48,077 nt of DNA. It comes from Anaerolineaceae bacterium. GTDB taxonomy: Bacteria; Chloroflexota; Anaerolineae; Anaerolineales; Anaerolineaceae. Below are positions 1-48,077 of the stretch, one piece after another. A model generated the notes under the pieces. The model was not told where the DNA came from. It did no database searches and saw only the letters and a program-made list of their open reading frames with translations. The number at the start of each line of letters is the position of its first letter. Position 1 is the stretch's first letter. Location of the stretch: NCBI GenBank assembly GCA_002702705.1, contig PABH01000066.1, forward strand, positions 1-48,077, given 5' to 3'. The position numbers and the translations under genes were made by a program.

Positions 1-166
1 CAATGATTTTATCCATCCCCTCCACCAATTCCGGATCTACAACCCAATTTCCGGATTGCCCCACCCCAGTTTGTTCATCAAAATAAAAATGATCCCCGTG
101 GGTAAATACAACCACAGCAACTTCTCTTTTTCCGATAACTTCACTCGCAGTTTGATAAACATCCAT
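1..166 (-). CDS. Hypothetical protein, truncated by window edge
   Basis: Reading the minus strand, an ATG at 164-166 opens a frame that runs without a stop to the window edge, giving 55 codons of N-terminus (begins MDVYQTASEVIGKREVAVVV). It starts 6 bp after the stop of the DUF7662-like gene, so it is probably co-transcribed with it. I recognise no domain in the visible part. The 3' end lies outside the window. Confidence 0.55.
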   Translation of the reverse strand, partial: MDVYQTASEVIGKREVAVVVFTHGDHFYFDEQTGVGQSGNWVVDPELVEGMDKII

Positions 167-172
167 CTTCTT

Positions 173-457
173 TCACACCCATTTTTTTGCAGGAAAACTG
201 TTCAGTCGTTTGAATGTAACCTGTTTTCGTGAAAAATCCGGAGCGCCATCCACACACCAGCCAGCTTCTTGCCAGACATGCTTCTGTACATGTGTTTTTG
301 GCTTTTGTTCGTAACTCCACCAGGCTTGATATTGATAAGCAGAGTTTGGCAGCTTACAACCTAAGATTTCTTCAATTTTATGAAAGCTGAGTGTGATTTT
401 TTCTTGAGTTGGCTCAATGCAACTCAAATATTTGCCAATTGGATCATATTTGCTCAT
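173..457 (-). CDS. DUF7662-like small protein
   Basis: A 94-residue protein. The layout (KYDPIGKYL near the N-terminus, a stretch resembling 'LSFHKIEEILGCKLPNSAY', a central AWWSYE, then HVWQEAGW and a C-terminal KVTF-type strand) matches my recollection of the DUF7662 family of small proteins, found alone or fused to other domains and often near restriction or defence genes. Its biochemical role is unknown. It lies 14 bp downstream of the LuxR-type HTH gene in the same direction, so the two may be co-transcribed. Identification is from recalled family pattern only. Confidence 0.6.
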   Translation of the reverse strand: MSKYDPIGKYLSCIEPTQEKITLSFHKIEEILGCKLPNSAYQYQAWWSYEQKPKTHVQKHVWQEAGWCVDGAPDFSRKQVTFKRLNSFPAKKWV

Positions 458-471
458 ACTTTTCTCCTTTA

Positions 472-870
472 TTAATCAATCAAACCTAAATTTTTCGCCT
501 TTGTTACTAACTTTGTCCGATTATCTACATTAAATTTTGATAATATCGTTGATACATAATTGCGAACAGTGCCATTTCCAATACCTAAATTATTCGCAAT
601 TTCAGTATTGGTTTTTCCCTGAACCAGCAGCCGTAAGATATCCGTTTCTCTTTTGGAAAGATTGGTTTTTTCAGCTAATTCTTTTTGCAAAACTCTCCGT
701 GCACTCACATTTTCCACTTGCTGAATCATCTCAAGCCCTTCCTCCCCGGTTTCATCACTTTTTAAAAAAGTGACTAAGACTGAAAATCGTCCAGTCGGTT
801 TAAACGGAGATAATAAAACGACTTTTCCATCCTGGTAAATTCCTCTTACGCACATAAGTTGGTTTTCCAT
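472..870 (-). CDS. LuxR/GerE-type HTH protein with AF2212-like N-terminus
   Basis: A 132-residue protein. The C-terminal ~60 residues are a canonical GerE/LuxR helix-turn-helix: LSKRETDILRLLVQGKTN followed by the recognition-helix region ending NYVSTILSKF. The N-terminal ~35 residues (GIYQDGKVVLLSP, then a strand ending VLVTFL) resemble the AF2212-like/DUF104 fold seen in small antitoxins. There is no receiver or autoinducer-binding domain, so this is a stand-alone DNA-binding protein, probably a regulator. It follows brxL after a 141-bp gap containing an AT-rich perfect inverted repeat, which could be its operator. A role in regulating BREX is inference from position only. Confidence 0.75.
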   Translation of the reverse strand: MENQLMCVRGIYQDGKVVLLSPFKPTGRFSVLVTFLKSDETGEEGLEMIQQVENVSARRVLQKELAEKTNLSKRETDILRLLVQGKTNTEIANNLGIGNGTVRNYVSTILSKFNVDNRTKLVTKAKNLGLID

Positions 871-963
871 ATTTACCTCGTTTTTTACTTCTTACATAGT
901 TCCATAAAAGTCATCAGGCATACGGTCCCAAGCAATCGACTAGGCCATCGCAATTATTTATCC

Positions 964-988
964 TTATTATCTTATAAAAAGATAATAA
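964..988. promoter_or_regulatory. AT-rich perfect inverted repeat
   Basis: Ten-base arms (964-973 and 979-988) are perfectly complementary around a 5-base loop in the gap between brxL and the LuxR-type HTH gene. No run of T follows on the minus strand, so an intrinsic terminator is unlikely. An operator for the downstream HTH protein or a processing hairpin is more plausible. Confidence 0.4.
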
Positions 989-1011
989 ATAAAAATACGC
1001 ATACCCCCTCA

Positions 1012-3078
1012 CTATCCATCTCCGGTTCCATCCTCCACACGCAAATACGTGATCTCAAAAGCTTTACAGCTGCGAAATTGCTGCTTGCGGTTAGCCAGAG
1101 CAAAGCTGTCATTCATTTCATAGGGCTGGAAAATATCCAACCCCCGATCCAGCAAGATCTTCCATCCATGATTCGTGCTGATATGGCGGGCATGAATGAT
1201 GGCCTTATCATCAAATTCCCATGAGAAATGGATTCCGACCGGTTCCATGGTGGCTTGGATTTTTTCAAAGACATCAAGTTGTTTCTCTATGTAAAAATCA
1301 TCCTGGCTGGTAATCAGGTGTACTTTCAATTCGTCCTCTTCCGGTTTGATTTCTGCGAGCATTTCTACAAATTCCATCCAATTGCGGAGTTGGAAAAAGG
1401 CTCGGATATAAGCATCGGTCACGGTGATTTCAGTTGCCCCGGCCAGATGCGCTGCAAACAATTTCTCAAAAGTAACCCCACGCTGATTTTCTTGAAAAGT
1501 CAGATGCCCGGGCTGCGGTTTCGGACGATTAACTGAAACCTGCACAGGGGTCAACTGAGGGAGACTTACCGGTTCCTCACCAATAGCTGGGTCTTCTTCT
1601 CCACCAGTAGAACGGAAATGTTGTGGATACTGTTCTTCTTCCAGAGTGCGCACCTGTTTGATCTCACCCGTCGCCAGGTTGGTATATCCAAAATTGACAT
1701 CAGCATAGGTGGAATCAATGCGCATTAACTGATCCTTAACCCGTTTTCGGCCTTCAATAGCAAAACGAAAGACCCATTCCACTTCTTCCGGGGTGGCTTC
1801 GTCATGCGGGAATAGTATCTTCATCAATCCAGAGAAGGTTTTCTGAATACCATCGCGGTCACGAGTGGAGATGTCTTTGGTTAATTCAAAATAGGATTTG
1901 TACTTTTGCGAAAAATCGTAGTTACGGAAAGAGCGCAAAATTTCTGCCAAATAGTCCACCACAAAACCATATCCATCGGAGAACATTTCTCCCCGAATGA
2001 TATCCACTTCCCATCCCGGAACATAAAAATGCAGGCGGTCCAAAAAGGCTGAGTCATAATATTGTTCCGGCAGATCATCAAACAAGTTGGTGTGTTTTAA
2101 CATATATGGTAAGGTGTGTTGGGTATTCCCCACAAAGGCCATGGAAGCTTCCGCACCTAGGGTTTCGATCCCCCGAGAGAAGGTCTTATTGGCCATGTAA
2201 TTTTTGAGAATATCCACCAGGGCCTTATCGGCGCGTTTCTTTTTTCCGGCAAATTCATCAAAAGCAACCGCGTCCCAATACCCCACCAGGCCAATTCGGC
2301 CGGTGGAGTTATTCACAAAAAGCTTGGGTACACTCACTTCCCCTCCGGAGATGAGGATGCCATGCGGAGAAAATTCCGAGTAGATGTGCGATTTACCCGT
2401 CCCCTTTGGGCCCAATTCAATCAGGTTGTAGTTACGCTCACAATATGGAATCAAGCGGATTAATTGTAATAACTTGCTGCGTTTGCCAAACAGTTCGGGG
2501 TTAAAGCCAATGCTTTGGATTAAAAGATCAAGCCACTCATCGGTGGAAAACTGCCGTCGGGCTTGAATATATTGTTCAGCATCAAAATGGGAGAGCTGAA
2601 TTGGTTTGAGCGAGTTCATGATCCAGGGAGAAAAGCGTTTGTCCTCGGAAAATTGATATTCCAGATCCGCAATGCACCATACCCCACTCACCAATAATTT
2701 GGGATGGCGTTTGATAGTATCGGCATCCACCAACACTTTGTTAATCCCCAGGTTTGAAAACTCTGCTTCGTAGGTATCCGCCTTTTCATTTAAGGATACA
2801 CTGATTTTATCAATCACCCGATGACGGGTTTGCTCCCGAATGATAGATTTCACCAACCCGGCTTCACTGCGGTGTACATAATGTTTGCGCAGAATCTCCT
2901 TAACCGTTTCTATACCGCTGATAATGCTGTCTTTGTCAGAAGTAGCACAATACTGTCCCAGCAGGTACTCCAGTACGTATGTGGGTACAATCGCGTTGCC
3001 CTTCACAGTTTTGACAAGGTCTTTCCGCACCACCAATCCGGAAAAATGTTGGTTGATTTTTTCATCCAATGGGTTCAT
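1012..3078 (-). CDS. brxL: BREX system Lon-related ATPase BrxL
   Basis: BrxL is the last core protein of type 1 BREX, an AAA+ ATPase needed for phage exclusion. The frame opens further upstream, but the ATG at 3078 has a good AAGGAG site about 5 bases before it and gives the expected family N-terminus (MNPLDEKINQHF). A BrxL N-terminal region is followed by an AAA+ core: Walker A GPKGTGKS at about residues 223-230 and a Walker B-like AVAFDEF about 40 residues later. I see no Lon protease domain. The C-terminal ~170 residues (with an HARHISTNHGWKILL stretch and a GLDIF motif) resemble the MIT_C/phospholipase D-like fold. It starts 13 bp after pglZ. Confidence 0.9.
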   Translation of the reverse strand: MNPLDEKINQHFSGLVVRKDLVKTVKGNAIVPTYVLEYLLGQYCATSDKDSIISGIETVKEILRKHYVHRSEAGLVKSIIREQTRHRVIDKISVSLNEKADTYEAEFSNLGINKVLVDADTIKRHPKLLVSGVWCIADLEYQFSEDKRFSPWIMNSLKPIQLSHFDAEQYIQARRQFSTDEWLDLLIQSIGFNPELFGKRSKLLQLIRLIPYCERNYNLIELGPKGTGKSHIYSEFSPHGILISGGEVSVPKLFVNNSTGRIGLVGYWDAVAFDEFAGKKKRADKALVDILKNYMANKTFSRGIETLGAEASMAFVGNTQHTLPYMLKHTNLFDDLPEQYYDSAFLDRLHFYVPGWEVDIIRGEMFSDGYGFVVDYLAEILRSFRNYDFSQKYKSYFELTKDISTRDRDGIQKTFSGLMKILFPHDEATPEEVEWVFRFAIEGRKRVKDQLMRIDSTYADVNFGYTNLATGEIKQVRTLEEEQYPQHFRSTGGEEDPAIGEEPVSLPQLTPVQVSVNRPKPQPGHLTFQENQRGVTFEKLFAAHLAGATEITVTDAYIRAFFQLRNWMEFVEMLAEIKPEEDELKVHLITSQDDFYIEKQLDVFEKIQATMEPVGIHFSWEFDDKAIIHARHISTNHGWKILLDRGLDIFQPYEMNDSFALANRKQQFRSCKAFEITYLRVEDGTGDG

Positions 3079-3091
3079 GTAATGCTCCTTA

Positions 3092-5602
3092 TTAAAAATC
3101 AAAGTCGGCAAAGGATTTTCTTAACTGGTACTGGGCTTTTTTATATTCTTTAAAATGGGTTGTGCCTGTTTCCTGCATATCCAGAAGCAAGGTTACTTCC
3201 TGGTTGTTAAATTGTTCAGCGAGATTATTGAGGATAAAACGCCGTTTCACTTCCCGTTCCTGTGCATTTTCAGAGATCAGATCAAAGGTCAGGGTATGCT
3301 GGTCAGAGATAAGGATCAGGTTACTGGTATCTTTATCTTGGGCATACAACCCTGCCCGCAGTTCCCGGGGTAAATGTTCACCGCTGACCGCTTCTTTTTG
3401 GAAAAATGTAACCGAGAATTGTCCCGAAGTGATATTGTTGGTGGTGCCGCGAATAATTTCCACATTCACATGGGGAGTTTCGCGTCCTTCCGCTTTGTGG
3501 ATCTTTAATACGGGTATGACTACCTCTTGTAAGGCGCTGCCTCCATGTACAAAGCGGCTGCCCGCCCCTTGCAAACGAAAGCGGTTAATCGATTTCGGGA
3601 TATGAATCTCCAAATCCCCATTTAACCCGATTTGAGCAGCCATATAGCGGGTAGCACTGCTGCTTTCTTGCACCTGGTGTCCTAGGGCGAATCGGCGCGT
3701 TTTATAGGTGACCACATCCGATTTAATATCCTGCCCGGCAAAATCACTCTCTTCCAAAATACGGTCTTGATAGAGGAAGCCATGATCGGCGGTGATCAGA
3801 ATGTGACTGACCGCAGCATTAGCCAGGCGCTTGGTGAGGGTGACCAGATCCTGGATGGTTTTTTCCACCGCATTAAACACTGCATGTTCGGATTCGCGTT
3901 TATCCCCCACCGCATCGATATGGTTGTGGTAAACATAAAGTAAAGGGTTTTCTTTTAATAAGTCACGCATTTCATCACGGTTCAAACCCAAAAGCGCCTC
4001 CGCTCGGATGGCAGCGGCCTTTTGATCAAGGCGTGTTTTAAGTAGTTTGTCCCGGTTTTCTACCCCATTACTGGGTTTGCCATCTACCAACACCGCCCCG
4101 TCCGCTTTGATCTCCAATTTGTCATGCGGCAGCAAGGCGGCCATCCCTAACTGGGTATAAGATGGAAGTAAGGTCAGCATCGGTTCCAGGGTTGTTTCAA
4201 ATCCTTTTAATCCCTCGATCATCTCCCCCAACTCCTGAGCAATCTCATAACGAAAAGCATCCGAGATGAGCACCACCAGGCGCGTCTTTTGCTGCACAAA
4301 CGGCTTCACCCAGGTATCGTAAAATTGATCCTGTCGGCGGATCCCGGCGATTTCCCATTTGGTGAGCGGGTTAATGGCCTGCTGCCAGATATCATTAACC
4401 GCTAACACAAAACGGCTGCCGTATTGGCTTTCAACCTGATTTAATAATTCTTGCAACAGGGAAATCTGGCCGCTTTGTTTGGCATGGAAAATCACCTTAC
4501 GGTACAGACGGTCGATGTGTGACCAGGTTTTACTATAAGACAAAACCATGCCCGCTGGATCAGCAGATTCCGGTTGAATTTGACCCAGCAGGCTGAAAAA
4601 TTGAGCCGCATTTTGAATGGTCAGGTAAACATCTTTAAAGGGTTCATACCAATGACTTTTACGTCTGCGCCAAATTAAGTTATTGGCATCCCCGCCGGAT
4701 AAGGTGCGGTTATTAACCTGAGCCACCAGAGCTTTAATGATGTGGCGGTCGACCTCTTCAAACAGATCCATTTCAATCAGCGCGGATAAATCGTGATGGT
4801 TTAAGTCGTTTTTAATCCCTAAAATTCCTTCACTGAGGCTGCTGAAGAAGGCAAAGGACCCTGCATAGGCCATGCTGTCTTTCCAGCGCTGCATAAAATT
4901 TAACGCATCCGCTTTCATCAGTGCCTGTTGATTTAACTCGAGAGCGTAACAGGCTTTAAACAGGGAAACTGCAAAATCTTTTATGGTTGGTTGATCCGAG
5001 TGGTATCCCCACGCTCGTTCGGTTTGTTTCCACAAATAATCCGCCAGGCCAAATGATTCAATCCTGTTGATGAACAACCCTTCCCCTGCTGCTGCTTCCG
5101 CCAGGAGGATTGTGATCATCTCTTCCAGGGCAAGAATAGTTTTTGAATCAAGGCTGATTGAAAGCATCACCCGTTCTTTAGAGATGCCGTGCTGTGCCTG
5201 AGTGGACCACAACACTTTGAATTCAGCGCGATACCCCTCACGCTTAAAGAAGGCTTCATGCGCCTGCACAAAATCCCAATCGTAGGGCGTTAACCCCATA
5301 TCACTTAACCACAGGGAGATCTGATCCGCTTTGAACTGTCCCTGTGCCAATATTACATCCAGCAGCCAGTTATCTTCATCGATGGGCTGCGGTCCGTCGT
5401 GATAAATTAAGAATTTTTGGTGTTTTTTTTCGCGTAAGATATGCTGTTTAAGCCAAAACTCATTGTGATTAATTTCCAGTTTTTCCACCCCGGGCAGCCA
5501 TACTTCGTTGAACTCGGTGCGTAATTCACGGTTGGCATCATACCAAAAGACAATGCGGTGTTGGTCAAACAATTTGGTTAACGCAGCAGAAAGTTGGTTC
5601 AT
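3092..5602 (-). CDS. pglZ: BREX-1 alkaline phosphatase-superfamily protein PglZ
   Basis: PglZ is the signature protein of BREX, a predicted metal-dependent hydrolase of the alkaline phosphatase superfamily. The 836-residue length is normal for type A PglZ. Metal-site motifs are visible: VVLISDAFRYE (Asp near 448), HIDAVGD (561-567) and TADHGFLYQD (DHG at 606-608). The start codon overlaps the stop of the HigA/ImmA gene by 4 bases (ATGA), so its translation should be coupled to the antitoxin gene. brxL follows 13 bp downstream. In most type 1 loci pglZ follows pglX directly; here about 5.8 kb of accessory genes separates them. Confidence 0.93.
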   Translation of the reverse strand: MNQLSAALTKLFDQHRIVFWYDANRELRTEFNEVWLPGVEKLEINHNEFWLKQHILREKKHQKFLIYHDGPQPIDEDNWLLDVILAQGQFKADQISLWLSDMGLTPYDWDFVQAHEAFFKREGYRAEFKVLWSTQAQHGISKERVMLSISLDSKTILALEEMITILLAEAAAGEGLFINRIESFGLADYLWKQTERAWGYHSDQPTIKDFAVSLFKACYALELNQQALMKADALNFMQRWKDSMAYAGSFAFFSSLSEGILGIKNDLNHHDLSALIEMDLFEEVDRHIIKALVAQVNNRTLSGGDANNLIWRRRKSHWYEPFKDVYLTIQNAAQFFSLLGQIQPESADPAGMVLSYSKTWSHIDRLYRKVIFHAKQSGQISLLQELLNQVESQYGSRFVLAVNDIWQQAINPLTKWEIAGIRRQDQFYDTWVKPFVQQKTRLVVLISDAFRYEIAQELGEMIEGLKGFETTLEPMLTLLPSYTQLGMAALLPHDKLEIKADGAVLVDGKPSNGVENRDKLLKTRLDQKAAAIRAEALLGLNRDEMRDLLKENPLLYVYHNHIDAVGDKRESEHAVFNAVEKTIQDLVTLTKRLANAAVSHILITADHGFLYQDRILEESDFAGQDIKSDVVTYKTRRFALGHQVQESSSATRYMAAQIGLNGDLEIHIPKSINRFRLQGAGSRFVHGGSALQEVVIPVLKIHKAEGRETPHVNVEIIRGTTNNITSGQFSVTFFQKEAVSGEHLPRELRAGLYAQDKDTSNLILISDQHTLTFDLISENAQEREVKRRFILNNLAEQFNNQEVTLLLDMQETGTTHFKEYKKAQYQLRKSFADFDF

Positions 5603-6804
5603 CCCTCACCCCCTGCCTGAAATTGTTTTTTTACCTTATTATGCCCAATCAAGTCATTATATTTACGATAGTTATTAATTTCCCAGCGGATTCGTCCAGC
5701 GATGATTGCCGGATCAATTTCCAATTGTTCGGCATGAGCCAAAATTTCAACTTTACTTAATGTTTCTTTTTGTGGTTCGAGGTTGGCTTCCCAATAGTGT
5801 TTGGGGATCAGCGCATTCCGGGCAAATTGGTTAGCTTCTTGTTCCGCTGGCAAATCGACTTCTTTACCGTCATTGACGGTATCATCAAAAAAGGCGACCT
5901 GAGCATCTTTTAAATGAAGGAAAACATGCGCCAACTCATGCATTAAGGTAAACCAAAAATTATCCAGACGGTCATGGCGCAAGGTTAAAGCGATCACTGG
6001 TCGGCCATTTGCAGTTAGGAATGCGGCACCGTCCGTATAGGTTTTTTCCAAATGCGGCAAAAACACAAAATGGATGCCTTTTTTGTTGAGGTATTCCTTA
6101 ACCAACTGCGGCCCCTTTTCATAATATGAAAGCTGCACCAATTTTTGCATAAAAGCATCGTCTAAATTTTTACGGTCGAAGGGTGGAAGCTGTTCATTTT
6201 TGATTAACGCCAAAACCTGAGCTTGCCAGGCAGATAATGCATTTTCATTCACAGTCTGGTCCCCACGTTTACAATAAATTTGCTGCGGAATATTTCCTTG
6301 AAACACGCTAAACAGATCGCGCAGCAGCTCTTCGGCATATTCTTTGGCTTCAGCCAGGGTGCCGTTAAAAGGGGAAAAATATCCGGATTTAAACATCTCC
6401 GCGAACGGAAAATCCTTCCAATGAAAAGCTGCTTCAGCAAGATGCCCCTCTTTTTCTTGCAAAAGCACTTCAGCGGGGATGCCAAGCCCTTCGTGAAGTT
6501 TACGAATCATTGATAAACTTAACGGTCGTTTGCCGGACATCACTTCCGAAACTTTACTCTGGCTTCCCAAATATTTTTGCAAATCCTTGCGGGTTAAACC
6601 CTGCTGTTCCATACGGAACTCAATCGCAGCAATTGGATCGGGAAGATCAAGCGGAAAATGTTCTTTTTCGTAATTTTCCACCAGAAAGGCAAATAATTCC
6701 AATTCTTCAACTTCCGGTGACTTCGGATCTGCGTCCATTAATGATTCCAGATAAGCCAGGGCTTCCTGATACTCCCCTTCTGTACGGATAATTTTCGGTT
6801 TCAT
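5599..6804 (-). CDS. higA: HigA-type antitoxin fused to ImmA/IrrE metallopeptidase-like domain
   Basis: A 401-residue two-domain protein. Residues ~60-116 form a HigA-type XRE helix-turn-helix (QQGLTRKDLQKYLGSQSKVS, then a GKRPLS turn). The C-terminal half is an ImmA/IrrE-like zinc peptidase domain with HExxH as LMHELAHVF (His289, Glu290, His293) and a downstream EQEANQFARNALIP segment typical of the family. It overlaps the HigB toxin gene by one base and pglZ by four. The HTH part should neutralise HigB and repress the local promoter. Fused peptidase domains of this kind can cut regulators in response to a signal. That it tunes expression of pglZ-brxL is inference. Confidence 0.85.
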   Translation of the reverse strand: MKPKIIRTEGEYQEALAYLESLMDADPKSPEVEELELFAFLVENYEKEHFPLDLPDPIAAIEFRMEQQGLTRKDLQKYLGSQSKVSEVMSGKRPLSLSMIRKLHEGLGIPAEVLLQEKEGHLAEAAFHWKDFPFAEMFKSGYFSPFNGTLAEAKEYAEELLRDLFSVFQGNIPQQIYCKRGDQTVNENALSAWQAQVLALIKNEQLPPFDRKNLDDAFMQKLVQLSYYEKGPQLVKEYLNKKGIHFVFLPHLEKTYTDGAAFLTANGRPVIALTLRHDRLDNFWFTLMHELAHVFLHLKDAQVAFFDDTVNDGKEVDLPAEQEANQFARNALIPKHYWEANLEPQKETLSKVEILAHAEQLEIDPAIIAGRIRWEINNYRKYNDLIGHNKVKKQFQAGGEG

Positions 6805-7109
6805 TATAAATTCTCCACATTCAATAGATCATATTCTTTATGAGGACCAAACCAACGGATAAAAATTGTCCCCTGTGAAGAAAGATCGGCATAACGGATG
6901 CGCACAACCAGACGGTATTTTGTGCCTTTGATATCAAAAATGACATGATGATCGGTCGGAAAATCTGCGCTGCGGTAGCGGTTTGTGATGTCCTGTGGAC
7001 AGGTCCAGCGCGCATGTTCTGCCTCTGTCAACCAGGCCAACAGCTGCTGTTTAGTTTCCGGGTACTGCTGAATGTAGCTGATGATCGTCGGTCGTGCAAT
7101 TACGTGCAT
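6804..7109 (-). CDS. higB: HigB-family mRNA interferase toxin
   Basis: A 101-residue protein with the HigB pattern: MHVIARPTIISYIQQYP, then the ADFPTDHHVIFDIKG core, an RLVVRIRY strand and a C-terminal IFIRWFGPHKEYD. HigB toxins cleave mRNA on the ribosome and are inhibited by HigA. The antitoxin gene follows with a 1-base overlap, toxin first, as is normal for higBA. A consensus-like promoter ends 4 bases before this ATG, so the transcript may be leaderless for higB. Confidence 0.88.
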   Translation of the reverse strand: MHVIARPTIISYIQQYPETKQQLLAWLTEAEHARWTCPQDITNRYRSADFPTDHHVIFDIKGTKYRLVVRIRYADLSSQGTIFIRWFGPHKEYDLLNVENL

Positions 7110-7113
7110 GTGT

Positions 7114-7142
7114 ATTATATCCCTTTTTGGTAATAATTACAA
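7114..7142 (-). promoter_or_regulatory. Internal sigma70-type promoter in front of higB
   Basis: On the minus strand, TTGTAA (7137-7142) is separated by exactly 17 bases from a perfect TATAAT (7114-7119). The -10 box ends 4 bases before the higB ATG, so transcription should begin at or next to the start codon. The -35 box overlaps the radical SAM stop codon. This would give higBA-pglZ-brxL a promoter independent of the BREX operon promoter, probably repressed by HigA as in other higBA loci. Confidence 0.6.
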
Positions 7143-8210
7143 TCTATTATCCCTATTTGGGATATTTGGTAAACAAAGATTAATTTCAGGAAATATTGGA
7201 CAGCCTCCATGACAGGTAGAGCAAAAATCACAATCATTACATTGATTCCTCATCAACAGTTCTCTCATAATCGTAAATCTCTCATGATTCCGCCAAACCG
7301 CCTGAATATTATTTGAAGAGACAGGAACCCCAGCTGATTTCTCTACCAAAAATGAGCATGGGTACATTTTCATGTCCTCCGAGATATACATGGAAAACCT
7401 AGCTGCTTCACAAAAATCTAAAAACGTTTGGGAAACAGACATATTTTCCACAATTCCGGATATGGAACAGCTATCAAACCCAATTTTAAAAGGGTGAGGA
7501 TCGTTAGCTAACTTAAAAAACTCTTTGAGCTTCTCATTCGGTTGTAATAAATAACTCAAATCAGGAGAACGCCCTACCGGTTTATAGTTGAGAAAGATGA
7601 TGGCATTAATTTGTGAAAGTATTTTTGGAGGATTTCTTAACCAATCGACTGCTGTTTCAAGTGTGTCACTTTTTAATAAAAAATGGATATTGGTTCGAAT
7701 TTTGTAATCCAAGAATTTTTGAACAGAAGAAAAACATTCATTATATGGTTGGTAAGCACTTACTGCGACTGCCCCACAGTATTTTTTTGAGGCTTCTAGA
7801 ATCTCATTGGTTAATCCCCGTCCATTGGTAGTATATGAAGGAACAATATTATATGTTTCTCTGGTTAATCGTAAAATTTCCGGGAAATCCGGATGTTGAT
7901 TTGGGTTTCCACCGCCGAGAGCAATTTGGAATACCTTCATCCGCTCAGCCTGTTGCAGGATGATTTCATAATTTTCCAGGCTCATATGGGACCCAACTCT
8001 ATTTGATTTTTTATAACAAAATTCACATCCCCGATCACAATAATTGGTAATTGAAATATCCATTAATTCCGGACCATTTTCACACCAAAAAGGTTCATCA
8101 CATCCTTCATCTTCAACACGAAGAAAAAAACCGGTTTTTTGGTTAAAAATAGTGGAATATTTTTGTTGGGGATACTGATTTACAATCAAGTGCTTGTTTA
8201 CCATGAACAA
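7137..8210 (-). CDS. Radical SAM/SPASM domain protein
   Basis: A 357-residue protein. The radical SAM CxxxCxxC cluster is at ISITNYCDRGCEFCYKKS (Cys58, Cys62, Cys65), followed by a GGN-type strand in QIALGGGNPNQHPD. A Cys-rich C-terminal SPASM-like region follows (C near MYPCSFL, then CNDCDFCSTCHGGCP), expected to hold one or two auxiliary Fe-S clusters. Such enzymes usually modify peptides or proteins. The gene overlaps the preceding small NSSS-motif gene by 13 bases, so the NSSS protein is the obvious candidate substrate or partner, though this is inference. The DNA is visibly more AT-rich than the BREX core genes, suggesting separate acquisition. The start could be the ATG two codons further in. 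Confidence 0.85.
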   Translation of the reverse strand: MFMVNKHLIVNQYPQQKYSTIFNQKTGFFLRVEDEGCDEPFWCENGPELMDISITNYCDRGCEFCYKKSNRVGSHMSLENYEIILQQAERMKVFQIALGGGNPNQHPDFPEILRLTRETYNIVPSYTTNGRGLTNEILEASKKYCGAVAVSAYQPYNECFSSVQKFLDYKIRTNIHFLLKSDTLETAVDWLRNPPKILSQINAIIFLNYKPVGRSPDLSYLLQPNEKLKEFFKLANDPHPFKIGFDSCSISGIVENMSVSQTFLDFCEAARFSMYISEDMKMYPCSFLVEKSAGVPVSSNNIQAVWRNHERFTIMRELLMRNQCNDCDFCSTCHGGCPIFPEINLCLPNIPNRDNRL

Positions 8211-8578
8211 TCCAGATAGTTAAAATAAATGTTTTCGTTTTCGGCTTCAAAAGATTCAGTACAAAAAAACTGTTCAATTGGTTCCGTATCAGAACTTAAT
8301 CGACCGGCATAAATACGCCTGCCCTCGTCTTTTAACCTTTTAATTTTTTCTTCAACCGATTTATGATACTGATCAATTTTTTCCTCAAATGTCCAATCAT
8401 TTAATTCTTCCATTTTTTCGGTAATTAATAAATAAAGACTGACAAAAATCGGTTTAAGTGGAGACCCTTCCTTTATACCGACCAAATCAAGAAAAACTTC
8501 TTCTGACAAATCGATTGATGTGGCCAAAATGAAATTGGTCGAAGAGCTGTTGGTTACAAAATCCGTTTTAATTTTCAT
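8198..8578 (-). CDS. Small protein with N-terminal DFVTNSSS motif
   Basis: A 126-residue protein of unknown function. Its N-terminus, MKIKTDFVTNSSSTNFIL, matches a short motif (K-I-x-x-x-F-V-x-N-S-S-S) that I recall recurring at the extreme N-terminus of many otherwise unrelated uncharacterised bacterial and phage proteins. The middle is charged and helical. The C-terminus ends YFNYLDCSW, with the only Cys beyond the middle three residues from the end. It overlaps the upstream gene by 4 bases and the radical SAM gene by 13, so the three should be made together. A role as substrate of the radical SAM enzyme is a hypothesis. Confidence 0.75.
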   Translation of the reverse strand: MKIKTDFVTNSSSTNFILATSIDLSEEVFLDLVGIKEGSPLKPIFVSLYLLITEKMEELNDWTFEEKIDQYHKSVEEKIKRLKDEGRRIYAGRLSSDTEPIEQFFCTESFEAENENIYFNYLDCSW

Positions 8579-8961
8579 GTATCACCATCCAATTTCGACA
8601 ACAAATCACGTACCGAGGCATTCATCTCATCATTTTCTCCCACTGTAATTTTATCGTTATTAACAAGGAGGAAAAACCCTGATGCTGTTTTATCCTTTGA
8701 AATCCCTTCAAAAAATTCTTTTTCGACCCCATATCGCCAAAACAAGAAATCTTCTACGGTATCATATTCGCACGCATAGTACTTTTGATATTCATTATTT
8801 AAATTTCGTGAATTAACAAAAATAGCTTGATATAATTCTTTAACAAAACTTGATGCATATGTGTCTGGATGTACCCCAGCGATTTCTAATAAATCTTTTT
8901 CGGTAGACAGTTTTTTTAAGTATAAAAAAAATTTACTGTAACTAAGATTCTTATATTTCAT
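8575..8961 (-). CDS. Small hypothetical protein of the NTPase/radical SAM cassette
   Basis: About 128 residues from the preferred ATG at 8961, which follows a GAGGGGAC ribosome site. A frame opening 12 bases further upstream lacks this. It overlaps the end of the NTPase gene by about 11 bases and the NSSS gene by 4. It is mostly helical and acidic, with YQKYYACEYDTVEDFLFWRY in the middle. No transmembrane segment or known motif is visible. Function is unknown; the tight packing indicates it belongs to the NTPase/radical SAM unit. Confidence 0.7.
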   Translation of the reverse strand: MKYKNLSYSKFFLYLKKLSTEKDLLEIAGVHPDTYASSFVKELYQAIFVNSRNLNNEYQKYYACEYDTVEDFLFWRYGVEKEFFEGISKDKTASGFFLLVNNDKITVGENDEMNASVRDLLSKLDGDT

Positions 8962-11392
8962 ATGTCCCCTCAAGAAATTCTAATAGGTTAATTAATTCCT
9001 GCTTAACTATTTTTATTTTAAAATTTTTTATAACATCTGTCAAAGCAGAGCGTAGAACTTCAAATTCTACATCTTCTCTTAATTCCCGTAATACCATTAA
9101 TGCGGGAAATCTTTCTTCTTCCAAATAGTGAATATTTACAGAATAATGTGACTTTAAAAAGTTTTTATTTTCAACTAATACTAAAATTGCCAAAAATTTT
9201 AAAAGATTTTTAATTTTACCTTGATTACTTGATTTATTAACAATTGCTTCTTGAATTTTTATAGAAAGAAATGAAATCATCGAAATTGATCTAAAATCGA
9301 AATCACGATATATGTCAGTTGTGTTGAATATTTTGGTAAGATAACCAAAATATTCTTTTTCACTTAGTCCATAAATAATATCAAAAAGAATATTAATATT
9401 TAAAATTGAATATTTAACTGTATCATTTCGATATGACAAATTCCTTAGAATATTAACAGCATAATTTCCATTTAGAAAGAAATTCTTTAATAAACTAATT
9501 TCTTTTTCATTTATATAATCCTCTGGGGTATCAAATATGGAATTAACAAATTTAGATTCAAACCAATGAAAATCGCTTATATAATCAAGAAGCTCATAAT
9601 TGTGATTCTTAATCGTCCATAAACATAAATATTTGGTTACCCCTTCAGATATCCTGCAAACAGGATCTGAAAAGGTGTTTATTAAATTTTTGGATGACTC
9701 CTGTTCTGTATCCCAAATTAATAGTATTTTGGAAGCGATCAAAAAATCACGAAATTCATCATAAACAAAATTCACTACTTCCCCTTCACCAAAAGCCACA
9801 TCCTCTTTTTTCTTAATATCCTTCCTTACGATAATATTTTCATAAGCAATATCATCAAGCCTTAATTGGACACCGCTTTCAAAACTATCAATGGGGATAT
9901 CTGAAAAATGCTGGTTGTTTATTGCCCAAGTTACAACAACTTCAACTGTGTTTTTCAAGTCCGGAATTGTAGCTTGTTTCACCTTAAAATATTTGTGGAA
10001 TATTTCTAATCGGTATAAATCTTCCAGAAAATCAGGCTGAGGTTTTCCGTCATAAGCTTCACAGAATATTCTTAACAAAAGTTTATCTTCATCAAATTGC
10101 TGTTGGATTTGCTCACTGACATGGTCAAGATTTATACGGATATTAAAATGGTCAAAATATTTTGAAATCAAGAATTTTCTATGAACTTGTGGAATCCTTT
10201 CATCAAATCGCCGTTTATCGATATCCATTACAGACATTTTTTCAAGTGAAATTAAATTGCCGAATCGCTCATCAAAATATTCTGAACGACAGGTAAGTAT
10301 GATTTTTAATTCATCAATAAAAGTACATCGTTGAAGAAATTGCTCAATTTTTTGAGAAAAGACAGATAAATTTCTATGCTCATTAAGCCCATCGATGAGA
10401 ACAAATAATGTGCGTTTTGTCTTATCGAATTTGACGAATGAAATCAAATCGTCGAATGTATATTTATTCGTGCCAAATAAGATCTTGATGATTTTTTCTT
10501 CAATCGTTTCATTCTCACCAATGTCATTAAATTGCCTTGTCGAAAAATAAAGACAGGTTTTATCTTTTTTGATTAAATAATTTTCCGCTAAATCACAAAG
10601 GAGGTTTGTTTTCCCATGTCCTGCTTCACTCTTTATAAGAAAAATTTTATTTTGGAGAGTTTTTAAATCTTCATATAAATCTGATATTGCCCATCTATAA
10701 CTTCCAGTGAATTGAAGATTTGAATAAATATATTCATACTTGTGAATTTTATTTTCAGGAATTTTCTCTTTATATTCAGGTTTTAACCCTGCATCATGAT
10801 CTGGAAAAATATTTAAAAATTTCTCTTTTTCTTTTATTACATCAAGGTATTTGTCTATTTCAGATTTTAAAGAATTTTTATCTTTTGGCTTTTTAGGATG
10901 GTGTTGTTTAGTGTAATCCCCTAATGGATAATCCAGAGTTCTTAAAAGGTTAACAACATATGCGTTATTCAAATTTGCTTCTGTTTGTTCGACGATTTTT
11001 TCGAAAAAAAGATAAGGTTCACAGAAATAACGAAGCTTTTCTTTGATATCAGAAACCTCTACAAATATATTCGGAATATATTTATTACTTTTCTTTTCTT
11101 TGTTTATTTCTTGTCGTGTAAATTCATCAATCTGCTCTGAAATTTTCTGATATTTTTTTCCAAAGCTATATACCATCCGTTCTTGAAAATCTAGCCCCTC
11201 TAAAAATTTTGAAAGCCCGCCCAATAACAACTCTTCAACAACAAAAATTAATCCTCCTGCAATAATTAATAAGGTAAGTGTTTTAAACCAGTTGTTTTGC
11301 TCTAACCACGGTGGAAAAAACACAATACTTCCTAAAAACACCAAGAAAAAAATCAAAACTACAAATATGAAAAACCTAATTGTTTGTTTCAT
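8951..11392 (-). CDS. Membrane-anchored NACHT-like (STAND) NTPase
   Basis: An 813-residue protein. Two hydrophobic helices near residues 5-27 and 38-58 should anchor it in the membrane, with a charged linker after them. The P-loop is FLIKSEAGHGKTNLL (near 252-265), the Walker B is LFVLIDGLNE (329-338), and a sensor-like IILTCRSEYF lies at 364-373. This order and the DGLNE form fit NACHT-type STAND ATPases, many of which are antiphage sensors. The C-terminal ~400 residues are helical with no recognised effector domain. The gene begins 10 bp after pglX, is AT-rich compared with it, and overlaps the next small gene. Sensing and effector roles are inference. Confidence 0.8.
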   Translation of the reverse strand: MKQTIRFFIFVVLIFFLVFLGSIVFFPPWLEQNNWFKTLTLLIIAGGLIFVVEELLLGGLSKFLEGLDFQERMVYSFGKKYQKISEQIDEFTRQEINKEKKSNKYIPNIFVEVSDIKEKLRYFCEPYLFFEKIVEQTEANLNNAYVVNLLRTLDYPLGDYTKQHHPKKPKDKNSLKSEIDKYLDVIKEKEKFLNIFPDHDAGLKPEYKEKIPENKIHKYEYIYSNLQFTGSYRWAISDLYEDLKTLQNKIFLIKSEAGHGKTNLLCDLAENYLIKKDKTCLYFSTRQFNDIGENETIEEKIIKILFGTNKYTFDDLISFVKFDKTKRTLFVLIDGLNEHRNLSVFSQKIEQFLQRCTFIDELKIILTCRSEYFDERFGNLISLEKMSVMDIDKRRFDERIPQVHRKFLISKYFDHFNIRINLDHVSEQIQQQFDEDKLLLRIFCEAYDGKPQPDFLEDLYRLEIFHKYFKVKQATIPDLKNTVEVVVTWAINNQHFSDIPIDSFESGVQLRLDDIAYENIIVRKDIKKKEDVAFGEGEVVNFVYDEFRDFLIASKILLIWDTEQESSKNLINTFSDPVCRISEGVTKYLCLWTIKNHNYELLDYISDFHWFESKFVNSIFDTPEDYINEKEISLLKNFFLNGNYAVNILRNLSYRNDTVKYSILNINILFDIIYGLSEKEYFGYLTKIFNTTDIYRDFDFRSISMISFLSIKIQEAIVNKSSNQGKIKNLLKFLAILVLVENKNFLKSHYSVNIHYLEEERFPALMVLRELREDVEFEVLRSALTDVIKNFKIKIVKQELINLLEFLEGTYEI

Positions 11393-11402
11393 CCCCTCCC
11401 CC

Positions 11403-14400
11403 CTAAATCCCCTTCAAGGCCTTGCCAAACTTGGCGTAGTTTACCTTCACCCCATCATCCAGATCGATCGAAATCTGCTCGGTGGCCAGGGGATAAATGA
11501 TTTCACTTTCATAATCGCGCAGTTCCAACAGGGTACTGTCAATCTGGCGGCTTTCTTTTTGGGCATCCACTTTATCTTTTTTGCTGGCACCCGGGCTGCG
11601 CTCGACCGAGTCGAGGTACTCCCGCCGGGCACGTAATTTGTTCTGATACTCGCGCAGGTATTTGTTCAGCAAAACCGAAACCGTATCCGGGCGGTAGCGG
11701 TGCATGTAAATAAGGGCATTAAAACTGCCCTTGGGGCTGCTGAAGAGCCAATAAATCGGGCGTTTTTTGTAGGTCTGGACGTGGTCTTTGTAAAAATCCC
11801 GCACAAAATAGGAACGCAGGTCTTTCCCCAGGGCGTTTTCGATAAAGCTCAGGTTATCTTCATAATTTTCTTCCCCAAAGGTGATCTTTAAGAAGGATTT
11901 AAAGCGGTTGGTGATATCATCCGGGAACCAATCCCCATCCAGAACCGGGGTGACGTTATCTTCATCGGGTGTAAACGTAGGGGTTGTTGTTCCAACCTTA
12001 TTCAGATAATCAGCCACCGTCTCACCCTGGTTAGCCAGGATCAAGCCCGGTTTATCGAGCGAGTAGCGCCCAAACATGCAGCCCACCGCGTAGGAGAGGA
12101 ATTCCTTCATGGTGTCCTCCAGCAGCCTGGCTTCACGTTCGGCTTCACTGATTTTTCGGCTTTTTGTATCCGGGTAGCGGTAGTGCGGGTTGCAGGTCAG
12201 GGTAATTTCGGACAGCGGCACCTCCGGTGTGAGTTCGTCTTGCAGTCCGTAGGCTTTGATAAAAATACGGTTATTTTCTTCCTCTAACTGTTGCATTTCT
12301 AATATGGTTTTTAACCATTCCTGTCGTAAAGCTGTGTAAGCATCTTTTAAATTGAGGTATTGTTTTACCGTTTTTAACAGCGATATACGCTCAAAATCCC
12401 AAGAGGTTTCATATGAATCCCAATCTTTTTTTGAAAATTCAATCAATTTTTTTACATTAGGTAGTAAATATGAATAAAAAGTAGAATCTATAAATGGGAA
12501 CATTGCTAAAACATAAACATTGAAATCCAAAGTTGGGGCTAAAAACGACATTATATTTTTAGCCACTATCGAGTTTAAAAGACCTAAGACAATTTCTTTT
12601 CTATCAACTTTATTTGAGAATATACAATTTCCTTTCGTGTCGAATATATAACCTTTATTTGAATATCGTACAGATAATGACCCTGATGTTAATGAAGACC
12701 AAGTTAATGATTCTAAAAAATAATATTCCCGACTTTTTAATCTAACATGCCATCCTTGATTTAATTGAGATTGAAACTTTTTTAATTCCTTTCCATTATT
12801 ATGCCAATTTACAAGAAGTAAATTATTTCCATACCATTTTTTATATGGGCCGCCTTTATTATATGGATACCACTTTTCATAACGCTGTTCAGATTCCTCT
12901 AAAGAAGAACAATTAAATGCAATATTTCCATACGACACTTCACTCCAATTTCTAACAAACCTTTCATTATTACTGGTAGCCATTCCCTGTTTAATTGTTA
13001 TTATCGATCTAAGATTTACCCCCTCCATAAACACCTCCCTGACCCGATCACTAACCCAGTATGCGATCGGGGAACCGGGGATTTTATTAAAATCAGCGGC
13101 AGAAGCTTTTGTCAGTCGTTCATTTTTAACAGGAAATTCTTTGGGCCGATTTGCTTCGGATAAATCTTCATAATTCACGTACGAATAATCACCTTTGTAT
13201 TCAGGCAAATAGTTTTTTCGCCAAACGGTTGCTGCTGTTCCAAAAGCAATCCCCATCACCATATTAGCCATATGTACCATACAATCTATAGTAACCGTAT
13301 GAAGAAGTTTTTTACGTAATTCTTCATACGAAGATAAAAACATCCAACTTTGCATGGTGACCATTGCATTAAATCCAAGGTTTTGTATTAAATCAAACCC
13401 ACGTTCAATGAACATAGCAAAAGTATCTGATTTGCTGTCCGGGTAATTATCCTTCGCAAATTTTTTAAAATTTGTTTCAAAATTCCCAAAATAGGGCGGG
13501 TTGGCAACCACCACCTGATACCTGGGGGAGAGATATGTGACCATCTCCAGCACCTTCTCCACCTTGCGGTTGGTTTCATATAGAAACAGGTCGTTAAACA
13601 CCCCCCGTTCCTGCATACGTTCCCTGATGGCCTGAGGGTTACGCACCCTGGGGCGGATTAACGAGCCGAAGGTGGTGGCGTCTTCAAACTGTTTTAAACC
13701 CTCCCATAAATCCTGGGTGAAAAGGTCGCTGCCCAGTTTTTCCATATAGGTCTTCAGTTCAGCCGCGCTGAAGGTGATATTCTCCATCACGCAGATGTTG
13801 GGTTTTACATTCCGTCGGGTTAAACGGCGGTCTTTTTCGTAGGCTTTCATATAGAGGGCAAAAGCCGCTAATGAACCCGCGCGCTGGTCAATTTCAATCC
13901 CATACAGGTTGTGTTTCAGGATCAGGGCCGGAATCTGGACCGGGTCGTAACCCATCTCTTCGTAAATGGCATATAAGAGATCAAAGGCATAGGTTAGAAT
14001 ATGTCCGCTGCCGCAGGCCGGATCGCACAAACGGATTTCTTCGGGGGAGGAGAGATGGATGTATTCCGCTTCTTGTTCAATGGGCTTAATATAATACGCC
14101 ATCTTTTCGATCAATCTGGATTCAGGGTGATTTAACAACCACAAGCGGCCCAGGGAGTTTTCCACCATGTACTGCACAATCCAGTGCGGGGTGAAGAGTT
14201 GGGTCACAGCGGGAATATCTTCGGTTGGCACGGCACTTTTGCGTCCCATGACCTCATCTTTTTTATCGGAGATGTAAAACTGGTATAACCAACCGATCAC
14301 TTCCACATCCTGGCAGGCTTCCGGTGTTAAAACCTGGCGCACCTGATTGAGGATGGAACTCCCCGAAAGCAGATCGACCGGCATTAATAACTGGGTGGTA

Positions 14401-14879
14401 TCTTCGATTTTTGTAAACAGGAACGGCATCGGTCCGGCCAATTGGTTGCAGACCGCCACCAGTAATAAACGGTAGGCTTCCTGCTGGGGGTTATCCGCCG
14501 GGTGGGTATTACTTAACAGGCCCAACACCTGTTTACGATCGACCTGTAAGGTCTCCTCAATATAACCGCCTTTGGCTTCCTGCAAAATCTCCGGCTGGGT
14601 GGCGCCGCTGGCGGGAGAAACCACACCGATGCGGTTAAAGCCGTTTAAATCCATATACCGTAAGGCACACAGGCGGTTAAACCAGGTGTAGGCCACGGCT
14701 TCAATCACCTGTTCGCGGGAGGTTTGTTGGATCCGCTTTTGCAGTTCTTCAATTAAAACCGCTTTTTGATGACGTTCGACGCTGTCGGTCAGCAGCACCT
14801 GCTGTAAACGGGCCTGCACTTCTCGGATGAGTTGTTTGCGTGCTTCCTGGGCGAATTTTTTTAAGGCGGTGGTATCCAT
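11403..14879 (-). CDS. pglX: BREX-1 adenine-specific DNA methyltransferase PglX
   Basis: PglX marks host DNA at a non-palindromic adenine site so that BREX spares it. The 1158-residue length fits. N6-adenine methylase motifs are visible: motif I LCDPACGSGHIL (~284-295) and motif IV ANPPYFGNF (~459-467). A target-recognition region follows, then a long C-terminal helical domain. The DNA encoding roughly the target-recognition part (about 12,300-13,030) is clearly more AT-rich than the flanking parts of the same gene, which suggests replacement of the specificity domain. It lies 8 bp after brxC and 10 bp before the NTPase gene. Confidence 0.95.
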   Translation of the reverse strand: MDTTALKKFAQEARKQLIREVQARLQQVLLTDSVERHQKAVLIEELQKRIQQTSREQVIEAVAYTWFNRLCALRYMDLNGFNRIGVVSPASGATQPEILQEAKGGYIEETLQVDRKQVLGLLSNTHPADNPQQEAYRLLLVAVCNQLAGPMPFLFTKIEDTTQLLMPVDLLSGSSILNQVRQVLTPEACQDVEVIGWLYQFYISDKKDEVMGRKSAVPTEDIPAVTQLFTPHWIVQYMVENSLGRLWLLNHPESRLIEKMAYYIKPIEQEAEYIHLSSPEEIRLCDPACGSGHILTYAFDLLYAIYEEMGYDPVQIPALILKHNLYGIEIDQRAGSLAAFALYMKAYEKDRRLTRRNVKPNICVMENITFSAAELKTYMEKLGSDLFTQDLWEGLKQFEDATTFGSLIRPRVRNPQAIRERMQERGVFNDLFLYETNRKVEKVLEMVTYLSPRYQVVVANPPYFGNFETNFKKFAKDNYPDSKSDTFAMFIERGFDLIQNLGFNAMVTMQSWMFLSSYEELRKKLLHTVTIDCMVHMANMVMGIAFGTAATVWRKNYLPEYKGDYSYVNYEDLSEANRPKEFPVKNERLTKASAADFNKIPGSPIAYWVSDRVREVFMEGVNLRSIITIKQGMATSNNERFVRNWSEVSYGNIAFNCSSLEESEQRYEKWYPYNKGGPYKKWYGNNLLLVNWHNNGKELKKFQSQLNQGWHVRLKSREYYFLESLTWSSLTSGSLSVRYSNKGYIFDTKGNCIFSNKVDRKEIVLGLLNSIVAKNIMSFLAPTLDFNVYVLAMFPFIDSTFYSYLLPNVKKLIEFSKKDWDSYETSWDFERISLLKTVKQYLNLKDAYTALRQEWLKTILEMQQLEEENNRIFIKAYGLQDELTPEVPLSEITLTCNPHYRYPDTKSRKISEAEREARLLEDTMKEFLSYAVGCMFGRYSLDKPGLILANQGETVADYLNKVGTTTPTFTPDEDNVTPVLDGDWFPDDITNRFKSFLKITFGEENYEDNLSFIENALGKDLRSYFVRDFYKDHVQTYKKRPIYWLFSSPKGSFNALIYMHRYRPDTVSVLLNKYLREYQNKLRARREYLDSVERSPGASKKDKVDAQKESRQIDSTLLELRDYESEIIYPLATEQISIDLDDGVKVNYAKFGKALKGI

Positions 14880-14887
14880 GGTTTCTC

Positions 14888-17800
14888 CTAGAGTGAGATG
14901 CGTTTGCCTTGCTGAATAGTTTCCAGCAAAGCCTGTTTAAATTCAACCAGATAAGCATCCACATCCGCTTCCGTTTCCAAAACTTGCTGGCTGCTGTTGG
15001 CCCGGATGCTGCGGATGGAAACCACAACCCGCTCTACAGGCGGGGTAGGATTTGGGGTCGGATCGGTCGACCCCGGTATGTCCGGAACAACGGTGGCGAC
15101 TGCCAAGGCGCTGATCTGCTCTAAAAGGCTGGGGTAGGTCACCTCTTCAAACCGGCGGCGGCTGTCACGTACGGAAGCAATGATTTTTATCATATCCAGC
15201 CCTTTGACAAAAAGGGTAATCTCTTCCAGTATCTGCTGCTGCTGGTGGGAGGTCAGTTTTTGATAATCGGCGTATTCCAGCAGGGCTTGTTTGCGGCCCT
15301 CAATGGCGTTAATCGTCTGCGTGCGTTCGTGGTTTAATTTATCCTCAATTTGTTTACGAATGTTATCCATCAACGTGCGGGCCTGTACCATCTGGTTTCC
15401 ACGGTAACAATGGGGATCCGCCAGCATTTCGCGCAGGTCCTGTATCTGAGATGCATCCACCGCATCAAAATTACCTTCCATACGGTCTAAAAATTTCCGG
15501 CAGGTTTCATAAATCTCTTTTTGGTCTCCGCCCATAAAACGGCGAATTGGGGCAATTACATTTTCCCTTAAATCGAGAAGTTCCTCGCTTTCCCGGCTGA
15601 ATTCTGTCAGGAAATAAGGATAGGGTTTTTTATTTAAGGTTTCCAGCCGGTTCACCACATCCCCCAATACAGCCAGGAAGGGAAAACGGTTCTGGTTGAT
15701 TTGCATATTTTTTAGAATGCCCGTCAAATCCAACAGGGCCTGTTTGGTTTCCATCCCCAAACTGCGTCCGTCATTACCGGAGGGTTGGTTGTCAAAAAAT
15801 TCCCGGTAAAAATCTTTCAGGCTGCGGATTTGCTGGTTGCTGAAGTCAATTTGAGGCTGCACGAGCAGGTTGCTGAAGCCGTGGGTGTTGCGCAGGGCAT
15901 CGTTTAACGCCCGCCCATCGAGGATATTACTGTCAGAACGGATTTCAAGTTTGCCACGGTTATGCAAAATAGCCACCAGGCATTGGATAGCGGCCAACGA
16001 CCATCCGTACGGACGACTGCTGAAAATATTCCTGATCTTGCTGAAGGTGACACGATGTTCTTTTTGATATTCCTGCTGAATCTTATTGAGCAGTTCGATT
16101 TGTGCCTCACTGTTTTCATACGCATCCTGGTCAAATAAGGCATCCTGTTCCCTGGTTAAGAAGTTCCAAATTTCGGATTCCTGGTAAGCGACCCCACCCA
16201 GCATGCCCAGGCTGGAATAGGTGCGAATGACCAATTCATTAAAGGCCTGCACGATGCGTGTTTTGGGTTCCTGGCTGGTGATCTCCAGACAGGTGCCGTT
16301 GACGTAAAAATCGGCTTTGGTGAGCATATTCTGAATGGACGTCTGTAAGTCGGTATAACGGCGTTGATTTTGCATCCGTTTTTCGCTGAGAATTCGCAAG
16401 AAAGTTTCATTTTGGTTGTTGGTGGTGGCTTGTTGGATATAACGGATCGTTTTGCAGTATAAATACAGGTCCAGCAAAACGCGGTTATCGGCTGGTAAGG
16501 CAACAATAACCATCGGGGATACCGAAGACATCATACTTAACCTAGTCGGATTTGCGGCGTGTTCATGTTCCGGAGAGATCACCTGAATGCCCAGTTCATA
16601 TTCACGCCCAAACAGCTTTTGGTCAACCTTCTTTGTGAAATCAAAATCCTGTTTTGAGGCTTCGTGATGTAGTTTCACCGATTTAATCACCCCATCAAAA
16701 ACCATCTTTTTAATTTCATCCAAGATCTGGGAAGAATCCACTTCGGTGCTTTTAATTTCTTCTTCTACATCTTTTTCTTCATCGGTGAGGAATTCGTATT
16801 CATCCCCATTTCGTTGGATATAGGTCTGCTGCTCCAGGAGGATTAAGGCCGTTTCAATCTTTTTGGTCAGCTGGCCCAGTTCCTGTTCAAAAGATTCGGT
16901 CATCAACACGCGAATATTGTGCAGCGTGGCTTTAAAATCTTTCACATACTTGATCAAAAAAAGTGCTTTTAACACACGAATGGCGTATGGATCTTCTAAA
17001 TTTTTCTCTGCGATTTGGATTTGATGCTGCACCTGGGTGCGAATCGCCGTGCGGATCCCTTCGTACATGCGGTCAAATGTCGCCAGTACCCCGGGGTTCT
17101 CTTCCTTTAAAGTAACAACAACATCCTGAAAAACACCTAACATGGAACGTTCTCCAATGGCTGTGTAACGCCCGGTAAAAGCGTTATGGGCAGAGAGACT
17201 GGTTAACACCTGTTGGAAAAGGTCAAATTGGTAAGGGACAAAAGGATACAAACTAATAAAATGGTCTTCGTGACGGAAATTTCGATAGGACCTTCCACCG
17301 GAAAAATCAAATAGGGTGCCGAAATTGTTATGCTGTTGACGGTAAATCGGTTCTAAAAGCCGTTCCCCATATTCAGTTTTTTTCAATAAACGGGTAGCAA
17401 TCACTTCATCCACATTGGCACTGGTTAATTGAATCGGCTTTTTGAGGAAACGGCCTTGAATGCGGGCAAAATCTTGTTCTTGATTTGCGTTGATGTCCCC
17501 AATCACCGTTTTCATATCTTGCTGCGAGGTGACGATGATCCATGCACGCCGGTCACAAATCGTTGCGAGACTTTCCGCAATCGTTTGCAGATTGAGCATT
17601 AATTGAGTGTCATTGGCAATAAACTGCCCGACCTCATCCACAAAAAAATTAAGCCGGAAACCGGGTTCCTGCTGATCGATATACTCTTTAACCATATGGG
17701 CAAAATCTTCAATTGAAAATTTATAATCCTGGCGATACTCTCGGATGATATTGACCACATGCTCCTGATCACTGCCGGTTACCTGGGCATAAACCTGGGC

Positions 17801-18406
17801 AATGGTTGAATTTTTCGCCAAAGCCATGTGGCGATCCTCCAACCATGGCTTCCCGCTTATTTCAACATACGCGGTTTGAAAATCTTCATATTTTCCCTGC
17901 CTGACCAAATCACGTTCAAACTGGGCGATAAACCCATGTTTTCCATAATAACCACACATCTCATTAAATACTTTAACAAAAACAGCCAGTACCGCGTCAC
18001 GGTCTGAAGTGGTAATCTGGTCTGCCTTTTGATCGATATTAAACAGGATACTTTTTGAGGGAATCTGAAGGGCCCGTTTGATATTTCCTTTTAAAAACTC
18101 ATCATCTCCGCATTTCGGCAGGAAATAAACAAGCATGTTTTTGCCATTGATCTCACGGTTTTCGAGCAGGAGGGCTAACATTTTTAACAGATGGGACTTC
18201 CCCGATCCGAAAAAGCCTGAGAGCCAGGCGCCGTTGGCGATCGGAGAATTAATATAAGCTTCCAAAAAATTGGTCAGGTGCCCGCTGACCTCCTTTGTCA
18301 GCACATATTCTTCTACCTCGTTTTGTAAACTGCTTTCGTCATCAGCTTTAATCACCCCTTCAATGGGTCGGTCAACAGGTTTGGCAAAGATTTCTTTTAA
18401 TGACAT
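14888..18406 (-). CDS. brxC: BREX system P-loop ATPase BrxC
   Basis: A 1172-residue BrxC, the large ATPase of BREX. Walker A is SGFFGSGKSHLLKM (GFFGSGKS at 64-71) and Walker B is RLNFFVDEVGQF (near 251-262). The next ~900 residues are mostly helical, with coiled-coil-like segments near 560-600 and 1010-1100 that may support oligomerisation. The gene starts 17 bp after brxB and ends 8 bp before pglX, in the standard brxA-brxB-brxC-pglX order. Confidence 0.95.
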   Translation of the reverse strand: MSLKEIFAKPVDRPIEGVIKADDESSLQNEVEEYVLTKEVSGHLTNFLEAYINSPIANGAWLSGFFGSGKSHLLKMLALLLENREINGKNMLVYFLPKCGDDEFLKGNIKRALQIPSKSILFNIDQKADQITTSDRDAVLAVFVKVFNEMCGYYGKHGFIAQFERDLVRQGKYEDFQTAYVEISGKPWLEDRHMALAKNSTIAQVYAQVTGSDQEHVVNIIREYRQDYKFSIEDFAHMVKEYIDQQEPGFRLNFFVDEVGQFIANDTQLMLNLQTIAESLATICDRRAWIIVTSQQDMKTVIGDINANQEQDFARIQGRFLKKPIQLTSANVDEVIATRLLKKTEYGERLLEPIYRQQHNNFGTLFDFSGGRSYRNFRHEDHFISLYPFVPYQFDLFQQVLTSLSAHNAFTGRYTAIGERSMLGVFQDVVVTLKEENPGVLATFDRMYEGIRTAIRTQVQHQIQIAEKNLEDPYAIRVLKALFLIKYVKDFKATLHNIRVLMTESFEQELGQLTKKIETALILLEQQTYIQRNGDEYEFLTDEEKDVEEEIKSTEVDSSQILDEIKKMVFDGVIKSVKLHHEASKQDFDFTKKVDQKLFGREYELGIQVISPEHEHAANPTRLSMMSSVSPMVIVALPADNRVLLDLYLYCKTIRYIQQATTNNQNETFLRILSEKRMQNQRRYTDLQTSIQNMLTKADFYVNGTCLEITSQEPKTRIVQAFNELVIRTYSSLGMLGGVAYQESEIWNFLTREQDALFDQDAYENSEAQIELLNKIQQEYQKEHRVTFSKIRNIFSSRPYGWSLAAIQCLVAILHNRGKLEIRSDSNILDGRALNDALRNTHGFSNLLVQPQIDFSNQQIRSLKDFYREFFDNQPSGNDGRSLGMETKQALLDLTGILKNMQINQNRFPFLAVLGDVVNRLETLNKKPYPYFLTEFSRESEELLDLRENVIAPIRRFMGGDQKEIYETCRKFLDRMEGNFDAVDASQIQDLREMLADPHCYRGNQMVQARTLMDNIRKQIEDKLNHERTQTINAIEGRKQALLEYADYQKLTSHQQQQILEEITLFVKGLDMIKIIASVRDSRRRFEEVTYPSLLEQISALAVATVVPDIPGSTDPTPNPTPPVERVVVSIRSIRANSSQQVLETEADVDAYLVEFKQALLETIQQGKRISL

Positions 18407-18423
18407 GATTTGGGATTCCCCTT

Positions 18424-19038
18424 TTAAATTTGATAATTAAGGATGTTCGTGGCACGGTAATATTGGTTGCCGCGCAGACGATCAAACAATACCAGGGCTG
18501 TGCTGCCCTCCCCTACCTCAACATACTTTCCGGGATAAAATATGAGCATAGGTCGGTCTTTGATTGTGCTTTGCAGGTTATTTAACAGGCTGTGGGAACG
18601 CAGGTAAGGAAAAACTTCCCCAACACCGGTGATAAAAACAAGGTCACATGGGGTCAGATTCAGTTTTTCGGCGATGGCTGGGATAACAAAATCCTGCGGG
18701 TCCAGCATGCCTTGCAGCAGATCCAACAGCTCCGCCTTACTATTTTCTCGTTCAAATTCGACAACCGTCTCCCAGTTATCCTCTTGGTAAATCAATTCCA
18801 GACATAGATCGTATAAGTTAATTACCAGGACTTTAATTCCAGCGTTGGCCAGCTGGTTGGTTAACTGCCCTACAATCTCTTCCCATTCTACAGCCTCATG
18901 CGGATGATAGGGGCAGATAAAAAAGGGAACATCATTACCTGGGCCTTTCATTGAAAGAAACTGCTTCGTTTTCAGAACGTTCAGCAAATGCTTAAAGCGT
19001 TCCGGGATCTTTTGTTCCAATAAATCAGGTAGTGCCAT
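18424..19038 (-). CDS. brxB: BREX protein BrxB (DUF1788)
   Basis: A 204-residue protein matching the BrxB/DUF1788 family in length and position, with family features KGPGNDVPFFICPYHPHEAV, a VFITGVGEVFPYLRSHSLLN strand-turn and a C-terminal RPMLIFYPGKY. BrxB is a core BREX protein without an assigned enzymatic activity. Its start overlaps the end of brxA by 14 bases, indicating coupled translation, and brxC follows 17 bp downstream. Confidence 0.92.
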   Translation of the reverse strand: MALPDLLEQKIPERFKHLLNVLKTKQFLSMKGPGNDVPFFICPYHPHEAVEWEEIVGQLTNQLANAGIKVLVINLYDLCLELIYQEDNWETVVEFERENSKAELLDLLQGMLDPQDFVIPAIAEKLNLTPCDLVFITGVGEVFPYLRSHSLLNNLQSTIKDRPMLIFYPGKYVEVGEGSTALVLFDRLRGNQYYRATNILNYQI

Positions 19039-19648
19039 GTTCCCCCTCCTTAATCAGGTTAATTTGGGTTGGATAAATAGTTAAACTCCACGGGACATCA
19101 ATTTCAATTTGATTTACCACCGCTGGAGAAAGAATACAGGGAATGATTTGATTTTCCGTTGTCAAAAAATCCGCTTCTCGCAGCATACGGAACAACACTG
19201 TGCGGATCTTTACTTGAGTAGTTTCCTTTAAATTTCGCAGTTCATCATGCCAATCGGCTTTTTCATTAAAAAACACTGTGTAATCATATTCCTGCAAATC
19301 GGTATGCAGTAGCTGCACCCGCCGGAAAAGCACTTCAGCGGCAAAATCACGAATGAAAGAATACCGTTTGCAGATCATATACCACAGCATTTGTTTTTGT
19401 TCATTTAAATTGGCTTCTTCTACTAAAAAGTGCATTTGCCCTTCGGATAAGGTTTGTAAACGTGGTTCCACTTCTTGATACATCCGTTGAACGCTGGAAC
19501 TTACCCGGGCTTGTAGTAGATTTTTCTCTTTAACCCGTTCTTTCGTTCTTTCCCAATCCCCAGTCGAGAGATAGGTCTCGGCAATCACCAGGGATTCACT
19601 TAACCCCAGACTGACTGCCGTGAACGATAATTTATAATGATCCTCCAT
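19025..19648 (-). CDS. brxA: BREX protein BrxA (DUF1819)
   Basis: A 207-residue protein of the BrxA/DUF1819 family: an N-terminal LSFTAVSLGLSESLVIAE segment, a Q-rich helical middle containing LWYMICKRYSFIRDFAAEVL, and a C-terminal region with TTQVKIRTVLFRMLREADFL. BrxA is a small DNA-binding core protein of BREX. The ATG overlaps the stop of the upstream HTH gene (TAATG) and its 3' end overlaps brxB by 14 bases, so the first three genes of the operon are translationally coupled. Confidence 0.92.
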   Translation of the reverse strand: MEDHYKLSFTAVSLGLSESLVIAETYLSTGDWERTKERVKEKNLLQARVSSSVQRMYQEVEPRLQTLSEGQMHFLVEEANLNEQKQMLWYMICKRYSFIRDFAAEVLFRRVQLLHTDLQEYDYTVFFNEKADWHDELRNLKETTQVKIRTVLFRMLREADFLTTENQIIPCILSPAVVNQIEIDVPWSLTIYPTQINLIKEGEHGTT

Positions 19649-19845
19649 TAATGATCACCTTCTGTGCCAGGGATCGCAGCCGCGCCGGATTTGACCCAGG
19701 AATCCACATCGGTCTGTTTAAACATCCATTTGCGTCCCACCCGATGTGCGGGCATCGCCTTGTCCTTAATCCAGGTATAAATTGTGTCGTTACTGACTTG
19801 AAGATATTCGGCCATCTCTTCCACAGTCACCCATCGATCATCCAT
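19648..19845 (-). CDS. Excisionase-like helix-turn-helix protein heading the BREX operon
   Basis: A MerR/excisionase-type winged HTH of about 65 residues: VTVEEMAEYLQVSNDTIYTW, then AHRVGRKWMFKQTDVDSWV. The frame opens at 19863, but that codon would sit only about 9 bases from the predicted transcription start, and GAGGGAG at 19852-19858 favours the ATG at 19845 (or 19848). It is the first gene after the predicted operon promoter and its stop overlaps the brxA start. The small size fits a transcription factor of the BREX operon or a transposon-associated DNA-binding protein; the sequence does not decide between them. Confidence 0.82.
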   Translation of the reverse strand: MDDRWVTVEEMAEYLQVSNDTIYTWIKDKAMPAHRVGRKWMFKQTDVDSWVKSGAAAIPGTEGDH

Positions 19846-19878
19846 CATACACTCCCTCACCATCGTAGTCGTTGTCTA

Positions 19879-19907
19879 ATTATAGACCATTTTTTGCCGA
19901 ATACACC
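19879..19907 (-). promoter_or_regulatory. Predicted BREX operon promoter (-10 TATAAT)
   Basis: On the minus strand a perfect TATAAT lies at 19879-19884 in the 71-bp gap between nurA and the HTH gene. The -35 region (around 19902-19907) is a poor match, as expected of an activated or repressible promoter. The predicted start site near 19872 gives a leader of about 27 bases before the ATG at 19845. This is the largest gap in the left half between tnsA and pglZ, which supports it as a new transcription start. Confidence 0.5.
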
Positions 19908-19934
19908 CGAATTAGGGGGAAGTGGGAGGGGAAA

Positions 19935-21032
19935 TTATGAATGCTTTATTCGATTTTTTGCAGACCAATGCCTGACCTTTCCCCCTGCTTGATAATAAGC
20001 AGATTCAGCAAGATTACGAATTGCATCGGCTACGTCATTTTTAAGGACCACATGGTAATGGGCTTGTGCTAAAGAATAAGGATAACTTAAATCGGTACTA
20101 TCATAATGAATCGCACTGTGCACCAGATCCACTTTTTCCGGCTCTTTGGCAATCCACTGGGGAAGTTCAATTCGCATAATTTCATCGTTTACCTTCAAAT
20201 AAAAGAAATAAATGCCTAATCCCTTTTTGGTAAAACGTTGGTTATGAGCGGAACCGTTAAAAAATATTGCAGAACGTTCTCCATTTTTTAACACATGTGT
20301 GAAGAGATCACGGTCTCGATAACCATAGCGTACCGGTTTATAAGCATCCACCGGGATAACCAATGAAAACTCAATTAAATTAATCACTGATCTGGAATGC
20401 GGATTACTGATCACGGACGCTATCAATGAGCCCTGACTTTTACTAAAATATGTTTGATATTGATCCAACAGACTGCGAATTCTTAATGAAGTATTCCTTG
20501 AAAAAGAGGCCCAAGGAATTAAACTCCCATCTAGTAAAACGACTTTATTGGAACCGCCCTTATCAGCTACTTCAGAAGCTACCTTCATTTCAATTACAGC
20601 CCGTGATAGATCAATATAATTTCGAACAGTTTGTTCATCTTCTGCCAGATCCAGGATCTGTTCAGAAACACATAAACCGTCTTTCAGGGTTACCCCATGC
20701 CCCATTTCATAAGCTAAGGCAGACACCCAACCGAATCGTATGGGGCTGAAAGGATCTGGATAGATCTGCGAACCGTCTACTCCAATACAAGTAAAAAATA
20801 ATTCTTTTGTTGCGAAGATTGCGGATATTGGTTCATGTGCAGGCAAAGCACCACCGAAATGTTTCAAATACTGCGTAATCTGGTTGTTAAATTTTTCTGG
20901 GTTCTCATTTATTTGCCGTAATTCTTTACATAATAATTCCATACCGGCTGAAGTAAGCGTGTTATCCTGCTTTGCAGATATAATCCCAGTTTGTTTGGCG
21001 CTTGCATAAAGATCCCGCTCAGTCATCATCAT
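19935..21032 (-). CDS. NurA-domain nuclease coupled to tniQ
   Basis: A 365-residue protein with the NurA core: CIGVDGSQIYPD (VDGS at 85-88) and a second acidic strand VVLLDGSLIPW (~165-174). The C-terminal part carries the family's terminal histidine region, with YPYSLAQAHYHVVLKNDVAD near 320-340. NurA nucleases process DNA ends, usually with the HerA translocase, but no HerA gene is in the window. The ATGATGATGACTGA start overlaps the tniQ stop by 14 bases, so it is made as the fifth product of the Tn7-like operon rather than as part of BREX. It may act in transposition or be an independent defence nuclease; neither is shown. Confidence 0.8.
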   Translation of the reverse strand: MMMTERDLYASAKQTGIISAKQDNTLTSAGMELLCKELRQINENPEKFNNQITQYLKHFGGALPAHEPISAIFATKELFFTCIGVDGSQIYPDPFSPIRFGWVSALAYEMGHGVTLKDGLCVSEQILDLAEDEQTVRNYIDLSRAVIEMKVASEVADKGGSNKVVLLDGSLIPWASFSRNTSLRIRSLLDQYQTYFSKSQGSLIASVISNPHSRSVINLIEFSLVIPVDAYKPVRYGYRDRDLFTHVLKNGERSAIFFNGSAHNQRFTKKGLGIYFFYLKVNDEIMRIELPQWIAKEPEKVDLVHSAIHYDSTDLSYPYSLAQAHYHVVLKNDVADAIRNLAESAYYQAGGKVRHWSAKNRIKHS

Positions 21033-23220
21033 CGATTATTACTTTCGCTTCTGTAAAGATATCTAAAAAATAAGTTTGGGGAATTCTATCTATAAGATGT
21101 TGTTCAGGATAGCAAACACCTAGAGACAAAACAAACGGGGGATAAATTTCGTTAAGGAAACATATGAGTACATCCGGCCATAATTTTCGATTTTGGATAC
21201 GAATGATTTCAAAAATTCTGACTAGTATGTTTTTCGGATCTAAACCCAGGCTCGGATCTTCGTCTATTATTTGATTGACCAAATTGCTAATATTCTTTTG
21301 AGGAATAGGAAATTTTGTCCCAAGAAACCACTTAACTTTTGACAAACTGATTTTTCTATTTTTAATTTTCGATAACAACTCCTTAATATGATAATTTTCT
21401 GCTAATGAATAAACTCGTAATTGAGGTTCAGTATAACTGACCAAACGTTCATTTTTTATGAAATCTTTTAATTCCGATTCAGATAGATTTAGGAGTACCA
21501 TTATTTGGCCAAAGGTAATAAGACAAAGTTTTAAATAATTAATTTCATACCAATCAATACTACCAAAAGAACTGCTTCCAGGATTTGCATCATAGGATTG
21601 AATAAGTCCAGATTGCCTCCAGAAACAGATGGCTGGGTCTTTGAATTTGGGTCTCTCAAAGCAAGATATATCACATAGTAATTTGTTTTTTATCGAACGT
21701 TGATCTAGAATATTCTTTACTGTATTTAAATCAATTTCTGAATAAAGATAACCATGAGGGGTAGAATTTTTATTTTTAATAGGTCTATATCGGATGACCC
21801 TTGCAGCTACAGATTTAAAAAACAATGCTTCATTTCCATGAAATTTGTGAAGCGCATGATCAAAATCAATGTAAATATTTGAAAACCCGTTATTAAGGAA
21901 ATAATGTATTGGCTGATGTTTCCTAATTTTATTTGCATGGAAAGTAAATCCAAAAAAATTAATTCCAGCATCAATTAATTTTTCGCTAAACAAAGTATTT
22001 TCAAATAGGACCGTTTCTAAAAATCCATTTTCAAATAGAAAAACCAAAACATCATAAGGAATATTCATTTTTTTTTGATATTCCCTCAATGAATAACAAT
22101 TTTTTCCTTTTTCTTTGAGATAAATGTCTATTACATACCAATCCACATACTGACTACATTTATTAAAAATTGTAGGAGAATTATATTCATCGGAAGGAGT
22201 ATTATAGGGAGGGTGTTGTAAAATTTTCCTGGTCCAATGCGTAAAGGATTTGCCACCTTGGTTTTGCTCAATCTCTAAGCTAGGAAATACAAATTTTTTT
22301 TCAATGAAATTACGAATTTCTTGAAGAAAAATTTTAAATAGATTGTTCTGGGGTGCTTTTTTTAATATAAGAGAATATAAAGACTCCAATCCAAAGAGGC
22401 GATTTTCTGATGATCCTGGTTTTTTATTTTGTTTTTCTAAAAACTGATCTAACAGTAGATATAAAGACTCCGGCCAATCAGACAGAATGGTATATGCTTG
22501 AGATATAACATTATTATCATAATTTAAGTCTAAGTTACGTCCACTTAAATATTCTTGAGGTTCTAAACTTTTTATAAATTCTATTAAAAAATTAAAAAAA
22601 GAGAAAAAATTTGCTGAGGAAACCTTTAAATTCAGGTCCGGAAATTTCAAAGAATTAAATGGATTCATTTTTATAGGCACACGTAAAAAGTGGTAGATTA
22701 CCGCATTCGCCAATTTTTCAATCTCACCACAATTATTAACTTGAGTATTGGGGTGAGTTAATAAAATTCCATGATCTGGACAGGCAGTTATATATTTCAA
22801 GTTCCAACAGAGCTTTGAAAAACCTTCTTCTCGAATGCATTTTTTACATACAACCCGTTTATTAAATTCACGAACGTGTGGCATTCTTTCTAGATCAATA
22901 AATCGATTACGAGATAATCTATAATATCTCAAACCTTTATAATTTTTTGTTGGTATCCTCCAGAATTCTTGGAAATATTCGGAATAAGAGTGAAATGTCA
23001 TGTTATACAATTTTTTCACCCCTACTTCTGACAATTTCGCGATAGCTGGTAAATACTGCGGGGTAAGCAAATCTAAATATTTGGGCTCTGGTGCTCTAAT
23101 TCCAGCAAGAATAAAAAGGGTATCCATTCTCAATAACACATTTTTTTCTTTTAATTCAATAAGGTAACTTCGCATCCCCATGCCTTCTCTCGGTAGTACT
23201 TTGATAAATCTATTGGGCAT
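21019..23220 (-). CDS. tniQ: TniQ/TnsD-like target-selection protein
   Basis: A 733-residue protein after the TnsC gene in a Tn7-like operon. A TniQ-type zinc-binding region is visible near residues 125-150: VCKKCIREEG, then ITACPDHGILL (Cys125, Cys128, Cys147, His150). The large C-terminal part is helical and Lys/Asn/Ile-rich, a length typical of TnsD-like proteins that bind a specific attachment site rather than short TniQ adaptors. It starts 8 bp after tnsC and overlaps nurA by 14 bases. Which site it recognises is not visible; no glmS lies beside the putative end. Confidence 0.8.
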   Translation of the reverse strand: MPNRFIKVLPREGMGMRSYLIELKEKNVLLRMDTLFILAGIRAPEPKYLDLLTPQYLPAIAKLSEVGVKKLYNMTFHSYSEYFQEFWRIPTKNYKGLRYYRLSRNRFIDLERMPHVREFNKRVVCKKCIREEGFSKLCWNLKYITACPDHGILLTHPNTQVNNCGEIEKLANAVIYHFLRVPIKMNPFNSLKFPDLNLKVSSANFFSFFNFLIEFIKSLEPQEYLSGRNLDLNYDNNVISQAYTILSDWPESLYLLLDQFLEKQNKKPGSSENRLFGLESLYSLILKKAPQNNLFKIFLQEIRNFIEKKFVFPSLEIEQNQGGKSFTHWTRKILQHPPYNTPSDEYNSPTIFNKCSQYVDWYVIDIYLKEKGKNCYSLREYQKKMNIPYDVLVFLFENGFLETVLFENTLFSEKLIDAGINFFGFTFHANKIRKHQPIHYFLNNGFSNIYIDFDHALHKFHGNEALFFKSVAARVIRYRPIKNKNSTPHGYLYSEIDLNTVKNILDQRSIKNKLLCDISCFERPKFKDPAICFWRQSGLIQSYDANPGSSSFGSIDWYEINYLKLCLITFGQIMVLLNLSESELKDFIKNERLVSYTEPQLRVYSLAENYHIKELLSKIKNRKISLSKVKWFLGTKFPIPQKNISNLVNQIIDEDPSLGLDPKNILVRIFEIIRIQNRKLWPDVLICFLNEIYPPFVLSLGVCYPEQHLIDRIPQTYFLDIFTEAKVIIDDDD

Positions 23221-23228
23221 AGTTCACC

Positions 23229-24122
23229 TCATCCAAATGAAAACGGGTTTCTTTTTGATGACCCAGGACCCCTGCCAATTTGCAACCAAACTTGTGATAA
23301 GATCGATAAATTGATTTTTTCTTCTCCTGATTGTATAGCCTGTTTAGCTGCCCTTATTAAGAGTCGCATCAGAACTCGTTTTACGCCTTTTGACGCCAAA
23401 AAAAGTTTTTGAGCCATCGATGTCTCTGCCAGGTTGGACGGGTATTTTAGATGAAAACCGTCCTCAACATGAAACAAAAATTCTTGTAGATACCGAATAG
23501 ATTCCGGTTTTTTTTCATCCCAATTGAAATTTTTCATGTGATGTGTATTGATAAAAAGTGAACCTAACTGAGGATTCAACTCCAAAAACTCCGCAACTTT
23601 TCCATCAAGCCCCATCAAAATAATGGGAGCTGAACTTTGTTTAATTATTTGTTTGAGATGATCACATGCTGAAATAATCAATCGTGAAGTTTGCCCATCA
23701 AAAAAATGTTGAATTTCGTCTATAAAGATTAGTTCTGGTCGAAAGTAATCGATGTTTCTCTTGATTGTCTCTGCCATAATGTGGGCGTCGGTTCGACCTC
23801 TAAACGGAATTTTCAATCCAAAAAAAAATTCCTGGGAAAGTTTTTTCTCGGTCGGATTCACGGGTGTAGTTAACAAAACAGCTTTTATGGCTGACTGTGT
23901 CTCTGCATAATCATTAAGAATTCCTTGTACTACACGAGTTGCCAATTCCGTTTTTCCTGAACCAAATGGTCCCTCAATTGTCATACAGTACGGTTCATAG
24001 GGTTTGTACCCAGAATCACGGCATATCCGTATCGTTTCGAGTGCTTGTTTAATTTCAGGGGTGATAATATAAAGATTCTCGATCATTTTGATTCGTTCAA
24101 CCAAAGAAATTTCTTCCGCCAT
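23229..24122 (-). CDS. tnsC: TnsC-like AAA+ transposition regulator
   Basis: A 297-residue AAA+ ATPase. Walker A is IEGPFGSGKTELATRVV (GPFGSGKT at 51-58) and Walker B is LIFIDEIQHF (131-140). TnsC/TniB proteins form an ATP-dependent filament linking target selection (TniQ) to the transposase (TnsB). The compact size and the position between TnsB and TniQ genes support the assignment. It starts 2 bp after tnsB and ends 8 bp before tniQ. Confidence 0.9.
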   Translation of the reverse strand: MAEEISLVERIKMIENLYIITPEIKQALETIRICRDSGYKPYEPYCMTIEGPFGSGKTELATRVVQGILNDYAETQSAIKAVLLTTPVNPTEKKLSQEFFFGLKIPFRGRTDAHIMAETIKRNIDYFRPELIFIDEIQHFFDGQTSRLIISACDHLKQIIKQSSAPIILMGLDGKVAEFLELNPQLGSLFINTHHMKNFNWDEKKPESIRYLQEFLFHVEDGFHLKYPSNLAETSMAQKLFLASKGVKRVLMRLLIRAAKQAIQSGEEKINLSILSQVWLQIGRGPGSSKRNPFSFG

Positions 24123-24124
24123 GT

Positions 24125-26260
24125 CTACCTCAACTCTAAAATATTATTGGTTACATCCCACTCATCAACAACCTCAGAGAAAAAACTACCTTCAGACTCT
24201 GAATAATTATCTGTTTCCATTTCCTGTTCTTGTGTTCCTAGATCATCATAATTAAAAGCAGAACGGTCATTTGGGTGATCGATTTTTTCCGTTTGTTTCG
24301 TTTTGCTGTCAGAATGAACAATCAACCGCTTTGCTCTTCTGGCTTTTCGCATCGATCCTACTGTAACAAGATCTCGGCTAATGATTTCATTTAGGCGATT
24401 ACGAGCTTCGATAAGGCTTATTTCATGACTTTTCGCACTCTCCCGGATGAGTTGCTGTTGGTATGCATGAATGCTATGATGAGCATATAAAGATAGTCCT
24501 GAAGCGTATTCCTGAAGACTGGGGACGGCTACCAGGGGAATAAATTTTTTTGAGTAAATATGATCAAATACGTATATGCTTCCGAGATCGGTCGGATCGA
24601 CTTTTATGGTTACCTGCTGCTCTGAGGCAGATAATGTAGTGAGTTTGGTGCGTAATTTAAAAAGGTCCTTCGATTCCGTGTTTTGGTAGCGAAGATTTTC
24701 AAAATCGATTCCATAGTGGTGTATTTTTCGGGTAAATTTTCGTCCCAATAATCCCTTTAATTCCTGGTTGTCTGGAGGAAGCGCCGGGAGTCTGCCCCGT
24801 TCAATTTCAGCGTTCCAAACCTCCGCTGGACAGCGGCCATCCAAACCACGATGAGCATCGTACGGATAAATATCGACGAAAAAAACAGTTAAAATGCGAT
24901 TTAAAACCTTTTCTGTTAAACATCGATATTCCCGGCGATCATCATATCCGCTTCCCCCAAAAATCTTTTTTAGGGTAGCTGCCGGAATGTTGGCAAATAA
25001 CTGAGAATCAAGGGTGCGGAACAATCGTTCCACCATTGGTTTTAACCACGGCGAGTAGGCATCATTGCGATCAATGTCCATCCCAAGCTGCAAAGCAGCA
25101 TCCTCTAAGCTTGATCCAACAAACTCGAACCCATTATCTACAACAAGAGTATCCGGGATACCGAATCCTAACCAATCATGGCTGGTATCATAATCTTTTT
25201 TTGCATCCAATTTGGGTTGGATAGCATGGTATAGGCAGCCCTGGACCCCAACATAACCAGCGGGATCCGTACTGCAATAAAAACCGGTAATCAACTTTGT
25301 ATGAGTATCTATCATAGATGTTAAAACAGGTCTCCCAAGCGGAATATGGTGTTTTTCATCAATAATGATAATGGGGAGAATACTATGATCAATTTCACAC
25401 CTTTCCATTGGGTAAGCCACCCTTACCCCCTCGCCAATCAACCTGCCGTTACGCTTGATAAAATCCTTTCCATAACGACGCTCCATAACATCGATCGGGT
25501 CCATTGCACCGAGACGCCTACGCATGGTTGAGATGTGCGGAATTGAAATTGGTTCAGCACTAAATTTATTTTCATATGTGATTGTTTGAATGAGTTCCTC
25601 ATAGGCTTTTGTTAGTGGAGGACGATTATGTTGTAAAAATTTAGCTTCCAATGCTTGCATCAACTTTTTATCCGCTATTGGATGAATTCGCTTTTTGCCT
25701 CTTCCCCCACTACGCTGTGTTTGGGGCAGTAGGGACCGGATATCACGACCAGACCGTTCGAATTGCCGTATCCACTCTCGGATGCTGCGATCGCTGACTG
25801 CATAAGCAGCAGGCATGCGTTTACCTGTTGCCCTGCGTAATTTTAATTTCTCTTGTTCCTCCAAGGGTAATTGACTAATCAATTTTTCAAACCACGCTTC
25901 ACTATGCTGTTGAACAAGAGCTGTTGTGCGTTGACTTGGTTGCATATCCAGGAGAGATTTAATTATCTGATAACGCTGTTTAATAAGATCCTGTTTCTCA
26001 CCAGGAAGCATCGAATAATCCAGACCCTCCTGGTTTTGGTTTGGATCTTCGTTTTTGTTTTTAATATCATCATCTCGTTCAAACTCAAGATCGTCCGCGC
26101 AGTACGCCTGTAAAACTTCTTCTATACCATACAACTCATGTTTTTTTAAACCAATGTTAAAAACTTTGATTTGTTGATCCGGTAATCCAACCTCATCGAT
26201 GCGATAACCAATCCCCCTCCATTGAAACTTTTGGCCAATCCGGAAGAATATTTTAGACAT
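24125..26260 (-). CDS. tnsB: TnsB-like DDE transposase
   Basis: An ~711-residue RNase H-fold transposase. The ATG at 26260 is preferred: GGAGG lies 5-6 bases before it, and the upstream TTG falls inside that ribosome site. Helix-turn-helix domains occupy the N-terminal ~250 residues. The catalytic triad is in RCEIDHSILP (Asp near 291), LVVDNGFEFVG (Asp near 375) and PWLKPMVERLFRT (Glu near 411), giving the D-35-E spacing of the rve family. A Mu-type beta-barrel region and a charged tail follow. TnsB binds the transposon ends and carries out strand transfer. Its start overlaps the tnsA stop by 8 bases. Confidence 0.93.
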   Translation of the reverse strand: MSKIFFRIGQKFQWRGIGYRIDEVGLPDQQIKVFNIGLKKHELYGIEEVLQAYCADDLEFERDDDIKNKNEDPNQNQEGLDYSMLPGEKQDLIKQRYQIIKSLLDMQPSQRTTALVQQHSEAWFEKLISQLPLEEQEKLKLRRATGKRMPAAYAVSDRSIREWIRQFERSGRDIRSLLPQTQRSGGRGKKRIHPIADKKLMQALEAKFLQHNRPPLTKAYEELIQTITYENKFSAEPISIPHISTMRRRLGAMDPIDVMERRYGKDFIKRNGRLIGEGVRVAYPMERCEIDHSILPIIIIDEKHHIPLGRPVLTSMIDTHTKLITGFYCSTDPAGYVGVQGCLYHAIQPKLDAKKDYDTSHDWLGFGIPDTLVVDNGFEFVGSSLEDAALQLGMDIDRNDAYSPWLKPMVERLFRTLDSQLFANIPAATLKKIFGGSGYDDRREYRCLTEKVLNRILTVFFVDIYPYDAHRGLDGRCPAEVWNAEIERGRLPALPPDNQELKGLLGRKFTRKIHHYGIDFENLRYQNTESKDLFKLRTKLTTLSASEQQVTIKVDPTDLGSIYVFDHIYSKKFIPLVAVPSLQEYASGLSLYAHHSIHAYQQQLIRESAKSHEISLIEARNRLNEIISRDLVTVGSMRKARRAKRLIVHSDSKTKQTEKIDHPNDRSAFNYDDLGTQEQEMETDNYSESEGSFFSEVVDEWDVTNNILELR

Positions 26261-26885
26261 TTTTACCTCCAAATTCGAGCGGCAGCCAGATATAAGATTT
26301 GAGGTGGATTGGGGTATGCGTTAACTCCGTGACAAGTTTTCCCGCGTAAAGCAGAGAGTATATGAAAACTAAAAGATTTTTCGATTCCGTCTGGATCATC
26401 CGCATCAAATGATCCAGTCTTAATCGGTCGCCATGTTGTAAGATTTCCACAGTTTGTGTTTGCACCTCTAACGGAACAACAACAACGTTAAAACGTCGCA
26501 AGAATTTTACATTTTCGAGGAGATATGGTTTCTGAATTTCCTCATCCGTTTTTACAAGATAGCGATACCCCAGTTTTTCACAGCAAGACTCACCACAGGA
26601 AAATTTTTTCAGGTTTTTCGGATGATCCAGCTGATGTCTGGGTTTCACCTCAACCACACATGGGCGTTGATCATAAAACTCTACAAAAAAATCGGGCAAG
26701 TAGGTCCTGAGCCTGCCATTAAAATCATACTCCCACGCAAATGCTTCATATGAGTAAGTCTTGACAGAGGGGTCAAAATCAAGGAGTTTTAGAAACTCCG
26801 CTTCTAAATAAGATCGTAGGAAAAATATTTTTCCTGTTTTTAGACTAACAACTTTACCCCGGTACATAATCGCACTCCAGTTCAT
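26253..26885 (-). CDS. tnsA: TnsA-like endonuclease
   Basis: A 210-residue TnsA homologue. The N-terminal restriction-endonuclease-like fold shows LRSYLEAEFLKLLDFD (Glu near 28), RTYLPDFFVEF (Asp near 65) and RPCVVEVKPRHQL (Glu79, Lys81), the expected E-D-ExK set. TnsA cuts the 5' strands at the ends so that Tn7-like elements move by cut-and-paste rather than forming cointegrates. An ATG six codons in (26867) has a better ribosome site (GGAG) and may be the true start. It is the outermost gene, as in Tn7, with putative transposon-end repeats upstream. Confidence 0.9.
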   Translation of the reverse strand: MNWSAIMYRGKVVSLKTGKIFFLRSYLEAEFLKLLDFDPSVKTYSYEAFAWEYDFNGRLRTYLPDFFVEFYDQRPCVVEVKPRHQLDHPKNLKKFSCGESCCEKLGYRYLVKTDEEIQKPYLLENVKFLRRFNVVVVPLEVQTQTVEILQHGDRLRLDHLMRMIQTESKNLLVFIYSLLYAGKLVTELTHTPIHLKSYIWLPLEFGGKNV

Positions 26886-26979
26886 AACTATACGAAAAAC
26901 ACAGATTGTTTTTTTCTCCAGTTTGCTTGCTAACCAGTTTCAAACCTTTCGCTTGTTTCAAGTTTTGCCGTATCATGTT

Positions 26980-27449
26980 TTTTTATGACATTTATTTTGT
27001 TGACGTTGGCAATTTTGTTAACAATCACTCATGTTGTTTTCTACAACAACTCTGTCAGATGCATAGGTTGTTCTATTACGTTTTTTCTATGACCATCTTT
27101 TAGAGTGTTGTTGTCGTTTTAAGCATAACGAATTCTTCTGCAAAAATTATTCAGATTTCTAAAAGAGATTGCATTAATAAGCCGGTTTTGATGAAAATTG
27201 CAGCAAATACTGAATATTTTGGGCGAATTGCAGTAATTTTTCACATACCGTGACATTGTTGTTAGAATATACCGTGACATTCCCTGATAACCCTTAATGT
27301 GGTTATTTTCGCTCAGCAGGCTGTGTGTAATTTTTGAACAAGCAAGAAATTTCTTTGTGATCTCAAATACGCAACCGTCCCCAAACCCGGGGTATCAAAA
27401 AACCATAAGCTTTTGTTGTTATAAGTTTGTCATTATGACAATTGTGACA
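26980..27449 (-). mobile_element. Putative right end of the Tn7-like transposon (TnsB-site-like repeats)
   Basis: Read on the minus strand, a motif close to AATGTCAYRRT recurs at about 26984-26993, 27245-27257, 27269-27281, 27428-27440 and 27440-27449. The pair at 27245 and 27269 share 13 identical bases (ATACCGTGACATT on plus) 24 bp apart. AATTGCAG also recurs at 27196 and 27226. The copy ending at 27449 abuts a 7-bp-arm palindrome (27427-27441) and would give a TGT...ACA-type terminus at 27449; an alternative terminus is 27279. Repeated end motifs upstream of tnsA match Tn7 architecture. The other end is not in the window, so the boundary is unproven. Confidence 0.45.
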
Positions 27450-27554
27450 ATCCAACTAAACGGGGTTAGAGGTGTTGAAGAAAGTCGCTTAACAAAGTCT
27501 CCATATTGCATAGGAAAAACATTCCAGCGCAGAAAAAAAGATAAAAACGGGTAA

Positions 27555-27975
27555 AAGATCCATCCTTACATGAAGTAATCGTATATCAATATCGATGTTG
27601 TTTATGTCATTGGAAATTCCGACACTACCCCGAAGGAGTAAGTCATGCGCAATAAACGGAACGGATTAAAGTTTTGGCAACAATCGTGTTCCGGCCTGGA
27701 CTTAGTTGTCGGGGGATTGCTCTACTATATAACAATGTGTTTAGAACAAAGATCGGCCCGATGACAGCATGGCGAGATGTGCAGCAATGAGCAGCCCGAT
27801 TAAGAAAAAGTTGGTGTGGAAAAACAACCGAGTTGTGGCTGTGGATAGTGCATATGTTTTGGCGCTAAAAGGGATAGATCTAATCCTTGTTGCGGTAGAT
27901 ATGGGAATACATGATTTTATTCACCCACCAACCTTGGGAGAGACTCATTTGCCCCTTTTTTGCAATTATAATGTT
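27555..27975 (+). pseudogene. Degenerate DDE transposase relic
   Basis: Two frames hold pieces of one transposase. The first (27572 on) has a zinc-ribbon-like YQYRCCLCHWKFRHYPEGVS, an in-frame stop, then an HTH-like VFRPGLSCRGIALLYNNVF segment. A second frame from about 27830 has VVAVDSAYVLALKG followed by ILVAVDMG, which looks like the first catalytic Asp strand of a DDE enzyme. Stops and a frameshift show it is dead, and the C-terminal half is missing. I cannot name the IS family. Confidence 0.5.
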
Positions 27976-28012
27976 TAATTTGTATAATATCCATATATTT
28001 ACTAAATAATTT

Positions 28013-29422
28013 ATGTATGAGACTGTTATGAAAAATAACAATCTAAAAATTCCTTTTTCATATGGAAAAAATAGTACTCTCTTCGGGAAATACCTTCGGG
28101 AGACTTTCTATAGTTTGCGTGAATTTGATCCCGACTATTTACCCACTGACAGCCCACAAAAATATTTAGTAAAATTCTTGAAATGCCACATTGGTTCTCC
28201 GAGTGCTTGGTTTCGTGGAGAGCTGGATGATAAAAAATACCCGCTTACAAGCTATCACATACAAAGGATGATTAAAAAAGCCTGGGTGCTCCAAAAAGAT
28301 TTACCATCATATCTCTACCTGCCTGAGGATCTATTAAACCTTGCAACTCTTGCCGGAAGACAATTCAGACAAAACCTGCTAAATGAAGGTGATTTTCTAA
28401 ACTTTGTTACTGAAAACAATGGTTTTATTTATGAAAAAAATTATCCAAGAATTACAGATAGATGTAATTTAGATTCTATTGATTTAGAAAGTGTGGACAT
28501 TACTAGTAAATTGTTAACTAAGGAGATTCCTCATTCCTCTGAGGATTATCATCAGACTATTGTTTTAGCGGACGCTCCTGGTTTAAACATCATTAACTTT
28601 GTTGAACAAGCAGTAATCAAATTAGCTCGAAAGAACAATAAAAGGAATGACATTTCAAACGGATTTCTCTACTATTTTATCTCATGTAAAAATCTGGATT
28701 ATGACAGCATTATCAAAAAAATATTTTTCCAGGTCACTGGGGTCATCGGAAGACCAGAAGAATTTGAATATGTAAAGTTGCTTTCACGGATATTGAACAA
28801 TAAAGAGCGGCTATTTATCTTTTATGATATTGATAGTGAATCACTTTTTAAAAAATTACAAAACCTTTTACCTCCCTCAAATCGTCATTGGTTTATTACA
28901 AAGAATCCAAAAATATTCTATTCTAGCAAAGATATTCCTTTAATGAAGGGTTTATTTGAAATTGAAAAAAAATCTTCTGTGAAAAAATACTATAATTCCT
29001 TAGTAAATCATAATTGTGATTCAAGGGAGATAAATGAATATATCGAATGGTTGATGAATTTGGTACATGGCAATCCAATATTTTTAAAAAAAGCTATTTA
29101 CAATGCATCACTTGTTGGATTTGAATCCACTGTTAATTTCTTAATGCACCCCACTGTCAAGTATGCACACTATTGTCTACATGAAATTGACACATATTGT
29201 AAAGAGTCATTAGATTTGATGCGATCTTTTTTTGGAAATTCCCCTGTAGATAACTTGGTTTATATGGCATACTCAGGTTGGTGGATAATTGACGAAGACT
29301 CATTTACATATTTTTTAAATTTTAAAAATGGTAATATTGAAGATTTTATTGATCTATGTGACAAATTTGGATTAGTAAAAAAAAAATTCGGAACCAAAAT
29401 AATTCATTACATTATGCTTTAA
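28013..29422 (+). CDS. Degenerate STAND/NB-ARC-like protein (broken 3' end)
   Basis: A 469-residue protein without a clear Walker A lysine. Its order of segments suggests an NB-ARC-type ATPase fold: a P-loop-position strand IVLADAPGLNI (near 190-200), a Walker B-like strand RLFIFYDID (~265-273), a sensor-like HWFITKNP (~290-297) and a GNP motif in LVHGNPIFLKKA (~352-363), like the GLPL motif of STAND proteins. The reading frame leaves the family pattern at an A10 tract (29377-29386) and stops soon after. With a one-base shift it would continue to 29559. The gene is AT-rich and isolated. Function unknown; probably a decayed sensor. Confidence 0.6.
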   Translation: MYETVMKNNNLKIPFSYGKNSTLFGKYLRETFYSLREFDPDYLPTDSPQKYLVKFLKCHIGSPSAWFRGELDDKKYPLTSYHIQRMIKKAWVLQKDLPSYLYLPEDLLNLATLAGRQFRQNLLNEGDFLNFVTENNGFIYEKNYPRITDRCNLDSIDLESVDITSKLLTKEIPHSSEDYHQTIVLADAPGLNIINFVEQAVIKLARKNNKRNDISNGFLYYFISCKNLDYDSIIKKIFFQVTGVIGRPEEFEYVKLLSRILNNKERLFIFYDIDSESLFKKLQNLLPPSNRHWFITKNPKIFYSSKDIPLMKGLFEIEKKSSVKKYYNSLVNHNCDSREINEYIEWLMNLVHGNPIFLKKAIYNASLVGFESTVNFLMHPTVKYAHYCLHEIDTYCKESLDLMRSFFGNSPVDNLVYMAYSGWWIIDEDSFTYFLNFKNGNIEDFIDLCDKFGLVKKKFGTKIIHYIML

Positions 29423-29559
29423 GCTCTCCATTATTTCATTTGTCAAGAGTACTCATGTCGGATAAAGAAAACGAAAAATGTTATTTAAACTGGATAAATT
29501 CTGAACTTAAAAAACTTGGAATCTTTGCAAATTTTAGTAGCGTAGAATTCTTCCTGTAA
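29387..29559 (+). other. Out-of-frame continuation of the STAND-like gene
   Basis: After the A10 tract, another frame reads through 29559 and encodes a helical tail (including SLHYALSSPLFHLSRVLM and WINSELKKLG) of the kind that follows the NTPase core in STAND proteins. Sequencing error, inactivation or phase variation at the A tract could explain it. Confidence 0.45.
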
Positions 29560-29630
29560 ATTCATGGACCTTAACAAAAAGAGGTAGGTAGGTATCCTAA
29601 AGTTTGCGAAAACCTAAAAAGGAGAACCGA

Positions 29631-30020
29631 ATGACCTACCAAGATAATTTTACCGCAACCCAAGAACTAATCGCAGAAATCAGTAGAAACGGACTAGAAT
29701 ACATGCCGGAATTAATTCGGATCATCGTCAATGCCGCCATGAAAGAGGAACGCCAAAAGTAATTGGTGGTAAACCCGTATGAACGAGATGAAGACCGGCA
29801 AGGATAGCCAATGGGTATAAGGATAAAACTGTAAAAACACGAATTGGAGATATTCAATTTTCAGTACCACAAGTACGCGAAGGTGGATTTTATCCAGAGG
29901 CGTTGGAAAAGGGATTACTAAGTGAACGGGCAATAACATTAACAATGGCCGAGATGTACGTGTAAGGCGTAGCTACCCAAAATGTATCAGCTTGCACCTT
30001 AACAAAACTTTTGTGATACC
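29631..30020 (+). pseudogene. IS256-family transposase N-terminal relic
   Basis: The frame from the ATG at 29631 encodes the usual N-terminus of IS256 (mutator-type) transposases (EYMPELIRIIVNAAMKEERQ) and stops at 29762. After frameshifts, the next conserved block is readable as NPYERDEDRQG, NGYKDKTVKTRIGDIQF and VPQVREGGFYPEALEKGL, ending EMYV with a stop where Gln is normal, then GVATQNVS. The catalytic core is absent. The DNA just upstream (about 29590-29620) may retain part of an end sequence. Confidence 0.75.
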
Positions 30021-30456
30021 TGATTGAATTTACAGAAAAGAACTTGCGCGATCCAAATTTTTAAAATCAGTAGCCTACATTTATTGATTAAAACCGCTAT
30101 TTTGCGTTTTATATATCAGATATGGTAGCCTCTGAAAGAAAAGATACCGGACAATAAGCCTGGAATCATTTTAATAACTATTGAAAACATAATACAAAAG
30201 TTGGGGGGAACTCTCAGGATAAGCTTGCTTGGGCATACTAATTGTTTCCATCAACGCCATCAAAATCTGTCTGATTCAAATTGTTTTCATATAGCGATAA
30301 TCGATTATAGGCATCATCATTCCATATTTCAAGGCTGATCACTGAAAACAAAAAGATCTTCTTTCATTTTTAAAGAATTTATGCAATAATCAAATTGTTT
30401 ATTATTCCCACTAAGGATGGGGGGATTATTCAGGAATTTTAATCAAGGAGGGGTTA
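30021..30456. other. Intergenic region upstream of the type III-D operon
   Basis: No convincing open frame on either strand. It is AT-rich and should contain the cas operon promoter; I could not single out a -35/-10 pair. A strong AAGGAGGGG ribosome site lies at 30445-30453 before the TTG start of cas10. Confidence 0.5.
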
Positions 30457-31980
30457 TTGGAAAAATATTTGGTTAGTTTAGATACGAACAAAGTTAAGAA
30501 CTATGTGTTTGCTACAAATAAATTAAAAGAAATTGTCGGAGCAAGTTCTCTTTTAGCTGAATTAAACGAGGAAATCACAATAAAATGTGCAAAAAAACAT
30601 GAGGGAAAATGCATTTTTGCTGGTGGAGGTTCTGCTTTATTTGTTTTTTATAAAAAGAATAAAGCACACGATTTTGTGGCGGAAATTGAAAGAACGTATA
30701 TTGAAAAAACAAAAAAAGCAACGATTGCCTCTGCTATTGTCGAAATTCCACAATCGCAAGAAGAAAATAATTTCATCAAAGCTCTAAACCAAGCCGAAAA
30801 ATGTCTGAAAAGAAAAAAGGCAAATAATAATCCTTCCACAAATTTGGTATATCTTGAACCATATTTTGAACCATGTCACCATTGTGGAAATTATCCCATA
30901 ATAAAACATATTGAATTAAATGATAATGACTTATTACTTTGCGAAGTCTGCTTCACAAAACGATCATATGCTTTAAAAGTGGAAAATGAAAATCTCCGCC
31001 CACGAAAATATTTTATTGATTATTTTTCGAAACTTAATCAAGGATTGAAATTTCCCAATACACTGGAAGAACTTGGTGAAATGGATAGATCAAATGGATA
31101 TATTGCCTATATTTATGCAGATGGAAATGCGTTTGGAAACTTTATTCAGAAACATCTAGATTCAGAAGAAAAACTAACCGCTTTTAGTGAAATTTTAAAG
31201 TCTGCAATTAATACAACAATTGCGAAATCGATTGAGCCTTTTATTCAGAACAATAAATTTCCGTTCATTCCAGTTTTAATTGGGGGTGATGACTTAATTC
31301 TTATAACGCCTGGGAGCCGAGCACTCTCCATTGCTAATAATTTCTTGATTCAATTTCAACAGTTTTTACAAAATGGATTGCGAGATAAGAATCTAGACAT
31401 TGACGCAACACAATTATCTATGTCGATGGGAGTTACTATATCCCACTCAAAATATCCACTTTTATCATTTCATGATATGTCAAAATCGCTTTTACAAAAT
31501 GCAAAGAGTCTTTATCAAGATATATATATAAAATCGGGCAAACAAATTTCTACTGTTGATTTTAAGGTTATTTCATCATCAACTTCTAAATCATTAGATC
31601 AAATTATTGATGGTGAATATAAGTTATCGAAAGATCATTGGGCAACCTGCCGACCATACCCCTGCTTTGAAGTTGAAGGGTTTTCACGCCCAACTTTTAC
31701 CAATCTATTAAATGTAGCAGCAACTCTTTCATCAAAACACTTCCCAAAAAATAAATTAATGAGATGGAAAGATATTGTATATACCAAAGAAAGTATCAAT
31801 GCATTGGAATTAATATCGTTTGGAGCATCATTAAAAATGGAGGAAAAAATATTAATGGAAACCTCAACTAAGTCATTAGGGCTGGCTACCTATAAGAATT
31901 TGTTTTTCCAGGAAAATTTTTTGACAACAGATTATTTTACACCTCTTATAGATTTAGTTGAGATTTTTAATTTCGTTTAA
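30457..31980 (+). CDS. cas10: Cas10-like signature protein of type III-D CRISPR (no HD domain)
   Basis: A 507-residue Cas10. The first Palm begins YLVSLDTNKVKNYVFATNKL with GASSLLAEL and GGGSALFVF. Zinc-binding cysteines are at 140/143 (CHHC) and 162/165 (CEVC). The second Palm has IYADGNAFGNF and PVLIGGDDLILI (GGDD at 276-279), so cyclic oligoadenylate synthesis is likely retained. The protein starts directly in Palm1, so the N-terminal HD nuclease of most Cas10s is missing. The TTG start is backed by AAGGAGGGG 4-12 bases upstream. It heads the operon; the Csm3-like gene follows 2 bp later. Confidence 0.88.
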   Translation: MEKYLVSLDTNKVKNYVFATNKLKEIVGASSLLAELNEEITIKCAKKHEGKCIFAGGGSALFVFYKKNKAHDFVAEIERTYIEKTKKATIASAIVEIPQSQEENNFIKALNQAEKCLKRKKANNNPSTNLVYLEPYFEPCHHCGNYPIIKHIELNDNDLLLCEVCFTKRSYALKVENENLRPRKYFIDYFSKLNQGLKFPNTLEELGEMDRSNGYIAYIYADGNAFGNFIQKHLDSEEKLTAFSEILKSAINTTIAKSIEPFIQNNKFPFIPVLIGGDDLILITPGSRALSIANNFLIQFQQFLQNGLRDKNLDIDATQLSMSMGVTISHSKYPLLSFHDMSKSLLQNAKSLYQDIYIKSGKQISTVDFKVISSSTSKSLDQIIDGEYKLSKDHWATCRPYPCFEVEGFSRPTFTNLLNVAATLSSKHFPKNKLMRWKDIVYTKESINALELISFGASLKMEEKILMETSTKSLGLATYKNLFFQENFLTTDYFTPLIDLVEIFNFV

Positions 31981-31982
31981 GG

Positions 31983-32705
31983 ATGAAATTTATGTTAATC
32001 AAATATAAATTATTACCAAAATCTCCAATAAGCATTGGTACCGGCAAAAGTGCTCAAGGGATTGCGAACAATATCGTAGTAAGATCTGCAAATGGGATTG
32101 CTTATATTCCGGGTAGCAGTATAAAAGGAATATTACGATCAGAATGTAGAAGATTTGCTCAAACCTTTGGTTTTTATACTCACGATAAAAACTTAGATCC
32201 ACTGGGTTGTTTAAATCATACAAAAAATTCACCCTGCTTACTATGCAAACTTTTTGGGTCAGTACATTATCCATCAAACCTAATATTTGAAAACATATCC
32301 CTTAATTCTACGGTTACCAATATTCTTGAACGATTGGCATTAAATATCTCCGAAAAATCTGTATTCGAGGCCCAAGTAATCGAAAAAATTTCCTCCTATG
32401 GACAAAGTATTCGGTCAAATAATCGTATTGATCCTAAAACGAGAACCGCTGCTAATGACCATTTATTTTTCACTGAATGCGTGGATCCAGATACATATTT
32501 TATAGGGGAAATCAGAAGTTCATCCAATTGTAAAGTTACCAAAACCGAATTAGCATTCTTAGCAATGTTACTTCAATCAGTAAATTTCATTGGAGGTAGA
32601 AAATCGGCTGGTTTAGGGCGGTGCCTGATAAATATTGAACAGTTCATATTTGAGGGTGAAAATCTAGATTGGAAAAAAACAATTGAAGGAAATTCCAATG
32701 CTTAG
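31983..32705 (+). CDS. Csm3-like RAMP protein (type III-D)
   Basis: A 240-residue RAMP. The first ferredoxin-like fold has SPISIGTGKSA and AYIPGSSIKGILRSECRRF, followed by the CxxC of SPCLLCKLFGS and a C-terminal glycine-rich GRKSAGLGRC loop. In active Csm3 an Asp precedes the TVVR-type strand and cleaves target RNA; here the corresponding segment is ANNIVVR, with Asn instead of Asp, so this subunit may be a non-cleaving backbone copy. The ATG at 31992 has the better spacing to AAGGA and could be the start. Its 3' end overlaps the Csx10-like gene. Confidence 0.85.
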   Translation: MKFMLIKYKLLPKSPISIGTGKSAQGIANNIVVRSANGIAYIPGSSIKGILRSECRRFAQTFGFYTHDKNLDPLGCLNHTKNSPCLLCKLFGSVHYPSNLIFENISLNSTVTNILERLALNISEKSVFEAQVIEKISSYGQSIRSNNRIDPKTRTAANDHLFFTECVDPDTYFIGEIRSSSNCKVTKTELAFLAMLLQSVNFIGGRKSAGLGRCLINIEQFIFEGENLDWKKTIEGNSNA

Positions 32706-33873
32706 GATAATTGTTGAAACGGTTTCTCCTGTTCATTTATCGTATAGTCCATCTGTGGGAACTTTTTCCCCAACTTTGGATTACATTCCCGGATCAGTTA
32801 TACGAGGGGTCTTAGCAAAATGGTATGATGAAAATATTTCTTCCACTTCTGAATTTAATAAAGTTTTTTTCCATGAAAGAACGTTTTTCTCTTCTTTAAC
32901 CCCAACTGGGGGATATAAACGTTCTAAAGTTATTCCGAAAACAGCATATTCTTGCAAATACAAACCAGGATTTATGAAAAATGGCAGTCACGGTGTGTAT
33001 GATATGCTTTATGATTTTTTAGATAAAGATAAACAAACCATTAAAGACACCTGTGGGCACGATAATAATTGTAATGCATCAATAATCCCCATATCCGGGT
33101 ACTATGCGGGAACTTCAAAATATGAATCAATCGAGGTCAGAAAAAGAATAGAAATGAAGACCTCTATTAATTCTGAAGTTAACACTATTTCAAGTTCAAA
33201 CTTATATCAACTTGAATTCATAGAAGAGCAGCAAAAATTCTCCGGGTTTATAAATTTTTCTAAGAAAGACCTTGAAACCGCATTTTTTAATAAATTATCA
33301 AAAAATAAACTAATTCTTCGAATTGGCAGTAAAACCTCTTCAGGAAATGGGAAAATTATTCTCAGCGAATTGGAAAAATATGAACCACAAAAATTAGCAG
33401 AACAGGAAGAGCGACTGGAAAGTCTGCAAAAAATAATTCGCGAGAACTTTAATAATAAATATTTACAACCAGACGAAACGATTTTTACCATAACCCTTCA
33501 ATCAGATACAATTTTGCTAGACAAAAGATTAAATTATAAAAACAATATTTCTCCAACAGATTTAGCGTACTATGTTCATCCAAAATTAATTGATTCAACA
33601 CCCAATCTAACAAACTCTAATGATCCACAAATTGCTTTTTCGTCATCAAAAATTATTGGCGGTTGGAATCATTTATGGGGAACACCGAAAAAAAACGCAA
33701 ACATAATTGAAGCAGGTAGTGTTTTTATTTTTAAAATAAAGACAAATAGAAAAGATTTAATTAAATGGTTTACAAAAGCTGAAAATGAAGGAATTGGAGA
33801 GCGAAGAGCTGAAGGATTTGGAGAAATTTTATTTTGTGATGAATTTCATTTAAGAAATATCGGGGGGGGGTAA
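32698..33873 (+). CDS. csx10: Csx10-like RAMP protein
   Basis: A protein of about 391 residues from the preferred ATG at 32698 (the frame opens 15 bases earlier). N-terminal LRIIVETVSPVHLSYSP, YIPGSVIRGVLAKWYDE and the RKRIEMKTSINSE segment, plus a glycine-rich RIGSKTSSGNGKI loop, fit Csx10, the large RAMP that marks type III-D. A second RAMP-like half ends with EGIGERRAEGFGEIL. It overlaps the upstream RAMP gene by 8 bases. A G9 tract (33862-33870) lies immediately before the stop codon. Confidence 0.75.
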   Translation: MLRIIVETVSPVHLSYSPSVGTFSPTLDYIPGSVIRGVLAKWYDENISSTSEFNKVFFHERTFFSSLTPTGGYKRSKVIPKTAYSCKYKPGFMKNGSHGVYDMLYDFLDKDKQTIKDTCGHDNNCNASIIPISGYYAGTSKYESIEVRKRIEMKTSINSEVNTISSSNLYQLEFIEEQQKFSGFINFSKKDLETAFFNKLSKNKLILRIGSKTSSGNGKIILSELEKYEPQKLAEQEERLESLQKIIRENFNNKYLQPDETIFTITLQSDTILLDKRLNYKNNISPTDLAYYVHPKLIDSTPNLTNSNDPQIAFSSSKIIGGWNHLWGTPKKNANIIEAGSVFIFKIKTNRKDLIKWFTKAENEGIGERRAEGFGEILFCDEFHLRNIGGG

Positions 33874-33878
33874 TTAAG

Positions 33879-34319
33879 ATGGATCATATTGAGTTATTAA
33901 AGGAAAGTATTATTAAAATCTTAATTCGTGAATCCTCAAATTCCATGGAAAGTAAATCATCCGAACTATCAAATTATTTAATTCTTCTTAGTAACAGCCA
34001 GTTAAATGGATTAAAACAATTGATATTATCCCCCTTTTCTTTGGAAGACATAATAACCCGATATGAAAAACGTTGGAAAGAAAAATTTGATAAACAACCA
34101 TTAGAAACAAGGTTTCAAGATTTTTTGTTAACTGATTTGGATAAATCCTGTCAAGAGGATGCAGATAGAATTTTAAAACAGTTTAAATCATTGATGCAAG
34201 ATTCAGATGCTGATAATAAAAACTTAATTAATTCAATGAACTCTAAATTTATAAAACAGCAACTCATTAAGAAAATTTTTTTAACCGCGATTATTAAGGC
34301 ACAAGCATATAAAGAATAA
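33879..34319 (+). CDS. Putative small helical subunit (Cas11-like) of type III-D complex
   Basis: A 146-residue all-helical, highly charged protein located between RAMP genes, the usual place for the small subunit (Csm2/Cmr5/Cas11). Helices include LSNYLILLSNSQLNGLKQLI and a C-terminal FIKQQLIKKIFLTAIIKAQ. No enzyme motif. The assignment rests on size, composition and position. It starts 5 bp after the Csx10-like gene and ends 15 bp before the next RAMP gene. Confidence 0.6.
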   Translation: MDHIELLKESIIKILIRESSNSMESKSSELSNYLILLSNSQLNGLKQLILSPFSLEDIITRYEKRWKEKFDKQPLETRFQDFLLTDLDKSCQEDADRILKQFKSLMQDSDADNKNLINSMNSKFIKQQLIKKIFLTAIIKAQAYKE

Positions 34320-34334
34320 AAATAGGAGATCAAT

Positions 34335-35177
34335 ATGAGGTTTATAGAAAAGAGAGTTATTCCCTATAACCAGGCAAACAATCGGTTTTCTTTTTCAGGA
34401 AATTTAGTGTTCTCGAGAGCCTTTCATATTGGTAGTGGTTGGGGAAATGAGTTTACAGATTCCACGGTTGTGAGAAATTCAAAGGGGAAACCAATAATTC
34501 CTGGATCATCGTTTAAAGGTGTATTCCGATCTTCTATTGAAAGATTATTAATGTCAATTTCAGAGGAGTTATGGGCCTGTCAACTATATGAAGAAAAAGA
34601 ATTTCCTGATAATAAGTTGTGTTTAGGAAATCAAATACACCTTAAAAAACATAAAGAAAAAACTTCAAATCTGAATTTCCCTAACGAAGAGATACCCTTT
34701 TCTGAGCTGGAAAACAAATTATGCGACAGCTGTAAATTATTTGGAGCTGGTTCATATTGGGCTAGCAAAATAAAATTCTGCGATTTACCCTTGATCCCTA
34801 AAAACAACGAATCGAAAAACATTATTGAGATCAGACATGGGGTCGGTATTCATCGTCGTACCGGCACTGCTGCCGATGGCGTTAAATATGACCAGGAAAT
34901 TGTTACAGACGGATCAAGTTTTAAATTTGAAGCCTTTGCTGATAATTTATCAGCAGTTGATTTTCAATTATTAAGTATTGGTCTTCATCTTTTATTAAAT
35001 GGTGAAATGTTAATTGGCGCAAGTACAACCCGTGGTTTAGGCACTTGCCAATTGACAAATTTTTCCATTGGATTCGTGGATTTCTTAGACAAAGAACAGA
35101 CAAAAAATTATCTACTCAATAAAAGTTACAATCTTGTTGAATCCCCCGAGACAGAAATCCAAAAATATTTGAACTGA
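34335..35177 (+). CDS. Csm3-like RAMP protein with candidate catalytic Asp
   Basis: A 280-residue RAMP. The N-terminal strand FSRAFHIGSGWGNEFTDSTV is followed by IIPGSSFKGVFRSSIERL, a CDSCKLFGAGSYW CxxC element and a middle RHGVGIHRRTGTAADGVKYD. The Asp of FTDSTVVR sits where Csm3 carries its target-RNA-cleaving Asp, so this is the RAMP most likely to cut target RNA. The C-terminal GASTTRGLGTCQL is the RAMP glycine-rich loop. An AGGAG site precedes the ATG. Confidence 0.85.
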   Translation: MRFIEKRVIPYNQANNRFSFSGNLVFSRAFHIGSGWGNEFTDSTVVRNSKGKPIIPGSSFKGVFRSSIERLLMSISEELWACQLYEEKEFPDNKLCLGNQIHLKKHKEKTSNLNFPNEEIPFSELENKLCDSCKLFGAGSYWASKIKFCDLPLIPKNNESKNIIEIRHGVGIHRRTGTAADGVKYDQEIVTDGSSFKFEAFADNLSAVDFQLLSIGLHLLLNGEMLIGASTTRGLGTCQLTNFSIGFVDFLDKEQTKNYLLNKSYNLVESPETEIQKYLN

Positions 35178-35201
35178 ATTCATTCATATCCGGGAGAGTT
35201 T

Positions 35202-36158
35202 ATGCACAATCAATTAATTTTAGAGATAAAAATCAAACTGGAATTGTCTATCCCTCAAGGATCACTTTTATTATTAGGGATGAAAGAAGATGAAAAAAAA
35301 CCAACCACTCCTGTAAAAAGCGGTGGGCAATTTTATATTCCAGGTAGCAGCTTAAAAGGTACTTTTAGAAATCAGGCAGAATTTATCGCCACACATATAA
35401 GTCAGGATAAATGTTGTTGCCATATATTTGACAAAATTAATAATGATCCCAATCCAAGCTGTTCCGAACGAATAAAAAGCCTGAAGAAAGTAAAATTACA
35501 TTTTTCTGAGGACGAAATAGACAAAATGAATGACCAAATTTGTCCATCCTGTTTATTGTTTGGTCATGCTTTCCATAAGGGGATAATTGGGTTTAATGAC
35601 TTTATTGCCGTTGATGGAACGACAAGTGAAATTCATCGTCCCGGACTAGCGATCGACCGGGTTGTTGGGTGCGTAGCTCAGGATCCAAAGAATCACAAAG
35701 GAAAAACTTTTCGAACACATTACTTATCAGAAGGAATTTTTTGTGGAAACATAACGATCACCAATTTTAGTTTTTGGCAGTTGGGCTGGTTAGGGTTGAT
35801 CCTTAAGGATTTGGATGATGGATTTTTTGGCGTTGGACATAATCAAAATCTTAATATTGGACGATTAAACATTAAAAATGCTTCTGCAATAATTCGAAAT
35901 TATAAAAAACCTAAAAATAAAAACAATATTGAGGATTATTTGGGGCAATTTAATAATAGCGAAGATGGTTTTTCTATAACAACCGAATCCCATTGGAAAA
36001 AGATTGGTTTTTACCATGAAGTATACGTTGAAAACAAAAATCATCTTTTTCAGATTTTTCAACAATGTTGTGAGAAAACAACTGACTATTTTAAATTTAA
36101 AAACCAAGATACTTTACTTCCAATTGTCATTAATAACATAGATTTGGTTAAGGATTAA
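35202..36158 (+). CDS. RAMP-superfamily protein of type III-D complex
   Basis: A 318-residue RAMP. IPGSSLKGTFRNQAEFIA, the cysteine-rich CPSCLLFGHAF, and a middle IHRPGLAIDRVVG segment show the fold. The strand that holds the catalytic Asp in Csm3 is replaced by a Lys/Thr-rich stretch (KKPTTPVK), so target cleavage by this subunit is unlikely. A C-terminal GVGHNQNLNIGRL stands in for the glycine-rich loop. It starts 24 bp after the previous RAMP gene. Confidence 0.78.
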   Translation: MHNQLILEIKIKLELSIPQGSLLLLGMKEDEKKPTTPVKSGGQFYIPGSSLKGTFRNQAEFIATHISQDKCCCHIFDKINNDPNPSCSERIKSLKKVKLHFSEDEIDKMNDQICPSCLLFGHAFHKGIIGFNDFIAVDGTTSEIHRPGLAIDRVVGCVAQDPKNHKGKTFRTHYLSEGIFCGNITITNFSFWQLGWLGLILKDLDDGFFGVGHNQNLNIGRLNIKNASAIIRNYKKPKNKNNIEDYLGQFNNSEDGFSITTESHWKKIGFYHEVYVENKNHLFQIFQQCCEKTTDYFKFKNQDTLLPIVINNIDLVKD

Positions 36159-36169
36159 TGGAGGTAAAA

Positions 36170-36760
36170 ATGAAATTTGGATTGTTCAAACGAAAATATG
36201 CAGTTTGTTGGGATAAGATTAATGAGGTTGATTTGACAGAAATTATTCAGAAAATAATTCAAATCAGTAATTATTTTTATTATCAGACATTAAATCAAAA
36301 TCAATTTATTGCAGTGAGTGAAAGTGAAGATATAATGCACTCTCTAAAAAACGGTAAATTTCTGATTAATGGGGAAACAATAAATGAAGGCCGGTTTTTT
36401 GGTTCAGAATGTGATTTCCAATTCAGAAAAACGTTTTGGAGAAATGATGACGCAAATTGGGTATCTGGATGGAAAGGGCTATATATCGGTAAAAAAGTAT
36501 CATTTAAGAAATCAATCCCCATTGAAACGATTGATAACAATTTAAGTACATTCAAACAGGATGAAATCACGATCAAATTGTTTGGAGTGAAAAATGGGTC
36601 AGATGAATTCTGGATTGATCCTAGAATACCCAAACAAATTAATTATCCAAATGTAAATTATGAAAAAGTGGGTTTAACAATCATCAAGTATTCAAAAAAT
36701 GAAGAGGTTTTGTTTACACAATGGATTGGTTTTGAAAAATGGGGAGAATATCATGAGTGA
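36170..36760 (+). CDS. csx19: Csx19-like type III-D accessory protein
   Basis: About 196 residues from the ATG at 36170, which follows GGAGG; an in-frame ATG 12 bases earlier overlaps that ribosome site and is less likely. Two landmarks match what I recall of Csx19 (TIGR03984): an acidic/aromatic block around INEGRFFGSECDFQFRKTFW and a C-terminal IKLFGVKNGSDEFWIDPRIP then NYPN. Csx19 is confined to type III-D loci; its role is unknown. It overlaps the following RAMP gene by 8 bases. Confidence 0.65.
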   Translation: MKFGLFKRKYAVCWDKINEVDLTEIIQKIIQISNYFYYQTLNQNQFIAVSESEDIMHSLKNGKFLINGETINEGRFFGSECDFQFRKTFWRNDDANWVSGWKGLYIGKKVSFKKSIPIETIDNNLSTFKQDEITIKLFGVKNGSDEFWIDPRIPKQINYPNVNYEKVGLTIIKYSKNEEVLFTQWIGFEKWGEYHE

Positions 36761-37868
36761 TTATGAATTCGTAGAGTTTATTGAGGAACCAATAAGTAGA
36801 AAAAAAACACCTTCTAATCATAATGATATATCAATAGGCCTGTTATCCGGAAAGTTAACTTGCAAATTAACGGCATTAAGCCCCATTTTGATACCTTCAC
36901 TAATAATAGATAACGACCAGGATGAAGGTTTCCGGCAAGATTTTTTGAATTTTTATGAAATCCACGGAAAAAAAGTGATTCCTGCTTCCACTTTAAAAGG
37001 CATGCTTCGAGCGACTGCTGAAGCTTTGACCAACAGCTGTGTTTCAATTTTTAGTGGGGAATATGTACACACATTTGATAATCAAATTGAAACAGCCTCT
37101 ATTAAGTTACCAAATTTTGAGAATATTCAAACTTGTTCAAACATACATGCTTTATGCCCTGCTTGCAGAATTTTTGGTATGGCCTCAGGATTTAATACCG
37201 CAGATAATTTATTCTACCGCGGAAAAATATCTATTAGCGATGGGGTTGCAGAATCATGGATATACGATAATCCTACAACAATTATTAAACTTGAATCTCC
37301 GAGGCCAGCAAGGGAAAAAATCTATCAAAAAGAAAATTTTGCTCGTGGAAGAAAATTTTACCCTCACACAGAAAATTTAGAAATTAAAACCGATAATAAA
37401 AACGACAGGGGAAACATACGCCCCTTAAAGCGCGGTACTCAATTTGAGTTTACCGTTTTTTATAAAAACCTTGAAGAACATGAATTGGCAATTTTGATTC
37501 AAACGATTGTTTTGGAATCTGGCTTAAAAATCAATGGAGATAATTCTGTTACATTCTCTCACAATCATCCTGATAAAAATAAAAATGGGGTATACCATAA
37601 AATTGGATATGGTAAACCAGCGGGTTTAGGTTCGTGTCATATCCAAATAACATCATGTGAAGTTCTTAATTTATATGATCGATATACTACCTCTGGTTCC
37701 GGAATAAATGTACAAACAAATACCAATCTACAGAATTGGATACAAAAATATAAACAAATATTTTATAAGGAATTTTCAATCGAGCCAAAATTTAATGATG
37801 TCACCCAATTAACTGCTCCAGCGTATGTCAAACAGCTTTATAAGATTCTTTGTTGGCCAAAAGATTAA
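36753..37868 (+). CDS. RAMP protein, TIGR03986-like
   Basis: About 371 residues from the ATG at 36753, chosen because GGGGAG lies just upstream; the frame opens 54 bases earlier inside csx19. RAMP signatures are VIPASTLKGMLRATAEALT, CPACRIFGMASGFN, FARGRKFYPHTE and a C-terminal IGYGKPAGLGSCHIQI loop. The GRKFYPH motif and large size match the TIGR03986 RAMP family found with type III-D. It is followed after 36 bp by the CARF gene. Confidence 0.82.
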   Translation: MSDYEFVEFIEEPISRKKTPSNHNDISIGLLSGKLTCKLTALSPILIPSLIIDNDQDEGFRQDFLNFYEIHGKKVIPASTLKGMLRATAEALTNSCVSIFSGEYVHTFDNQIETASIKLPNFENIQTCSNIHALCPACRIFGMASGFNTADNLFYRGKISISDGVAESWIYDNPTTIIKLESPRPAREKIYQKENFARGRKFYPHTENLEIKTDNKNDRGNIRPLKRGTQFEFTVFYKNLEEHELAILIQTIVLESGLKINGDNSVTFSHNHPDKNKNGVYHKIGYGKPAGLGSCHIQITSCEVLNLYDRYTTSGSGINVQTNTNLQNWIQKYKQIFYKEFSIEPKFNDVTQLTAPAYVKQLYKILCWPKD

Positions 37869-37904
37869 TAACCGATTCAATAGAATAATTTTTAATGAGG
37901 TGTT

Positions 37905-38954
37905 ATGAAAAAACTTTATATATTAACTGGAGGTCTATCATTAGTAACAAATATTATCGATAATTTAATACAAGAAAATGATAAATCATGGATAAAAATA
38001 GATAAACAATTTAATGAACTTTGTAACAAAAATGAAATCCCAGATTATATTAAAGAAAAAATAAGTAAAATCTCTGATAAAAACACATTAATCAATGAAA
38101 TCAATAAATATGTAAACGGTTTAAATGTTGGAATTGAAAAAAATATCGACAAATATTCTGCGGAAATATCATCATTACTCTCTTTAATAAAGGAAACACC
38201 CATTGACAATTCAGATGAGATATTAATTTTAAGTTCAGATACACGGGAAGGTATTTTTTGTGCTTATCTGAACGCATTAATTTTATCATCTGCAAACTAT
38301 ATCAAAATTTTAAAAAAACCAGGGTTAGGAAAACTAGAAGAAGAACAGTTTTCAAACAGACAAAATTTTATTTGTTTAAATATCACAGAAACTCCAATTG
38401 CAATAAAAATTATTAAAGATTATGACCCAGAAAATATAGAAAATCTTCAAGATAATGGGTTGCAAAATTTTTTTAAAGAATTAACAACAGTCATAATTAA
38501 TGCACTGAATCGAGGTCTTGATATAGAAATTATCTTTACAGGGGGGTTTAAGGCAGGAATTCCTTTAATAACCCAGGTGGTTTCCTGGCTTCCGGAAGAC
38601 ATTAACATTGTGATGTCATCCAAGGTAGAGAAAAAACAAAAATTGTTAAAAACTCCAATCATAAATTCAATTGGATACACGGAAGTCCATAAACTTATTT
38701 TAATTAATCTTTTTGAAAAAATTGACATTTCCAGCGACAAAAATTTTATTGCTCTAAAAAATAAATATTCAAGTGAACATAATATCATCTTTAGACAAGA
38801 GAAATATCCAAATGTTTTTGATGTTGATCCTCTTGCTAAGAGTCAAAAAGATGTCCACTTAAAACCACTTGGAGAAGCCTTATGGTATGTTACAAAAGAA
38901 TTGTTAAACTCAAAAAAGTATGGTGAAATCGTTTTTAAGAAATTAAATTCTTAG
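37905..38954 (+). CDS. CARF-domain protein (Csm6/APE2256-like sensor)
   Basis: A 349-residue protein. The N-terminal strand KKLYILTGGLSLVTNII, a second strand ILILSSDTREGIFCAYLNAL (~106-125) and IIFTGGFKAGIPLITQ (TGGFK at 212-216) are the ligand-binding elements of CARF domains that bind cyclic oligoadenylates, as in the APE2256/TIGR02619 family. No HEPN RxxxxH motif is evident, so it is either a sensor, a ring nuclease, or a partner of the membrane protein encoded 20 bp downstream. The upstream Cas10 GGDD would supply its ligand. An AGGTG site precedes the ATG. Confidence 0.8.
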   Translation: MKKLYILTGGLSLVTNIIDNLIQENDKSWIKIDKQFNELCNKNEIPDYIKEKISKISDKNTLINEINKYVNGLNVGIEKNIDKYSAEISSLLSLIKETPIDNSDEILILSSDTREGIFCAYLNALILSSANYIKILKKPGLGKLEEEQFSNRQNFICLNITETPIAIKIIKDYDPENIENLQDNGLQNFFKELTTVIINALNRGLDIEIIFTGGFKAGIPLITQVVSWLPEDINIVMSSKVEKKQKLLKTPIINSIGYTEVHKLILINLFEKIDISSDKNFIALKNKYSSEHNIIFRQEKYPNVFDVDPLAKSQKDVHLKPLGEALWYVTKELLNSKKYGEIVFKKLNS

Positions 38955-38974
38955 GAAAGAAAACTGAGTTAATT

Positions 38975-40504
38975 ATGGGTAATCCTTTAATTGGAAAGAC
39001 ATATTCTAAAATGAGTTCTTCTTCAGATAATTGGAATGATTATAAAAATGAAGAATTATTCTTATATTTTGATGAAAAAACAATAGGAGAGGTTGAACTT
39101 AATTTTTCTTCTCGGACCGGCTTTGTGCCGATTATCATGCAAAAAAACATCATAATTCGTTGTGAGTATCCTGAAAACAAAAAAATTGAAGAGATATCAA
39201 AAGAATTAAAACCCAATGATAATAATTACCATAAAGAGACCTTGAAACATGCTCCTTTTTGGATTGAAAAAGCAGCTTCGGTTCCTTTACTGTCTTGTAC
39301 TCCAAAGACAATTGAACACTATATCATTCTTTATAATTTATCGCTTTTATGTAGTTTGGCTATTCAAAACGTCCGACTCCCCAGCGATGAATTAAGATAT
39401 TCAGATGTATTACTCACTCGTTTAAAATTTAGAATTTTGGCATCAATATATAAGTTTATTTTTCCGGATAAAAAAGAAGAGGTATTTATATCTTTACCTA
39501 ATTTCATGGAATTATTAAGACAATCCCGAGTTGAGTATGCTGAATTATTACTTAATCATCCGAAATTGGTTCAATTTTCCTTAATCGAAACAGAAAGTGA
39601 ATTTAAACATACGGATTGGAATCTTGATGAAGAAATAGATTTATTGATTTTTGATCAAAACAGTACGCATATTAATAAGAAAAAGATTTGGTCTTTTGCC
39701 AATGAAAATTCATTTGATATAAACTTCACAGACACCATTATTTCTAATTGGTACTTACGAAATCATGACCTACTTAACACAAACTGCATAGTTTCACAAA
39801 TCTTTAATTGCGTTGGCATAAATTGGATACAAGTTGTGATAATTTCTGGTGCAGTACTAGGCTTTATCGCCTTCTTCGGTCAGACACTCAATTGGGATGG
39901 AGCGATTGTCTTAAGTTTATTGGGTTACGGATTTTTTATAAGTGTTTTATATCCTTTGTTTTTAATACTTGCCAATACAATTTTTTCTACAAACAGAAAG
40001 GTAATGTCTAAACAAATATTTTATCCTTTTGCCCCCAAAGTTACTTCAATGATTATCGTTGGAGCTGTTGGAGTAATTGGATTATCAGATACAGTTGTGA
40101 AATATGCGTTTTCAGCGTTCAATTCACAAGAATCGTCCACATTAATTTTTGGAATCCCCTTAACGTCATTTTTTCTGATTTTGGGTTGTTATCTACTTTC
40201 CTTTGTCTATATTTATCTAGAGGTTGAGAGGAACAATATTTCCCTAAGGAAATTTTCATATAAACCGTACTTGCTGTTTTTTTACAGTTTATCGATTGCC
40301 TTTTGGGTTTGTGCGATACTTGCCTGGTTTGCAGTGCCTTTAAATTTTTCCCTGGCTGATGAAATCGTCGAGTTAGAAAGAACAATAAATTTGATTAATC
40401 CAATTTCATTTGATTTTGTAATGGTTACTTCTGCGATCTCGATGGTAATTGGTTTGTATTCACAAGTTTTTTGGCAGGATAAATCAATAACGGAGCCGAT
40501 CTGA
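38975..40504 (+). CDS. Polytopic membrane protein of the CRISPR operon, unknown family
   Basis: A 509-residue protein. The N-terminal ~280 residues are soluble, mixed helix/strand. The C-terminal half has about six hydrophobic helices near 284-303, 309-335, 356-376, 388-413, 432-455 and 477-497, ending in a short polar tail. It lies 20 bp after the CARF gene and 1 bp before cas6, so it is a fixed member of the operon. It is not CorA: there are six, not two, membrane helices and no GMN motif. A membrane effector controlled by cyclic oligoadenylates through the CARF protein is the simplest idea, but no such family is recognised here. Confidence 0.75.
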   Translation: MGNPLIGKTYSKMSSSSDNWNDYKNEELFLYFDEKTIGEVELNFSSRTGFVPIIMQKNIIIRCEYPENKKIEEISKELKPNDNNYHKETLKHAPFWIEKAASVPLLSCTPKTIEHYIILYNLSLLCSLAIQNVRLPSDELRYSDVLLTRLKFRILASIYKFIFPDKKEEVFISLPNFMELLRQSRVEYAELLLNHPKLVQFSLIETESEFKHTDWNLDEEIDLLIFDQNSTHINKKKIWSFANENSFDINFTDTIISNWYLRNHDLLNTNCIVSQIFNCVGINWIQVVIISGAVLGFIAFFGQTLNWDGAIVLSLLGYGFFISVLYPLFLILANTIFSTNRKVMSKQIFYPFAPKVTSMIIVGAVGVIGLSDTVVKYAFSAFNSQESSTLIFGIPLTSFFLILGCYLLSFVYIYLEVERNNISLRKFSYKPYLLFFYSLSIAFWVCAILAWFAVPLNFSLADEIVELERTINLINPISFDFVMVTSAISMVIGLYSQVFWQDKSITEPI

Positions 40505-40505
40505 T

Positions 40506-41396
40506 ATGAAAGAAGTCTATTCCACTACACTCAACTTTCGCGCACTGAATGATGTTAACCAAATCCCATATACTGGGGAAATGATACGCGGTTGGTTTTT
40601 AAATCAAATTGGATTGTTTGAACCGGATCTATCAGAAATTTTACATAAAGGCAATTCTCTACGTCCTTATACGGTTTCCCCGATTTTTGCAGGATCAAAA
40701 ATCGCAAGATCTCTCAAAACAGGGGATTACTGTTGGTTGAGAATTACAACATTGAGTCAAGAATTCAGCGAATTTATTGAACACAAATTCATTAAAGAAA
40801 TGCAATCCATTATAAAAATAACCAACGCTGAATTAAATAATCCCGGACTATTACTGGAGTTACAATCCGATAAAAACCATTCTGGTAAGCTATGGGAATT
40901 TGATGACAATTATCAAAGTTTGTTAACATCTGCGTTTCAGGACAAAAATAATAAAATCGAATTAAATTTTTATACACCTACATCAATAAAGGTCAGCGAT
41001 ACGGAAAGCGGTATCGAGAAAGATCTCCCTTTACCCATTCCGGATTTAATTTTTAAAAATTTAATAGACACATGGGAACAATTTTCATCTATTAAATTAC
41101 CAACTAATTTACGGGAATTTATAAGAATTTATGTGGCGGTAAATGAACATCGAATATCTACCCAACGGTGTATTTTTTCCTCCAATAAAAATGATTCGTA
41201 CGGAGAAAGGGCGATTGTCGGATTTGTTGGGAATGTGAAATTGATTTTTTTACCCCCAAAAAATAAGGAAATAAAAAACGATACCAGTGAATATATTACC
41301 TTTACAAAGGCTTTAGCCTCATTCGGACAATATTGTGGTGTAGGGCACCGAACACCAATTGGTTTTGGTCAAATGAAAATCATGTATACCAGATAG
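40506..41396 (+). CDS. cas6: Cas6 pre-crRNA endoribonuclease
   Basis: A 296-residue Cas6-type RAMP: an N-terminal strand with LRPYTVSPIFAG (~52-63) and the C-terminal glycine-rich GVGHRTPIGFGQMKI loop (~280-294). Cas6 cuts the repeat transcript, leaving the 8-nt ATTGAAAC tag of type III crRNAs, which matches the 3' end of the repeats here. It is the last gene of the operon and is followed after 278 bp by the array. Confidence 0.85.
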   Translation: MKEVYSTTLNFRALNDVNQIPYTGEMIRGWFLNQIGLFEPDLSEILHKGNSLRPYTVSPIFAGSKIARSLKTGDYCWLRITTLSQEFSEFIEHKFIKEMQSIIKITNAELNNPGLLLELQSDKNHSGKLWEFDDNYQSLLTSAFQDKNNKIELNFYTPTSIKVSDTESGIEKDLPLPIPDLIFKNLIDTWEQFSSIKLPTNLREFIRIYVAVNEHRISTQRCIFSSNKNDSYGERAIVGFVGNVKLIFLPPKNKEIKNDTSEYITFTKALASFGQYCGVGHRTPIGFGQMKIMYTR

Positions 41397-41674
41397 ATAA
41401 GAGGAGAGAGAATAATACATATTTAAATAATCTACCGTGTCTATAAGAACCACTTATAAATGAGAATCAGGTTCGGAACCAGTGATTCCGCGAGGTTTTA
41501 TTATGAATTACCGAGAAAGCAATGAAAAAAATCTGATAACAAATCATCCATAAAATTAATTTTCGATTAAAAATATATGGTTTCCTCAAGGTGGTTCGAA
41601 AATTGGCACACAACTATCGATTTAGTGAGAAATTTATATGAACGAATGTGATTCAGCGAGTTGTTTGTGATAGA
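41397..41674 (+). promoter_or_regulatory. CRISPR leader region
   Basis: A 278-bp AT-rich stretch between cas6 and the first repeat with no supported gene. Repeats carry the GATTGAAAC end on the downstream side, so the array is transcribed left to right and this segment should contain the leader and promoter. No specific promoter boxes were convincing. Confidence 0.6.
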
Positions 41675-42311
41675 GTCACAAAAGCCTAAGCCCCATGAAG
41701 GGGATTGAAACGAAATGAATACCCACCTTACCAATACACTTAATAGCGTCAGGTCACAAAAGCCTAAGCCCCATGAAGGGGATTGAAACAAGTACCCAGG
41801 CCACGCCATCAAGCACCATTCCAACAGTCACAAAAGCCTAAGCCCCATGAAGGGGATTGAAACGTATTTCTGTATCTTCTACGATTACGGTTACATCTTG
41901 GTCACAAAAGCCTAAGCCCCATGAAGGGGATTGAAACTTGTATATCCTTCCATTTTATCCTCTCTTATTCACGAGTCACAAAAGCCTAAGCCCCATGAAG
42001 GGGATTGAAACCCTGGTCCTCCATAATAGAGAAGTGCTTCCCAAATAGAGTCACAAAAGCCTAAGCCCCATGAAGGGGATTGAAACCTAACCGACCCTTC
42101 AAAGTGATTCACGGTCTCAAACAAGTCACAAAAGCCTAAGCCCCATGAAGGGGATTGAAACAAAGCCATTGGTATACTCAAACCACCTAACAACCAAAAA
42201 GTCACAAAAGCCTAAGCCCCATGAAGGGGATTGAAACTTTCCCCGTGGGGACCGGTGAAAATAACTGAGCCGATGTCACAAAAGCCTAAGCCCCATGAAG
42301 GGGATTGAAAC
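41675..42311 (+). CRISPR. CRISPR array, nine 37-bp repeats and eight spacers
   Basis: Nine identical 37-base repeats begin at 41675, 41753, 41827, 41901, 41975, 42050, 42125, 42201 and 42275 and end at 42311. Each starts GTCACAAAAGCC, carries a small CCCC-ATGAA-GGGG hairpin and ends GGGGATTGAAAC. The eight spacers are 41, 37, 37, 37, 37, 38, 38, 39 and 37 bases if counted in order (41, 37, 37, 37, 37, 38, 38, 39, with the last spacer 42238-42274 of 37 being the eighth; the fourth is 41938-41974). Because the terminal repeat is also undecayed, there is no visible trailer degeneration. The type III-like 3' end agrees with the adjacent cas operon. No cas1/cas2 is nearby. Confidence 0.97.
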
Positions 42312-42479
42312 ATTGAATTGAAGAATATATAACACTGACCGGGTTAGACTTTACCAGGCATAGTCGCCACATGTTTATCACCCAGCGTCGCCCGGTGTTT
42401 ACCACCCTGGTAATAATAGCAGTGGCAGAATCTCTCCTATGGAAAACAAAGAAGAGCCAAGAGCAAGGAAGGTATCCAC

Positions 42480-42598
42480 GTGAACATCATACGAGAAACC
42501 ATCTATCGCTTAAGAGCCGGGGAAAGCGAACGGCAAATATCAAAAGATCGGTTTATCCAAACCAACAATTCATAAATACAACTAACTCACAGCCGAAG
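42480..42598 (+). pseudogene. IS21-family IstA N-terminal relic
   Basis: A GTG at 42480 opens NIIRETIYRLRAGESERQIS, the N-terminal helix of IS21 IstA transposases. After a one-base shift it continues GLSKPTIHKYN, the recognition helix, and then stops. Only ~40 residues remain. It lies 169 bp after the last CRISPR repeat. Confidence 0.6.
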
Positions 42599-42603
42599 GC
42601 GAA

Positions 42604-42695
42604 TTAATTAATATCAGAATTGGTACCATTACAAAACCCCCTCTATCACATATGGTTTTTACGAAAAAAGTTTTCTCAATCTGAAATATTTGAAG
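42604..42695 (+). repeat. Diverged repeat, copy A
   Basis: Shares blocks with 43507-43605: TATCAGAATT, GTACCATTAC, CCTCTATCAC and AAAAGTTTTCTCAATC in the same order and direction, with copy B carrying an extra dozen bases in the middle. Probably the decayed end of the same mobile element present twice. Confidence 0.5.
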
Positions 42696-42829
42696 TTAAG
42701 TATACTCAGACAGCTACACCTTCACCATCAGGAGCAACGAATCAGGATAGTTTACTAAATCCAACAGGAACCCCAATAGAAAGTCTAGTAAACGCTCACA
42801 TAAAAACTTTTCCAATTACCAGAACATAC

Positions 42830-43099
42830 TCAATCCTCATATTTAAAAAATAGTTCCTCAAAATTAAATTTTGCATAAATTAATTCTTTGACCATTTCCT
42901 TACACTCATCAACTAGAGAAAACGCGTCTTGACCCTTGTAATCATTACTTTGTAAATCAAATTCGATAGTGTCAAGTAACGCATAAAATATATGCAAATC
43001 GAGTGTATTAGTTTTATTTTTTTCGTGGATTGCTAAGATATCTTCATAGGTTAGTAGAGATTTTTTCCTAAAGTCGACGACCATATCAAACTCATTCAT
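42830..43099 (-). CDS. Small hypothetical protein
   Basis: An 89-residue acidic helical protein on the minus strand, opposite to its neighbours. Features include an N-terminal MNEFDMVVDFRKKSLLTYED, a central LHIFYALLDTIEFDL and a C-terminal ELIYAKFNFEELFFKYED. A GAGGAGC ribosome site lies just before the ATG. No motif is recognised. It is the only likely intact gene between the array and the large secreted protein. Confidence 0.55.
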   Translation of the reverse strand: MNEFDMVVDFRKKSLLTYEDILAIHEKNKTNTLDLHIFYALLDTIEFDLQSNDYKGQDAFSLVDECKEMVKELIYAKFNFEELFFKYED

Positions 43100-44024
43100 T
43101 TTTGCTCCTCTTGAGAAATTAATTTATTATAACTACTTAATCCTAATGATAGCGATTCAAGCCAAAGAAAATTTGTTCTATAATATATTCTATTATGTTT
43201 TTTGTCAAGTATTTTTGGGTAATTTGACTTTTCAATTAAGCAAATAGCCATCAATAACAAATTAAAATGTCGATGAGCAAATTGTCACTACCCGGTGCAC
43301 TACGGATGCCGGTCGAGTATAGGCAGCTGCCAGCGCTGATATCAGCACCACCCGATGGCAGACGACTATTATTGACAGACGATCTGGGGAAAGAATTTAG
43401 TGAGGATCATGAAGAAATCTTTTTTATCACTACTTCCGGTGAACAATCTCAGGGACTTATTTTTCTGATTACTACGAAGAAGATGACGTTGGATTACAGT
43501 TTTGCGACAAGGTGAATTTATATCAGAATTCGTACCATTACGAAACCACTTCGAACATCCTCTATCACCTATATTTTTGACGAAAAAGTTTTCTCAATCG
43601 TCTCATGTTTGTAATTTGAATAGATCCGCATTCATACGAACTTTTTGTGCCAAAAACCCCTCTGGTCTTACTCTATTTATGAAACCGATTAAGATTTTGT
43701 TTCCTTAGTTTGTTAAAAGATATTCCAAACATTTTCATTTGATTCGCCAGTCTGGGATAAAAAAAATACCTTTCTGGTTCGTAGAAAGAGGGGTAAATGA
43801 CTTTTGATCTTTTTGAACCACCGAAACAATTCATATATCACTTTTGGTTAGCTCACAATTTTTTATTCGGGTCAGAAAATGATTATCTAACATTGGTAGA
43901 TTTCACTAACGCAAAATTGATTCTTCAAATTTGAAAATATACTTAAAAAACGATGGTTTTTTACACAAAAAAGATATACAATAATAAAAATGAAGTTATA
44001 AATCCAAGGAAACTGGAGGGGGCT
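43100..44024. other. Decayed intergenic region with repeat and relic frames
   Basis: No well-supported gene. An 82-codon plus frame at 43267-43515 has unusual base use for the neighbourhood and no recognised motif; it may be a relic. A 45-codon frame at 43797-43934 (beginning MTFDLFEPPKQF) has an AGAGGGG site before its ATG and could be a small protein or a fragment. A diverged repeat copy lies at 43507-43605. Confidence 0.4.
43507..43605 (+). repeat. Diverged repeat, copy B
   Basis: Matches copy A at 42604-42695 in the same direction through several 10-17-base identical blocks, with about 12 extra bases in the middle. Confidence 0.5.
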
Positions 44025-47000
44025 ATGAAATCACTTAATCCCAAAAACAAGCTAATTAAACAGTTCTTTTATTCATTTTTCATTTTTTCATTTATTTTCT
44101 CACAGCCCGGATTGATCGTTCTGGCAAAACCGGAAATTTTTCATCCTTCGGAAGAAATTAATAATATTATTGATTATTCTTTAAAGACTTTTTTAAAAAC
44201 TGAAAGCTTCATCAAACAAACCCTTCTGGTTGCATCCGATGAGGTTTTTGTTTTCCTTCCTTTATTATTAAATAATTACCAAAATGTGCCCAAAGATGGT
44301 CCGGACCTGAAAATTACAAAAAGCGACCAGGGCGCAACCGGTATTCCCGGAGAATCCCTGGTATATGAAATAACGATTAATAATTTCGGACCTGGTGATG
44401 CATCCGGTGTGGTTGTTGTTGAAACTATTCCGGAGAATACGACGTTTAATGCAAACCAAAGTACAAATGGCTGGTCGGTGATTTCCGGAACCAATCAGGT
44501 TCAGTATGAAGTTGGAAACTTCGCTGAAGCTGAAAGTGAAACTTTACATTTCGCAGTTACCCTTAACAGTGATATCCAGCCAACAGTTCCCTCGATCACC
44601 AACACGGTGACGATATCTGATGATGAAAGTCATGGTTTGGATCCGAACCCGAATAACAATCGAGCCGTAGAAACCACCCTCATTGAACCACCCACAGGAA
44701 ATATTGATTTAAATGTACAGCTTTCAACGGTCTCCGCAACGACTACGCCAGGAGACGCTGTAATTTATTCAATTTCTTATGCTAATAACGGTACAGAACC
44801 AGCCAGCGGCGTAGTAATTACGGAATCTTTACCAGATCAAACAACTTTTAATGAACTTCTCAGTACATCCGGTTGGTCAGCCGGAAGTGAAAATGAAATC
44901 CTGTTCTCTGTTGGCGATTTGGCAGCATCCGAAAATAGATCCGTTTCTTTTGCTGTAACTGTCAATGACCCGATACCAGCCGGAATCGTGACAATCGAGA
45001 ATGCGGTGACCATCACCGATGACCTGACACATGGTGCGGATTTAAATATATTCGATAATTCAGATTCTGTTTCTATTCCCTTAGAAGCCCAGCCAGATCT
45101 TTCCCTCGTGGTACAAGAAAATGCTGCGAACATAACACCCGGAGATACCCTGAATTATTCAATCCAGGGTTCAAACCTTGGAAATCAGGGGGCAACCGGT
45201 GTAACCATCAATGCCCAACTCCCTGCAAATACCATCTTTAATGCCGCCGGTTCAACAACCGGCTGGCTACAGGTTGGCAGCACCTCTGAATATCAGTTCT
45301 CTTTAGGTTCTTTGCTCGCTGAAACAAATTCCAATGTGTTGTTTTCAGTCATGGTGACCGATAGTGTGCCTTCCGGTGTTGAAACTATCTCCGGAATATT
45401 CACTATTTTTGATGATTCCAGTAATGGTGTCGACCCGGATTTAACCAATAATACGGTGAATCGCAGCACAACGCTTGTGGCTGCCCCTGATTTAACCCTC
45501 ACCAAAAGTGCAGATTCATCCCTTGTAAAACCCGGTGAAGTATTGATATATACCCTGGCGTATGCTAACCAGGGAAACCAGGGTGCCAGTGGGGTTGAGC
45601 TTATTGAAACATTACCCGAAAACACCAGCTTTGATCCAACCCACAGCAGCATCGGTTGGCAGCAGGTGGATTCCAACACACAATACACTTTTGCGCTCAA
45701 CACCCTAAACAGCGGAATTAATAATAGCGTTACCTTTGCCGTGCAGGTAACTGATACTCCACCGGATGGTTTTGATACGGTTTCCAATACTGCGGAAATC
45801 CACGATGACGGAAATAACGGAACAGACCTTAACATCAACGATAATACCGCCTCCCTACAAACAACGCTAAGTCTGGCTCCCGATCTATCGATCTCAAAAA
45901 ATGGAAAAGCTCTCATTGAACCCGGTGATTCCATACCTTACACTATTACCTACGCCAACAGCGGCTATGCTCCAGCAACCCAGGTTGTAATCACGGAAGC
46001 CTTACCGGATAACACAACCATTAACACGGCTTTGAGTGACCCCACCTGGGTACAAATCGGAAGCACTAATCAATACACTTATACCCTTTCAGAGTTGGCT
46101 TCTGGCGCAAATGGTGAGGTAATTTTTGCAGTAGATGTAAATGATCCCATCCCGGATGGAACCGCCTCAGTTATTAATATGGCTTCGATCAGTGATGATG
46201 GAACCCACGGTATGGATCCGCAGACAGAGAATAATACCGGTACTTTCACCAGCCTGTTTTCCAGCGGACCGACCGAATTTTGCGGCACGATCTCCGAAAA
46301 CACGACCTGGTCAGCAAACCAGAGTCCGTATGTATTAACTTGTGATGTAACAATAAATGCTGGTGTAACCCTGACCATTGAAGCCGGGACAATCATCAAA
46401 CCCAACAGCACCAGCCGGAAGCTGAATGTTAACGGTACCTTGCAGGCTGTTGGGACAGAAAGATTACCGATTACTTTTACCTCCTATAAAGATGACAGCG
46501 TTGGTGGAGACACCAACGGGGATGCGGATGTGACATCCCCCACCCGTGGTGATTGGTCCACCATTTACGTTGGTGATACCGGTCAAGTTAACATGAACTA
46601 CGTTGCTTTACGATATGGCGGATACAGTTCTTCTTATTATGCGAACCTTTACCTGACCCAAAACGCTTCAGCCATCGTCGAAAATTCGGTCATCGCCCAA
46701 AGCTCTTATTATGGGATTCGGGTGAATAACACCACATCCGGAAAAGAGAGCCATCTTACCGTAAACAATTCGATTATTGAAAATAATACGCAGCGTGGAG
46801 TTTTTATTTACACATCCAACGGCGGGACCAGTCAGGTGAATGTGACCAATACACTACTTCAAGGAAACGGAAACACAGGGTTTGAAACCAATAATGTTTC
46901 CGGATTAACTCTCAACAACAACACTTTCACAAACAATGAGGGATATGCTGCCTACCTCTCCTTCAGCAGCGGTTCTTACTCTTCCCTCACCTCTAACTCT

Positions 47001-48077
47001 GGTTCAGGCAATGCAAAAAACGGGATAGCTTTAGCTGGCTCGTTAGGACAGGATTTATCGTTACCTTATACCTCTAACCTTATCTATATTCTTCCCAATG
47101 CAGGTCTTGTAGTTAATCCAGGAGTTACTCTGACTATCCCATCAGGGCAGATTATTAAAGCAGATTCGACCAATAGTAAATTGTTTATTAATGGCTCTAT
47201 TCTTTCCCAGGGTAGTTCTGATTCCCCAATTTATTTCACTTCAATTTATGATGATTCGATCGGTGGAGATGATAATAGTGACGAGGCTGCTACCTCTCCT
47301 GATAAGGGGGATTGGGCATATATACAAATTGGAGACGGTGGTTCTGTTCAATTGGACTATACTCATATCCTCTTTGGTGGTTCTTCATATTCCTGTTCTT
47401 ATTCCTCTGGAATATATACATACTCTGAAGGTGGTAGTATTTTTATTTATAAGAATGCTCAAATTACCCTAAACCATTCCTCTGTCCAATATAGCGCTAA
47501 AAGAGGGGTGCTTTCTTGCTCCACCGAGTCCAGTGATATCGCATCCATCACAATCAATAACTCTGTTTTGGAAAATAACACCAGCGGTATTTATACCCAC
47601 CGAGGATCTACGTCTGGATTCGGAACTGCCAATATTGTTGTCAATTCTTCCTCTATTTCAAACAATTCCTCCGATGGTATCTTTAATAATACTGCAGGGT
47701 CTCTGACGGTCTCAAATTCAAACATAAATGAAAATGGCGGAAATGGAATTAAAACCTCCTCAAATAACACCTTATCTATCTCAGCATCTTCATTGATTGA
47801 AAATGGTGATAATGGCATTTGGAGTATTAATATTGTTCAAGCATTCCTAGATGGAAATTCTTTCATTAATAACGCTGGGTATGCGGCATATGTTGATCTT
47901 GAAAATGGATCCTATTCTTCTTCCTCAAACAATATCGGAACTGGTAATGGCAAAAACGGGATAGCTTTAGCTGGCTCATTAGGTCAGGATTTATCGTTAC
48001 CTTATACCTCTAACCTTATCTATATTCTTCCCAATGCAGGTCTTGTAGTTAATCCAGGAGTTACTCTGACTATCCCA
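44025..48077 (+). CDS. Giant secreted protein with DUF11 and beta-helix repeats, truncated by window edge
   Basis: The frame from the ATG at 44025 (GGAGGGGG site 3-10 bases upstream) is open for 1351 codons to the window edge. A basic start and hydrophobic stretch (near residues 15-38) form a signal sequence; a VFVFLPLLLNN segment follows near 75-85. Five DUF11/cell-surface repeat domains of ~130 residues begin near 44,303, 44,703, 45,092, 45,487 and 45,880, each with an acidic PDLxLxK-type first strand and a TISDD- or TIxDD-like end strand. From ~46,260 on, Asn/Ser/Thr-rich right-handed parallel beta-helix repeats appear. Likely an exported or surface-anchored adhesin-like or polysaccharide-binding protein; the C-terminal anchor is outside the window. 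Confidence 0.88.
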   Translation, partial: MKSLNPKNKLIKQFFYSFFIFSFIFSQPGLIVLAKPEIFHPSEEINNIIDYSLKTFLKTESFIKQTLLVASDEVFVFLPLLLNNYQNVPKDGPDLKITKSDQGATGIPGESLVYEITINNFGPGDASGVVVVETIPENTTFNANQSTNGWSVISGTNQVQYEVGNFAEAESETLHFAVTLNSDIQPTVPSITNTVTISDDESHGLDPNPNNNRAVETTLIEPPTGNIDLNVQLSTVSATTTPGDAVIYSISYANNGTEPASGVVITESLPDQTTFNELLSTSGWSAGSENEILFSVGDLAASENRSVSFAVTVNDPIPAGIVTIENAVTITDDLTHGADLNIFDNSDSVSIPLEAQPDLSLVVQENAANITPGDTLNYSIQGSNLGNQGATGVTINAQLPANTIFNAAGSTTGWLQVGSTSEYQFSLGSLLAETNSNVLFSVMVTDSVPSGVETISGIFTIFDDSSNGVDPDLTNNTVNRSTTLVAAPDLTLTKSADSSLVKPGEVLIYTLAYANQGNQGASGVELIETLPENTSFDPTHSSIGWQQVDSNTQYTFALNTLNSGINNSVTFAVQVTDTPPDGFDTVSNTAEIHDDGNNGTDLNINDNTASLQTTLSLAPDLSISKNGKALIEPGDSIPYTITYANSGYAPATQVVITEALPDNTTINTALSDPTWVQIGSTNQYTYTLSELASGANGEVIFAVDVNDPIPDGTASVINMASISDDGTHGMDPQTENNTGTFTSLFSSGPTEFCGTISENTTWSANQSPYVLTCDVTINAGVTLTIEAGTIIKPNSTSRKLNVNGTLQAVGTERLPITFTSYKDDSVGGDTNGDADVTSPTRGDWSTIYVGDTGQVNMNYVALRYGGYSSSYYANLYLTQNASAIVENSVIAQSSYYGIRVNNTTSGKESHLTVNNSIIENNTQRGVFIYTSNGGTSQVNVTNTLLQGNGNTGFETNNVSGLTLNNNTFTNNEGYAAYLSFSSGSYSSLTSNSGSGNAKNGIALAGSLGQDLSLPYTSNLIYILPNAGLVVNPGVTLTIPSGQIIKADSTNSKLFINGSILSQGSSDSPIYFTSIYDDSIGGDDNSDEAATSPDKGDWAYIQIGDGGSVQLDYTHILFGGSSYSCSYSSGIYTYSEGGSIFIYKNAQITLNHSSVQYSAKRGVLSCSTESSDIASITINNSVLENNTSGIYTHRGSTSGFGTANIVVNSSSISNNSSDGIFNNTAGSLTVSNSNINENGGNGIKTSSNNTLSISASSLIENGDNGIWSINIVQAFLDGNSFINNAGYAAYVDLENGSYSSSSNNIGTGNGKNGIALAGSLGQDLSLPYTSNLIYILPNAGLVVNPGVTLTIP
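47016..47141 (+). repeat. Near-identical internal repeat of the secreted-protein gene, copy 1
   Basis: These 126 bases recur at 47952-48077, 936 bases later (exactly 312 codons), with only two differences seen, both silent third-position changes. The match reaches the window edge and may continue. Confidence 0.9.
47952..48077 (+). repeat. Near-identical internal repeat of the secreted-protein gene, copy 2
   Basis: Second copy of the 126-base repeat, running into the window edge. It encodes the same beta-helix segment (KNGIALAGSLGQDLSLPYTS and on) as copy 1. Confidence 0.9.

What the first reader, a model, noticed from the sequence alone, without database searches (positions are those of the whole stretch)
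11403..27449. BREX carried directly downstream of a Tn7-like TnsABC-TniQ operon
On one strand, with small gaps, tnsA-tnsB-tnsC-tniQ-nurA lead into brxA-brxB-brxC-pglX. TnsA has a full E-D-ExK set and TnsB a D-D-35-E triad, so both strands could be cut and the element could be active. tnsA is outermost, with putative end repeats upstream, so BREX sits where Tn7 cargo lies. The arrangement predicts that BREX is mobilised as cargo.
Basis: partly seen in the sequence, partly recalled or inferred. Interest (0 to 1): 0.72.

Follow-up and report, generated by a model that had tools for sequence, protein, structure and literature searches.

The report
Phage-defence operon beside Tn7-like transposon genes
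A bacterium related to Leptolinea carries a complete BREX phage-defence system directly beside an intact set of Tn7-like jumping-gene enzymes, a pairing already known elsewhere; BREX riding as cargo is plausible here but unproven, because neither end of the element could be shown.

Summary
The gene order is real. On the minus strand an intact tnsA-tnsB-tnsC-tniQ operon, with nurA overlapping tniQ by 14 bp, is followed after 86 bp by a small HTH gene and a complete BREX-1 set. TnsB has D295-D379-(35)-E415; TnsA keeps E, D and ExK.

The cargo claim is partly supported. For it: several related elements carry genes between tniQ and a known left end, among them Ssp/BREX-4-like systems. The pairing appeared in 1 of 13 BrxC loci (400 genomes) and 0 of 80 TnsB loci. 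BREX as Tn7-like cargo is published (Benler 2021), so this is a new member of a known kind, in a phylum not on that paper's BREX line. A side result is stronger: many relatives start just after the gyrB stop codon; this genome's gyrB site is empty.

The parts
26253..26885 (-). tnsA, PD-(D/E)xK endonuclease, 210 aa
   Evidence: PF08722 9.4e-12; E, D, ExK aligned with relatives
24125..26272 (-). tnsB, DDE transposase, 715 aa
   Evidence: Mu-transpos_C; D295-D379-35-E415 invariant in 8 of 8; profile matches solved TnsBs
23229..24122 (-). tnsC/tniB AAA+ ATPase, 297 aa
   Evidence: PF05621 8e-15
21019..23220 (-). tniQ/tnsD-like target selector, 733 aa; keeps the CxxC..CxxH, lacks the second zinc knuckle and the C-terminal repeats of the gyrB-type TniQs
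   Evidence: PF06527 1.7e-7; 16-17% identity in alignment
19935..21032 (-). nurA, NurA-domain nuclease, 365 aa, overlaps tniQ by 14 bp
   Evidence: PF09376 2e-21; not found in the other tns loci held
19648..19848 (-). 66-aa excisionase-type HTH gene, 1 bp overlap with brxA; start of the BREX module
   Evidence: TIGR01764 4.1e-19; MAD1-like NF047737 76.6 bits, under its cut-off of 80; an HTH gene at the same position in the pLM6 BREX without tns
19025..19648 (-). brxA
   Evidence: PF08849 1.5e-46
18424..19038 (-). brxB
   Evidence: PF08747 1.1e-36
14888..18406 (-). brxC
   Evidence: NF033441 1137 bits
11403..14879 (-). pglX, BREX-1 type
   Evidence: NF033452 1391.8 bits
8951..11392 (-). NTPase with Avs2-like part, inside the BREX locus
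   Evidence: PADLOC Avs2 4.4e-19
5599..8973 (-). insert between pglX and pglZ: two unknown ORFs, radical SAM (viperin-like hit), higB, PD-Lambda-2_B
3092..5602 (-). pglZ
   Evidence: PF08665 2.1e-55
1012..3111 (-). brxL
   Evidence: PF13337 6.6e-128
27245..27281 (-). two copies of AATGTCACGGTAT, 24 bp apart; weak candidate for right-end TnsB sites
   Evidence: no left-end partner found

Best explanation
An intact Tn7-like transposition operon (TnsA and TnsB cut and join, TnsC regulates, TniQ chooses the target) stands in a defence island, and a self-contained BREX-1 module with extra defence genes lies directly behind it. Most likely BREX is, or was, cargo of this element: the right end lies within about 1.1 kb upstream of tnsA and the left end beyond brxL, off this contig. 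Shown: genes, order, catalytic residues, module border at 19849-19934. Inferred: both ends, mobility, BREX being moved. NurA, probably translated together with TniQ, is of unknown role.
For: Intact tnsABC-tniQ and complete BREX-1. Several relatives carry genes between tniQ and the left end: G447 is a 13,464-bp element with a CGCTA duplication and R-M-like genes there (named by eye); G181 has SspB/SspC/SspD-like genes between its two end candidates, whose flanks show no matching duplication; G492 (Ktedonobacter SOSP1-85) has BrxP, SspB/SspC-like, BrxL and weakly matching PglZ genes between tniQ and its left end at gyrB. Nearly cargo-free relatives have a clear left end soon after tniQ; no such end was found in the window behind tniQ. 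Benler et al. 2021 list 40 Tn7-like transposons with BrxC (PMC8649781, passages).
Against: No left end, target duplication or empty site. The right end is not established. BREX starts with its own HTH gene, as in pLM6 without tns, and the same genome has a second BREX on C45 without tns. Of 13 BrxC places in 400 genomes (2 of them under the family cut-off) only the window's is near a TnsB or TniQ match (the tool scored only the best few candidates per genome). 0 of 80 TnsB loci (the best 80 of 197) carry brxA/B/C, pglX, pglZ or brxL matches within the 10 kb or less held. G+C is mosaic, 0.27-0.51.
Confidence: 0.55

Rival explanations
1. Defence-island neighbour: the tns operon is a resident or decayed element that lost one or both ends, and BREX arrived separately; the two only share an island.
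Against: The tns and nurA ORFs are open with TnsA and TnsB catalytic residues kept, so the genes show no decay. G017 and G181 also show no repeat excess upstream of tnsA though their left ends are plain, so absence here is weak evidence.
Confidence: 0.3
2. Small element: the transposon is only tnsABC-tniQ(-nurA), its left end lies in the 86-bp gap 19849-19934, and BREX is outside.
For: Nearly cargo-free elements of 5.6-6.0 kb exist among relatives (Allocoleopsis, Nostoc, two G113 loci); the gap is a module border.
Against: No TnsB-site-like array stands out in the gap or elsewhere behind tnsC; the same scan found the left end in 8 of 9 controls.
Confidence: 0.1
3. Functional unit: Tns proteins and BREX work together, for example as a defence that inserts or cuts DNA.
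For: Adjacency on one strand only.
Against: Pairing not seen in the other loci sampled; module border with its own HTH gene; no fusion or shared gene.
Confidence: 0.03

Closest known systems
Tn7-like transposons carrying BREX (Benler et al. 2021, mBio, PMC8649781; passages seen)
   Same: Tn7-like genes with defence cargo; 40 transposons with BrxC in their Table 1
   Different: Their BREX line lists Pro, Act, Fir, Cy, Nit, DT; this is Chloroflexota. Their 6,549 elements were delimited; here no end is proven.
   Same: TnsB 27-30% identical, TniQ of about 705-760 aa, genes behind tniQ
   Different: They sit at the gyrB stop codon; the window genome's gyrB is empty and its TniQ is only 16-17% identical.
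Tn7017-type I-F3 CAST with a TniQ-targeted parE site (review PMC11406308; passages seen)
   Same: TniQ targeting of a type II topoisomerase B-subunit gene resembles the gyrB site of the relatives; the TnsB profile matches I-F3 TnsB structures best
   Different: No Cascade genes with tniQ here; type III cas genes lie beyond tnsA.
BREX-1 of Methylomonas koyamae pLM6 (NZ_CP023670)
   Same: HTH-brxA-brxB-brxC-(insert)-pglX-(insert)-pglZ-brxL; BrxC 48.4% identical
   Different: WGR-domain and recombinase genes, not tns, lie upstream.

Membership tests
Tn7-like transposon | TnsA + TnsB heteromeric transposase with catalytic residues | tested here: met
Tn7-like transposon | TnsC-type ATPase and TniQ/TnsD in the operon | tested here: met
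Tn7-like transposon | left and right ends with arrays of TnsB sites, terminal TGT | tested here: inconclusive
   no end pair found in the window or, for two candidate motifs, in the genome; contig edge 1 kb past brxL
Tn7-like transposon | 5-bp target duplication | tested here: inconclusive
   left end not seen on the contig; duplication found in 4 of 6 relatives printed
Tn7-like transposon | conserved attachment site | tested here: inconclusive
   gyrB site of this genome is empty; another site cannot be seen
BREX type 1 | brxA, brxB, brxC, pglX, pglZ, brxL in order | tested here: met
BREX type 1 | site-specific adenine methylation and phage protection | not testable with these tools
   needs an experiment
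CRISPR-associated transposon | cas effector genes within the element, working with TniQ | tested here: inconclusive
   the type III locus lies outside tnsA, divergent; 8 spacers have no match in the window under 14 mismatches; ends unknown

The most novel reading that the evidence does not exclude
The NurA nuclease, whose start overlaps the end of tniQ by 14 bp, is a new accessory protein of a Tn7-like element (target selection or processing of the insertion), as TnsF overlaps TniQ in a Tn6022-like element; the element carries BREX as cargo to an attachment site other than gyrB.
Probability: 0.12. Interest if true: 0.6.

Novelty: new member of a known kind. Interest (0 to 1): 0.3.

Why it matters
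If the ends are found, this adds a BREX-carrying Tn7-like element in Chloroflexota, a phylum not on the BREX line of the published count, and shows how a whole BREX with nested extra defences can move. The comparison also turned up a recurrent attachment site just after the gyrB stop codon that gives a ready test of TniQ targeting.

Tried and rejected
AATGTCACGGTAT: with up to 3 mismatches the window holds 13, against 14.05 expected, so only the two exact copies stand out; with up to 2 mismatches the genome holds 46 and 53 against 53 and 53 for the reversed control, with no other same-strand pair within 900 bp and one opposite-strand pair 22 bp apart on C21. Inverted repeats between 26886-28012 and 1-1011: nothing better than 14 of 18 matching, no shuffle control run. 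End scan against all sequence behind tnsC: best window scores 7, 8 and 13 for three upstream lengths, with wrong-strand controls 7, 8 and 9; the 13 and a 12 fall near 9.3 and 16.9 kb, inside the NTPase and brxC genes. Of 9 relatives, 8 give their left end as the top score and G210 fails. Most control ends were first found by a similar repeat search; the independent support for them is four 5-bp duplications and the gyrB junctions. Site cores of relatives: no cluster in the window.

gyrB as target in this genome: empty. Empty site by flank: 27 of 101 genomes match (own included), but only in repeats at about 29530-30039 and 42330-42597; the tool scored only the best 2 candidates per genome, so weaker flank matches may be missed. 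The same limit applies to the TnsB, BrxC and TniQ surveys. Promoter and terminator scan of 19500-21100: no excess over shuffles (4 against 4.1; 1 against 1.2). NurA relatives: none in plasmids, PDB, PHROGs or viral contigs, nor by phmmer in frames of 100 aa or more of 190 held loci. Single-sequence TnsB scan of genome contigs found nothing. Type III CAST considered: unlikely, because the cas genes lie outside tnsA and no tniQ is among them. and part failed for script reasons; the comparison ran. G481 was not followed beyond (a long repeat near tnsA). No structure prediction was run.
Full report
What is there. The window is the complete contig C68 (48,077 bases) of a 5.9-Mb draft genome in 74 contigs. 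Genome G017 of the same family has a contig identical in length to one of Leptolinea tardivitalis YMTK-2, so this is a Leptolinea-family member of the Chloroflexota (the family name Anaerolineaceae is recalled). On the minus strand lie tnsA, tnsB, tnsC, tniQ, nurA, a small HTH gene and brxA, brxB, brxC, pglX; then an insert of defence-like genes; then pglZ and brxL. On the plus strand, beyond tnsA, lie an unknown gene, a type III CRISPR-Cas locus (Cas10, RAMP proteins, a CARF protein, Cas6) and an array of 9 repeats. TnsB has D295, D379 and E415 with 35 residues between the last two, and TnsA keeps its E, D and ExK. The genome has one TnsA, one TnsB and one TniQ match.

Module border. nurA overlaps tniQ by 14 bp and is probably read with it. 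The next gene, a 66-aa excisionase-type HTH, overlaps brxA by one base. A small HTH gene sits at the same place in the BREX of Methylomonas koyamae pLM6, where no tns genes are annotated nearby. So BREX is a self-contained module and the border is the 86-bp stretch 19849-19934. The same genome has a second BREX on contig C45 whose BrxL is 72% identical; tblastn found no tns genes or nurA in the held stretch of C45, and no HTH ORF of 55 aa or more stands directly before its brxA.

Relatives of the transposase. TnsB matches 5 of 151 near genomes and 29 of 400 in the phylum, its own included in both; apart from itself none is above 38% identity. I followed the strongest loci. Clear ends (terminal TGT, repeated sites) were found for several, with matching 5-bp duplications in 4 of 6 printed: Allocoleopsis AAGTA, two G113 loci CTTAT and TCGTA, G447 CGCTA; Nostoc and G161 had none, nor do the flanks of G181 match. 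Some elements are 5.6-6.0 kb with little or no cargo; others carry genes between tniQ and the left end: R-M-like genes in G447 and G017 (named by eye from the ORFs, not by a family search), Ssp-like genes in G181 and BrxP/Ssp/BrxL/PglZ-like genes in G492. BREX in the window lies in that same place. This is the main support for the cargo reading.

gyrB. In 7 of 7 Chloroflexota loci where gyrB was in reach (G161, G447, G181, G210, G017, G492, L118), the left end begins 1-14 bp after its stop codon. In the 9 Pseudomonadota loci with gyrB in reach, a TGT followed by repeated sites also lies just after the stop codon, on the tnsA side (judged by eye, the other end not sought, and some could be the paralogue parE). 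This is not universal: no gyrB was found in the held stretches of G368, G481 (two loci), G140, one G113 locus, Allocoleopsis or Nostoc, and only 11 of 80 named loci had it within the 10 kb or less held. The window genome's gyrB is followed by what looks like a hairpin and T-run and the next gene, with no element. The window's TniQ is only 16-17% identical to the gyrB-type TniQs and lacks their second zinc knuckle and C-terminal repeats, which fits a different target. A parE-targeting TniQ is known (review PMC11406308, passages). As to gyrB in print: one search found 0 papers; two searches listed 15 and 5 papers, none with a title on this, and the passages of one of them (PMC12452197) use gyrB only as a tree marker; one search listed 10 of 69 papers, none of the 10 holding gyrB; PMC8649781 and PMC10293859 do not mention gyrB in the main text. 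That is not proof that it is unpublished.

The ends of the window's element. The scan that recovers the left end in 8 of 9 relatives gives scores near its controls in the window. The only clear repeat near tnsA is a 13-bp pair without a partner pair elsewhere. This absence is weak evidence against an element: the contig stops 1 kb past brxL, and G017 and G181 also show no repeat excess before tnsA although their left ends are plain (G492 shows none either, but the stretch tested there is mostly a second tniQ gene). No relative shared the right flank beyond two repeats, in a search that scored 2 candidates per genome, so no empty site could be read.

How general is the pairing. Of 13 BrxC places in 12 of 400 genomes (11 over the family cut-off), only the window's is near a TnsB or TniQ match; in G481 they are more than 800 kb apart. 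Of 80 TnsB loci from named records (the best 80 of 197), none has a match to the window's BREX proteins within the 10 kb or less held on each side; many contigs are short, and two of the 80 (L102, L108) do carry Ssp or BrxP-like genes. The pairing is therefore not conserved in the sample, as expected for cargo or for chance neighbours, and not as expected for one joint system.

Compared with what is known. Benler et al. 2021 (passages) report BrxC in 40 Tn7-like transposons of Pro, Act, Fir, Cy, Nit and DT, and type III CRISPR in two. The finding is thus a new member of a known kind. Its unusual point is NurA overlapping TniQ. Faure et al. 2023 (passages) describe TnsF, a target selector whose gene overlaps tniQ in a Tn6022-like element, and do not mention NurA in the main text. 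NurA was not seen in any other tns locus held here, so its role rests on one case.

Verdict. Observation confirmed except for the end repeats; interpretation plausible and unproven; interest modest.

Noticed in passing
L063, L055, L058, L060, L067, L090, L118 (Chloroflexota); L143, L144, L151, L158, L159, L167, L173, L177, L179 (Pseudomonadota): Tn7-like elements related to the window's TnsB start directly after the gyrB (or parE-like) stop codon: left end in 7 of 7 Chloroflexota loci with gyrB in reach, tnsA-side array in the 9 Pseudomonadota loci with gyrB in reach, by eye. A recurrent attachment site.
   Followed up: partly
L053, L054, L090 (G492, Ktedonobacter sp. SOSP1-85): tnsABC flanked by two large tniQ genes; between the downstream tniQ and gyrB lie BrxP, SspB/SspC-like, BrxL and weakly PglZ-like genes, a BREX-4-like set as apparent cargo (the type name is recalled).
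   Followed up: partly
window 5599-11392: BREX operon with nested extra defence-like genes between pglX and pglZ: Avs2-like NTPase, viperin-like radical SAM, higB, PD-Lambda-2_B.
   Followed up: no
window 30457-42311: Type III CRISPR-Cas with a RAMP protein (36699-37868) similar to TIGR03986 and to part of the III-E gRAMP model, a CARF protein, 9 repeats and 8 spacers; no cas1 or cas2 identified in the genes scanned.
   Followed up: no
window 29530-30039: Non-coding-looking stretch with 64-84% similar pieces in many genomes of the family, several at contig ends; no ORF of 100 aa and no Rfam match at gathering score.
   Followed up: partly
window 43953-48077 and G000 contig C28 (L071): Giant surface-type ORF running off the right edge; C28 ends in closely similar repeats with an Rhs-like continuation, so C28 may continue C68. 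The left edge (3-159) is 97% identical to a gene on C28.
   Followed up: partly
G000 contig C45 about 22341-35238 (L086, L087): Second complete BREX-1 in the same genome, without tns genes in the held stretch.
   Followed up: partly
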